DNA of 64,000 nucleotides from Siphonodentalium dalli (lineage: Eukaryota; Mollusca; Scaphopoda; Gadilida; Siphonodentaliidae), in the NCBI GenBank assembly GCA_032622095.1, contig CP136062.1:157102875-157166874 (forward strand), in the 5' to 3' direction. The notes under the pieces were generated by a model that was not told the DNA's origin, did not search any database, and saw only the letters and a program-made list of their open reading frames with translations. Position 1 is the stretch's first letter. The number at the start of each line of letters is the position of its first letter. Shown in pieces: positions 1 through 64,000 of this stretch. The translations under genes were made by a program, and so were the position numbers.

Positions 1-2925
1 AACCGTGTTCACTATGGGTTGGCCATGGATGCATGGGTGCACATGTAAATAAGAAATGGGCACCAGTTCCTAATGTAGTTCATGGTATCACAGTCTGTAA
101 TATATAGGCCATGCTCCCGTACGAGCACATATATACTTGAAAAGAACCCATGCCCATGTATTGACATATATGTAGTTATGGCATGGATGGGAAGGACACT
201 GTTAGTTCATACCGTATAGCATCTAGTATTCCGGGTGCTACCATACTATGGTAGAGTATTCTGCATGGATGCCGGCATGGTCAAATGTAGTATATAGTGC
301 GAATGCCGGATTCAAGTGGGGGGGGGGGGTTAAGGTGGTATCGACATAAATGTGGGTCAATATTTTACATGTCTCATTAAAATGTATTCCAACAATCGAT
401 TCATGGCAATTACAATCATATGCTTCATACAGGTATGTCATTCTGATAAAAATAACTAAATAGTCTGTCAGTTTTAAGTAGTGTTGTCAATGGTAGGAGG
501 TTAGCTACCAACATTTAAACCTCAACACCAATATTCCACATGAGAATGTTTGCATCATTACACAATACATCAACCTTTAGTTGATGAATTATTTTCAATA
601 TAAGCATAATATGGCATATTATGAAGCAATTACATCATGTAAATTTCCAGCAACTCATACCGTATATGAAACAGTTATATGAGTTTAATTACCAGAAACA
701 CATACAGATGGTATGTTTTCAATGGTGGCTAATTCCATAGCAACCATTACACCACCCGCTAAGTATCGAATGCGGTAACTTTACAGTCATGTCCACACTA
801 ACAACAATTATGATAATTGTTTTCAATATAAACATGTTACATGACGTAGTTTAGTTTGTTAAATCGCCATAATAATAGAATTTCGGGTATGTCCCTAGCA
901 ACCGTTACCACTCATGTAAGTAAGAGATATATAGCAATTTGTTTCAGTCAAACCCACACTAACAACAACTATAACAACTGTTTCACCATAAAATGATAAT
1001 GGCGTACTTTATATTAGTTTGTTAAATCTACCATAATATCAGTCAGCTCGGCGTTTTTCGATTTCGGGTATGTCCCTAGAAACCGTTACCATCCCTGTAA
1101 GTAAGAAATGTGGTAATTTTTCGATTCAGATCAACACTAACAACAACTATTATGTTCACCATTACAATGCTACATGACGGAGTTTAGATTGTTCAAACTG
1201 CCATAATATCAGCCATATTTGTATTTCTTCAATTCGGCTAGTTGCATAGCAAACATTGCTAAGGAAGGACCTGCCAGGATGTTTACACGTCTGCAAATGA
1301 TCAATAGTGTATAAGGAACCTATGTGCCAAGATTCATGGTTTTATCACCATTTGCACAAGTGTTACACCAAACGCCTGGACTATTATGTGTTTTGTTTGC
1401 CTTTCAGACACTCAAGTCATGGCATACGTTTTAGAGGATAGTGTTAAGTTTCCGACTATACAATATTCAGGATGGTGATGTTTCGATATATTTGATCACT
1501 TTCTTTTTCTGAATTAACCTCTGTTCTAGTGTAATGATTTAAATATCAACTCATTGTCGTCTGAATATTTTTAGTCGCTCTCTTTTATGAGGGAAATTTT
1601 TAATCATCATGCGATTTGTATGTTCTCTTCGGTAATAAATGTCATCACAATTACGGAATATCGACTGGTAGTAAGATCTGGCATCACTTGTACTTCTCTA
1701 GCGACACCTGTTCCACGATAGACTGGTGTGTGTATGTGAAGAATGAGTCCGTAAATTAGCTTACATGTGACTGCATTCGCATATGGTCTGATGATATTTT
1801 GTCAGAATTTGAACCATTCCGAAAATCATGATATCTCAAAAAGCTCAACTCTGATTCTAGGGGACTTTTGCCATATTGTCCATAAACATCTTCTCAGTGA
1901 TCGCTGAAAAAATCAGCTTTCCCCGAGTTTCCCCCAGTGAACCCTAATGTGCCTGGAATATTAGGTGTGAAAAGTATGACCATGGATAGAGAATTACAAG
2001 AAAACAGATATGTACATTGTGTTCTGCCCAAGGCCACGGCCACACGAACTGCTCGCAACCAAAAAAACATTCACCCTGTAACGGTGCAAACTCATTCGAA
2101 TTCAAAAGTACAAAACATTAAAACCGAGAAACAAGTTTCATATCCGAGCGCTGATACAATTGTTTGATCTTGACTGTCAGCTTGACATCGCACATTTTCG
2201 GCGGTTGTGTCAGCAAGGAATCCATCGATGCCAGCAATCAGATGGTTCAGGTAGTGTGAATTCAAGTGCAAACATATACCCGCGAGTCCATTATTGAGAG
2301 GGTTCATTAGATTTTAGATAGAGAAATTTCATAAAAATTCATAAAATATAACCAATATATCATGCACATTTGGTTTGACATATCTTTGTAGAGAAAAATC
2401 CGAAATAAGAGGGGGAAGTTATTTATTGGGTATTTATATGATTGTTCCGGCTTCACACAATATACGACACATTTCACATGTCTTGTCCACACTATCCTAG
2501 TCCTGCCCAATACATGACTTTGTGAATTTGAATGTTTCGTGATGACAAAATGAGAGGCAGCATGGTCAGATCTGTCAGTTTTTAAATACAAAAATAATCG
2601 TTTTATGGTATGCGGCCACTACTTTGTCCACTATTTATCCAACAGAGAACTGATAAAGTAAAGTAAATAAACAACCTACTAATTTTAAACTGAATGGAAA
2701 TTTCACATATTTACGTGATGCACATCTCTCTGTTTCTGTCACATATACATGTATGCATGTTGTACATCTAATTCAAATATTTTATTAATATAATTATGAA
2801 TGTTAGCTTATGTTTTAACTATAGTTGAGAAAGACGTTTTGTGGACCCAGTGTTTTTATGTTTAAAAAAAAATCTACTTAAAATAAACAATTGTTTACTT
2901 ATTATCTGTTTATTTATTCATTAAG
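1..2925. other. Left-edge non-coding region
   Basis: No convincing exon found on either strand. It holds a G12 run (318-329) and a degenerate tandem repeat (690-1260). The missing first half of CTLD-A was looked for here without success, so that exon is probably upstream of the window. Confidence 0.5.
690..1260. repeat. Degenerate tandem repeat, period about 160-180 bp, 3-4 units
   Basis: Landmarks such as cctagcaaccgttacc recur near 738, 896, 1077 and 1247. They are followed each time by an ACTAACAACAACTAT-type segment and a TTTGTTAAATC..CCATAATA segment. Units differ by many substitutions, so the array is old. Confidence 0.6.
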
Positions 2926-3183
2926 GGTTCGTTGATGTGTGGCTCGGTCTCAAGTATCACACCACCGCTGGTTGGGAGTGGAACACGGGCACAACACATT
3001 ACAAGGCGCCGACGACATTGTTTGATGCATCACAGACATGTCCAGATTCAGATCCGTCACCTTCATCGTGTCGTGGGAAAACGAATAACTTCGTCACAGA
3101 CAACCATTGGGGGTCGGCGAATTATCCAACAGAGACCCACAAAGTCGTGTGCGAAAAAGATTTGCCTCTTCAAGTTCCCCAAG
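2926..3183 (+). CDS. Gene A exon: C-terminal half of CTLD-A
   Basis: Acceptor AG at 2924-2925 and donor GTAAGA at 3184; phase 1 at both ends. The translation carries the CTLD core WLGL, then WEWN, and ends in VVCEK, the usual last Cys of the fold. No EPN or QPD sugar-specificity motif is visible, so classical calcium-dependent sugar binding is not supported. The first half of this domain should be an earlier exon, which I could not find in 1-2925. Confidence 0.75.
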
Positions 3184-6100
3184 GTAAGATAGCATGTTCT
3201 GTTAAAGATAAATTCCAACTGCCCAGTATATTTTAATATTGTAGCTTATATGATTTCTCCCAGTTTGGGTGGACAAGACTATATATATAGCATGTTGTTG
3301 ATTGTTCTGAATTTGTGGCTTATTTACACGGCACGACATGAAACAGAAATTAACGTTTCGTGGTAGAAACAAAGAGCGTTAGTCTGACTTCTGGTGAAAA
3401 TTGAAAAGGGCTGAAAAATGGGTGTTACTTTTACAGATATTTATCAGAGCATAATAATGAAGCAGGTATATCAATATTTCGTGTATTTGTCGACCTATCA
3501 TATCCGTCCCTGCAAATTTATAGAAAGGTTTAACTAATCTAAGTTTGTTGTATTTCAAGATTGTAACGCCACCGCCTTCAATGCGGCAACAGCTGGACCC
3601 AGAGAAATATACGTAGTGGGATCGGCGTGTTACTATGGATTTCACGACAATGTGAGGGATTACCACGAAGCGAGCGCGTTATGTGAGGCAGGAAACGCGC
3701 ATCTACTCGCCCTGGAGACGAAATCAGAATGGAATGCTATTCAGTCACTGACCATGTGTGAGTTATCCGACGTGCATATATTCATACATATATATGTATA
3801 TACAAACTTGATATTTCTAAAAGGTGTTATTATCTCTTGCAGTTAGTATACCATTGACCAGACCTATACGGCTACCTCCAATGTCCAGGACTACTATATA
3901 TATATATAACCCGTTTCATCCGAGAGTAGTTCTATCGGTCAATCAATACACTAAGCGATGTCAATCAAGTATTGACTTCGTGCCATGTTTGTTTATGTTA
4001 TGCATTTGATGACGCTTGTTTTCGGATTTAGTGGGGTGGGACCAACGGGAGAAATTGTACCGAGTATATTTTATGTTTTGTTTCCAAATAGCGTTCATAG
4101 ATGCATACTTTATTTTTGTTATATGTTATATGCTATATTAATAGCGTATGCTATCGTATGAAGGTAAGTCCGTGCATCATATCACTTTAACATCATAAAT
4201 GTGGCATCAGATACTCATGCTCCCCAGTTGTTGATGGTGAAAGTATCGTAAACATGATAATGTACATGAAGATTACATGTGGCGCGTACTACATCTTGAT
4301 TTTATTTTTCTCATAATGTCCTGAATTACTTCGACTCTTACAAAACCCTGCATGTCAATCATTGAAACAAGCCCGGAGAGAGGCTATATGAGATAATAAA
4401 AACTGATAACACAGACTTGGGTTAAAGCGGGAATAGCACTAACACAAAATTTGGTTGTATACTTTCTTATACATGTATATATGCGCTGTTAATATGCTTA
4501 TATTCTATTCTGATATTGTAATGTTGTATTTATTGTTGTTGTCTTCGGGAGAGGAGGTGGTTAACACTTGTCCTCCAATCATGTCACCATATTATTTTGG
4601 TACATACATTTGTTTAAACCATCTTCATTGTCAGACATAGACAACACTTGGTTAGCGGTGCGGTACGACAATTCATCGATGGAGTGGTACTGGGATGATA
4701 AGTCAACAGTGAATAGTATTATCAAACCAACACAATGGTTAATTCCGGCCAGTGGATCTACAGAGACATGTGCATGGACAGTGGCAGTTAGCAAACAACC
4801 ACAATGGTATCAGGCACTGTGTAGTTCAAAAACAGCTTATACCATATGCGAGATGGAACCCTTCGAATCGCAAGCACTGTTCGGTGGGTGGCAGTAGCTT
4901 TTAATGTATTAATTATTGTTTTTTCCAAATCCTATATTCGTTTTCAGTATTAAAGATGTAATTATTTGTTCCCGACTACTTTTTACAAAACCTATTTTAA
5001 ATTGTATTTAGATATTAGTGTATTAACAAAATCAATCGCTTGTTGAGTGAGTTATCGCAGTGTTGAGTAGATATTTTACTCAACTCGTTGAGTACAAATA
5101 GTTTGTTCGACACTTTAGTCATTGTTGCTTGGTGGTATTTGTACACTTGTGTTGATTAATTGTTTAATAACATTTTAGTCAACTCGATTTTCAGTATATG
5201 TCTTTAATGAGACAGCTATATATATGGACGCAGAGAGGGAAGATGTGTAGGCATGTGATAGTAGTGCTGTAGGTATAGTGAAATATTGTAATGTGCAGTT
5301 GTAATATTTATAAACTTAATATTATGGCGTCGTCAAACGCCACAGGGTGGCATATAGTGATACTCCAGAGTGATATTGAAATCCCGAATTTGAAAGTCAT
5401 CATTCCATACATCAACCCGATAGGAGCCGATCAGTTATAAGACTAAACGGTGGTAGAAAACTAACAATACACAGCAGTTTAATTTGTACCCTTGCCATTC
5501 AATAGCCCAGTCCATTTATGAGAAATGGGTGCTACATTTCAAACTAATGGCAACACTATGTTTCTTAACAGAAATAAGTCTATAAACCTATGTATGTAAA
5601 AACAAACGTACAATAAATACCCCCCAAAAAAAGGATCAAGGAAGGCGAAATTGGTGAATGCTGTGAGATACATTTGTTAACATTTTTAATACTCTTTTTA
5701 TGGATTTTCAAGAATATTTATAAAAACACCCAATTACTCTAGTCCTTCCGTGTTTAATAATTTTCGTAAATTCTAAAACACTTATTACAGAACAAACTTT
5801 TTATCCACATACGTTGATTATATTTCGAGTATTGTGTCTGCAAATTTGGGAGTTTGTCTAATTTTGGAGCTTCAATTTCTCCGAATTAGCTAAAATCCAT
5901 AGTTTATGGTCTAGTAGTTTAAAGGGATGTGTTGCTGTTGTATTAATTTACTACCTACGTTGTGTACACACACTAATTAATTTATGCATCCATTATTCCA
6001 TGAGTAAAAAGAAAATATATTCTTAAACAAAATGGGTGAGCCATTGTATGGACTTTTGCCTGTGATACAGAACTAGCGTGATTAAATACCATTTCTCAAT

Positions 6101-9100
6101 AAATTTATATGTATATACCCTGTATGTTTCATAATAGGCTAAATACACTGATGGGATTGCTATAACATTGTTGACGACATAAATTTATTGCTCTGAATCC
6201 ATAATGCATATAGTGTTGACTCTTTTCCAAAAATGCAATTTTAGACTGTTTTGGGGATTTTTTTTCCATTTCGAAAGATGTTTGTGCAGACATAGTAAAA
6301 CAATGAACGCAATCAATATTTAATGTGTCAAATAACTTAACTTTCCTGCAAAAATACTCAGTGTTGGAACAATAGAATTACATTTGTTATGCCAACATAA
6401 TAATATCACTGGATTTGACATATTGTTCCATAAAATGACTCCAAGTTTGAGCGTTGATAATGGGGTAGGTACAATGAAAAATGCTATCACGTCACCATAT
6501 TCTTGTCAATGGGGATAAAGGGTTGTTATATTCCAGTTTCTTTAGATTACTGTTGCATAATAAAATGATTAGAACTTTAGTGGATGTTTATATTAAGTTT
6601 ATGACCATGTCATATAAAACAACCACAAAATAACGATTCGCACTTTCGCAGTCGTACCAAAACTCTGAATACGAACCTCAAAACATGAAGAGGTAAACTC
6701 TGTATAAAATATTAAAGGGGAATCAGACTACCACATAACGAAAAGGCATGCTCATTAAACAACGATATCACATCGCGTAATACAAAATTCCCGCTATTTA
6801 TATGATCGTATCCGATATTTATAAGATCGTTACGTTACGGCCTATTATTAATCCTTAGTACAGATATATTTGAAGGCTATCACACTAAAATCATTTCGGC
6901 CTGTGTTTGTTATTCTGCGCAAAATCCAAGTAATCATAGCCCATCGAAGACTATACACACATGTACATGTATTAAAAGCCACAATTATTTACGTTATCAT
7001 TAATATACACCCAGTTAATGGTCGCATAACATTTGAATGTGACAATATTGGTCAAACTTAAATGACTTCTATATGTGCACATATGACAACAAATTTTGTT
7101 TTGGGAATTAAACTACAATTTATTCATAACAGATAATCATATTGTGCGCAACAAACATTCAATCTGCTGTTGTATTTATTTTTCATATCTAAAAACAGAG
7201 GTATCGTACTCGATACAGTTTAGCGTTAAACAACCAAATGAGGCCGTGACGTCACAAACTATAAAGGGAGATAAATTTCTTCTAAAATAGCGTGCCAATC
7301 TACCGGCGTAATTGCTTGCGCGGGTTAGTTTGAGACGCCATATCTCCGATCATTTGCGGATATTTGCGCTGAAACTTTACATACGAAAAGAGAACAGCTT
7401 GCGTAATGCACATACTTGTCGAATAATTTGCTTCTAATGTTCGATCTTTATATCTGCCGGAAATGCGTTTTATTTAATTGTTATACACAAAATATATAAT
7501 CATTTTGGAAATACAGTGTGCATAAAATATATGGATTTCCTATGTCGCCATTTGTTCAACCTTAATCTCGTGAACTCATCGGCATAACCTAATTGGCCAA
7601 GGACACATGACAATTTAGTATTACCAAAATTACCATTGCGGAGATGGTACGCATTCGAATTGGAATGGTCCGATCTGTAATATGGTTATTTTAATAGACA
7701 CCGGGGTGCGCTCATGTTTCTGATTGCACCAATATGTCATTTTCGCGCCAAAATGGACATAGAACATATGTCAATACCCATGCGCCAAAATGGCAAACAT
7801 CCGATAAGGTGATCCATGTATAAGAATGACGTTGTGTGTTGCCAATTTGGTATACCATTGGTGAAAATAGAACGGTCGCTGTTCTCACGCCCGTTAAAAA
7901 GATGTTTTTTTTGTGGTATTGGCTTCGATTAATGACAAAGATGTCAAATTCCGATAACCGATTGATTCGAACTTGACGGTGACCCGTGTGTTCTCGGAGG
8001 TGGACAGCACATCAAATATCAAGTGACTCAAGTTTGATCACGTCATCATTTAGAAGCACAACAATTATAATTTCGAATTCGGACAGGCGCATATAGCAGT
8101 CTAAATCATTGGACCATGGTCAAATTAGATCTTGAGCTGTGTTTTCTGACCTGTAAATCATTTACCAAATATCGAGAATTTGTTAGATATTGTTTAAATT
8201 GTTATCCAGACAACCCAAACATCAACGGATCATCACCAGTTTCGACATGTGTCTCCTCAAATGTGAAGACACAGCAGGTATCAAGAAATTATGTTGATCA
8301 TCGATCAAGTATTCATCCAGACCCGAAAATTGTGATTTCTAAATTGAAAAAGGTCATAACTTCGACTGATAACTCTGTCAACAACCATTATGCCATGATC
8401 AAAATATAACTTGCACCTGTGTCTCAAATGTGATATACAAACAAAATATGTTGAATATTGCTCAAGTTATCATCTGGACAATTCAAACTGCGGTTTTCTT
8501 TATCGAAACAGGGGCTTAACTCCGTAAAAAATAATATTCTGAACTTGACCAATTCGATTTTGACATTGCGTTCTTAAATACCAACTAAATTACCAAATCC
8601 CATGGAACTCTGATTCATGTAATAATATTGAAGTTATGATCCGGGTAACCCTGATGGACAACTGACATACGGACGGTCGTGCTGATTATGATAGTCCTTT
8701 TATTCATTGGACAATAATTACTTTTAGCAAGAGTAGTCTCTATTCCCGTAATATTTCACAAAAATGGAGTGTTGCACACAACTTTAACCTGTGCAACGCC
8801 GGTAACCCTTATAATAGTGGTTGTAAGAGGAAGATAAATGCGATTACACATCAAATTATATTTAATTTACTATATATGCACAACATCCTTTAAAATTTTA
8901 AAACTAAACGCCCCTAAATTGTATTTATGGAAACCAGCCAACATTACGGATTTATATGTCCATAAGTTGATTTTATTTATGTGGGAAGTTCCTCCACGGT
9001 GTGTTTGACCATGTATTATTAAGTGGCAATGAGAAATGCAGGGCATATGTATCACAATTTATTGAGCCGTATGACTCCAAATATGGCTTTTCATCACACG

Positions 9101-12100
9101 TTTCTGGTTCCATAGTATGGAACACATATTTTGTTTAAGAATATGTTTGTATTTTAAATCGTGGAATCCTAAAATGATAATTTTTGTGCGAGACAAAGTG
9201 AGGAAATTGATATAACAACAAGACGTTACTTTGTTTTCTCTAGTTTTTGAAATACTTGACCATAACATATGGATTTAAGCTAATCTGAGAAATTCATGCT
9301 CCAGAATCAGACAAACTCCAAATGTTGTGGTAAAATAACTCGACAAATACATGTACTCAACGTATCTGGGAACAGTTATAATCAGGAATGTGTACTCAAC
9401 AAAACGATATAAAATCGGAAGGACCTGTTGACTTGATTTTGTTTATATATATTCGTGAAAAGCCATAAATTGAGAATTTGAAAAAACATTTCAGAAATTC
9501 ATTTCAAAGAATTCACCAATTTCGCATTTCCTGATACTGTTTTATGTTTAGTATTTGGTTTATGATGGATTGTTGCACATAAGTTATTACCATTGAGGAA
9601 CATTGTCTTGCAATTAGTTTGAGATGAACCATAAATGCAAAGGACTGTAATACCATATATTATCGTTACTGCATGTTTGTTATTTTATATTTTATAGGAT
9701 GTGACCGGAGTTTTTCGGTACAATACAAAGACAGATATAACCTGCAAAGCACCGGAAGTTGTTATTACTCATTCACCGACAAAGCACGTAACTACGCCGA
9801 TGCAAGGGCGCTATGTCGATCAGCGGGCACGAATCTCCTTTTTCTGGAAGATTCCACCGAGAGGACGGGTCTGGCTGGAATGTCGAAGTGTAAGTTGCAA
9901 CGCAATGAATTGTTATCAATATGCCCTGCATATCTCATTGCCATTTATGTATTCATGTTGAAACAAATTGTAAAGGCATTTCACAAATAAATGGTGAGCA
10001 CAATCAACGTATGGCCCATACATCCTTACAATTGACTCCATGCAGTTAACGTTGCCTGTAGTCTGTCATCGGGCGCAAAAACAAAAGTGAGAATTTATTA
10101 GTGTCGGGGTCAGAAGTTTTATTTGCACACATTTTAATGAAAGCACCTACACGATAATGGTAACCTGATATTTGAAGACAGATGGGAGCATATTTTGTGT
10201 ACGTTTCGTATAATAGTTTTGTACTGTACCCTGTGTGATGATAACGTCATTGACTCCTTGGGGAATTTTACGTACGTTTATTTCGCCAAAAAAAAAACGT
10301 AGTTCCAACTGGATGAGAGCTGTACATTAATTAGGTGACAGTCAGTTTAACAAAACAGTTCAAACGCCTAGATTCGGGAACATAGACATCGAGCTTCTCC
10401 AACTTAGACGGTACAGACCCTACTTCCTCTTCTTTTGGTGGCTCTTAATGGATGACACTGCGCTTGTGTTGTCTTACCAAGAAATCAACGAATCAGCATT
10501 CGAGCATTGAACAACAGTCCATTACAACGTAGGTGCGAGTAGTACACCGACGCTCGAATTATCATGTTGTCTGTTGGTTGCTTAATTACATAACGCAAGC
10601 GCTAGTGTCTTAAATAAAACACGAAATTGTTACAACTGACATTCTTCTGTATGTGGAAATGTGGGGGGGGGGGGGGGGGGGGGTCGAACAAAATATCACT
10701 AATTTCGATGAAAATGCTGTGCTGAGAACTAATTTCGTCAATGTCACTTCGTTTTCTCTAGCATAAACTAATACAAATAATATTTTGGCAAAATGGTCTG
10801 CTATTGGGCTGAACAATATAGTAAGTGGGCACACCCGCCATGCAACTTACATGTATGTTGCGGCGGGAGAAACATTGTAATATTGACGAATGGGTGACAC
10901 GCCCCCCCCCCCAAACTTTGGTAACAGTTTCAAGCCTAACACACCATCAGTTGGATATTTCGTATCGAAAATAGGTTACAAATTATTTCATAGTTTAATA
11001 TTTCAACCATTTTTTATAGTGGTGTGAAATTGGCATCAGTTGGACATACCTAACCTTAAGAGTTGTGCCCGGTTAGCGATTAGAAAATTCCAACGGATGG
11101 ATAGAGGGTGCAAATAGAATTTCCCATGTTAAGTTATAAATTCCAAATATTACACATCAACGGAGACATTCTAGACACGTCCATGTAAGTACGTTACCTC
11201 GAGTCTGATATAGATGGGTCAGATCTCTTATCTTCATATATTTGTTCCAGCCACTATCTAGAATTGGGCGTTTTAATGTTGACCGTCCAGGAGTGTACTT
11301 TCGACAGAATTACTTCTACACTTGCGAGTTCATATCAATCCCGTGAAACAAATTTAATTAATCGTCCCGTTATCATTGGGTTTATATATACATCATCTAA
11401 ATTGGATAGATCAGCTCACTCGTTTCATCATAATTAAGACGGGCGGCGTGCGTTTTTTTGGGAGTGATAAACTCTACTCACTCGCAATCCGCACTCGCGA
11501 GTAGAGTTTATCACTCCCAACCAAGACGCACACCGGCCATCTTAATTATGAAGACACTCGTTGATATGATCTATCCAATACATAGATCGCAAAAGTCGGA
11601 TGAATATATAACGAAACCTACATCGGGTTCTCAAGCTACTCACTATACTAAACTGATTCTGATACTAAAACGACGTTGATATTCTATTCACAATCTTACA
11701 CTTGTCCATTCTGGATAACTAAGTAATGTAACTTTGCACCAAGTTCACACGTTTAACTTGCATAAACCGTGACTCAAGATAAAGAGACCAATAGTATTTT
11801 ACGCAGTTCGTTGTGTGATACCATTAGCCTAATCAGAATGCGCCAATTGCCCAGTTCCTGTTACTGGCCGCATATCACTTTTCTGAAGGTATAGTGCTGA
11901 AGTTGTCATTACTATTGTGGTAAGTACACACACAATGCACATGTTACGCCACTGGCTCAATTTATATTTCACGGTTAGTAGTAGTAAAATGACATATTTT
12001 GTTTACTACACTGCTCTTCCAGCATATCTATATTTTAACTAGTAGGGTGACCCGACGTTACACATGTTAAGTGATGTGCGACACTCCGCTGAGGGCATTT

Positions 12101-15100
12101 GGTCAGAAAACAGAATGACCTTGCTCCAAGTTTTTATTATCATAAATTGTATAGCCAAATGGGCATCACAAAACATCATTTCCATACATGGATTATAAGC
12201 AGTAGCTGACCTTGTCGGATGATTACCTATTTAGTATCGCGATTAACTCATCTCCTGAGTACATACGTTTTTACTATACAACTGCGATTACTTGAGATGT
12301 TATCTATTTTGTATTAATTGTACAATCCACGTGTTGGAATTCTCGGTAATAGTTGATCAGTGCAGCCTGTTCTTCATAAAAGCCGCACATTATCTGCTTA
12401 TAAATAACTTATTTTAGGTAGATAATCTGCTTAGAATCGTCTCATTATGAGTCGATTCTAAGCAGATATGTGCGGACAACGACAACTGACGACTTTTCAA
12501 GTGTTTGCTCTTTAACATGTGTTTTCACTGTGGCCCGCGCCATAAAACGAAATAACGGCTACGACTCCATTATCTGCTTATTTCGGAATCAAATAATTAC
12601 ACTATGTACCTATTTCACATTAAAGGTCGATCATGTGCGTATTTATGCCAAGATATGTTGCATATGGGCATCACAAAACGTCATTTCCATACATGGATTA
12701 TAAGCAGTAGATGACCTTGTCGAATGATTGCCTATTGTTTATCGCGATTATCTCAGCTCGAGAGCAAAGAAGTATTTACTTAACAACTGCGCGTATTTGA
12801 GACGATATCTTGTTTTAATTGTACAATCCACGTGGTTGGAATTATCGGCAATAGTACATTGACGCTAACCTCTCTCACGTTATCGACGCTAACCTCTCTC
12901 ACGTTATCGACGCTAACCTCTCACGTTATCGACGCTAACCTCTCTCACATTATCGACGCTAACCTCTCTCGCGTTATTGACGTTAACCTCTCTCATGTTA
13001 TCGACGCTAACCTCTCTCATGTTATCGACGCGAACCTCTCTCACGTTATCGACGTTAACCTCTCTCACGTTATCGACGCTGTCGAGAATAATGCCAACAT
13101 TTACAAGACTCTTGTAAATAATTATAGGAGACAATACGTGTTCAACAATAATTCTGTCGCCAACAACACATACTGATCATACACTGCAAGAATCGTGTCC
13201 ACAACAATGAGTAGCCCAAATAATTGTCAGATTTGCGTGGGACTATTTTGTCTACTTATAACGTAGTATTGTATCTCATATTGCATTGGCATGTGAATTC
13301 CACGTTCCGATGAACCGCATTGTTTTATACGATATAAGTTTCATGTTTCGCGCATTAACTTCATTTAATTTAATAGCAGACACTAGATTTTACTTGGTCA
13401 ATATATGTCTTCTAGATGTGGATCGAGTTTGGCTTGGTTTACGGTATGATACGCCCGGTGTGAGATGGTACTGGGATGATGGTGCCCGTGACATCAGCGT
13501 GGATGCTGCGTCCATACATTGGTCTCCCAGCGACCCTGGTAGCGAATGCGGAGTAACTGACAGCATCACCACTACTGAAACATGGCTCAGCTCAGACTGC
13601 TCACAAAATGCAGCCCATGTGATCTGCGAAGCCTGTGAGTATACCTGTGTATTGTGTGTTGTCCATATTTTATGACACAGTTGAATTTGGTGTCGTTTGA
13701 GATTCAATGATTATAGAGCGACTTACGCGATCATTAAAGTCGCAACTAATTCAGTAAAAATAAGCCACATTCAATTAAATAGGAGTGCACATACGTTTCC
13801 CTTCGCAAAAATATGTGGATCTGATTGTCCAGTGAACTTGATTCGCATTGTGGCGACAGTCGCGACCAACTGATAGATGTGTCACTTACCGCCTCTGAAA
13901 AGAGTATAGCTCTGCAGGCCAATATACAAACTGTCTGTCATCCCACACCTTCTGTGCTAACTTCTTGCTGCCATGGATGATGATAAGTTATAGATTTTTA
14001 AACGTTTTAAACCATTTAGGTTTGGGATCGTCGTTATACCCGAGGGTAATAGTACGAGGACTATAATTCCGGTGATAGTTGGCTTGCCACAATCCTGGCA
14101 TCGTTAGGTCAGAAGGCGGGTAATAATTGTTCGAAGACCATAACCCGGGCGATAGCTCGCTTACTAGGTTATGGCCAAAACTACTCTCGGACACGTGATC
14201 GTGCTTCGTCCAATAAACAGTATTACCCTCTGTGAACTCTACGTATATAATAAAAGTATTTATTAGATACCTATACATTCTTTCTGCTTCACATTAATAT
14301 TAAAATCACATGATATTAATAACTACAGTATAATTAGGGACAAATAGGGACGACATAATTTGTTGCAAAACTTCAGGGTAATAAGAATCTGGCGGCGGGT
14401 CCAATGCGCGAAATTCTGCGACAACTGTCGTAAGAAGGCAATCGTGAATTTTCCAGCAATCTCAATTTAAAACCATTAAATAACAAGTCATTATTTATTC
14501 TGGCCAATCCCAGCACAGCCTAGACTATTATAACAAACTAGCGGAAACAGGTTTCCTTCGGAGGCATTTATTCAGCGTCGGAGGGCCCTGGGGTCCCTGC
14601 GTAAAGGGGCCCGTGGCCCTTATTGTGCGTTATGGGCCTGCGACCCCTGTTCCACTTCGCGCACATTTTGTTCGTTCAAACAGTTTGATTTAAAAAATAT
14701 GTTTTATATTTTTTAGATAGAGCTGTTTGCTCAAATTAACGCACATTTCTATTTTGTATTTATATATATATATTTTTTAAATTAAATTGTCTTTTGAAAT
14801 TTGTTTTAAAATCTAACCCCATTATAACATTCGCCAGGGTAACCCGAGCCACCACATCAAATTTGGTTGGAATCGGAACAACAGTCTGGGATAAAAATCC
14901 GGACAGACAGATAGATGGACGGACGGAGAGACACATCCTACCCTTTTATATATAAATCTATGCTTTACGACATGTCTAAAAAGATGAATCAGTATTGAGT
15001 GTTTATATCTGCCAGATTATTGCAAAATGATTGAACAATATTTATGTTTTGATCATTCACGCTATTCACAATTAGTGTATGCAAATGGCTGCCAAGAACA

Positions 15101-18100
15101 AACTATAATATGCAATGAAATTTGTTTGATTTATTATCTTGTTTGCAAATATTTCCAGCCAAACTCTCTATCGACCTACCTGAAATAAGTTGTTTTTATT
15201 TATGTATACCTCTTAGGTTTACATACTTATAAAATGTGTCTCATATTATGAGGGTGAACAGGTGTTGCTATAGTACTATATTATAGAGGATACTGATTTC
15301 CCCCATAAAAGTGATAGTTTGAAATTGAGATTGTTTTCAACCACGAACGGGGTGCCTCTTTAATTTCCGTGAATTTAAATTGAGAGTTATCGCAAACTCA
15401 CGGTTACCACTAATCGTCGTACAATTTAAGTCGGGCTAAAACTCGAGTGATAGTTCCGCATCACACGATCTAACATATTAAGCACACCGTTCACAATAAT
15501 CTTCTATTGAATTCGGCCAATGATGAGAGTTGTCGAAAGGTTGCATATGTGATGGCTGTATAATACAACAGGCTTAGTTTATTGAGTGTCTGTATATTTA
15601 AAAAATGTTTTTGGTACAAACTCAAGATATTGAAACCCTATTCATTATGGCGGTTACGAATGTGCGCATAACTTGGTGATAATGTTCCAGCACTCTAATC
15701 GTAACCGTGAGTGTGCTAAACATCTTTGTTAACAGGCTGGCCGAACAGAAACCTGCCCAGTGTATCCGGCTCCTGTCTGCGGCTATACGACAATGTACTG
15801 AGTGCGGCCAGTAGTGCGTTGGATGCAAGGAATTACTGCGAGAGCAGGTCATCTCACCTGGCTAGCTGGCACACAACATCAGACACGGCCGTTATAACAG
15901 AAGAGATGATAGCGAAACAAGTAAGTTGCGGATATGTCATCATAAGTTAGCCCAATATTATCGTCATTTCTATATTTAAATCATTTCACCTGGCTAGCTG
16001 GCACACTACACCAGACACAGCCGCGATAACACGAGAACTGTTAACGAAACAAGTGAGTTACGCATGTAGCACCATAAGTTAGCCCATTATTAATGTGATG
16101 TCTACATTTGAATCACCTCATCTGGTTAGCTGGCACACTAATGCAGACAGAGTCGCGATAATACGAGAGACTGCATTCTTTGTTGAAATCAGTAGCATGT
16201 AGGCTATTTTGTCACAATGAATCGTGTCATGTTGGTCATTTAGTGGCCACATATCGAACTAATATATGTATACCCTTCTAGACTGGTTCCATATGTCTTC
16301 AGATATGTGTTGTCGTTGGAGATTTGGAAGCCATGTCTTAGATATAATCTACAGAGTTTGAAATTTCATGTTGAATCTTTTTCGACTGCCCCTGACCGCC
16401 ATCTTGGATGTATTAAATGAACGCAAAAGATGATACTAAAACCCTACGGAAATAACCTCGGCTAGGTTTCTCAGTCAGTCTTAAATACTGTAACACAATA
16501 TATCTTTATCTCAGTCCATAGCGTTTTATAAATTTATAATGTACGATATACAATGCAGTCTATGATTCACAACTTGAGTCTCTGTGAGCTATGGGCATTG
16601 GGTGTGCAGTATAAACAAAATTATACATTACAATAGTCTGTACTCTATATCGTAAAAATCACAACAGTTGAACTGTAGACATTTACACATAATGCAGACA
16701 TCGACGAGACGAACACAACAATCATGCGGGCCGTACAGCACAGAAGTTAACAGAACAAATAACAAATGATTAATGATATATCTAACTTGGTTCCAAGTAT
16801 TTCAAAGTGTTTCCAAGGGTTCCAAGTATTACCTAAATGATAAACTTAACTACTCCAACAGAAAGTGTAAAGGAATATAGGAAAGAGAAATACCTTCCAA
16901 TACAAATAATATTTCAACCCATTTCAGTTTAACTGGAAATAAAAACCAAACTGTTCACAAATATTTAAAGCTCCAGAATAGAGACTTCCCATAATGCAAA
17001 CTTTATTTGTTATTGGAAGTTTATAAAAGAGTAAAATATAAAATAACACACAAAGGCCATTATTACTGGTTACAATTATTTTAGTGAACCATCCACATGG
17101 ATAGGGACTTACTTAGTTATGGATGGACAAAACTAAAGCTGAGTAAATAAATGGGACGATATTGGGTTAAAACATCACAATACACAATCAACGAATTGGT
17201 ACATAAAACCCATAAGAACTCACCAATTCCGAAAACTTTAAAATAACTTCTAGATTGTAGTTTTATAACTTTAAAATGTATTCAAGTTGTAAACAAAATT
17301 GTTGCCAACGCCCGGTTGGATTTTGTACACACTTTTATTTAGCGGGAAAACATTATTATTCAGTAATGCGTTAATTTAGTTATTGGGCTTGTTTATATTT
17401 GGATTGGGATTTGATTGGGCTAAAAGATAAGAACAAGATAGTCCAGTGAATTAAGAGTGCGATGTTGAATAGACAGATTATTAGGTTTAAAACAAATAAG
17501 TAATTAGCATGTATAAAAGAGAGTTAGTATTAATTCCTACAAACATACTTATACATGTAAATATATCACCGTATTCACCTGGTTTTCGATTGTTTAGCAC
17601 TTCCCCATGAACATATGAACCCAATTCAGCGATAATCATCAAATGAAGATCCGTTAATGCATGAGTGTATATGGATAACATTGTCATATATCTAGCAGCT
17701 CAACAATGTGAACACAACTCTCGAATGCTGGTTTCCTCCCCAAATGCACGAGTAAAGTGACACAAAACTCAACTTGATAGTTCAAAGTCATAACCCGTTC
17801 TAGATTGTCACTATATATACATTGACTTGCTGTCTCAACTAAATTTGTTCAGAATATATAGCTACTCAAATTTGCTGGTGTGTTCCTGCCACAAACAGGT
17901 TTTCCATAGTTGTGTGGTTCATTGTGCTATATACATGTACTAATTGTGTCGTATATTACATATACATGAAGGTATCGTCCGCGTTCATTGGACTGAACGA
18001 TATCGCACACGAGGGATGCCTCCGATGGACAGACAACTCGACGATCGATCCTTATATAATGGCGGGCATGGTCGGAGTACCAGTGACGACAAGTGGTGAG

Positions 18101-21100
18101 CACGAACCCTTTATTTACTTAATTAATTATTCTATAAGTTAATCAGTTATTAATTAAAATGCACATCAGTATGGCCAATTACTCATCGATGAAAATGCGC
18201 GAAAATTATTACAGAATGAGGTCTCCAAATCCCCAGCATCACTACATTCATCATTGGGGACTTCATTCTGCTTTGGCCTAATTTTCTCTGGAAAGTTTCT
18301 TTATTATCAAATTTCTATATAACTTCTTCAGATAGATTCTATTTCTTTTTAGTTTAGTTTCTCTATATCCCCAAATTGGCAGACGACACATTGCATAATC
18401 GAAATTCCCAATATTCGCCATTTGGGAACTCAACCTGAGACTGTGTCTCCAATATCAGATGAGGCCATGCAGAATGAGGTCAACAGAGGGTGAACTTGGT
18501 GATGCTAGCCCGCTATGTGGTGTATCTGCTGTACAATTAGAACATGTTTAAAAGAACAAACATTTCCTCCCACAGACCCGCTCCATTATATCGGTTGCTA
18601 TAGAGACAATACGGACAGAGACTTGAGAGGACCCTACCATAAGCTGTACACAACTAACACCCCGAATGCTTGTGCCGATCTTTGCCGAAATAAAGGTGAG
18701 TACTACTCATTAACCCCGAGCCACGGGACTGGCGACGGAGATTTTTCGGGCGGGTTGGGAGAAAGGACTGTCTCATCTCCAACACTGGCCAACTTTTTAT
18801 GTTAAGAGTTGGGACTTTCAGGCCTGATTCAACATTGCATGCTTGAAATTTTCACACCAATGTTTGTTGAACATGTGATGTCAGTTGGATAATGCCAACG
18901 AGGTCCGAATGAAATAAAACATGGAAATCAGAGTTCACGCTGGCCGGACAATTATCTTGGCCATTTTTTAGAAACTTTGAAAAAACTAAATATGGGATCG
19001 TCGATCGAAAAAGCAGAAACTTTGAATTGCCTTTGTTGTTTAAAATTTTAACCCCAGTAGAGTAATGTCAGTTGATTACGAAAGTACACCGATTTAGCAG
19101 TTAATCAACATTTTGTTTATTAAATAAGCATTGAATGACTCTTGATACTTATTTATTCGTACACAGGCGAGCAACTGTTAACGAATTAAGGGTTTCGTGG
19201 ATATCTGATGATAATTTGAGAGATGTAAATTTAATTCACGTTTTAAGAATTTGGAACTTTTAACTATTCCTTTATTCTTATGATGTAAGCTACATACTAT
19301 TAGGGTATACGTATGTTTATGATATGTTCTACATACTATTAGGGTATGCGTATTAAATACTTCTAGCGCGATGATATTTGTACGCTAACTGTTTTATTTC
19401 TTTGTTATTGTAACATTTTTATCTTAAACCTGAGGCAGACTTTGTATGTCGAAAGCCTGTCGGACAAATACGGATACTATATTTACAAGGTGTTACGTTT
19501 TCATTCATACCATATTACTACCAGATATATAGTTCTACTTCCCACATATGATATATATATACTATATATATGTCCGTTGATATGGCAACCGCGTTGATAT
19601 AATCAAACCCCAAAATTACTACAATTTTCAGACTATGGATAAACACACATTTAGTAGTTTTGTAACTCTCTATTAACATATTTCGGTGGTACAGAGGATT
19701 TATCTACGATAACTCTAACATTTTTGTCAAAAAAGATGGCCGCCGTTGCCATGGCTACAATGACAATCGAGCTGGTGGAAACTTCAAAGCATTCCAGGGA
19801 ACGTCCTATACGTATATGCTAAGTTTCATGCTTTTATCACAAAATGCACGATACCTCCCATTATACAATCTTAGCGCCTGAACTTTATTTATAACTAAGC
19901 CACTTGACTATTTTTTTGTCATTTTACTCGTAATATAAGCTATATCTTAATGTATATACATTTAGTATAATTATATACGGCATTGGTGATTGTCTAAGCA
20001 AAATCACTAGAGAAAGTACTGAAGCATGTGTTCGTCCAATTACAAAATCAACAATGACAGCAGATGAGAGTGAATAAAAAGAAAATAACCATGAATCACA
20101 CACTGAAACAAACCGAGAAAGAACAACATATAACGATTAAGGAATATGATGTCATAACATGTGTTGAATATTTGGCGAAATTTAGAAAACAATTTACGTT
20201 TTATGATTTTATATAGCGCTGGGTGCCATCGCCAAAGGAGATGTACGTTTGTAAGCCGACGGAAGTCGCAACCGCTTCTAAGGTAAACTTTTATAGTGAT
20301 GCAAGTGGAATAACTCTATCTTCACGAATGGCGAAAAAAATAATCTTCCTGCCTGCATATCGTAAAAAAACGTCTGTTTTCATTCACGAATCGGCGTGAA
20401 ATTCGGTGTATCATCGTCAAAGATACGCCACAGCACGTGGCCCAAATTTAGGCTAAATCTCACGTATGAGAGAATATTTATAAACGCGCAAACATTCTGC
20501 CAGAACAAAAACACTGTTTTTGTATAGATATGTTGAAATTCTGATATTCATCTCCTCATGACCTGATAAGAAATACTAGGTTTCAGGTTTTTCGGGCTGC
20601 AATTTCGAAAAGAGTGCAGATGTGGCCAAACATACGGTTCATTTGGGCGACTGGACGAGGCAGATTGTAGCATGAGCTGCTCAGGAGATGAGAGTAAGGT
20701 GTGTGGAGGACCATATGCCAACAGTATATATGATTTATGTGAGTAAGGGTGTGTTCCTATTAGTGCCGAAAAGCGGCGGTTCTTCGATTAGAGGACTCGT
20801 CACCTGGATATTTGGAACTGATGATGACATCGGTAAAATTTGACCTTTTAGCATATTACACATCTCCTCAAAACTACATATGCATACACTATATCTTCCT
20901 CTCTTTCTACAACATACATGTATACTATTTAAATGCCTAATTTAACCCTTTGGTTATAACCTTCATTCGGTTTTGTGCATATACGCTCCAAATTAAGTTC
21001 TAAAATATTATTGGCCCAACATCAGGTTACGATCTTAGTAATTCCATTTGTTAACTGGGATGACAGTTCCTTTGCTGTGATTTATAACTATATTTTACTA

Positions 21101-24100
21101 TTTAGACCTCTTGCAAAACACTCCATCGTAGTTATCACATGACAAACAGGCAATTGGTTGTTTAGGCCATTTGTCGTAGACGAGTAACAAACTACGTTCA
21201 ATATACATCCGCCCCGCTACATGCGCAATGATATCAAGTATAATTGCTTTTCATTTATTATACGCTTGACATTTTCTGTGATATCAAGCAATTGGAAAGA
21301 ACATCAGTCGTACAATAACTCATGGCATTACGTCGCTATAATAAGCAATACAACAACCGAAGACTATTGAGTAATTCCACAATTGATTGCCAAAAACTCA
21401 AAAGTGTACAAATTATAATTATTTATGAATGATTTCAAGCACATTTGTCATACTATTTTGCGAGCTGTGTAAACGTAACGTAAATCATTATATACCATAC
21501 GTATTTTAAATTTAAAGCGAAAATGTTGCATGTACTCAGGATTACAGTAGAATTGCATCACCATTGTGAAAGTTCCTCCAAAAATAAAACATTTAGGGAA
21601 GCGAATATGATCGAGATAAGACTTAAAACAAGTGGCTGCATACACATTGCCAATAAGGTTATATATATATATATATATATATATCGATAATCTAAACTTC
21701 TTGATTACTTCGTGCCACATAAATGACAATAACATCGTGTGATAGGACCGCGTGGCTAAATTATACATTCCAACTATTCGGCAATTTCTACTATTTAAAG
21801 GGAATTCGATGTTGCATGCCCTGCCAATAACCGTACTGCATGTTTTATTGATTGATTGAGTGTTTATTTGTATAATAGTTACAAGAGTATCACAATGTTG
21901 ATAACAAAACAATAGTATTATAGTGGAGAGGCATGGCCCAGATGTGCCGTCTTCATGTCGGCCATGCATGCTAACACTCAGTGCACATATACGTCGATAA
22001 ATTATATGTTTATCGTCTCATCCGAGATATATGATATAGAGACAGAGCAGGGTACCCTAACTCTAACAATACTAATACCTATCCCCTGTCACGTGCGGAT
22101 AACAATTTATGTTAAATTTTAAAGCATATCTACTTGATATGTACATTATTTGTAGACAATTCGTTGCATATGCTCCATAAAGTGTGCATGCATGTGTCAT
22201 CAGTACGTGACAGTGTATTTGACAAAAAAGCGTAAGGAGTGTATTGTTTATGGCAGATGTATCAAGCTGCCTCCTGGCATGTGGTTGCTACCTGTTCCTC
22301 TTTCAACATGGATAACAGGTAGCCGTTGATAAGATACATCTGATCATTCTGCATGTTTTTTCATAACTGGTGGTCTCGAAATAAACAAGATTCCTGCTAA
22401 CATTTTAAACTATCAAGTGTCACCGAAATATACAATAACACGCACAACCCATTGACGTCACTCTGGACATAGCGTGCTAATTTGCAACGATGGATTAATG
22501 ACGCCACTATATCGATCGATAATTATATGTCAGAGTGACAGCGTGTCTGTTTCAACTATATGTGTGGTTGTCTTCGTAATGTGTGTCTCTCGTGTTACTA
22601 ACTTCTAATTGTGGTGGTTCTTCTGTGAAATAACGGATTAAATGATAAGAAATAACTCTTTGTTGGATTAAGTTTATGAGTAATAAACGAAAAGTGTGAG
22701 GAAACATTTGTCAGTTATAAATGCATAACTTTAATTTAAACAAGAGTTATTTATTAAAGTGATTTGTAACACTCCGGTAGGGTGATGGAATAGAAATGGA
22801 GAATACTCTTGCTCAAAGTAGTTATTCTTTATGAATATAAATCCAAATTTACAACACACACAGTCATTCTTAAATATTAGTTAAATGCAATGAATCTCGA
22901 TGGCGAATAATGGCCATAATCGAGAAGTGAATATTTACAATTGCGCGTAGTTTAGATGATGTTTTAAATGAGTACTACGGTCGATTTCGGTTTTTGAGAT
23001 TTTCGGTGATGTTTGTAGAATTCTACATCCCCCAGTTGGCACAGCGCCTGATTACGAACGTATCAGTACCACGCGCCCGAACAAGTCCAATATATGTCTT
23101 CAAATAATCGAAACTATATATGAGATGATTGGATGCATAGTTACTTGTATGTCAGACAATATATGTATATTGCTTTGGTGTTGGCAATGTTTACTCCAAA
23201 CTAGGTATTGTATCTAAATAAGCAAGCATGCATGAATGGACGCGAACCCGGCACATATGTGCATCTATTTGTAAAGATATATTAATATTAATACTAAGTC
23301 AAAATACATAAATTTAAACCTCAAATTATTCAGAGTAACCATGTTCCCGAATCTTCATTTTCGAAACCATATCCATAACCATAACCCTAACACTAACCCA
23401 AACACCAACGTAACCCCAACCCTAACACATTCCAAATTGAGAAATAACACACCAGTGGGATCGGGCGGGGCGGACCACTCCCGCATAATGCACGGACAAG
23501 TAAATTCCATTATAATATGTGGAAGTATGTATGATAACATGTACTGTTTCACTGTATATACTTAATGTATTCGCAATTGCAGACGGTTCTTACCCATTAC
23601 AATATATCGGTTGCTATAGTGACAGATCGGACAGAGATTTAGACGGATCCCTCACAGAACCGACGAACATTTCCCTGAACGCATGTGCAGATATTTGTCG
23701 AGATAAATGTAAGTTGTGCTGTCAAATTAAACCATTTCTATTCTTGAATGGATAATTCCATACAGTTATCAAAATATATATTGGAATGGTCTATCATTTA
23801 TTTATAGGGGCGACTAGGAAAATTGAGCATACGGCAGATAAACGAAAATATAATACAGGTGCAGAAGGATTACCATCAATTGGCGGAAACTGTTCAGAAA
23901 ATATGTTCAACAAACAAAATATTACATCTATATGAACATGTCCTGGGGGAACAGCTCCTCAATGTTTAATTAGTGTAGAAATGGCTAAAGAGAAAACATG
24001 AAATGACAACATTGTCAGAGGACAGGGTTCACGCTGTCGGTGGCCAAATTGGCCAATGGCTATTTTTTTATTTTGTTTTCGAAAATGGCCAAAACTAATA

Positions 24101-27100
24101 ACATTTGGCCAAACTGTTGGCCAAATTTGTTTTAAAGAAACTGGAAACGGAAATCGATCAATAGTGCCGAAAGTAGGCCACGAAACAGTATTGCATATTG
24201 GCCGGTCTTGAACACGCGGGTTTCATATTTCTGTAAACAAATAATAGATGATCTCCATCCGTGACGTACAACTCGATCTAAGGACAACACATGACACATT
24301 CTACTGGTTGGGGCGTGAAACACCTCCTGCCTGTCGCCATGTCCGTGCAACCCTTATTCGCTTCAATGTGCTGCAAGGATAGTAATATGCAGTTCATATT
24401 TGTATGTGTATTATTTGTAGATGTTGTTACTAGTAAAGTTACATTACGATGATTGCACAAAGCGATTGTGGTATGTATCGTAAAGGGGTGATGCGTGGTC
24501 ACAGCTTACACAGGGGGGGGGAATTAACCCCTTATCCAACAAAGCGGCCAAACACGCCCAAATAAAGCTTCAACAGCCTAAAATATCTTCGGTCTGTCTC
24601 AATAACACCATACAAATATGGATATCATTGGAACCGGTTCATTGACCACATTGTGATGATTACATTTATGCCCTGTGCCAATGCATTCTCTTATATATGC
24701 GAGTCGACCATAGGTTTTTTTTCTTACATTTTTTAACATTTTTTATAATATTTTTCTACATTCTTTGACAATTTTATCATTTTTAATATGTGTTAAGTCA
24801 ATGCATTCTCTATATATGCGAGGCGACCTATGGTCGACTCGCATATATAAGAGAATGCATTGGCACAGGGCCGTTCTGTTGGGTAAAGGGTTAAGGGAAC
24901 GGAGAAGTACATTCTCATTCTGTATCATAAGCTCAATATGAACCTATTTAAAACGAGATACGTCCAATATGGCGCTATCTGTGTTACTGTTCAAGCATAT
25001 TTACCGTGATAATGTGTTTTCATTGTGGCTAGAGCAATTCAACGGAAAAACGCGTATAATTTAGAATAAAAAGACCAATATTAATCTATTTGAATATGGA
25101 TGATGCATATGAACCTATTTGCACCAAGATATGTTGGCATACTAACTTGTATCTTGGCATGAACAATGCCTACAATTGCCGTATATCTTTATACCAGGTT
25201 TCAGATTTGCTGGGCTACAATATGGCAGTCAGTGCTTCTGTGGTCAGACGTACGGTAGATATGGACAAAAAGCTGAAGCTGATTGTAGCATTGCGTGTCC
25301 AGGAGATCCGAACGTAATGTGTGGAGGAACATGGGCCAACAGCATGTATGATTTAGCATGTGAGTAAGATAAAACCTATATGTATCCCATGTGTTTCAAT
25401 ATGAAACCAAACATGCCTTTATAGAACAGTGTAGGGCCGAGTCGTGGTGCAACATGGAAAATACAATTATGCATTATGAAAAGTTGCATGTTTTACCCCA
25501 AATATTGTGAATAATGATATGTTGTTGTGCTTTTACTTCACATGTCATTGACTATATATAATGTTCTCTAATCATTAGCACATATGCAATAGCCCAATTG
25601 TGCTAGATAATCCAAATTGATATAGAATCAAGCGATTTAGGTAAAAAGGTAAATTTACAATAATGAGAATGACCATGGTATTAGATTTCAAAATAGCGGG
25701 GAAATGAGCACAAAACAGATCGCTTGGTTAAAATAGACACTCAACCAACCACTGATCATACTGCTACCAAGATGTAAGGTCAAAATCAGTACACAATTTG
25801 TAAACACAAACCTTAACCATGACAATACACTAATTGAGCGTTGCTGCATATCATTTATTTTGATGTTAATGTCCCCCCATAAGAAAATTGAGGAGAAACT
25901 AAAAATTAAATATAAACACAAACGATAAAGATACGGTATGTGAGTAAATCTACACAATCCCAACATATATGTATTATTGCTATTCTTCAGGGCATACATG
26001 TATTTCTTTTCATGACCACTACGCACAGCGAGCCTACCAGAACCCGTGCAGACGAATGACTGTTATGTTCTCAGAGACAGCTCTACTTTGACTAACGTCC
26101 CTTGTTGTGATGTTCCCATGGCACCAGTGACGTCAGTACTGTGTGAATACGGTGAGTGACGGAATAACAACATACACACGCCAAGCTCCGTGCATAGTTC
26201 AGTCCCCTATGCATGACATCGCGCAGCGAGGGGACTGAACTATGTTTGCAACTTGCACACACGTGTGCAAATGGTGAACATTATCGCTCCAGTTTGTTTT
26301 GTCGCAACGTTACAACGAGAGGCATTCACATCCATACCACATATCACATATCATTACACAACATATCCTCGTGCAAGAAATATGTTTATATTGGACCTAA
26401 ATAATCACATATGTTCACATTGGACTGATTATACTATGACATAAGCCCATATTGTGCTTACATCAGCTATTCTGTTGAATGACGCAGGCTGCAGTGAAAA
26501 CAACATTATAAAGAGCGTGAATCTGACCGATATGTAGGTTCACATAGAGTGTAATTCATATTCAAATACTGCCGATATGGGCTTATTTGATTTACTGAAA
26601 TAGGTTCAATATGACCCTATTTTCAGGAGAACAGACTGCATACCAACATTCAATATTCTTTGGTATCGTACTATTGTTTTGTTTGGTTTCTAATCTATTT
26701 AGTGATCTACTCAACACGATGTGTCATACAAGTCTACTACTGCGCATGTATCTGAGGACTTTATACAAGTAAATTTGCCAAATTATGTTTTTCTCAATAC
26801 ATTTTTAAAAACATTCCCCGAACCCTTGAGCTGCGTATTCCCCTGAACTTAAGCTCATATTGAACTTATTTGAGAAACACAGAATGTATTGAGTAGTGGC
26901 AACCACTGCGCCCAACATACGTTTTATTAACGACTCGCTAACTGTAGTGTCTACATAAATCAAGGCCCGATAAAAATTACCTATATTAGGTCAATATAGC
27001 TTCATTAGCTCAGTGCTACTTTTGTGATAAATAAGTGCAGGACCTTGTCTGAGAGTAGGAAACTATTCGACTTTTGGACTAAAACAAAACAGACTAATAC

Positions 27101-30100
27101 TAACTACTGGCTGCAATATAACACTATCTGAACAAAGCAGTGTTCGCGCTGTCTGAGGCTACATTGGTTATTGGCCTTTTTTTCGAAATTGGCCAATAAA
27201 AATATTATTTGGCCAAACTTGACCCCAAATCGAAATGGAAATCGAATTCAAAACGCTGAATAGATCGACAGTCCAGAAGAAGTTAGGCGACGAAAGTATT
27301 GCCATTCTTGAACACGTGAGTTTCTGACTTCTGAAATATCATACCATGAAATTCCAAATTTATGTTGTAACGGGAGCGTGCATGTGCTTTTTTCATACGC
27401 AGTCGATAACACCGACTACTGTTGATTAAGCAGTCTGTAAGATAAAATACGTAACTGCATTGTCCCATATATAGTTGCATGTACAAGCGAGCAGTGCTTA
27501 AATGGATGGCATGTTAGTTACGTCATCTTTCATAAGCTGCCTTCCGTCTAATAACAACTTGGATTCACATAATAAAATATTTGAATACAATACATATTCA
27601 ACAGTTATCACTTCGTGATAATAAGCAACATTGTTTTTATCTCGGCGAAAATAGCGATGACAACACATTGATGACCCACAGCCATTTCTGACCACGATTT
27701 CCACCGTAATGTTTGTATATGATCAGATATGAAATATCGTCGTATATATTGCATAAATGAATTGATCTGTCTTTAACGTGTGTCATAACGCATACCTATA
27801 TGTTCGTATAATACAAGTCGTTTTTGTGTTGTTTAATTGCTTTTATTCTGAGTAACAAATGCAGTATAAAATTAATATTTTAGTAATCAATTGCCAACCG
27901 CCCAGAAAATGAGGATTTAATTTGGCCATAGTTTTTTTTATATTTGATGAACAAAACATTTGGCCAAAGTTGTTTTTAATTTGCCAATACAATTTCTATT
28001 TGACCAAACTTTTGGCAAACAGAGTGGACACTGACTGAAAGGTCTGACTTACCAAATGTTGAAAAGTATTACGAAAGTTACGAGACATATCATTGATCAA
28101 GTGTAAACAATACGTTATTTTCGAACACAACATTCAGTAGATACAAACAAATTGGCATAATAATACAACACATATGTTCATAAACGGTGATAAGACAAGC
28201 CTGTTATTAAGTATTTTCCTCGGAATAGAAAGTTACCCTTGGTATGATATTAGATACCATAGAGGGTAAATTTAGCAGACGGGGATCACATGTTAGATCC
28301 GAGAAAATATTGTTCTAAGAGGGGGTAAAGGGATAGAGTGCAGGAAGAAAGAACGTTCGTTAAATTAATCGGTATTATAACGAACCAAAGTCGGACTATA
28401 TAGACGTATATAGACTATATCTGATTTTGTGACGTCACCAATTATTATCTAATACGACGCTGATGTTTATAATTTTGCGACCACTTTTGTCGCAAGTAGA
28501 TCGTTGGGCTTAAAGCATTAAAGTCGCCGTCGCGAAGTTCATATTTTACCCATTTCTCCGCTTATTAGACCCACATAGTCGTTCTGAGAACGAAATGAAT
28601 CGCCCCGAGATTAGCCGCTATCGATTCAGATTCCAGGAAACCCACTTGTCATGCGCACCGCTCGAAACGAAAACAACAGATGATGTGTATTTTATTTTTG
28701 GCCCGTGACGTCATAGAGGACCTTCCCGCCATCTGTTGACATTGTGTTATCGAAATCGGTTTCTGCGTGGTTTTGTTTTATTTCACGTTGAAACATGTTT
28801 TGTTTTCGTTGGAAATCGTGAATTCGGAATGGGTATATATGTGTAATAAAATATTGAATAATACGACAGGAATTTATTCGCGTGGCCAACAGCTCCGGAG
28901 TAAATGCGTACATATTTGGACGAATTTCATGTGTCACTGTGACTGTCATAATAGGTCCACAGTAGATCATGCCATGAATCTCTAATCCCGTGCCGCTGGC
29001 GTATGTATTCGTGGCATGATCTACATGTAGGTCCACCGTCCACGGGAACTTCGAAATTTATTAACTTTCAACCTATTGTTGATATGAAATACATGGGATA
29101 CGTGACCGCTTTCGCAGATTTCTGCTTTCAAGTTCCACAAGAAGAGTACGAATTACGTTTATGGCTGAACTATCAGAAGGGCTACTTGGGCGGCTATGCT
29201 GTCTACTTATCTGCATGTATCATCTTTGTGAAAATGATTTTAATATGATCAAATAGTGAAATACAGTTATATACAGTATACTATGGCTTCTTCCATTCAT
29301 TGAGTTGAAAAAGTAAATGCTGGAGTGTTATTACGTTAAATAATATAATATATATGTTTAGGGTAAACACACCAGCCCCTCCCAAAATGGACCGCATCCT
29401 CAGCATTGTATGGAGTTCAAGTTTCCTCCGACTCATTCTTTTTTCATTATAATAATAATAACAAAAATGTGACAACGATAACGACCAGAATAAGCGTTTG
29501 CTTTAAAAATAGTGAACAATAGTCATTATTTTGTCATTTTATGCAGATTAGTTCCATACATCACCTTCTCAGGATAATTACGACAATAAAGCCCGGGTAT
29601 CTTTCTCCCGCCCCAAATACTGACTCAAACATCTTTTTCTTGGAAAGTTAATTTCTTTCCGTTTCATGACTATATATTCAGAAATAGCATACATTGGCAT
29701 GTATAGATCAAGTCTTCTCAGTCCACAACAGCTTGGAAATTAGTTGGGTTGATGCTGTTTTGGACCGAGAATCCGAGATTCCTCCTGTTGCTCTTCTATG
29801 CCGGTACCGTAACATATTTTCATTCAAAAGACATACTAGATGTATATGTATAGAATTCCGGCAGTCACGTGAACCCATGAATATGATTAATCATCTCACT
29901 TGGACCACAATGAATCTGTCTTCAAAATGATATACAATGTACCATATACTGTTATAAAAAATATCTCCACCGAGATATTATCTCAACTCTCTCGAGATTT
30001 CGAGAAAAAAATCTTGAGATATTAACATATTTTCTTGAGATCATATGGCAAGATCTCGAGAAATTATGATGAGATCTCAAAATAATATTGCGAGATATTA

Positions 30101-33100
30101 GTAATTACTGTAATATGTTCAGATCTTGAGATGCGCATGTCAGGATCTCAAGATGTGTCGAGATAACAATTAACATGTTGAATATTCAAGACACTTTTTT
30201 TTCTTGGACAATGTCACAAATCAAGAGTTAGCTAATTTTTGGCAAATTATTATTAATTTTTTTAGCCAGTGCAAACACTGTCACTGATTGTGATAGACTT
30301 CATGGGCGTAGCCAGCATTTTGAAAAGGCGGGTTCGAATTTTCATTTTGGTGGGCATAGGACATCGGCGTTTTGCGCCGACCGCGGCGCTTTGCACCGGG
30401 AGGGGGTGGGGTGCGGGAGGGGGTACCCAAAAATTGAACACGTCGAGAGCGAATCTGGAGCATATTTTTTATAATATCTGCGTCTATAATTGAGAGGTAA
30501 AAAAATGATTTTTTTATTTTATCTACCGATTATGTGAGGATATATGGCATGATAAGAGTTTTTCTTCGTACATGGTCATATATAATGTACTAATGTTTGC
30601 TCATGTATGGGCCCACGTGTAGTATCGACTCAACAATAAAGAACAATGATCAAACCCAACCATCCCAAAATATAATATACGTACTAAATCCCTGTGCGTT
30701 CTAACTTCATATTGGCTGAAGTGGGGTATACGTTTATAATATATTGAATTGAACGACAATTTGTCAAGGTTGAATCATTTAGTGATCATACGTCGGCGAA
30801 TAAACTCTGCAATGCCATATCCACAACATTGGCGCACTCTATAATGATGACAGTCTCTGGTGGCCCGTTGTAGCCATTATATAGTTCGATAATCTACGCA
30901 TGGCACTGAAACTTCTTTCACACTCGCATGATGTAGCTGGAGTTGTGCAGACAAGCTTCAGAAGAGCATATAAATTTGGGTAGATGGCTGGTCTACATGT
31001 CTCTAGGGCAGCGGCACAAGACTTGGGCGCTTGATCCACAGCCATTTCCCTACACCTCTTTTGCCACGAGAATTATTCATCTTCAACGCATTCGGCACTG
31101 TGCAAATCCGGCAGATACTGCACCACAGATGGCTTGATGATTTTATTAAAACCCTTTGGTGTGGGGAGGGGGGGCTTCATGTCCAGAAACTACGGACTCG
31201 GGTCTCGGAACACATCTTGCCACACAAAAGTCATTGGCCACAACGGAATTACGAATAAATACACTGAATGAACCCTATGCCCTATATTGTTTGCATGTAT
31301 ACAATGTGTCTAACTGTCTATCCGTTCATAATTGCCAACGACTGTGAAAACAAATTTGAGACACATTCATACATCTTCACCTTAGTTGAAACTGAACACA
31401 ATGTTGACGTATTATAATGCTCACATCATGCGACATGCCATCAGCCATGGGACTATTGATTTGATTCATGTTAAAATCAAATTTTCGCACTGGCGTATGT
31501 GCGGATTTCAATGAAACATCATACGGACCTCAAGTTCGACCGAGCATGTTTCTTGCCGCTAGATTGCAACTCGCTAATATTTCGTTTTGTTGTTGGCCAA
31601 AACAACCTTCAAAAATACCGCCTTGCTGTTGTCGGAAGCTACGTCAGAGTTCCGAAGTCGTGGTCTTTTGACGTGTGATCAGATTCTACGGAAACACAAT
31701 TGTCAATACATTTTCCGAAATGAAAAGTGTCCTCGTCGCCTGACTCCCAGGGTTCGACGTTTCGTTCGCTCGGGCAACTTCGGGGGTTCGTTAACTTACC
31801 GTCGAACCTGAATTAGAGGGCACTCTGTTTTCCAGGTCGGGTTCGTCCGAACCCATTGAACCCACTCTGGCTACGCCCATGATAGTACTGATACTAATAG
31901 CTGAATCCAATGTCAATCCGTGAGCAGCCATGGACTGGCACTGGTCGAGTCCAGAATTTCAATACATCACAAAATTTACATAGTATATTTTTAGACTAAC
32001 ATTTCGGCAGACACACAACTTTTCCTTGAATTATATTTCATATTTCGATGTATGGAGTATGCGTTATGATTACTACACATGTCCGCTCGAATAAAGGGGG
32101 TATTCGCTAGTATTTACATCAATTTCATTTTCACATGTTTTGCCAGTGACCGCGCTATTTTCAATAGACACTCAGTGACTCACCATTTTCGTACGCGATT
32201 TTCATCTCTTCGCCATCCAAGGTCTGGATCCTTTGGTGGTCTCACACCATGGTGATTTTGTGGTAATTCCGGCTAGTGCATGTACGCTCCCGTTGTCAAG
32301 TTTAAAGTGTCTTCTGCTGACGAATCAGACGAGGAACAATCAGATCGCAAAAAAAATTGCTGTCCGCCATACATGATACAGTGGGAATCCCCAGGGTCCT
32401 CTATTACGTCACACGCTTTCTCGCAAATAACTGTTTCCGTCAAAATAGATAATGAATTGAGGCTATCATACAGCCACCCACAGTCGTAAACACTCGTATC
32501 TGTCATAGAGCGGGGGATTGTTTTCTTAAATAAGTGTGCATAACTTAATACAAATATGAATAAATGAACATATATTGAGAATTTTCGCGACGGCGACTTT
32601 AATGTCGTTATCGGAAAATCTTGTTACTGTGTCTTTCAATTGCTGGTTTTGCAAATGAGAATTATGAATATTGAATTACCATGTAAGTTCATTCGTAGCG
32701 TTAGTTTACCTTTTATTGAGAAAATAAGACACAATAAATTACGACACTATAGTAACTACAGTCTAAACACATCGGGGTGAGTGAAAAGTGATCGAAATTC
32801 CTGATGTGAAATATAATATGAATGTCATCACGAATTTACCGTTCTACTATGCGAAGTTGGGCATTTAATGTACAGCACTTGGTACCATGCGGTATTATGC
32901 GAAACGAAATAACATATGTAATAAGGAATTAATTGTTATCATAAGACTATATAGTACATACATGCATATGTGATTATCCATAAATATACTATTTTATCGA
33001 GTCGAAAGGAAATACATAATTATGAACAAAGCAGAAGATACGCGGTCAATGGGGAATGTTAAACGATGACGTTGTTCGTCGATTTTCTTTGAAATGGACA

Positions 33101-36100
33101 CGGTGACACATTTGAATGAAATGAACAGCTATGAAATGGACACGTTTCTCGGTATAGTACCTCCGCCGCAGTGCTAACCCAGCGTAAAAACAGAAATATA
33201 GTTGGTTAAATTCATTAAATATGTTCCCGTTCCCCTCTCGGCAAGGCATAACTATTTTCACTTTGGTGTTGGTACTAGTAGTTTATAAACATGAATAGTC
33301 AAGCTGTCGATCAAGACCACCCGGAAGTACGATTTGCTTAATTTATACTCGAAATTACGATTGGGGTCCATTCATTCGACGAACTCACGAAATATAGCCT
33401 TATGTGAATCTTATTTGGAAGGAATACCATGGAATCTATAAACTGATTTTGATAAAAAAAAAAGAAAAAAAAAGCCACAGATACACTCACGTGAGTTGTT
33501 TTGCTTCGGTTTGTTAATTACATTAGCGTATGATCATATTATACCATACATTAGCCAAAAGGAAAGAGGGGATTGAAGCTAAGTGCTGTATTTATTTAAA
33601 CAACTTTGGTATTTATAACCGTACTATTTACGAACCAAGGTCAATTCAAAATAAAATCGATCCCTAATCTAACTGTTCGCTTTACATTCTTCAGAGATTG
33701 CCCCACCTCTCGTTGCTGATGCCATCATGGTCGACAATTGCAACGGGATGCAATCAGGTGAGCATCTTTACCTTTCTTTATTGCATAGATTTTCCAATTA
33801 CATTGGACTCGTGTAATATCCATTTGGCGTAATAGTCAGAAAAAATTATACCCCGCCAATGTGGCTTTTCACAATGGTATGGCCATGTTCCGACTTTCCA
33901 GATGACGTGACTCATGCTCATGTTTTCACAATTAGCACACAACTGTAACAGATGTTTAATTTAGACGGGCTGAGAGTATATACGTAAATAGGTAACGTGA
34001 TTACAACTGGGCACTGTTCAATCAATTTGATGCTACTTGGAACAGGGCTAAATCTGTCAATATTAAAAAACTATCAAATACATGAACTGCCAACAATAGA
34101 TGGAATAATGTGGTGCCGGTAGGAAGCAACTGTTAATTGGAGAAACAGTCGCTTCAAAAGGAAAATAATATTTCATAATAACATCCTGTTAAATTAACTA
34201 CTTTTAAAGGAATAATTCATAAATATGCACACGAGAAGGCGTTTTTGGTCAAACTTTCAGAGCTGGTATATTTGTGAACCAAGTGAGAGGTGCCATTGTT
34301 ACTGTTTACATTATTTGGGTAATGAGACAGTTACATGTTTGAGAACTGAGATGTTGTGCAGAAATATGGTCTGGAAAATGGGATCTGATCTTTATCCACT
34401 CCTGGCATTACCATTACCATCACACGTTGGGATCGTTGGTCTCACAACTGATGCATATGGATTAAGATGGAAATTGCATAACTCATCGGGTTCTCTTGCA
34501 GCGTACATCATTCCACATACATATACAGGGCTATTATTGACATTCCCTGTCTGATCATGGTCAGCCTCATCTAACATCTCTCCATGGCTTAATATGTTAT
34601 TACTGGATACTGTTACTGTTGACCACCTACAATTTGTACATGGTACACTAGATCTGATAACTGTGTACATGCGGATAATGTTCCCACATATTTTCTACTA
34701 ATCTTGAAGGAATCGCATTTTTAGATAATGGTTTATAAATGGTTTACTAAATTTCCAATATTGTACAACGGACGCCTCATATGTTTGTGAGAAACCACAT
34801 TCTGCCGTTATGTTGCCAACTTAGCATATTCGCTAAATATGTTGCAACTACCATTCGTGTCCTTCCACAACTTACTTATTGGTATTGTGAAATATCTCCT
34901 GACTACAACCATATAAATGTACAGGACATGTATTTCTACACGATCGACAGGTATTTGGAATGGTGTGAGATAACGACCCATTATAATCTCACAACTTGAT
35001 TCAAACTATACGAATGTCCCAATATATAAAACCACAAACTCAGATATTCGTGTTCGGTTCTTAACGAAACCTCACACGTCTTACTCCCAGCGAAGACATA
35101 CACACAATGAAGATGGCTCCCAAATATGGTCAAGGGAGATGACCATAACGGAGGAATTGTATTGCCCAACGCCTCATCTAATATGCATCCCAAATAGTAT
35201 ATAAGAAACAACCACATCCCATCACCTTATGCTTTCACTAGACTCATCTCATCTCGAGGTTATCTCCAGGCATCACCCACACCAGGCATCACCCATTCGG
35301 GGACCTCACTTCGCGGCGACTCTTGATCATCATATTTGTACACACTGCATATCTTATTCACAACATAATAAAGACTTGTACCTACTATATCTATGTGTTC
35401 ATTACCTCACATAGTATTAATGGTACCGTGAACAGTTCTACGTCTTACCACACAACTTGAAGTCTCGGCCACTAGACGATCACTGCAGAGCAGAAACAAT
35501 CTCAAACCGCTACTCAACCACGGGGATACAGGTTTACACTCCAGCCACGGAGAGACAGCCTCACACACTAGACCACTGCATCGGTCAACTATAACTCAAC
35601 CCTTCGGACACACAGGACCGCACACCAACCCTTCGGACACACAGAACCGCCTACCAACCATTCGGACACACAGGACCGCATACCAACCCTTTGGACACAC
35701 AGGACCGCATACCAACCCTTCGGACACACAGGACCGCACACCAACCCTCCGGATACACAGGACCGCATACCATACTCATCTGATATAGACGAATCAACCT
35801 TTTGTTCTCATACAACCAGCTCACATCGTGTATCCAGCTAAAAAAACATTACTCACTCCTCTTGCAGACCAGATTCAGATCCACATAAACATTAACAACC
35901 GATTTGGACACCCTTCTGTTTCCAATAAACACGACAATAACATTATGTACATCATTCATCATCACAGACTTGTGCACATTATTCTTCTCGGAAATTGGTG
36001 AGTGACCATCTTTTCTTTCCCATTTGCTGTCAAATTGCACACCCCCTATTTTTAGCATGTTTTTACTCCTTTTGTTTTTCACGTGGGTTATGGACACATC

Positions 36101-39100
36101 ACCTGATTCTACTACACCTACACTACCTACCCATCCTACTACAATACATGCTTCGAACGATCAGCCCATACCACCCACCTCTCACAAACAACATTCAGTT
36201 CTTAATTGTAAAACTGACTGTAGATACGCTTTACCCCACCAAATAACTTTATCGCCACAACTCATTAAATATTGCAATCCCATTCGCATTGATATAACGC
36301 ACGATACAATCTGCTTATACGTGCGTTGTATGATTACAAATAACTACTCAGGACATACACTAGATTCTTGGAACGAGTGGCATACATTTCCGGCTCATTT
36401 TACGGATTATCCAAAACTTATTGTCAACTCTATAGTCGTGGCAATTCCATAAAACATGCTAATAAATCACCTGAATCGTGTCAAATACACCTGAATCGCA
36501 TAATACACCGCCACGGCACTTGGAAAAAAATACAACATATTTCGCACCCGTACCATAGATTCCAAAACAGACACTGTTAATCCTTAATAACATAATGTAG
36601 TCACCACCTCCGCAGATCAGTGATTATTTTCATCCAAGCCAAAGTTATCAGCATCACCTTGAATTAAACAGGGAAACGGACCGATCAACCGCAAGATCCC
36701 CCACACAGACATTACTAATGAAATGGGCAAAGATACTCAAAACTTGCTATTGTCACGGCTTACCCATGCACTTAGCCATTTCACTAGTTCTATCCGCGAC
36801 CAGACAGATAGTTTAAAAACACAAACAACGATAACAGCACTTTTGGGTATGAATTATATTATTGAACCCTTCGACGGCAAATCTGACGCTTTTCCCCAAT
36901 GGGTCCATGCGGTGTAAAAATACTCCCGCGCGATTTCGGCACAAGATGAGACTATCATAAAAATTGCCGCTCAAACATGTAAATCTCAAGTTTCTGAATT
37001 TATTCAACTCTTCATAAATGAAAATAACACGGACGGAAAATTCACGTTCACCTGGACAGATCTGAAATCACAATTACGCTCATTATTCAGTTCCATAACC
37101 GATTCGCCTCAAGCCCTTTCCTCATTACGAGCCATTAGGCAGAGACATGCGGAAACAATTGCCATGTTTGCAGAACGCATACGTACCCTTGCTAAACACG
37201 CGTTTACTGATGAAATTAACACAAGAGCAGTACAAACACAATTAGTAGCATTTTTTCCGACGGTATTCGCGACTCTAGTATTAAATTCAGGCTTCTCGAA
37301 GATGACCCCGTAACGCTTGATAGAGCTACTGATATTGCCCTACGCGAAATGAACCTTCGGCAACGCTATCGCTTACGTTACAGTGAACATCATAATGATT
37401 ATAACCAATTCCCACAGTTACAATCCCCTCAACCAATGGATATCGACAATAACCACCGGCACATTCCAAGAGGGCCATCACAATCCACTTACAACCCCCG
37501 CCAATCCAAAGACAGACACCGAATCAATGATCACCCCACAGGCGCCAACCTTCAAATTCTCACCACCCCTACTCTGCACCAAGGGTCTCCCATCCAAACC
37601 GCATCCAAACCATGGATGCAAGATATGCTACAACACCTCAGCAACCCCTCTTCTGTACATACTGCAGATTAAACAACCATACCACAGACCAATGCAGACG
37701 TCGGGCTCAAAATAATAACCAATTTTTAAACAGATAAGGACTCATTCCTACACAAATTTGACCCCAAGTAGACACAACGCAATGAGTCCAATTACACATC
37801 AAATTAGCACCATAGGCGGCCACAATCATAGATATGCTAAAGCTCATCGAACATACGAATCTCAAAAGCATAGAGTCTATAATTCACAGCTGCAGCCCAT
37901 TAATCATTACCCCACGCTACCATCAAAGTGTCAAAACCAACGATATATTAATTACTGCACGCGGCGCCTACTTAATCTTCCTCGCCGCAGGCAGGTCACA
38001 CATACTACCAACTGCAATAACAGGTGTCCCTCTATGAAATCCATATTTCATAATATTTCCAATAAGCCTCTATTACCTCTTCTTGACTTAAACTTTCCTT
38101 CCCAATTTAAAACCGTGAATCGCCTTGAAAAACCAAGGCACCAACAAATTACTAATTCTCAGTCATCATCCAAAAGAAAGTGAACATGCGCCAATTCTCG
38201 CGAATCACATTCCAATACTGCAATTAACCCTGTAATACCACCATTAAAACCCATACAACACACAATACCAGTACTTAAATATCCAAGCGATATGACAGAT
38301 GGTGCTCTAAAACTAAACACCATGCTCAACTATCATTAAAATACACAAACAACGCATTCGCTCACTATTAGATTCGGGAGAATCCACCAGTTGCTTGAAA
38401 TACGACATTTATAGATCCATACCAAATCGACCACCTTTAATTAAAGAACATGTGTTACTCACATCAGCCGATGGAACACCAATGAAAGTGTTTGGATCCA
38501 CACATCTCACATTTAGAATCGGAAAACTCATTCTTACTCACACATTTGTAATATGTGCAACCTTGTCCCGTCCCTGCATTTTAGGGCGCGACTTTATGAA
38601 ACAACACAGTATTAGACTTTACTTTGATCTAGAAAAATTCAGAATACAGAATCAATTATACCCAATGTTAAGGGACGGTCACATTGCATCACTCATCCGA
38701 TCAACAAATAACGTTTCATTATCACCCCACTCATGCGCGATCATAACAGGCAGACTCATAGGGCCAAATGATATGTTTAACACACCTATAATCCGAATAG
38801 GCAAAGGTAACATGTCCATTTTCGAACAGGAACCAAATGTACATGTAACCGACACGATAGCAGATGCAAATAATCCAAATATTTGCGTCATGATAGAAAA
38901 TCAATCGGCGTCACATATGTCCATTAGGAAAGGTCGTGTAATAGCACAAGCATTTGGCACTCAAGAGCAAATGATATGCAGGACATCCGATGAGGAAAAC
39001 ATTAACTCATCTCCGCCAACCAAACACAGTATAAACACCATAGGTGACCGGCAAGACTTTAACCCTCCAGTCACCAAGACTCAACCTATATCTATCGATG

Positions 39101-42100
39101 ATATCGTGGCACCTCAACACCTTAAACAGCAAATATTGCAACTAGTATCACAATACCCTGATGTTTTTACAAATGACATAAACAAGATAGGATATTGTCC
39201 AAAAATTAAAATGAAAATCGACCTCAAACCAAATACTTTACCTATTTTTTGCAAAAAATATCCAACACCACTTAACAAACAACGAATTATGGCTGCTGAG
39301 ATAAAAAAATTATTAGATGCAGACATTATTAAACCCACTGCCCATTCATCATGGGGATTTCCCAGTCTCCTCATACGCAAATCCACACCCAACCCCGATA
39401 GTACCCCCAATTACCGATTGGTAATTGATCTGAGAAAACTCAATGATGTTTCCATTCCATTAAAATGGTCTATGCCTAGTTTTACAGAAATATCGTCCAA
39501 GTTACTCGGCTCAACTATTTTCAGTATCTTTTATTTATCAAATGCTTACCATGTTATAGGAGTCGAACCTGAACTTGTACCCATATTAACTATGAATACG
39601 TCGGAAGGACAATACAGTTATCAAAGAGCCCCGATGGGATATGTCTCGAGCTCAGGGTATTTTTTAAAACTCATGAACATGGCCCTACATGATTTCCCGT
39701 TTGTAGAAGGATTTGTCGATGACCTGATCTGTCATAGCTCCGATCCTCAAACGCATATACAGCAGCTCACAAAATTGTTTGACAGACTCAGGGAATACGG
39801 CTTAATAGTTAAACTATCAAAATCTAAATTTTGCCAACCACAAGTCAAATTTTTAGGACATATTATTTCCGACAAGGGCACATCCCCTGACCCTGAAAAA
39901 ATTTCAATTATCAAGTCTCTACCACCTCCGAAATCAGTTAAAGAAGTCCGCAGATTACTTGGAATTCTTAATTTTTACAGATCATATTCTCCTACTTTCG
40001 CATCCACGGCATTGCCTTTAATCAAACTCACAGCCAAATATGCTAAATTTGTGTGGGATGCGCCATGCCAAACAGCGTTTGACACGCTTAAAGAAAGCTT
40101 AGCAACCGCCCCCATTTTAGCTTACCCAAATCCCGACAAACTGTTCATTCTTACAGTTGATGCAGCTATCCATAGTATCGGGGCAATACTATCACAATAT
40201 GCTAATAGCCAAGATGATAAACACGTTGAACTACCAATCGCGTTCGCCAGTAAAAAAAACTTAACAAATCACAAAGTAATTATTCTGTCACGGAAAAAGA
40301 AGCATTCGCTATATATACGTTTGCAAGGCAATTTAAAACAAACTCAGATATTCGTGTTCGGTTCTTAACGAAACCTCACACGTCTTACTCCCAGCGAAGA
40401 CATACACACAATGAAGATAGCTCCCAAATATGGTCAAGGGAGATGACCATAACGGAGGAACCAATCCCGATGTGTATTTCCAAACGCCTCATCTAATATG
40501 CATCCCAAATAGTATATAAGAAACAACCACATCCCATCACCTTATGCTTTCACTAGACTCATCTCATCTCGAGGTTATCTCCTGGCATCACCCACACCAG
40601 GCATCACCCATTCAGGGACCTCACTTCGCGGCGACTCTTGATCATCATATTTGTATACACTGCATATCTTATTCACAACATAATAAAGACTTTTACCTAC
40701 TATATCTATGTGTTCATTACCTCACAATTGGCATATATATAGCCCAATATATTTGGGATGAGCCAGGTTGTGTCGAGGGCTTGATATTTGGCACTCTGTT
40801 GTCGTATAAACTCATTTATAGTCTTACAATGGTCCAATGTCAGTTGGTTATGTTAGGTGCTTGAATCATTAGGCCACCATAGACGATGCCCGAATGATCT
40901 GATGACCCACAGCGGGGAATATTTCTTATCTCGCCAAGTATCTCAGTTGATTTGTATGGGTTTCTACATGTATGTACAGTGATGTGATTTTACGGCGAAA
41001 TATACCCTCTTGACATGGAACAATGACAGTTCGAATTGAAATCCGACGGCCCATTATTACAAATGAACGTCGGAACGACCGCCCATGTAAACATATTTCA
41101 AAAGCCGCGGGGATTTCCCGGTAGCGAGGTTTGTAAGTGAGGATTGTCGTGATGTTTCTAAATATGGATACTTTATGCATGTTAATCATTCCGGTAAAAT
41201 ATCTAACTGTTCCGACTTTAATACGGAATACGGTAGTACGGTAATGAACGTAGTATACATACCGTCTGATTTCAATTCGAACTGGAAACGATGATAAACT
41301 CAATTAAATAAACCAATGCACATTATGTTATATTACAGCCAATCTGTGTCTGGAAAAATGCTGGAGTGAGATGGAAGGAAACTTTGCAAGTTGTAATGTG
41401 TCGGAGTGTGACATATACACTGAGTGTAACGGCGCAGAAACATACAGTCGAGTGTGTCCGTGGGGAGAGATGTTCAACACCACGTCAAAAGTATGCGAGT
41501 TTTCAGTGCCATATTACAGCGAAACTATATATACCAAACATTACACGGACACGGGTGAGTGATATAACAAAGATTACACGGGCGGGTGGTTGGATACCAA
41601 TCCGATCACAATACGGAATATACGTTATGGACATGGTTACTCTTGCTTAACGCTGTCTACGCTAAAGGACATTGATGAGTAGTAATTATCACATTGGAAC
41701 TGTTCAGATAGTAAGTTCAACACACGGCCATAGTATGTCTTTTGAACTTGTTATATAAACATTTCCTTGTGGGATCTTCTGCACATTTTATTAGCTGTCG
41801 TCTGCTTTTATCACCTTATCCTCCAACATCAATCTTAGACAATTCAGATATACATTGTTAAGTTACTGGGATAATCAATTTATTGTAGAAAGGTTAAGTT
41901 CTATTGACTGCTATGACAATAGACGAGAAGAAAAACAGTTTAAACCCAAGCATAATCAATTGTGTCAGCTTTTTCAACCCAACACATGGAGTGATGTTTA
42001 AAACTACCGGAAATTAAAACTTATTATATACACTTTAAAAAAATATTTCAATGTGTTTGATTAAGGTGAGCGATTTGGAAGCGCCTAAGAGTACGTGTTA

Positions 42101-43460
42101 CCAGGACTGCTGAAACATACATGTAGCTCTTCTAAAGTCTTACATGCTAAAGACTGGACAATAAAGCATGAAGTGTGATTCACGCTGTTTCGACTGCGAC
42201 AGATGCAATACGAATTATCTTGCTAATGATTACTATCTATATACGTATCCCATGTAACAAGGACTCTTGACACGATCACTATTGAAATATTTAAAGTTCG
42301 ATATAGTTTCACACAGCTTGTCTTACTTTGGTAGACCATTTCTGATTAACTTATAGCCAGCATACTGTTGTGAAAAGGCGATATTATACCAACATTCCCG
42401 CTATTTGTTTTTACCAATTAATAATGTTCACACAATGGTAAGATTGTTTTTTGTTTAGTTGGGATTTTACATCGTTTTAGTCGTTAGGCCACATCACGAG
42501 GAAGATAGACTGAATCAGAATCAAACAAGGCAACTGTGTATAGACGTAACCGTGAAGAAGACTAAAATGAAACTAAATATTTGCAAATAAAAATACCCAA
42601 ATCAGAGCGAGAGTGCTCGGTTGGGGTCAGAACCATTAAGAAACTGACCAGTGTGCAAACACATAAAAAACAGACTATCCAAAAAAAGAAGAAGCAGTAA
42701 CACTGCTTTGAGAACAGCCACAATGGTAAGACTCAGTGACAAGGCATTGTATATTTTAGTACATATTCCTCTGTACTTATAGTATGTGACCATGTAGCAA
42801 CCATTTCTCATAGCAGCATGGGGATAGATAAAACAAGACTATCTAATGGGATAAATATGTATATTGTCGGTACATCTTATTACAGGAACTGGCAACATTA
42901 TCCAGCTGGAAATGTCCACAATGACTTGCACCAACGACACAACAACAACGACGACGACGAAAACAACAACAACGTCGACAACAACAACAACGATGACGAC
43001 AACTTCGACAACAACAACTACAACGACCACACCGGTACCGACAGTACCCGGGATTATGAAGCCAGACCAGGCGAAGATGATGAAACATTGTCTGTGCAAA
43101 CATATCACAACGACTCAGAAACCAACAACAACACCAGTTCCAACAACACCTGTCCCAAGCTCCACTTTATCCACTACTATGCTTCATCCTACCACCCAGT
43201 CGCCACCAACAACAACAGTCGACCAAATTAAGGCGATGCAAAAAGCCATCGTAGATCATCTGCTGTTGGACAGGAAAACCCTCAGTAAATATCGCCGGAA
43301 GCAGTTCACAGCGCCGGACACCGAGTCATCCAACAACCTGGCTGGGTCCGTCTCTGTTATTGGCTTGTTTTCTGTCGTGGGACTTCCGGTTCTGATGGAT
43401 GCGATCACCGTAGCGTATTTCGTGTGGAAGAAACTGAAAGCGATTGCGTTGCCCACTTGA
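2926..43460 (+). CDS. Gene A: multi-exon CTLD/WSC/CBM14 mucin-like transmembrane receptor (5' incomplete)
   Basis: Composite of 15 exons: 2926-3183, 3560-3757, 4635-4883, 9698-9889, 13416-13634, 15736-15920, 17972-18095, 18576-18695, 20580-20738, 23583-23708, 25198-25359, 26029-26151, 33695-33757, 41339-41554, 42886-43460 (stop TGA). All have AG/GT borders and the phases join to 988 residues without a stop. Domains by residue of this partial protein: CTLD-A second half 1-80, CTLD-B about 98-231, CTLD-C about 237-370, shortened CTLD-D 373-474, WSC1 476-567, WSC2 569-663, four-Cys module 664-704, linker 705-725, CBM14-like 726-797, Thr-rich stalk about 810-900, transmembrane helix about 952-978 with a short basic cytoplasmic end. 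Known of the families: CTLD, WSC and CBM14 bind glycans or chitin outside the cell. Inferred: a type I surface glycan receptor. Start, signal peptide and the first half of CTLD-A are not in the window. Whether all exons share one transcript needs RNA evidence. Confidence 0.8.
3560..3757 (+). CDS. Gene A exon: N-terminal half of CTLD-B
   Basis: Exon between AG at 3558-3559 and GTGAGT at 3758. It opens with the split codon for Asp and DCNATAFNAATAG, then enters the CTLD at GSACYYGF, with ASALCEAGNAHLLALETKSEW, the helix-2 region typical of the fold (C, then hLh then E at the usual spacing). Phase 1-1, 198 bp. It pairs with the exon at 4635, the split codon giving Tyr. An NAT N-glycosylation sequon is present. 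Confidence 0.82.
4635..4883 (+). CDS. Gene A exon: C-terminal half of CTLD-B
   Basis: AG at 4633-4634, donor GTGGGT at 4884. Encodes NTWLAVRYD, then MEWYWDD (the WxW core), a Cys pair and AYTICEME, closing the CTLD. The loop that would hold EPN/QPD reads QWLIPASGSTETC, so canonical mannose or galactose coordination is absent. 249 bp, phase 1-1. A 4.8-kb intron follows. Confidence 0.82.
4884..9697. other. Intron of gene A (4.8 kb)
   Basis: AT-rich intron. Apart from a degenerate dispersed repeat around 7950-8700 I see no gene, RNA or transposon coding sequence in it. Confidence 0.5.
7950..8700. repeat. Degenerate internally repeated dispersed element
   Basis: Phrases such as gttatcatctggacaa recur at about 8201, 8310, 8466 and 8636 with related flanks (ACTTGACC, CTGTGTCTCAAATGTGA). 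The block ends in catacggacggtcg followed by gattatgatagtcc. Such CAAGTTATT..CCGGACA repeats are, in my recollection, common in molluscan genomes. A 97-codon ORF at 8116-8409 lies inside it and is not taken as a gene. Confidence 0.45.
9698..9889 (+). CDS. Gene A exon: N-terminal half of CTLD-C
   Basis: AG at 9696-9697, donor GTAAGT at 9890; 192 bp, phase 1-1. Starts GCDRSFSVQYKDRY, then GSCYYSF, ARALCRSAGTNLLFLED, the same layout as CTLD-B. The upstream split codon (g + ga) gives Gly and joins in frame to the exon ending at 4883. Confidence 0.8.
10663..10683. repeat. Homopolymer G21
   Basis: Uninterrupted run of 21 G. A C11 run lies 220 bp downstream at 10902-10912. Both lie in a gene A intron. 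Assembly length of such runs is uncertain. Confidence 0.9.
11401..11579. mobile_element. Foldback (MITE-like) element
   Basis: Near-perfect inverted repeat with arms of about 80 bp, from attggatagatcagctcact to the complementary ..tatgatctatccaat. The tightest inner stem is GGGAGTGATAAACTCTACTC. The loop is only about 16 bp. No coding capacity. Confidence 0.75.
12159..12353. repeat. Left copy of a 195-bp direct repeat
   Basis: Starts ATGGGCATCACAAAACATCA and ends TCGGTAATAGT. The same sequence, about 80-85% similar by eye, recurs 505 bp downstream at 12664-12855. The pair flanks about 310 bp belonging to another dispersed repeat. Confidence 0.75.
12385..12660. repeat. Dispersed repeat family R1, copy 1
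   Basis: Begins GCACATTATCTGCTTATA. It contains a palindromic gtctcattatgagtcgattc core, the phrase TTTAACATGTGTTTTCACTG and ends near AAGATATGTTG. A second copy is at 44892-45237 and a weak third trace at about 25000-25140. Confidence 0.7.
12664..12855. repeat. Right copy of the 195-bp direct repeat
   Basis: Partner of 12159-12353. It ends TCGGCAATAGT and leads directly into the 24-bp minisatellite. Confidence 0.75.
12860..13073. repeat. 24-bp minisatellite, 9 units
   Basis: Unit gacgctaacctctctcacgt plus tatc, nine copies, one shortened to 22 bp. Because 24 is a multiple of three it is open in several frames and makes artefactual ORFs on both strands. It lies 342 bp upstream of a CTLD-C exon. 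Confidence 0.92.
13416..13634 (+). CDS. Gene A exon: C-terminal half of CTLD-C
   Basis: AG at 13414-13415, donor GTGAGT at 13635; 219 bp, phase 1-1. Encodes RVWLGLRYD, VRWYWDDGA, IHWSPSDPGSECG and AAHVICEA. The two disulphide Cys positions of a CTLD are present; the SDPGS loop replaces EPN. It lies 342 bp downstream of a 24-bp minisatellite. The final t joins gc of the exon at 15736 to give Cys. Confidence 0.82.
13635..15735. other. Intron of gene A (2.1 kb)
   Basis: Non-coding. At about 14820-14960 it carries a stretch ending in ggacagacagatagatggac and TTTTATATATA, which looks like the 3' tail of a retroposon; I cannot name the family. Confidence 0.4.
15736..15920 (+). CDS. Gene A exon: N-terminal half of CTLD-D
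   Basis: AG at 15734-15735, donor GTAAGT at 15921. Enters in phase 1 and leaves in phase 0, the only asymmetric junction in the gene. Encodes WPNRNLPSVSGSCLRLYD, ALDARNYCESRSSHLASWHT and ends EEMIAKQ. The last part of this exon, with its donor, is repeated twice more downstream at 132-bp spacing (see separate entry). Confidence 0.78.
15847..16190 (+). repeat. 132-bp triplication of a CTLD-D exon end and its splice donor
   Basis: The phrase cacctggctagctggcacac begins at 15855, 15987 and (as catctggttagctggcacac) 16119, exactly 132 bp apart. Copy 1 is the functional exon end and donor CAA|GTAAGT. Copy 2 keeps an open reading frame (HLASWHTTPDTAAITREL then LTKQ) and a good donor CAA|GTGAGT. 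Copy 3 is degraded. No obvious acceptor precedes copy 2, so its use as an exon is unproven. Confidence 0.88.
15921..17971. other. Intron of gene A (2.05 kb)
   Basis: Begins with the two extra exon-end copies. The remainder is AT-rich with no supported gene. Confidence 0.5.
17972..18095 (+). CDS. Gene A exon: shortened C-terminal half of CTLD-D
   Basis: AG at 17970-17971, donor GTGAGC at 18096; enters in phase 0, leaves in phase 1. Encodes AFIGLNDIAHEGCLRWTDNS, a clear WIGLND..EG..W core, then only about 24 more residues before the donor. The terminal WxxxxC...CE segment of a CTLD is missing. Either the domain is truncated or an unseen small exon lies in 18096-18575. The acceptor has a poor pyrimidine tract, but it is the only nearby AG in the right phase. 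Confidence 0.65.
18576..18695 (+). CDS. Gene A exon: WSC1, first half
   Basis: Strong acceptor (tttcctcccacag) and donor GTGAGT at 18696; 120 bp, phase 1-1. Encodes LHYIGCYRDNTDRDLRG and NACADLCRNK, the opening of a WSC domain (YIGCY.D...R.L.G...C...C). The split codon at its end gives Gly. WSC domains are Cys-rich extracellular modules thought to bind carbohydrate. Confidence 0.85.
18925..19030. repeat. Short member of the TTGGCCAA-rich dispersed family R2
   Basis: Contains gttcacgctggccgg, ttggccattttttagaa and ggatcgtcgatcgaaa. These resemble the better preserved copies at 24023-24220 and 27141-27330. Confidence 0.4.
20580..20738 (+). CDS. Gene A exon: WSC1, second half
   Basis: AG at 20578-20579, donor GTGAGT at 20739; 159 bp, phase 1-1. 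Encodes FRFFGLQFRKECRCGQTYG, EADCSMSCSGD, KVCGGPYANSIYDL, the standard WSC second half (GLQ...C.CG...C...C.GD...CGG...S.Y). It is the most divergent of the three WSC second halves here. Confidence 0.85.
21660..21684. repeat. (AT)n microsatellite
   Basis: About 12 uninterrupted AT units. Confidence 0.9.
22254..22342. repeat. Interrupted hairpin
   Basis: CAGATGTATC pairs with GATACATCTG at the base and GCTACCTGTT with AACAGGTAGC nearer the loop. Probably a small foldback element. Confidence 0.6.
23583..23708 (+). CDS. Gene A exon: WSC2, first half
   Basis: AG at 23581-23582, donor GTAAGT at 23709; 126 bp, phase 1-1. Encodes GSYPLQYIGCYSDRSDRDLD and LNACADICRDK. The split codon with the next exon is TGT (Cys), where WSC1 has Gly, giving this domain one more Cys. 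It has a same-length paralogue at 52870-52995. Confidence 0.87.
24023..24220. repeat. Dispersed family R2, copy
   Basis: Starts GGTTCACGCTGTCGGTGGCC, has repeated TTGGCCAA motifs, then gaaactggaaacggaaatcg and aacacgcgggtttca. It shares this order with 27141-27330. Confidence 0.55.
24524..24894 (+). mobile_element. piggyBac-like MITE, copy A (plus orientation)
   Basis: TTAA at both ends. The left terminus is degraded (CCCCTTATCCAACA); the right terminus reads TGTTGGGTAAAGGGTTAA. Internally one palindrome is shortened. At 371 bp it is the most diverged of the five full copies. Confidence 0.8.
25198..25359 (+). CDS. Gene A exon: WSC2, second half
   Basis: AG at 25196-25197, donor GTGAGT at 25360; 162 bp, phase 1-1. 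Encodes FRFAGLQYGSQCFCGQTYG, EADCSIACPGDPNVMCGG and ANSMYDLA. Paralogue at 56150-56311 has the same length and most of the same residues. Confidence 0.87.
25360..26028. other. Intron of gene A (0.67 kb)
   Basis: Non-coding, AT-rich. A 112-codon minus-strand ORF crosses it and resembles nothing I know. Confidence 0.4.
26029..26151 (+). CDS. Gene A exon: four-cysteine module (unnamed)
   Basis: AG at 26027-26028, donor GTGAGT at 26152; 123 bp, phase 1-1. Encodes SLPEPVQTNDCYVL, VPCCDVPMAPVTSVLCEYG: four Cys in the pattern C-x(n)-CC-x(n)-C. I do not recognise a named domain. A 123-bp paralogue at 58070 keeps the four Cys and the LPEPVQT, APVTSVLCEYG segments, so it is a real constrained exon. 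It sits between WSC2 and the chitin-binding exon. Confidence 0.8.
27141..27330. repeat. Dispersed family R2, copy
   Basis: Order matches 24023-24220: GTTCGCGCTGTC, tandem TTGGCC motifs, aaatggaaatcgaattc, gaacacgtgagtttc. A fragment also lies at about 27900-28030. Confidence 0.55.
28434..28740 (+). repeat. Left member of a distant inverted repeat pair
   Basis: CATTAAAGTCGCCGTCGCGA at about 28518 occurs as its reverse complement near 32585. The GTGACGTCATAGAGGACC segment here matches the complement of ggtcctctattacgtcac near 32395. The partners lie on opposite strands about 4 kb apart, with the hAT relic between them. Confidence 0.5.
28956..29030. repeat. Hairpin
   Basis: GATCATGCCATGAAT pairs with ATTCGTGGCATGATC across a loop of about 25 bp. 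Confidence 0.6.
29960..30175. repeat. GAGATC/TCTCGAGAT-rich simple-sequence block
   Basis: About 200 bp in which variants of CTCGAGAT, CTTGAGAT and GATCTCAA recur every 10-25 bp on both strands without a fixed period. It is strongly self-complementary. The element type is not recognised. Confidence 0.7.
30301..31881 (-). mobile_element. Decayed hAT DNA transposon
   Basis: Bounded by CATGGGCGTAGCCAG and its inverted complement CTGGCTACGCCCATG, the (C)GGGCGTAGCCA type of terminus common in hAT elements. The minus strand encodes a hAT dimerisation fragment near the left end. Most of the transposase is unreadable. Flanking 8-mers (atagactt, atagtact) are only partly alike, so the target duplication is uncertain. 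Confidence 0.75.
30839..31045 (-). pseudogene. hAT transposase C-terminal dimerisation domain fragment
   Basis: The minus-strand translation contains YPNLYALLKLVCTTPATSCE and CERSFSAMRRLSNYI, the conserved hAT C-terminal dimerisation motif (SCECERSFSAMRRL). A stop follows LSSL. The N-terminal zinc finger and catalytic core are not recoverable by eye. It is a relic of the element that spans it. Confidence 0.82.
32380..32610 (-). repeat. Right member of a distant inverted repeat pair
   Basis: See 28434-28740. Similarity is patchy between the two anchors, so these are probably two old insertions of one family in opposite orientation. Confidence 0.5.
33695..33757 (+). CDS. Gene A exon: 63-bp linker
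   Basis: Pyrimidine-rich acceptor ending at 33694 and donor GTGAGC at 33758. Encodes IAPPLVADAIMVDNCNGMQS. A 63-bp paralogue at 60590 (IAPPLVSDVIMVEHCNGMKS) in the same phase and order confirms it. Introns of 7.5 kb on both sides make it easy to miss. Confidence 0.78.
34964..35411 (+). repeat. 5' LTR of the Gypsy element
   Basis: 448 bp, TGTGAG..CTCACA. Its extent was set by comparison with the 3' LTR and with the solo LTR at 54713, which alone preserves the matching left end. Confidence 0.85.
35198..35372 (+). promoter_or_regulatory. LTR TATA box and polyadenylation signal
   Basis: TATATAAG at 35198-35205 and AATAAA at 35367-35372, in the order expected for U3 promoter and R polyadenylation signal. 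The same pair occurs in the 3' LTR (AATAAA at 40682-40687). Confidence 0.6.
35412..35440 (+). other. Candidate primer-binding site region
   Basis: TGGTACCGTGAAC lies 9 bp after the 5' LTR, the place expected for a tRNA primer-binding site. I could not match it to a tRNA. Confidence 0.3.
35598..35771 (+). repeat. 29-bp tandem repeat in the Gypsy leader, 6 units
   Basis: Unit aacccttcggacacacagga followed by ccgcacacc, six copies with few changes, between the primer-binding region and gag. Confidence 0.9.
36024..36452 (+). CDS. Leader ORF of the Gypsy element (142 codons, unknown)
   Basis: Open frame upstream of gag. Near its N-terminus is a hydrophobic stretch (FSMFLLLLFFTWVMD) followed by a Thr/Pro-rich segment and several Cys. 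It resembles a secreted or membrane-anchored polypeptide, but I recognise no family. It may equally be a chance ORF in the leader. Confidence 0.3.
   Translation: MLSNCTPPIFSMFLLLLFFTWVMDTSPDSTTPTLPTHPTTIHASNDQPIPPTSHKQHSVLNCKTDCRYALPHQITLSPQLIKYCNPIRIDITHDTICLYVRCMITNNYSGHTLDSWNEWHTFPAHFTDYPKLIVNSIVVAIP
36723..37735 (+). pseudogene. Gypsy gag, broken
   Basis: ATG at 36723; the early region reads YIIEPFDGKSDAFPQWV, a retrotransposon-gag opening. There is an in-frame TAA at 36915-36917, then a readable capsid-like stretch (LRAIRQRHAETIAMFAERI), a frameshift near 37250 and another before a CCHC zinc knuckle (C-x2-C-x4-H-x4-C) at 37654-37695. Function in the family: assembly of the particle and RNA binding. 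Confidence 0.8.
38341..40368 (+). pseudogene. Gypsy pol: protease, reverse transcriptase, partial RNase H (broken)
   Basis: Protease: LLDSGES (Asp codon 38371-38373) and later CILGRDF. RT covers about 39200-39950, with NYRLVIDLRKLND, YQRAPMGY, FVDD (near 39715-39723) and FLGHIISDKG. In motif A the position normally occupied by a catalytic Asp is Tyr (codon 39532-39534, FYLSNAYH), so this copy would be inactive. The connection region holds RRLLGILNFYR. RNase H begins at LTVDAAIHSIGAIL; a frameshift near 40280 and the LTR junction end it. No integrase. Confidence 0.9.
40336..40726 (+). repeat. 3' LTR of the Gypsy element, 5'-truncated
   Basis: Matches the 5' LTR from its base 35034 onward and lacks the preceding 70 bp or so. 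It abuts RNase H coding sequence directly, with ACAAACTC shared at the junction. Differences from the 5' LTR include a short indel block after ggagga(a) at about 40460-40485. Confidence 0.85.
41027..41284. mobile_element. Short TIR element (258 bp)
   Basis: Starts CAGTTCGAATTGAAATCCGA and ends with the complementary ..TGATTTCAATTCGAACTG, giving TIRs of about 24 bp. No coding capacity. It ends 54 bp before the CBM14 exon acceptor. Confidence 0.7.
41339..41554 (+). CDS. Gene A exon: CBM14/peritrophin-A-like chitin-binding domain
   Basis: AG at 41337-41338, donor GTGAGT at 41555; 216 bp, phase 1-1. Encodes NLCLEKCWSEMEGNFASC, then CDIYTECNGAETYSRVCPWG, EMFNTTSKVCEFS. The C..Y..C......CP.G..F.....C spacing is that of CBM14 (ChtBD2). 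Seven Cys are present. Known of the family: extracellular chitin binding. The paralogue at 61220 is nearly identical. Confidence 0.82.
41539..41605 (+). repeat. Two-unit precursor of the 33-bp splice-donor repeat (gene A)
   Basis: ATTACACGGACACGGGTGAG at the exon end is followed about 33 bp later by ATTACACGGGCGGGTGGT. It corresponds to the start of the ten-unit array in gene B. Confidence 0.7.
42468..42720. repeat. Dispersed SINE-like family R3, copy 1
   Basis: TACATCGTTTTAGTCGTTAGGCCA(catcacga) and later AAGAAACTGACCAGTGTGCA match 49757-50000 in the same order. A shorter match is at 57075. No tRNA-like promoter was identified, so SINE status is a guess. Confidence 0.5.
42886..43460 (+). 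CDS. Gene A terminal exon: Thr-rich stalk, transmembrane helix, stop
   Basis: AG at 42884-42885; open to TGA at 43458-43460. After TGNIIQLEMSTMTC comes a long ACA/ACG-coded Thr run broken by Ser, Met, Lys and Pro, a typical O-glycosylated stalk. A short CLCK segment and a second TTTPVP stretch follow. The membrane-proximal region DHLLLDRKTLSKYRRK precedes a roughly 27-residue hydrophobic helix (SVSVIGLFSVVGL then VLMDAITVAYFVW) and a KKLK basic end. I associate this tail type with molluscan type I membrane proteins (from memory, not searched). No clear AATAAA was seen close downstream. Confidence 0.85.
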
Positions 43461-43878
43461 GATAAACTTAGTGTCAAACAGACTATCTAGATCATTTATT
43501 GTAGAGTACTGTCATTACAGTAAGACTACACTTTAAATAACGGGGGAAGATCGACTTCACAAACCCACACTAGGCACTGACAGCTAGCCGATTCGTTTCG
43601 AAATTCGACTCAATTCCTACAATAGACACTTTTTGCATAACGGACGACAACATATAATTATGACGAGTGGGGTACTACGTCACTCGAATTTGTGTTCTCT
43701 TTATTCGTTGTCATTTTCCCTATCCGTTGATACGATTATGGTTTTGGATTTCCAAGAACACTGACAATTACATCATACAGTAATAAGTTCTCGATCGTTT
43801 CTCAGCACCTCAATGTGGGAGATGAATCTATGATTATGTCCTTAAATTGTGATCGCCATATGGCTTAATTTTTATGTA

Positions 43879-44033
43879 TGGATTAGCTGTCATGTGGACT
43901 GTTTTTATGGAGATGTAACCGCGAGGTGAGAGGTCATATCATATGTAAAACCCGAAGGGTTTTACTTACATGTTATGACCACTCACCTCGCAGTTACATC
44001 TCCATAAAAACAGTCCACATGACAGTTAATCCT
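43879..44033. mobile_element. Foldback (MITE-like) element
   Basis: Arms of about 75 bp (GGATTAGCTGTCATGTGGAC.. and its complement) close on AAAACCCGAAGGGTTTTA. Nearly perfect pairing; no coding capacity. It lies about 420 bp after the gene A stop, so it could sit in the 3'UTR and fold in the transcript. Confidence 0.8.
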
Positions 44034-44891
44034 TATATTTATATACATTTAGCGAAAAAGCCACTTTTGTAAATGTATTTAAATCGAAAAGTGTATCGTG
44101 ACAAAACCAGCCCAAAATATCCCATAGCACCCTTGGCAAAAGTTAACAGGAACAATTTATCTTTATATTGAAACCCGATGATATATCAAGTGAATCCTGC
44201 GCGAGTCCAAATGCGCCCAAAACATTACGCGTTCGTCTTTCCAAAACCAATGACGAGTCGATGTAATTATGAGGCTGCAATTATGACCTCTTGTGCGTTC
44301 ACCGAGAAATAATGGCAACTAGCCACGTGGGCGCCGACCAATCGGAATGCCGACTTTAGTGATAATCACTTAGTATGTGAATATATAATCGTGGCAACCA
44401 TGGCATTCGTCGTCGTTAAGCTATGACCTGATACCAGCTTATAATTAATTAAATATAAAATAATCACGGCGCGCAGAACCATAATCCCCCTTATAGCGAG
44501 TGGCAACCACGATTGTCTCACACCCTGACTCGTAGTAATCAATTCTGCGAAAATAGTTTTGGACCGTGAGAATAAATTATGACTACAAATTGTTATTTGT
44601 AAAAGTTATAGTTATGCGAAAGGATGTGGATTTAGAATATGTGGAAAGGTGCCGATTCGCAGGCCTCTAAGCCGCTCATATTACAGGCGATACTAATCTC
44701 GTGTCTCAAGCCTACCCTACTAAAATGGGTTTCTGTAATTTGACTTGAAAAAAGAGCCGGTAAATATCTGCCGGCTCATTATTCTGTAATATTACGGTCT
44801 CGGGGTTAACAAACAACAAAATATAAAACTAACTGACTGTATATTAACAGGACTTTGGTTCGACAGTTTCAACCCGTTCTCCCGAAAACCG

Positions 44892-45237
44892 GCACATTTA
44901 TCTGCTTATAATATAACTTGTTTAGGTAGATACTCTGTTTAGAATCGACTCATTTTGAGTCAATAACGTGCTGAAAATTAGAAATGTTAGTAACATTATC
45001 GACTCATAATGAGGCGATTCTAAGCAGATTATGTTCGGACAATGACAGAGACAAGCCAACTCACGACTTCGCAGGTGTACGCTCTTTAACATGTGTTTTC
45101 ACTGTGACCCGCGCCATAAAACAAAGTAAAGTGTACGAGTCCATTATCTGCTTATTTCAGAATCAAATAATCACATTATGTAACTACCTTACTTTATGGG
45201 TCGATTATGTGCGTATTTCCGCGAGGATATGTTGTCA
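44892..45237. repeat. Dispersed repeat family R1, copy 2
   Basis: Same order of segments as 12385-12660: GCACATTTATCTGCTTATAA, a GACTCATAATGAGGCGATTC palindromic core, TTTAACATGTGTTTTCACTG, GAGGATATGTTG. It has an internal extra 60 bp or so. Confidence 0.7.
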
Positions 45238-45238
45238 G

Positions 45239-45480
45239 TTTATGGAACAGTGATATATGAACGGACTAATGTTCATACACACCACGGTTGTACGTGTTGT
45301 AATTTTACACGACAATAGTTCCATATTTTACGGAATAATGATATATGAATGAACTAATGTTCATATACATGACGGTTGTAAATGCCAAAATTGTACAGCA
45401 CCTTGTTTCCTGATTTTACGAAACAACGATTCGTGCATGAAACAAGTAATGTCCACATATATGACAATTTCAATTTCCGT
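45239..45480. repeat. Degenerate tandem repeat, about 90 bp, 3 units
   Basis: Each unit begins near tttNNggaa(c/t)a, then gatatatgaacg(g)actaatgttcata and a TGACGGTTGTA segment. The third unit is weak. Confidence 0.6.
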
Positions 45481-47984
45481 AATTTTAGAAAGTACTGTTG
45501 ACTATATTTCCCTATTCGCCAATGTCTATCCTAGTATATAGCAACATATGTGGGCATAAACGAGCAGAGCAGTTAATTACAATTAGGGGGGTTCGATTAA
45601 TAAAACTAAAACTAATAAAACTAACTATGCCCGCCAAGGCTATGATTGTCTGTGCTGCATGCGGGGAAATATTATCCAGTAGTCAGACAGTCATGTACTA
45701 TTTCCAAACACGTGCATCGTAATACAGCGATATCGTGAGCTGTCAATTACACATTTAAGTGAGTATTAAATCAGGTGTGTTACAATTCACAAATTGGATA
45801 GGTGTTGTCTGGTGTTTATCAACACACTATAGTTATACCAACACACCGTGTTGACTGTTAAATTCTGACAATGATTGAGGGCCGAAGGTAGAAGCATTTA
45901 CTTTAAAGCTACAACGTACGCACAAGAGTGGACCGATGATGATTTGCAGTTTAACGAGGAAAGAGACGGTTGGAATTCTTATGTTAAACAACACTGATAT
46001 TTATTTGAAAATGTTTGTGTCTGCTATCAGTTGTGTCTACATGTATAATACATTGACCAAACTTGCTGTAGCTATTTCTTAGTGTGCCCAGAAACATGCA
46101 ACCATTGCCTGTACACGCATCTAAGAGCACATAATTGTTAACAACAATATGTCATGTCAGGTCCGAACTTTTCTCGGGCCGAAAAATGAGAGAGGGCTGA
46201 GAGGCTTGACCACACATTCGTCTATAGCCACATAATTTATTTTAGATCTACTTTTTAAGGCTGGACCGAAAAGTGGCCCAAATGATGCTAGGCCAGAAAA
46301 TATCGAGCGTTGGGGAAAATGACCCACACATTAGCGTCCTCAGTGAACTGGGACGAACATGTATTGGGATGAATTAAAAATAATGTGTCGAAATAGGGAT
46401 AGACGAAATTTCCTGAACATGACAGGAACAGTTCAGATTATTGTTTTTCTAAATTCAATGACGCGAATGAATCGTTGCGCGCAATACGAAACGGCAGTAG
46501 CTCATTTGATCATCAAACATTATACAAAGGTGATTTGGTAGTGGGGACAATGTAAGTCGATATTATCACGAAATACGGAAATTCAGACCGCATATACTCT
46601 GACGAATCTGATCGAAGTGACAACACTTTTTCTGCTGTTTTCAACTTTCCGTCGAGGAATCAGACAAACGCTCTTTGTTCAAACTATATTATAAATAAAC
46701 TAACAATAAATACTCATTCCCGTTGCGCGTTGAAGACAAAATCGGGCCCGTATAAGTCACTCCCTTGTATATTGAAGTTACATGGCGGTGCGATGTCTGA
46801 CATATTCGCTTCTGCTACTACCCGTGCCAGTTCGGGTGATAAAAGTAGGTTAAGTAGATCAATACGTTAACCACTTTCACAACAGGCGCAACATTAAATA
46901 TCGTATACGAGTGCTGCTCTCAACTGTATGAGAGTCAGAAAGCTCACTCTTAGCCGGTCGTTTCATACTGCTACATAGATATACCGAAGACTTATTCAAG
47001 TCAAATGATTTAAAACGAATTCTCAAGCACAAAACAATAGAAATATACAATTCCCTTAACTGATAATATATTCCTGATTTGGTAAATACAGATATTTGTT
47101 CTCACTTATTTGGGACAAAATACTGGAATGTGCCAAAGATTGGTATAAAACAGAAAAAACGGAATGGGGCTCATGGGTTGCGGATCCATCATTACCTGGG
47201 ATGTGGGCATAGCAAAATCTCAACCACGGAGCCAGATATTTGATCCGGACACTCGGAAGCCTCTCGGTGAGATTTTTCCATCCCACACCCCAAGCCATGA
47301 TGGATAATATTTATCTTCACATATCCAACATTCAATACCGTCGGATGTTCGCACCGATTGAAATTTAAAAAATACGTATGCTAAGGAACTTTTAGTCCAT
47401 CACGTCCATGTAGTGCCAACACAGCAAGTTTCTCCAACGCAGAAGAGTCGGAGATATCGCGGGTCTCAACACTGCTCTTCTACTATTTAATGTTTTGTGA
47501 AAATAAACCGTGACCTGTGTCTCTGAAATATCTGTTAACTGCACCAAAGCATCAAGGCGTCACTGGCCCGATCCGGATCGGTTTGACAGATTGTAGCATT
47601 ACTTTGAAGTGTCTTATCAATGACAAATATAGAAGGTTTTGTAATAGTCTGGTCGAAGCTTGAAACTGAGGAAATTTCCCAGCATCATTTAAACTAGGTG
47701 ATTCATACGACCAGTTATTGTATTTGGTTTGATTTGTCATAGAAAAAGCAAAACATCGACAACTACCCTTATAATTATGGTAGGGCCAAAGACTTGAACA
47801 TAGCCTAAGCAGTGACCCATGTAGCAACAGCTCGTAGAGCCTGGCGGTAACTCCCCATAGTGAAGTGAGACAAGCACAAATACGATTGGCTTCAACACTC
47901 ATCAAGACTGACACAAAATACAGGATATAACAGAAACATCAAACATGTACGTGAACAAACAGAACACAATACTTCACACATCAG

Positions 47985-48165
47985 ACCATGAGCTAAACCA
48001 TACCACAGGTTGATGCCTCACGTGGTAAGGCCGCCATAGCAGCACCATGACTCCTACATCACACCTCACGACATGCACACCGTGGCAAACACGGTGCACA
48101 TAAGGTTATTCTTAGCCCTCGCAATTGGGCTAATCATATTCTACCCTGGTCCACACGGGGAGGTT
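47985..48165 (-). repeat. Inverted repeat pair, left arm
   Basis: The reverse complement (accacgtgaggcatcaacc, gtgatgtaggagtcatgg, ccgtgtttgccacggtg, aattgcgagggctaagaat) matches 49028-49230 in order, with many substitutions. Confidence 0.6.
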
Positions 48166-49027
48166 AATTGACAAACCCGGTTTACAGTCTAGTTTCTAGG
48201 TAGATACAAGAACTTTGAATTAGTGTTATCGACTGGATTAGGCCACTCTATTGCTCTGGCGCGTTTAGATTGATAACTGCCATCCGTACTCCAGTATTGT
48301 CCCAGTTGGCGTCATAATGGGTATTGCAATAATGTCCCTGTCGTTGTATAAGTGCAAGAACCGTTGGCTACGTATAAAATTATGTTACATTTCAGGACTG
48401 ATTCATCAAACTTTTTTTTCCAGCATTTTGTCAATATAAATCTCCAAGTCATTCACGTGTTGTGATGCTGTAATTGCTGTTCTTTCGAGGGCGTCGGTTA
48501 TAAAATATTCAGTGGATGTCATAGTCCCAATAACTGTATTTTTGGTATGGCGCAGATGTGATGATAAATGCTTCATTGCATAACTAACATATTTGAAATA
48601 ATCGCACAACCAAGTCGGAAGAATATCGCTATCAGGGAACGACAAATACTTGGAAAGTAATGCATTACCATTACAACTACTTGCCACATTTTTGTTTTCA
48701 TTACGATTACTATTACCGTTAGTTTTAAAATGGGCAGTAATGCAATTCCACTACTACTATTTTCAAAAGAAATGGATTACCATCACTGTCAGTGTATTAA
48801 AATAAAGAAAACAATAGACTATGCTTGTGGTATCCCTTATTTGTTTATGTAATTTTATAGAATATCAATTATTGTTTCAACAAATATCTAAGCTTCCATC
48901 TACTCTATATGGATATTATATACTGGTATTGGTATATTCCTTTAAACAATATCACACTTTTGATAACACAGTTGGTAACCAAGAACAATACTTTGAATGC
49001 CTACCCTATTTTGTCCCAAGATAATGT

Positions 49028-49230
49028 TACGAACATGTGGCCCTGGGTATAATGTACATACCGCCCAACTGCGAGTGTTAAGAATCCCCTATTGTGAAAC
49101 CCTGTTTGCCGTGTGGTACACCCTGTGATGTGTAGTATAGGAGTCTTGGAGGTACTAGCGCGGTCATATCACGTGAGGCATCGACCTGAGGATACGGCTT
49201 AACCCGTGATCATCTTTGGTCCTACGTGTC
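49028..49230 (+). repeat. Inverted repeat pair, right arm
   Basis: Contains actgcgagtgttaagaat, ccctgtttgccgtgtgg, gtgatgtgtagtataggagt, tcacgtgaggcatcgacc. The arms enclose about 0.86 kb. They could be termini of one old element or two opposed copies. Confidence 0.6.
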
Positions 49231-49439
49231 TTCAAGGCGGGTGGTTGAATTGACCCGGCTCAACCACTAATTTGCAGATACATATCTTACAATTATCTAC
49301 CAAAGCTATACTTATGCGATTGGGTGACAAGGAATATGATGTCTACTCTAGATCTAATGGAATAAGCTGATTTCAAAGATTCATAGCATTGGAATATGTT
49401 AAGTTTCTCGTAATCAGGACGTATATGTGAATAAAATTG

Positions 49440-49625
49440 TATCCATATATGTGCCATTTCGAACATAAATTATGAGTAAATTCCACGTATATTTTAAATT
49501 TAACGAATCAATAAAACTGTTATTTCGAAAATTCCGTAAATTCCACTTATTTTTTAATTTAACGCATTCATAAATGTGTTCTTTTGAACATGCATTATCC
49601 GTACATTCCACGCATTAGTAGTATC
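49440..49625. repeat. Degenerate tandem repeat, about 77 bp, 2-3 units
   Basis: TAAATTCCACNTAT followed by TTTAANTTTAACGNATNCATAAA recurs, with a third unit ending at cattccacgcatta. Confidence 0.55.
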
Positions 49626-49756
49626 GAACGTGCACGTACATTTTACGTCAATGTTGAAGAATGCGTGTCAGTAAACTGTATATGCCGTAAATCTAGACAG
49701 TTAATGGGAAATACGTGATGTTTGCATGAAACTAAATTCCGAATTTCGTGCAGTGA

Positions 49757-50000
49757 GTTTAACGTCGTTTTAGCATCTAGGCCATATCACGACCAAACCA
49801 GAATCAGGTATAAAATATCAAAGGGAAGCAACTGTATATACAAATAAGACAGCGTATTAGATTGAAACTACGGGTGATATACAAATACAAGCACAAAACA
49901 GGAAATGTTTCCGCTTGGAGTATATATATTGGAATATAAATTCAAGAACTGACTAGTATGCAAGCATGCTGTAAAACGCATAAAAGTAGTGCAAGTATAC
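49757..50000. repeat. Dispersed SINE-like family R3, copy 2
   Basis: TTTAACGTCGTTTTAGCATC then taggccatatcacgacc, agaatcag and, further on, aagaactgactagtatgcaa. Confidence 0.5.
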
Positions 50001-51349
50001 ATAATTAGTAGCAACTAAATAACATTAAATTACAAACGCTGCACATTGAAATGTGTAAAGTAGTTTCTAACATTAGATTTTGCATTGACAAGGAATTTAT
50101 AATATTTGATAAATCACGCATGAACCTTTGTCAATGCGTCAAGCAGACCGGTGAGAAAGAATATCGTCTTTCATCCAACCGACAGCTTCAATCCACACAT
50201 GCTGTTTGGTGTCTTTTAGAATAAATCGTTTCTCAATAGGAATAGGATGTGTTGTAGTATAGCTGGCTCAATTTGAGTGGAATTGTTTTGGAACAACTGT
50301 TGCCTTCTTCGGTAGATGTTTCCATGGCCTGCCAGTGTGACAAAGGGTCAGGAATCAAGGCTTATTATGCCATATCTTGCAATTAGCCAATCAGCGTCGA
50401 TATACAGTGACTGTATATGACTGTATATGAACATTTCGCGTGAACGTGGGTCACCGAAGAAAACCCGACATAATCAACTCGAAGGTTGAAGCTGGCAGTG
50501 AATTAATTTATTCATAATTCAAGTACATTCATTTTGCCAGTATGATTGTGTCAACGTAACCTATGTTGTATATAAAGCAAATACCACATGTCTTGTTCTA
50601 CACAATGTATTCAGTACACCAGGCGTGTAGTTGCCACACCAACATGCACAGTCTAAGTGCTTCACATATGGGCAAGTTCCACTGAAAACGCTGGAAGCGA
50701 ATGTGATATATAACTGAGACTTATACATACCAACGTGGACGTGCTCATGATACACTATTTCTAATTTTAACAGACAAAAACGGCTAAAATCGTTAGCATA
50801 GTATTATTTTCCAGCAACTAGTTAATGGGGAATTTGTTTTAGGCAAATAGTCGCATATTTTCCAACTTCTGATCAAAATTTTAGACTTAGGTGGACGTCA
50901 GTTGGAAATTTTCCAAATTTATGTAGCTGTTAGGTTCGCAATTTCTAACAGTTGAAAGCTTGAAGTACCGGTTAGAAAAATCCAACTCAAATGGATTTGT
51001 ACAATTTGGATTTCGTGAACTTTGGGAGTTTGGTCAAGTCAATGGGAATGCAGTTTGGGGTTTCAAGTTGGCCACCCCAACAGTGAACACCAAGCCGCGC
51101 CCCTGAATAGCAATTAAACAAGGTTTCATTTTTATAAGGCATTTAATGCGATAATTATTGTATCTCTTTAGGATGTAACTGTACGGTACACTCAGATGCA
51201 TTCGTATGTCATACACTGCCTGTATAGTGTAACTTGTTTCGTACTGGAACTTTGTATTCCAGACATGTTATTTTACTTTCGTGAAACAGCAAGAATTTGT
51301 GTAAACCCATACACGTGCTCATCGATATATATTACATAGCCGGCCTTTG

Positions 51350-51732
51350 TTAACCCTTTACCGGACAGAAGGGCCCTGTGCCAATTCATTCTCTTATATA
51401 TGCGAGTCGACCATAGGTCGCCTCGCATATATAAGATAATGCATTGGCTTAACACATTACAAATTATAAAATTGTTAAAGAATGTAAGAAAAAATGGTAA
51501 AAAGTGTTTAGGCCAATGCATTCTCTTATATATGCGAGGCGACCTATGGTCGACTCGCATATATAAGAGAATGCATTGGCACAGGGCATAACTGTAACTA
51601 TCACAATGTGGTCAAGGAGCCGGTTCCAATGATATCCATATTTGTATGGTTCTATTGAGACAGACCGAAGATATTTTAGGCTGTTGAAGCTTTATTTGGT
51701 GGTTTTGGCCGGTTTGTTGGGTAAAGGGTTAA
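51350..51732 (-). mobile_element. piggyBac-like MITE, copy B (minus orientation)
   Basis: Flanked by TTAA and bounded by CCCTTTACC..CAGA and TGTTGGGTAAAGGG. It contains both 65-bp palindromes, but the left one has small mismatches. 383 bp. Confidence 0.85.
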
Positions 51733-52295
51733 ACTAAATCTTGTTTGGTGATTGGTCAGCTTTCAATTGGGTCAGCCGTTTCTTATGCCAGTAAAATACA
51801 CCGTGACACAAACAAGACGTCACAAATTGTTGACCTAAACACGCGGGCGGCAGTATAAGTGGGCATGCTTTTAACATTCCAGCTGAATTTCATCTGAAGC
51901 CAGTTATATATATCGAGCACGTAATAGTTGCTAAAAGTATAAATAATTCACAGTGGGCTCACTTAAAGTGCTGTGTTGGCCAGTATCAACTTATAGGCGT
52001 ATTTGTTGAAAATATAATAGTGTACATGCAGCTTTTTTATGAGAATAAATCACCAGAAAGCTATATAAATATAAGAAATGATTTTCTAAATATAAGAATC
52101 GAATGGATTGGGTGTGAGTTTTATTGAGGGACACCGGGCTGTGGTCGTTATGACATACAATGTGCCCAAACTATCACTTCGCCGTAATAAAACACACTCA
52201 CTACATTAATTTTGTTAGTAAAGATATATCTAGTCAACGTGAAATGCATCACACAGTCTCCCAAAAACAATATACGTATATGTTGTGATGAGCCC

Positions 52296-52695
52296 TTAAC
52301 CCTTTACCCAACAAACCGGCCAAAACCGGCCAAATAAAGCTTCAACAGCCTAAAATATCTTCGGTCTGTCTCAATAGAACCATACACATATGGATATCAT
52401 TGGAACCGGCTCCTTGACCACATTGTGATAGTTACAGTTATGCCCTGTGCCAATGCATTCTCTTATATATGCGAGTCGACCATAGGTCGCCTCGCATATA
52501 TAAGAGAATGCATTGGCCTAAACAAAATCTTTTTTTAACACTTTTTACCATTTTTTCTTACATTCTTTAACAATTTTATAATTTTTAATGTGTTAAGTCA
52601 ATGCATTCTCTTATATATGCGAGGCGACCTATGGTCGACTCGCATATATAAGAGAATGCATTGGCACAGGGCCCTTCTGTTGGGTAAAGGGTTAA
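52296..52695 (+). mobile_element. piggyBac-like MITE, copy C (plus orientation)
   Basis: TTAACCCTTTACCCAACA at the left and its exact reverse complement at the right, 400 bp overall. TTAA target duplication plus CCCTTT termini are the piggyBac signature. A subterminal AAACCGGCCAAAACCGGCCA repeat lies only on the left. Two mirrored palindromes make up the right two thirds. It sits 174 bp upstream of gene B exon WSC3a. Confidence 0.9.
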
Positions 52696-52869
52696 GGTAC
52701 ATTGTCCGTCTTGAGTATCTGATCGCATGCACGGGACTGAGTCTGGAAAAACTGGAACCACACAACAAATACCAACTCGTACATTCTATATGAGTTATAT
52801 GTGTAAGAATGTACGAGATAATGTCACTGTTGACTAGTCTACATACACATAATTTCATCTCACTGACAG

Positions 52870-52995
52870 ATGGACCTTACCCACCACAATATATCGGTTG
52901 TTATGTTGACCGTTCGGATAGAGATTTAGAAGGATCCATGACAGAACTGACGAACAGTTCGTTGAATGCATGTGCTGATATTTGTCGAGAAAAAT
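52870..52995 (+). CDS. Gene B exon: WSC3, first half
   Basis: AG at 52868-52869, donor GTAAGT at 52996. Encodes GPYPPQYIGCYVDRSDRDLE and LNACADICREK, very close to WSC2. Its first two bases (at) would give Tyr with an upstream exon ending in t, as at the equivalent gene A junction. Confidence 0.85.
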
Positions 52996-55900
52996 GTAAG
53001 TAATCTCCAAAACATGAATAATATAAATATGTTGTATTTATGTCCGGAACTTCTTGTATATGCGAGAGAGAGCAGAGAGAGGGGAGAGGGCGAGAGAGGA
53101 AGAGAGAGAGCGAGAGAACGAGGTCAGGGATAACTAATCGTGATATACACTTTTAAAACTCAAGTGTTATATACAGCACTTTCCAAACTTGTGTAGAGTG
53201 ACAGTACTTCTTGTGCAACAACAGCACCAATACACGTTTGACACTATATAGTTGTTGGAAATGAATTGTAACACTTTCATGATTAAGTGATGTGTAACTA
53301 CTTGAAGAGATTGTCTAAACACCCTTAAAATGTCACGTTTTGTCTGCACAACACCCAACAGGCACCAAGCACTACACTACTGGAATACTTGTTAGCACGA
53401 ATGTCTGTACTCTTCCACGTATCATATTATGAGTAATGAATCTTGATCAGAGTGGAATCACCACGAATATTGATTAATTAATCAATTTGCATATTATTGT
53501 ATCATTGGCAACTGTGGAGTGTGGACTGTAAGTGTCAGGTCAGGCATCAGTCAGTGGTAGGAAGTTAAACGGCAAATGATAACCAAGATGCAAATTGACC
53601 AATATCGGTGGTTATACCGCCCTGAGCAAGAGCCAAGGCTCATGTAGGACATGCATGTGGAAGAGATAAAACAAAAGCATACCTTGCTAACATTGTATAG
53701 GCCTGATCAATATTTTCAAAAATGGCGGACAGTTAATAGTTTTACTCAGCATAGATAATTCCACAACGAGGCAACAATCAAATGAGGTGCCATAGAAACT
53801 AATTTGCTTGTTAGTGCAATTTAAAGTCTCCCTTATCGTCTTGGTGTCAATGCTACTTTTAAAGGTGGTATTCCGATTTCAGAACTCTGCTAAGGTGTTC
53901 AAATTGGAAATCGACGTGTAAGATGAAGCACTGTACGGGTTGGTAAATATAACAATTGGTTGGTGTATACATTTTAACACTTCAGTTTTTTAGTGTATAT
54001 GCGAGAGAGAGAGAGAGAGAGAGAGGGGGGTAGAGAATAAATAATCGTGAGATATGTTCGCGAGAGAGAGACAGGTGGCTATTTATGACAATATACATGT
54101 GACAGAGCGAGGGTAACTAATGATGAGCTATATGCTAGAGACGATGACTAATCGTGATACATATGCGAGAGTGAGAGAGAATGGGGAGAGGATGGCTCAT
54201 CGTGAGAGGCTGGACACTGAGTCGAAGGGGATACAGCGGAGTATGGCTCATCGTGAGAGGCTGAACACTGAGGCGAAGGGGATACAGCGGAGTATGGCTC
54301 ATATTGAGAGGCTGAACACTGAGGCGAAGGGGGTACAGCGGAGTATGGCTCATCGTGAGAGGATGAACACTGAGTCGAAGGGGATACAGCGGAGTATGGC
54401 TCATCGTGATAGGCTGAACACTGAGTCGAATGGGGATACAGCGGAAGATGGCTCATCGTGAGAGGCTGAACACTGAGGCGAAGGGGATACAGCGGAGTAT
54501 GGCTCATCGTGAGAGGCTGAACACTGAGGCGAATGGGACACAGCGGAGTATGGCTCATCGTGATAGGTTGAACACTGAGGCGAAGGGGATACAGCGGAGT
54601 ATGGCTCATCGTGAGAGGCTGAACACTGAGTCGAAGGGGATACAGCGGTAGTTTTATTGAACAGCAATCGTAATTCGAATACAACTGATGAAACACGCCA
54701 GAGAGGGTCGCCTGTGACATAACTACCATTGGCCCATTATATTCCCATAACTTGGTTCAAGGACATATAGCACTACGTGTATATTATATCACTATCCATA
54801 TAGTTAGAACCCCAAACTCGAATATCCGTGTTCGGTTCCTTAAGGAAACCTCACACATCTTACTTCCAGCCAAGACCTACACACAATGAAGACGGCTCCC
54901 AAATATGGTCATAGGAAATGAACATAACAGCGGAATAGTATATACATTTAATAAAACACAATTCCCCAAAAAATGATGCTTGTCCTATTCCACTTCCGAG
55001 CCTCTAATACGTAGAGGCTCGACTAGTCTGATACTAGGGTCATCGATCTATCACATTTATATACACCACTTGTATATTATTCACGACTTATTAAAGACTT
55101 GTACATATCTATGTGTCCATTTACCTCACATCGCCATGGTTACGACATATCCGGTGGCACTTCCGGATTTCGGACATATGTTGTGTATAAATATACACAT
55201 GAATCGGAATGAATGAAAGCAGTGATCTGATCACACACAGAATGGACCAAAATTTATAATGTGGCATTCTTGTGCATATAGAGAACAGACTGCAGAACTG
55301 TCACAACTAAATATACTTCCTTCTGCAATGATATTATATTGGCTAAATGATGGAGATATTCCGGAATTAAAACAAAACTTGTGTTTGTTAAATTCGGCGC
55401 ACCTCACGGGCACCGGGTAAGTGTTTTTAAGCTGCGTTCACAAACTTCACCAAACCCACTCTCCATATAGTTGAATTTGAGTTACTTACGCCCAAAGATG
55501 GTCAATTGTGGTATTGTAAACTGACTATATCCGTTATTTGGTCACAATTACGTTCAATATTGGGTTATCACCCTTCCGATTAACCCTTTAACCAACAGAA
55601 GGGCCCTGTGCCAATGCATTCTCTTATATATGCGAGTCGACCATAGGTCGCCTCGCATATATAAGAGAATGCATTGGCTTAACACATTAAAAATTATAAA
55701 ATTGTTAAAGAATGTAAGAAAAAATGGTAAAAAGTGTTAAAAAAAGATTTTTTTTAGGCCAATGCATTCTCTTATATATGCGAGGCGACCTATGGTCGAC
55801 TCGCATATATAAGAGAATGCATTGGCACAGGGCATAACTGTAACTATCACAATGTGGTCAAGGAGCCGGTTCCAATGATATCCATATTTGTATGGTTCTA

Positions 55901-58900
55901 TTGAGACAGACCGAAGATATTTTAGGCTGTTGAAGCTTTATTTGGCCGGTTTTGGCCGGTTTGTTGGGAAAAGGGTTAACTTGGGATACTCATTTTCAAA
56001 TATAATACTTTCATCACATGGCACGCGTGATCCCGATTGTATACCAATCTATATCTAATCGTGACCCACAATTAAGTATTATTCGCTATTGAATCGTGTG
56101 ATTATTAGATGATATAATACGCAAGCTTCGTAAATCTTGCCGCATGCAGGTTTCAGGTTTGCTGGGCTACAAGCTGGCAAAGAGTGCCTCTGTGGTCAAT
56201 CTTACGGTAAATATGGACGACGAGCTGAAGCTGATTGTAGCATTGTGTGTCCAGGAGACCCTAGTAGCATGTGTGGAGGATATTGGGCCAACAGCATATA
56301 TGATTTAGCAGGTGCGTATTTTTAATATAAACATGTATGTGTATCGAGGGATGTGGCTAGATTGTCTCCGCTGGGGGCTGGGGCGTCCAGCTTGGAATGT
56401 CATTATACACTCCCTTTAAAAGACCGAAATTAACAGGTCCAAGAAGTTCCATTTCCATTCCATTGGGTTTGAAATTTCAACTGGTACCTCAAACGTTACA
56501 ATTTTTTGACATTTCAATGGTCAGGGAAACTTCAACTAGTATCAAACGGTGCAACAAAAACAAGAAATATTTCTTGTTTCCTGAGCACAAACATATTAGT
56601 TATTATAAAATTTGCTATTCTTTCAATATAATTATTACCCCTTCAGCAAATAAAAGTGATGATATGGTAAATGTTATAAAACAAATATTGTTGCCTCTAA
56701 AAACAACCTATTTTGCAGCAAATAATTTCAAGTTGCCTATAATCATCGTGGTAAACATGTGGTGTTGGTCATGTCAAGTGATGTCCCCCGGTCCTTAAAC
56801 CTCACACCCGCTATGGTGGGAAATTTCCAACTGATTTTAAATGCAAAATTAATTCGACCGAAAACAGGACAATATTCGATTGTTGGTATAAAACAATACA
56901 GACCACACTGAATGTTGTTTGAAATATCATAAGTTTGTTTGGGGTTACCACAATTTATGCGATAACTCGAACATTTTTATAACGCAGGGCGTGTTCCAAA
57001 TTTGGGCTAAACCGGACGTATGGGTGAAATGTTATAAATTTGAGAGACAGAGTTTGAATGATCGATTGGGTTTAATTTCGCTTTCAGCAACTAAGGCCAT
57101 ATCAGGGCATTGCCATTTTTTGGCGGTGGAGGAAATCCGCACACGTACGGATAATCTAACAGTGATTTCAATGGCTGATAAACTCGTTGACCATGTGCGG
57201 AAAACCACCTGCCATCTGCGAGTAATTGGTAACTCCACCAGATAACGATTTTCAGTTACAAAATCCACGATGGGTATTTGAAATCTTATCGCCAGCGCTG
57301 GAGGGCGAACCGGCTTGGGGTTCTACCCCCAACCGAATGAGCCAACGAGGCTCCAACATAGTTTGAAACTTGGGGCTTTTATATATCACATTTAAGAAGG
57401 CACTGACTCAGTGCGACTGTTCCTTGCTTCGACGACGGGAGATATTATCATTTCTTATCTAAATGTCGTGTATCGATTGGAATGGCACATTGAGATGCCC
57501 ACCAACCCAGACCAAGATAAGTCTGGGTTCGAACAAGACATCAAACGATCTCCCACCAACTCAGATCAAGATAAGTCTGGGTTCGAACAACCCATCAAAC
57601 GATCTCCCACCAACTCAGATCAAGATAAATCTGGGTTCGAACAACCCATCAAACGACCTCTGTGAGATGCCCATCAACTCAGATCAAGAAAAGTCTGGGT
57701 TCGAACAACCCATCAAACGATCTCTGTGAGATGCCCACCAACTCAGATCCAGATAAGTTTGGGTCCGAACATCCCATCAATCGATATATCTGAGATGCCC
57801 ACCAACTCAGATCAAGATAAGTCTGGGTTCGAACAACCCATCAAACGATCTATGTGAGATGCCCACCAACTCAGATCAAGATAAGTCTGGGTTCGAACAA
57901 CCATCGAACAACCATCATAATCAAGTCGATATATTTATGGCTGTGCCATATCATATATTTTGCCGTACAACAGTTTCTCTAAACTTAAGAAAAAATAACA
58001 AGATATACTAGTAGATGAATGATATAAGTCAGCACATACATGTATTTAATTTCACCATTTTTTGCACAGCGAGCCTACCAGAACCCGTGCAGACAAAGGA
58101 TTGTTATGTTCTCAACAGCAATGCCACTCTGACGACGGTTCCTTGTTGTAATGCCCCCGTGGCACCAGTGACGTCGGTGCTGTGTGAATACGGTAAGCGT
58201 GGTGGTACTTATCAAATAACAGGATATAGTTTCCTCCCTCGCTATACTCGATCAGGTACTATACCACAAATCGATTTCGTTCATATATTGGACTTTGTTT
58301 TATTTTACAATTCGTAACTCTGAGATTCTTACTAAATGTAGAACGTTAACATTTTCGGTTTGTGTATACAACTCCTGCGGGAGACGGCAGTTAAGCTATT
58401 GAGAATGTTGTCTGTGCTTGCTTTATGGAGTTAAGGCCCCTAACGCGGCATCTCACATTTATCGACAATTGTAGAGTATCTCTGGAACGCACTGAGGTAG
58501 CGGAACGGGACAAATATTATGACAGAGAGTAATTTGTACATGTGTACTTATACTTCTGATTATTGATCGCTGTGCGGGGGGTGTTCAATGTCGTAAAAAT
58601 TAAATTCTCTCCGATCGCGACCAAACTAACATTCATGGTCTTCATGTCACCAGATAACGATGCCGTGAACATTTTGTAAATCCGTGCAAAATGACCGAGT
58701 TAACCACCACTGAATGTTCAAAAATGTCGAAAAATTGCTTGTATTCACAATTCCTCCCAAACCGATGCACGGGTGAAGGGGATTGAGACGAACCAACTGT
58801 CCACATGCACATAGCGAGGATGCACGCGAAATCCGGTTAAGAATTTACGATAAAGGGTACAGAGATGGCATCATAATACCCCGTCTGTGTTTTGAGAATT

Positions 58901-61435
58901 TGAATTATATATGATAATAAAATAGTTCGCGGATTAATATAATTCCTTGTTCAACAGTACAGGCAATAACATTTTGTAATAGAATTTCCAAGTCTGGTGT
59001 GTCTCAGGAAGGTGTAGTTCTGTCAAATAGCTGAATAGTTTGAGCAAGTTTTTCCGAAGCCAATTTCCCCAGTAAGTACGCTTAGTATATATCCATGATA
59101 CCCTTTTCATGTATGAACTGGAGCGCAGAATTTTTAAAGCGAGAATTGCAAAGCGGCTATCATTGCGCCAAAACAACACGTTACGCCCAAACGGGAAGGC
59201 AGAGTTCAGTCCCTTGCTACGCTAGACTCAACACTGCCATCACATACACACGCGGAAATCACTCATTTTTATTGCAGACTGTTGACGTTTACAACTCATT
59301 ATTCATTATTCTGAGAAACCGAACTATAATGATTGGTGATGAGTTTGATGGAGACTGTCAGAGATTAGAAAAGTTTGTAATATTTGTTTTACCCTGTGCC
59401 AATGCATTCTCTTATATATGCGAGTCGACCATAGGTCGCCTCGCATATGTAAGAGAATGCATTGGCCTAACAATTTTTTACAATTTTAATCATTTTTTCT
59501 TGTATTCTTTAACAATTTTATAATTTCACCCATACAGAGCCCCAGACAAACATGAGCAGACGACACTCTTCTATATGCTTCTATATATGTGTGGGGCTCC
59601 CTGCAGGGTAATGGATGTTTTTTATTTTATGTCCTAAAAATTGTAATAATTTTTTTTATTTTTTTTAAATGATAAAAAATTGTTAGGCCAATGCATTCTC
59701 TTATATATGCGAGGCGACCTATGGTCGACTCGCATATATAAGAGAATGCATTGACACAGGGTAAAAAAAATTGCCTGAATTAGTCGTAGCGGACAAAACA
59801 CTTAAACAAAAATGTGTTAGATATAGTTACGACAATATAGTCCATATATGGTCCGGTATGACCCCTCGTGCACCCCAATAACTTAACTTATTTTGTATTT
59901 TCATATACCCTAATGTGCGTTGTTCAGGACAAATTATATTGGCAGCAGATATGTTGGGTCCTACTGTACCTACTGGGTCAATGGTTGGCCTTACTCAGTT
60001 ACCATTTTGTTTTCGATTATGATGGGGTGGGTGAAACGGTATCCCATATAAGTGATGTCATTTTGATTGGATTTTAACAGGTGATGTGTTATTTTATAGG
60101 TATTGGAATACTTTATCCACTGGTAGCAAAACATGTTTTCATTGATGTCGTCAACAGAGGCCTAAAGGTCACGCGAGGACAATGAAAACGCAAATAAAAT
60201 ATGACAGGCTACCCTACACCCCACACCACAGGGGAATTGCCCCTTTATTTTGTGTTTGTCGATCATTGGAGCAATGAATTATGCCATTATGTGGGTCCAG
60301 GCCCTTCTGATTCCACGAGGGGTACTACCAGCACATGGCCTAAAATACACGGTGGTAGCCTATTGCTTATCGGACTGAACCCTCCAGTATCGATAATGGA
60401 ACAACATTTGATGTTATCACCCCCTTGCACTTATGACCGCCGATTTCAAAGAAGGGTTAAATGTATATATATAATGTAGACATGTATATGCAACTGATGC
60501 CGTGTTTGGCATAAAACTTCCAAATGATGTAAATATTGTTACGTCCACATCCACGTCATTGTTCTGACTATTCGCTTGCTATTCTCCAGAGATTGCACCG
60601 CCGCTCGTATCTGACGTCATCATGGTCGAACATTGCAACGGCATGAAATCAGGTGAGGATGTTCATCGTAATGCAAATAAGCAAACATTAAAGGTGGTAT
60701 ATTTCTTCATATAGCAAGCTTTATTTAGTTTCATGGGTATAAGATGAAAACTATGAATCGGATTTCCCAGTCTGGAAACAGTTTACGGTTCGAATTCACT
60801 CGGAGCGCACCATGCGACATAACTCTATCTAAAATAGTAACGAAAATATGTCCCGCCTGTTTATGGCATTATCTATAGAGGATATAAAACGAGTCCCCAT
60901 ACAGTTTATAGAGAAATTTACAAATTAGGTCTGGACCGAGCCTTTGGCCTATGCAATAATATAATATATATTTTTAAAATCACTCCAGCTTAAGATTTGT
61001 TTTATTTAAATTTTCGGAAAGACAATACTGTGCAGCTACATTTTATATTTTATGTTCGTTTTAAAGACAAATATCCCCTTCTCGAGTTTCTTGAACCTAT
61101 AAAACATTTTGGAAATAATTTCTCTAGCTCCCTGGACAATTTAATTTTTTTTTTAATTCGGAAAATATAGTTGGTGTTGGTGGTGTTGCCCAGCATAATA
61201 AACATTTGTAATCTTACAGCGAATACGTGTCTGGAAAAATGCTGGAGTGAGATGGAAGGAAACTTCGCAAGCTGTAACGCGTTGGAGTGTGACATATACA
61301 GTGAGTGTAACGGCGCAGAGACATACAGTCGAGTGTGTCCATGGGGAGAGATGTTCAACACTACGTCAAAAGTATGCGAGTTTTCAGTGCCATATTACAG
61401 CGAAACTATATCTACAAAACGATACACGGACTCGG
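52870..61435 (+). CDS. Gene B: paralogous WSC-Cys module-linker-CBM14 cassette (both ends incomplete)
   Basis: Five exons, 52870-52995, 56150-56311, 58070-58192, 60590-60652 and 61220-61435, match gene A exons 10-14 in order, phase and exact length (126, 162, 123, 63, 216 bp). The joined product has no stop. Intron sequence after the CBM14 exon also matches gene A, so this is a segmental duplication. No CTLD exon, start codon or signal peptide was found between 43461 and 52869, and the stalk/TM exon is not reached by 64000. It is either a separate gene with distant 5' exons or an alternative 3' cassette of gene A. Its introns are loaded with piggyBac-like MITEs and minisatellites. Confidence 0.78.
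53061..53125. repeat. GA-rich microsatellite
   Basis: Imperfect (GA)n; a purer (GA)n run is at 54003-54025. Both are followed by a 'taatcgtga' phrase, suggesting a shared origin. Confidence 0.8.
54203..54652. repeat. 51-bp minisatellite, about 9 units
   Basis: Unit gtgagaggctgaacactgag then gcgaaggggatacagcggag then tatggctcatc. Because 51 is a multiple of three and the unit lacks stops in several frames, long ORFs appear on both strands, including 193 codons on the minus strand. No sign of a start context, splice sites or homologue, so I treat it as non-coding. Confidence 0.92.
54713..55130 (+). mobile_element. Solo LTR of the Gypsy family
   Basis: 418 bp, TGTGAC..CTCACA, flanked by identical TCGCC pentamers (54708-54712 and 55131-55135). 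It is homologous along its length to the LTRs at 34964 and 40336 but clearly diverged. LTR-LTR recombination after insertion is the usual cause. Confidence 0.9.
55580..55979 (-). mobile_element. piggyBac-like MITE, copy D (minus orientation)
   Basis: 400 bp, TTAA-flanked, same structure as copy C on the opposite strand; inserted in the intron between the two WSC3 exons. Confidence 0.9.
56150..56311 (+). CDS. Gene B exon: WSC3, second half
   Basis: AG at 56148-56149, donor GTGCGT at 56312. Encodes FRFAGLQAGKECLCGQSYG, EADCSIVCPGDPSSMCGG and ANSIYDLA. It differs from WSC2 mainly by conservative changes and has no stop or frameshift, so it looks functional. Confidence 0.85.
57075..57250. repeat. 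Dispersed SINE-like family R3, fragment
   Basis: ttcgctttcagcaactaagg then ccatatcagggcattg resembles the head of R3. The following GC-richer block (ggcggtggaggaaatccgca) is not shared with the other copies. Confidence 0.4.
57494..57905. repeat. 54/64-bp minisatellite, 7 units
   Basis: Core cccaccaactcagatcaaga then taagtctgggttcgaacaac then ccatcaaacgatct (54 bp). Units 3 to 6 carry a 10-bp insert of the (c/a)tgtgagatg type, making 64 bp. The higher-order pattern (54,54,64,64,64,64) suggests expansion in two steps. Confidence 0.9.
58070..58192 (+). CDS. Gene B exon: four-cysteine module
   Basis: AG at 58068-58069, donor GTAAGC at 58193. Encodes SLPEPVQTKDCYVL, VPCCNAPVAPVTSVLCEYG. All four Cys of the gene A version are kept; the middle differs (NSNATLTT against RDSSTLTN), adding an NAT sequon. 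Confidence 0.8.
58193..60589. other. Gene B intron (2.4 kb)
   Basis: Contains MITE core E and otherwise AT-rich non-coding sequence. Confidence 0.5.
59392..59761 (+). mobile_element. Core-only relative of the piggyBac-like MITE, copy E
   Basis: Contains only the two mirrored palindromes and spacer, bounded by CCCTGTGCCAATGCATTC and its complement ..CACAGGG. The AAACCGGCC arm and CCCTTTACCCAACA ends are absent. The flanks are TTTA and TAAA. The spacer has an extra GC-richer block at about 59526-59615 whose GAGCCCC and GGGGCTC pair. Confidence 0.8.
60590..60652 (+). CDS. Gene B exon: 63-bp linker
   Basis: AG at 60588-60589 and donor GTGAGG at 60653. Encodes IAPPLVSDVIMVEHCNGMKS, a close match to the gene A linker at 33695. 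Confidence 0.78.
61220..61435 (+). CDS. Gene B exon: CBM14-like chitin-binding domain
   Basis: AG at 61218-61219, donor GTGAGT at 61436. Encodes NTCLEKCWSEMEGNFASC, CDIYSECNGAETYSRVCPWG, EMFNTTSKVCEFS, nearly identical to gene A exon 14. The donor and the last exon bases are the first unit of a 33-bp array running to about 61740. Reading through the donor meets TGA after two codons. Confidence 0.83.
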
Positions 61436-61740
61436 GTGAGTGATATAGCCACTGTTACACGGATACGGTTGAGTTGTTTACCCAATGTTACGCGGATACG
61501 GGTGAGTTATTTAACCAAGGATACACGGATACGGTAAGTGATTTACCCAAGGTTACACGGAAACGGTTGACTGATTTACCCAACGTTACGCGGATACGGG
61601 TGAGTTATTTATCCAAGGATACACGGATACGGTGAGTGATTTAACCAAGGATACACGGATACGGGTGGGTGATTTACCGAAGGTTACACGGATACGGTTG
61701 AGTGATTTACCCAATGTTACACGGACACGACTCAGTTATC
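61416..61740 (+). repeat. 33-bp splice-donor minisatellite, about 10 units
   Basis: Unit about GTTACACGGATACGGGTGAG then tgatttacccaag. Unit 1 contains the real gene B CBM14 exon end and donor (61435|61436). Later units keep GTGAGT, GTAAGT or GTGGGT after ACGG in at least five cases; others have drifted to GTTGAG. The array thus multiplies an exon-intron border. Confidence 0.9.
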
Positions 61741-62013
61741 TACTAAACGGGCTGGGTATATGAGTGGGTATAAATACGACGAACAGACGATATATAAGTT
61801 ATAGACCGGATCAAGCATGCTTTACCCTTTCAAAACTAACGCATCATCGATGAGTAGCTATCCCATAGGCAATGTTCAGATAATAAATTTAACGAACGAA
61901 CTTATTATCTAAACATTTCCCTCAATAAATATGGCTCCTTCTGCACTTGTATTTATCTGTCGTCCATTGTTATCACCTTAGAGCACAATCACATTGTTGC
62001 AATCGTTCCCTCA

Positions 62014-62416
62014 TTTTTGGTAAAGCACACCGATTCCCAAGGCTGGCGAATGAATAGTTCAATGATTATCCCATTGTTAGGCACACGCAACTCACAACAG
62101 ACAACTCGCACGGGCGCTTCGAAGTAGCTTCAATTACCAGAGGCCACATGGGCACGAACAGCGCTCTGCTTCCCCCAAACACACTGCCATTATACGCCGT
62201 TACTATTTATGCACCTCTAATATACTAAGCAGGCACATATATAGGGACGGCGTATAAGGGGAGTGCGGGTGGGGGTGCATGTCCTCTTGTAAAATTACTG
62301 AAGCTACATTAAAACGACCGCGCGATTTGTTTGTTAAGAGTGGCGCGTATCGAACAATGGGATATCACTGAAATATAATTTGCCAGCCTTGGGAATTGGG
62401 TGTGATTTACCAAAAA
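62014..62416. mobile_element. TIR (MITE-like) element, about 400 bp
   Basis: The left end ttttggtaaagcacaccgat, cccaaggctggcga, aatg and tatcccattgtt pairs with the right end aacaatggga, gccagccttggga, gtgtgatttaccaaaa. TIRs are about 60 bp. No coding capacity. Confidence 0.75.
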
Positions 62417-63216
62417 TACAATATATATATATACACCAACAGGACGAATGGAGGGAGTGGCAATAGTAACACATGCACTGGTTGAATTATTTATTAACTA
62501 CAGTAGAATAATTACATTTATTATAATTATTCCACAAAACTAATCCAGTTCCGAAAATATTCTCAGGACCACTAAAACAACGATGAAACTAAACGAATTA
62601 ACATTTACATTTAGAACCACTAAATAGTGATATATCCAATAATCCAACAGAATCACCACTTCACTATATAGCGCTCCACCTATCCGATATATCTAACAAC
62701 AAAACTTGTATCTGGAGAATCTGGAGGAACCAATGGACTACTATGGTAGTAATTTCGAAACAGTTTCTTGAAAAGGCGACACGTTTATCACATACTAATG
62801 ATGTGCAGCATTACCTTTGGCAAAAAGTAGTTGGTTGTTGGTTACAGGTCCAAATTCTATTTCATCATTCTGGCAAACAGACTTCTTCGGAATTCATGAT
62901 CCACTTATACAATGTATATAATAATAGTAAGACACAATCATGCGACTTCCACAATTGACTTTCCAAACACATCTGCGAGTGACTTGGTTTGTGAAAACGG
63001 GTCACACGTTAATCCTTGTCGTTTCGGACATATTTATTCACATTCAACGGCGATCACTGCATGGGTAATCACGATGATTGGTGTGGCTAACGGGTCATTG
63101 TGTTCATCTCGGCCAGCGCACGGATTGTACGTCGTGTTCAACGCACGATCAATTTCGTATTTCGAGATAATCGCATTATGTGCGGTCAATTGTGCTCTAA
63201 GTCGGTCAGAGCACGC

Positions 63217-63279
63217 GAATAGTTCTTTACCAGAATAAATCTGGTCTCCGACTCGATTTATTCTGATAAAGAACTATTC
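63217..63279. repeat. Hairpin with 24-bp arms
   Basis: GAATAGTTCTTTACCAGAAT(aaat) pairs with (attt)ATTCTGATAAAGAACTATTC across a 15-bp loop, 19 bp before MITE F. Confidence 0.75.
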
Positions 63280-63297
63280 TTGTGCTCTAACCATTAC

Positions 63298-63697
63298 TTA
63301 ACCCTTTACCCAACAAACCGGCCAAAACCGGCCAAATAAAGCTTCAACAGCCTAAAATATCTTCGGTCTGTCTCAATAGAACCATACAAATATGGATATC
63401 ATTGTAACCGGCTCCTTGACCACATTGTGATAGTTACAGTTATGCCCTGTGCCAATGCATTCTCTTATATATGCGAGTCGACCATAGGTCGCCTCGCATA
63501 TATAAGAGAATGCATTGGCCTAAACAAAATCGTTTTTTAACACTTTTTACCATTTTTTCTTACATTCTTTAACAATTTTATAATTTTTAATGTGTTAAGC
63601 CAATGCATTCTCTTATATATGCGAGGCGACCTATGGTCGACTCGCATATATAAGATAATGCATTGGCACAGGGCCCTTCTGTTGGGTAAAGGGTTAA
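63298..63697 (+). mobile_element. piggyBac-like MITE, copy F (plus orientation)
   Basis: 400 bp, TTAA-flanked, nearly identical to copy C; inserted in the intron expected to precede the gene B stalk/TM exon. Confidence 0.9.
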
Positions 63698-64000
63698 TGT
63701 CCTTCCAAATCAATAAGACCAAAGACCATTCCGATGTACACTTCTTAAATGATTGGGAGACTCAAATTATTATAGTAAGGGTTAAGGTCTATAGGGTGTG
63801 ATGATAATAGAAGACAAGAAAACACTTGTCAAAGTCACGCATGAACAATTGTGTCAGCGCTTTTCACCCCGAACACGTGGAATTGTGTTAAAAACTACCG
63901 TGCACTCAAATTGAAAACGAATCGATAAACATAATATAGCGCAAAAACTATCATCTTTCACATAATAATTATATAGTTGTTCCCAAATATAAATAATTCA

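Follow-up and report, generated by a model that had tools for sequence, protein, structure and literature searches.

The locus described here raises the question of whether splice donors repeated in tandem at an exon border serve the gene that carries them, or are copied along with the repeat as passengers. The window, i.e., the whole stretch of DNA that was analyzed (64,000 nucleotides, C2:157102875–157166874), is part of a 2.23-Gb genome assembled in nine contigs and contains two related genes, A and B, whose exon borders were predicted from sequence. In gene B, the exon encoding a CBM14 (peritrophin-A) domain ends inside a minisatellite. The features at this border are listed below, with a slash marking the junction between exon and intron.

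61220..61435, forward strand: CBM14 (peritrophin-A) exon of gene B, phase 1 at both ends (sequence; Pfam CBM_14, E 7.6e-6)
61422..61749, forward strand: border minisatellite, each unit combining exon end and donor region (TRF, unit split, alignment)
61436..61441, forward strand: predicted real 5′ splice site GTGAGT (CGG/GTGAGT), 7.5 bits with a hand-written matrix
61441..61443, forward strand: in-frame TGA, reached with any downstream donor or with intron retention (reading frame)

The CBM14 exon passes the curated Pfam cut-off for its domain (PF01607; 26.4 bits versus 22.1) and is 90% identical in translation to the corresponding exon of gene A. The predicted donor GT (61436–61437) lies directly 3′ of the exon end at 61435. 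TRF places the array at 61423–61729 (period 33, 9.4 copies, 82% matches), and splitting by hand yields ten units of 32–33 bp between 61422 and 61749; this bears out the original prediction of about ten 33-bp units spanning the exon end and the 5′ splice site. The first unit is made up of the last 14 exon bases and the start of the intron, and the consensus unit reads TTACACGGATACGG, followed by a donor-like GTGAGT. The codons at the border are TAC ACG GAC TCG G/GT GAG TGA, and reading past the first donor ends the protein in ...YTDSGE; the TGA that downstream donors had been expected to bring into frame is indeed found at 61441–61443.

Beyond the first donor, a hand-written matrix for 5′ splice sites, in which at least 5 bits define a strong donor, identifies the following sites by score:

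61502..61507, forward strand: extra donor in unit 3, CGG/GTGAGT
61534..61539, forward strand: extra donor in unit 4, ACG/GTAAGT
61600..61605, forward strand: extra donor in unit 6, CGG/GTGAGT
61632..61637, forward strand: extra donor in unit 7, ACG/GTGAGT
61665..61670, forward strand: extra donor in unit 8, CGG/GTGGGT

With this matrix, the five later sites score 5.6–7.5 bits and the real donor 7.5, and units 2, 5, 9, and 10 contain no good donor. At least five extra units had been predicted to keep a good donor, and exactly five of nine do, whereas 1000 shuffled versions of the array contain a mean of 0.24 strong donors and a maximum of three. Likewise, each of 199 bins of 307 bp between positions 1 and ~61,000 holds at most one strong donor. 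Pairs of units are alike to different degrees: of 33 positions, 32 are identical between units 3 and 6, 31 between units 4 and 7 as well as between units 2 and 9, and only 28 between units 2 and 5. The units are thus not independent, and the five surviving donors do not represent five separate events. Use of these donors would add 66, 98, 164, 196, or 229 nt, with the same TGA coming first in every case, 58–221 nt upstream of the new junction. Under the usual rule, a stop codon located beyond 50–55 nt before a junction favors nonsense-mediated decay (NMD), and these distances would favor NMD. Judged from the reading frame, downstream-donor transcripts of gene B would be as likely to enter NMD as to give rise to soluble protein, a soluble form being a possible product.

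The same border is repeated in other genes. The CBM14 exon belongs to a subfamily of eight close members (B, A, and L003–L008), all detected at E 2.9e-14 or better, with the next genome match at 2.7e-5; in all eight genes, the same strand carries a stalk/membrane exon further downstream. A ninth stalk/membrane exon is located ~35 kb before the window (C2:157067305–157067691), with no CBM14 match nearby. Comparing the last 30 exon and first 20 intron bases with the next 380 bp, against 300 shuffles, revealed that the border recurs beyond shuffles in four of the eight genes (B, L004, L005, and L006) and found no border repeat in A, L003, L007, and L008; the same four genes were obtained with up to 1380 bp searched and 200 shuffles. 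Units at this shared border vary in length, with ten copies of 33 bp in gene B, 18 of 60 bp in L004, and five of ~72 bp in L005 and L006. The latter two, a duplicate pair with identical CBM14 exon protein, each have five copies spaced at 72–73 bp, except for one step of 36 bp in L005. Array length accordingly differs between paralogues in one genome, both between A and B and between L005 and L006. The longest of these arrays is the following:

L004:1690–2776 (C4:263.105 Mb): border array of L004, 60 bp × 18, with GT in 18 of 18 units

In L004, the frame is open across the first three units (...TTEPYTDSNGECRPNVPPLGTTEPYTDSNSECRSNAPPLGTTEPYTDSNGECRSNVPPPRDD, then a stop) and forms a 20-residue repeat, so that a stop-bearing array is not common to the whole subfamily. 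Unit 3 offers a strong in-frame donor (+120 nt), and the unit 2 donor scores below 4 bits. Going by this frame, alternative donors of L004 could, more than those of gene B, yield a usable protein 40 residues longer.

Among 140 other CBM14 and LDLa exons, only two border arrays were found (L076 and L118). The CBM14 controls are the best 80 of 145 listed (387 candidates, 150 scored), after members of the subfamily, and some near duplicates or neighbors within the same exon, had been removed by eye. In this set, 65 exons had a testable predicted donor, 15 were skipped, and three passed the border test: L076, a true border array (46 bp × 12.4 within the stretch examined); L023, a coding repeat in the exon; and L041, in which the match misses the donor. 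The LDLa controls are 60 of 150 listed, with apparent duplicates omitted; 55 were tested, none passed, and five were skipped. L118, with a 31 bp × 5.2 array across its LDLa exon end, is among the exons that the border test skipped. Counting a 43-bp array at the 3′ end of the L041 exon would bring the controls to 3/140. The acceptor side of the 80 CBM14 exons was searched as well, and L041, L053, and L060 were flagged, with the border covered only in L041 and the verdict on L060 taken from the match range. In L041, a 53-bp × 4.9 array (L041:1–262, minus strand, C3:196.563 Mb) lies across the CBM14 acceptor (..ACCACAG/GCG..), which together with the array at the 3′ end of this exon shows that either side of an exon may carry border repeats. 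Arrays in the 140 controls were judged from TRF coordinates, with seven read letter by letter, and the eight subfamily borders were inspected more closely than the controls, the border test itself being identical.

By Fisher's test, four of eight genes versus 2/140 gives a p of 5e-5. When the genes are combined into five lineages (A+B, L003, L004, L005+L006, and L007+L008; our own grouping), three of five gives 2e-4, and two of four, minus the A/B lineage, gives 0.003. With tested exons alone the controls stand at 1/120, against which two of four lineages gives 0.002. As the family was picked after the finding and not at random, we read this enrichment as a strong hint. Arrays with a period of at least 20 cover 3.8% of the window, so that a certain number of exon borders should be overlapped even without selection; the corresponding values are 5.4% for the stretches of the 80 CBM14 controls and 1.5% for those of the 60 LDLa controls, and the rate of border arrays in controls (2/140, 1.4%) is not above array coverage. 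What stands out, again as a strong hint, is that arrays recur at a single border within a single subfamily. In the genome as a whole, three GGTGAGT motifs at 18–48 bp spacing occur 5301 + 6179 = 11480 times, compared with 2375 + 4418 = 6793 for the motif read backwards. This was rejected as a genome-wide excess of donor arrays, because the matches are not arrays, and the ~100 matches listed, all on C1, fall into a handful of long arrays.

The window contains a second array at an exon border:

15849..16173, forward strand: 132 bp × 2.5 minisatellite, starting inside exon 15736–15920 (by eye)

Its donors are CAA/GTAAGT at 15921 and CAA/GTGAGT in copy 2, with the donor lost in copy 3. A Pfam search of exon 15736–15920 found no domain up to E 1, and the single other genome match of this exon (C5:8.53 Mb, E 5e-5) lies ~46 kb before the L006 CBM14 exon on the same strand. 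Judging by this neighbor of the L006 gene, the exon probably belongs to gene A.

Gene A itself provides the closest comparison for gene B:

41339..41554, forward strand: CBM14 exon of gene A, with a donor at 41555, the same as in gene B, and only the start of a second unit

By eye, the gene A border comprises one unit and the 8-base start of a second, ~1.4 units, and this border recurs no more strongly than in shuffles, scoring 16 against a shuffle maximum of 22. The original prediction had assigned about two units to gene A and had placed the expansion after the duplication of the genes. The first claim is right in that gene A has far fewer units than gene B, but the number is nearer 1.4. The second agrees with this number and with the lack of a repeat in L003, a more distant relative, contraction in gene A remaining the alternative; by this comparison of borders, expansion on the gene B side is the more likely course. 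The similarity of the two genes extends to further exons of gene B:

56149..56310, forward strand: WSC-domain exon, approximate ends (Pfam WSC, E 3.3e-12)
58070..58195, forward strand: exon with by-eye borders and no Pfam match up to E 1; in gene A at ~26028–26153
60590..60652, forward strand: exon preceding the CBM14 exon, by-eye borders (sequence)

Copies of the WSC exon on the gene A side are found at 25197–25358 and 20579–20737, and the gene A block 33668–33768 is 81% identical to the region of exon 60590–60652. The window ends before the stalk and membrane exon of gene B, which is found in L009 from ~base 250. The stalk/membrane protein is reminiscent of molluscs; a search for the mollusc hemocyanin domain gave no match, a result of little weight, as the controls gave no match either. 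An intron of gene A contains LTR-retrotransposon-like sequence at 34.9–40.7 kb (by eye), with repeat pieces at 35022–35412 and 40339–40726, and a similar piece is present at 54798–55131. An interspersed element that contains inverted repeats (..CCAATGCATTCTCTTATATATGCGAGGC..) has copies at 24524–24894, 51350–51732, 52296–52697, 55580–55979, and 63298–63697, and was also seen by eye in L013.

We then asked how well the donors are conserved relative to the rest of their units. In gene B, the variability of the donor 9-mer is 0.122 versus 0.124 for the unit, which ranks it 16th of 33 circular windows, the rank counting the windows whose conservation equals or exceeds that of the donor 9-mer. No column of the unit varies more than the first G of the donor, where six of ten units are off consensus, two of them still forming GT through a 1-bp deletion. 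By a sequence criterion of our own, which is not one stated for IFI6, the donor in gene B is no better preserved than the remainder of the unit. The corresponding ranks are 53/60 in L004, 8/46 in L076, 14/42 in L005, and 13/42 in L006; L076 leans to the conserved side, and donor conservation has no common sign across the five border arrays. GT is present in 5/9 extra copies in B, 17/17 in L004, 10/11 in L076, and 4/4 in L006, in total 36/41 versus a hand estimate of ~35/41 based on how far each array has diverged on average; with the first copy included, every copy has GT in L004 (18/18), L005 (5/5), and L006 (5/5). Donors are thus lost at about the neutral rate and the pattern is neutral, in a test that is weak, with few units of shared ancestry. 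The idea that the donors were retained for use finds no backing in these values, and donor conservation was rejected as proof of use, the ranks showing no donor-specific constraint. The spread of substitutions over donor positions had been proposed as one half of a check on donor use; this sequence half has now been run, and its result goes against such use.

We consider it probable that the gene B array is a splice-border minisatellite, or “mirage”, whose extra donors are passengers. As in mirages, the array unit spans the exon–intron border, here a sequence-predicted one, and splice signals are present in many but not all units (5/9 extra units). For the mechanism of origin, the use of the first donor, and the fate of alternative transcripts, we infer the following course. 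A short piece with the CBM14 exon end and the intron start would have been duplicated once by slippage or unequal exchange, and ten units would have been reached through additional rounds, in one or more of which several units were copied together. Splicing most likely stays at the first donor, leaving the protein unaltered and the array tolerated inside the intron, and the extra donors would persist by unit-to-unit copying while decaying roughly as fast as neutral sequence. Downstream donors would see low-level use at most, giving a truncated ...YTDSGE reading that probably leads to NMD and, less likely, to a soluble ectodomain. A structured RNA element was considered separately and rejected: Rfam gave no match at gathering score in 61100–62100, and the fold has a z of −1.23, with 16 of 100 shuffles equally stable.

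Some observations weigh against passenger donors. The border hot spot (4/8 versus 2/140) is more than a random passenger predicts, although the family was picked after the finding; GT is intact in all copies of L004, L005, and L006, the donor of L076 leans to the conserved side, and donors of this kind are reportedly used in human IFI6 (PMC4526556). It is quite conceivable that the border is a site of recurrent instability, at which a border already present twice in the ancestor, or a sequence prone to slippage, expanded separately in different genes, without function. This reading is compatible with passenger donors and adds why the border is so often affected. It agrees with unit lengths of 33, 60, and 72–73 bp at the same exon end, with L005 and L006, which encode the same CBM14 exon protein yet differ by one 36-bp step replacing 72, and with the start of a second unit seen by eye in gene A; the lack of a border repeat in L003, L007, and L008, and of one beyond shuffles in gene A, does not fit it.

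A functional switch with several donors, like that of human IFI6, in which regulated downstream donors truncate the reading before the stalk and membrane helix, yielding a chitin-binding ectodomain in soluble form or, alternatively, reducing the dose through NMD, appears unlikely. Gene B does have five strong extra donors, its subfamily has the stalk/membrane exon downstream in 8/8 genes as well as recurring border arrays, and human IFI6 offers a precedent for used donors (PMC4526556). Against this, gene B lacks donor-specific conservation, four of nine extra units are donorless, a stop precedes each new junction by 58–221 nt, and the L004 array is open through its first three units. The selected switch to a soluble form suggested by the original prediction loses ground on the same evidence, with unprotected donors, near-neutral loss, and this position of the TGA. 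A repeat-tuned border, at which array length would set downstream-donor use and hence the dose or the pre-stalk length of the surface protein, is a still more doubtful proposal; if true, it would act through a premature stop in gene B and through in-frame 20-codon extensions (repeat TTEPYTDSNGECRSNVPPLG) in L004.

It is very improbable that a dispersed satellite, with a unit not derived from the exon, landed on the border: a 29-bp × 24.7 array on C9 (L013) shares the core ACGCGGATACGGGTRAGT (71% identity, E 4.8e-4), but a genome search with the array, which skips very common words, matches only the array itself and this one distant C9 array, with no close copy elsewhere, and the exonic part of the unit is the exon end, present without an array in gene A, so that this origin was rejected. 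No exon was recognized beside the L013 array (C9:55.777 Mb, minus strand) within 3 kb.

A splice-border minisatellite with passenger donors has precedents. In amphioxus, mirages are tandem repeats across exon–intron borders that are reported to leave regular splicing undisturbed (PMC3087553, PMC3902484); they are described for Adh3, the globins BflGb6 and BflGb9, and TnC, with similar repeats in PGBD5. Mirages resemble the gene B array in that a 5′ or 3′ border is spanned and splice signals are found in many, not all, units; length variation is also reported. The present case differs in the animal and gene, in that several paralogues share the repeated border but not the unit length, and in being known from DNA alone. 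The human IFI6 minisatellite (6-16, G1P3) likewise consists of tandem units offering splice donors (Turri et al, 1995), and donors of downstream units are reportedly used (PMC4526556), whereas the extension in gene B meets a stop at once. In human segmental duplications, expansion of internal tandem repeats alters the structure of recent paralogues, sometimes at a border (PMC2812944); these repeats are transcript-supported and linked to intron gain, unlike the array in gene B. Intron gain by tandem genomic duplication similarly copies splice-signal sequence (PMC4974935, PMC3443670), but there it makes a new intron, whereas gene B shows a repeated border only. In titles and abstract beginnings, neither this gene family nor a mollusc border array was found, and the border minisatellites in the literature seen come from amphioxus and human genes. 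Border minisatellites as such are thus already known, and what is new is the same border arrayed in four of eight genes of one subfamily. Repeated in three lineages (B, L004, and L005/L006), in stop-bearing and open versions, this border forms a natural series that is suited for testing the choice among near-identical donors and the seeding of new introns or isoforms.
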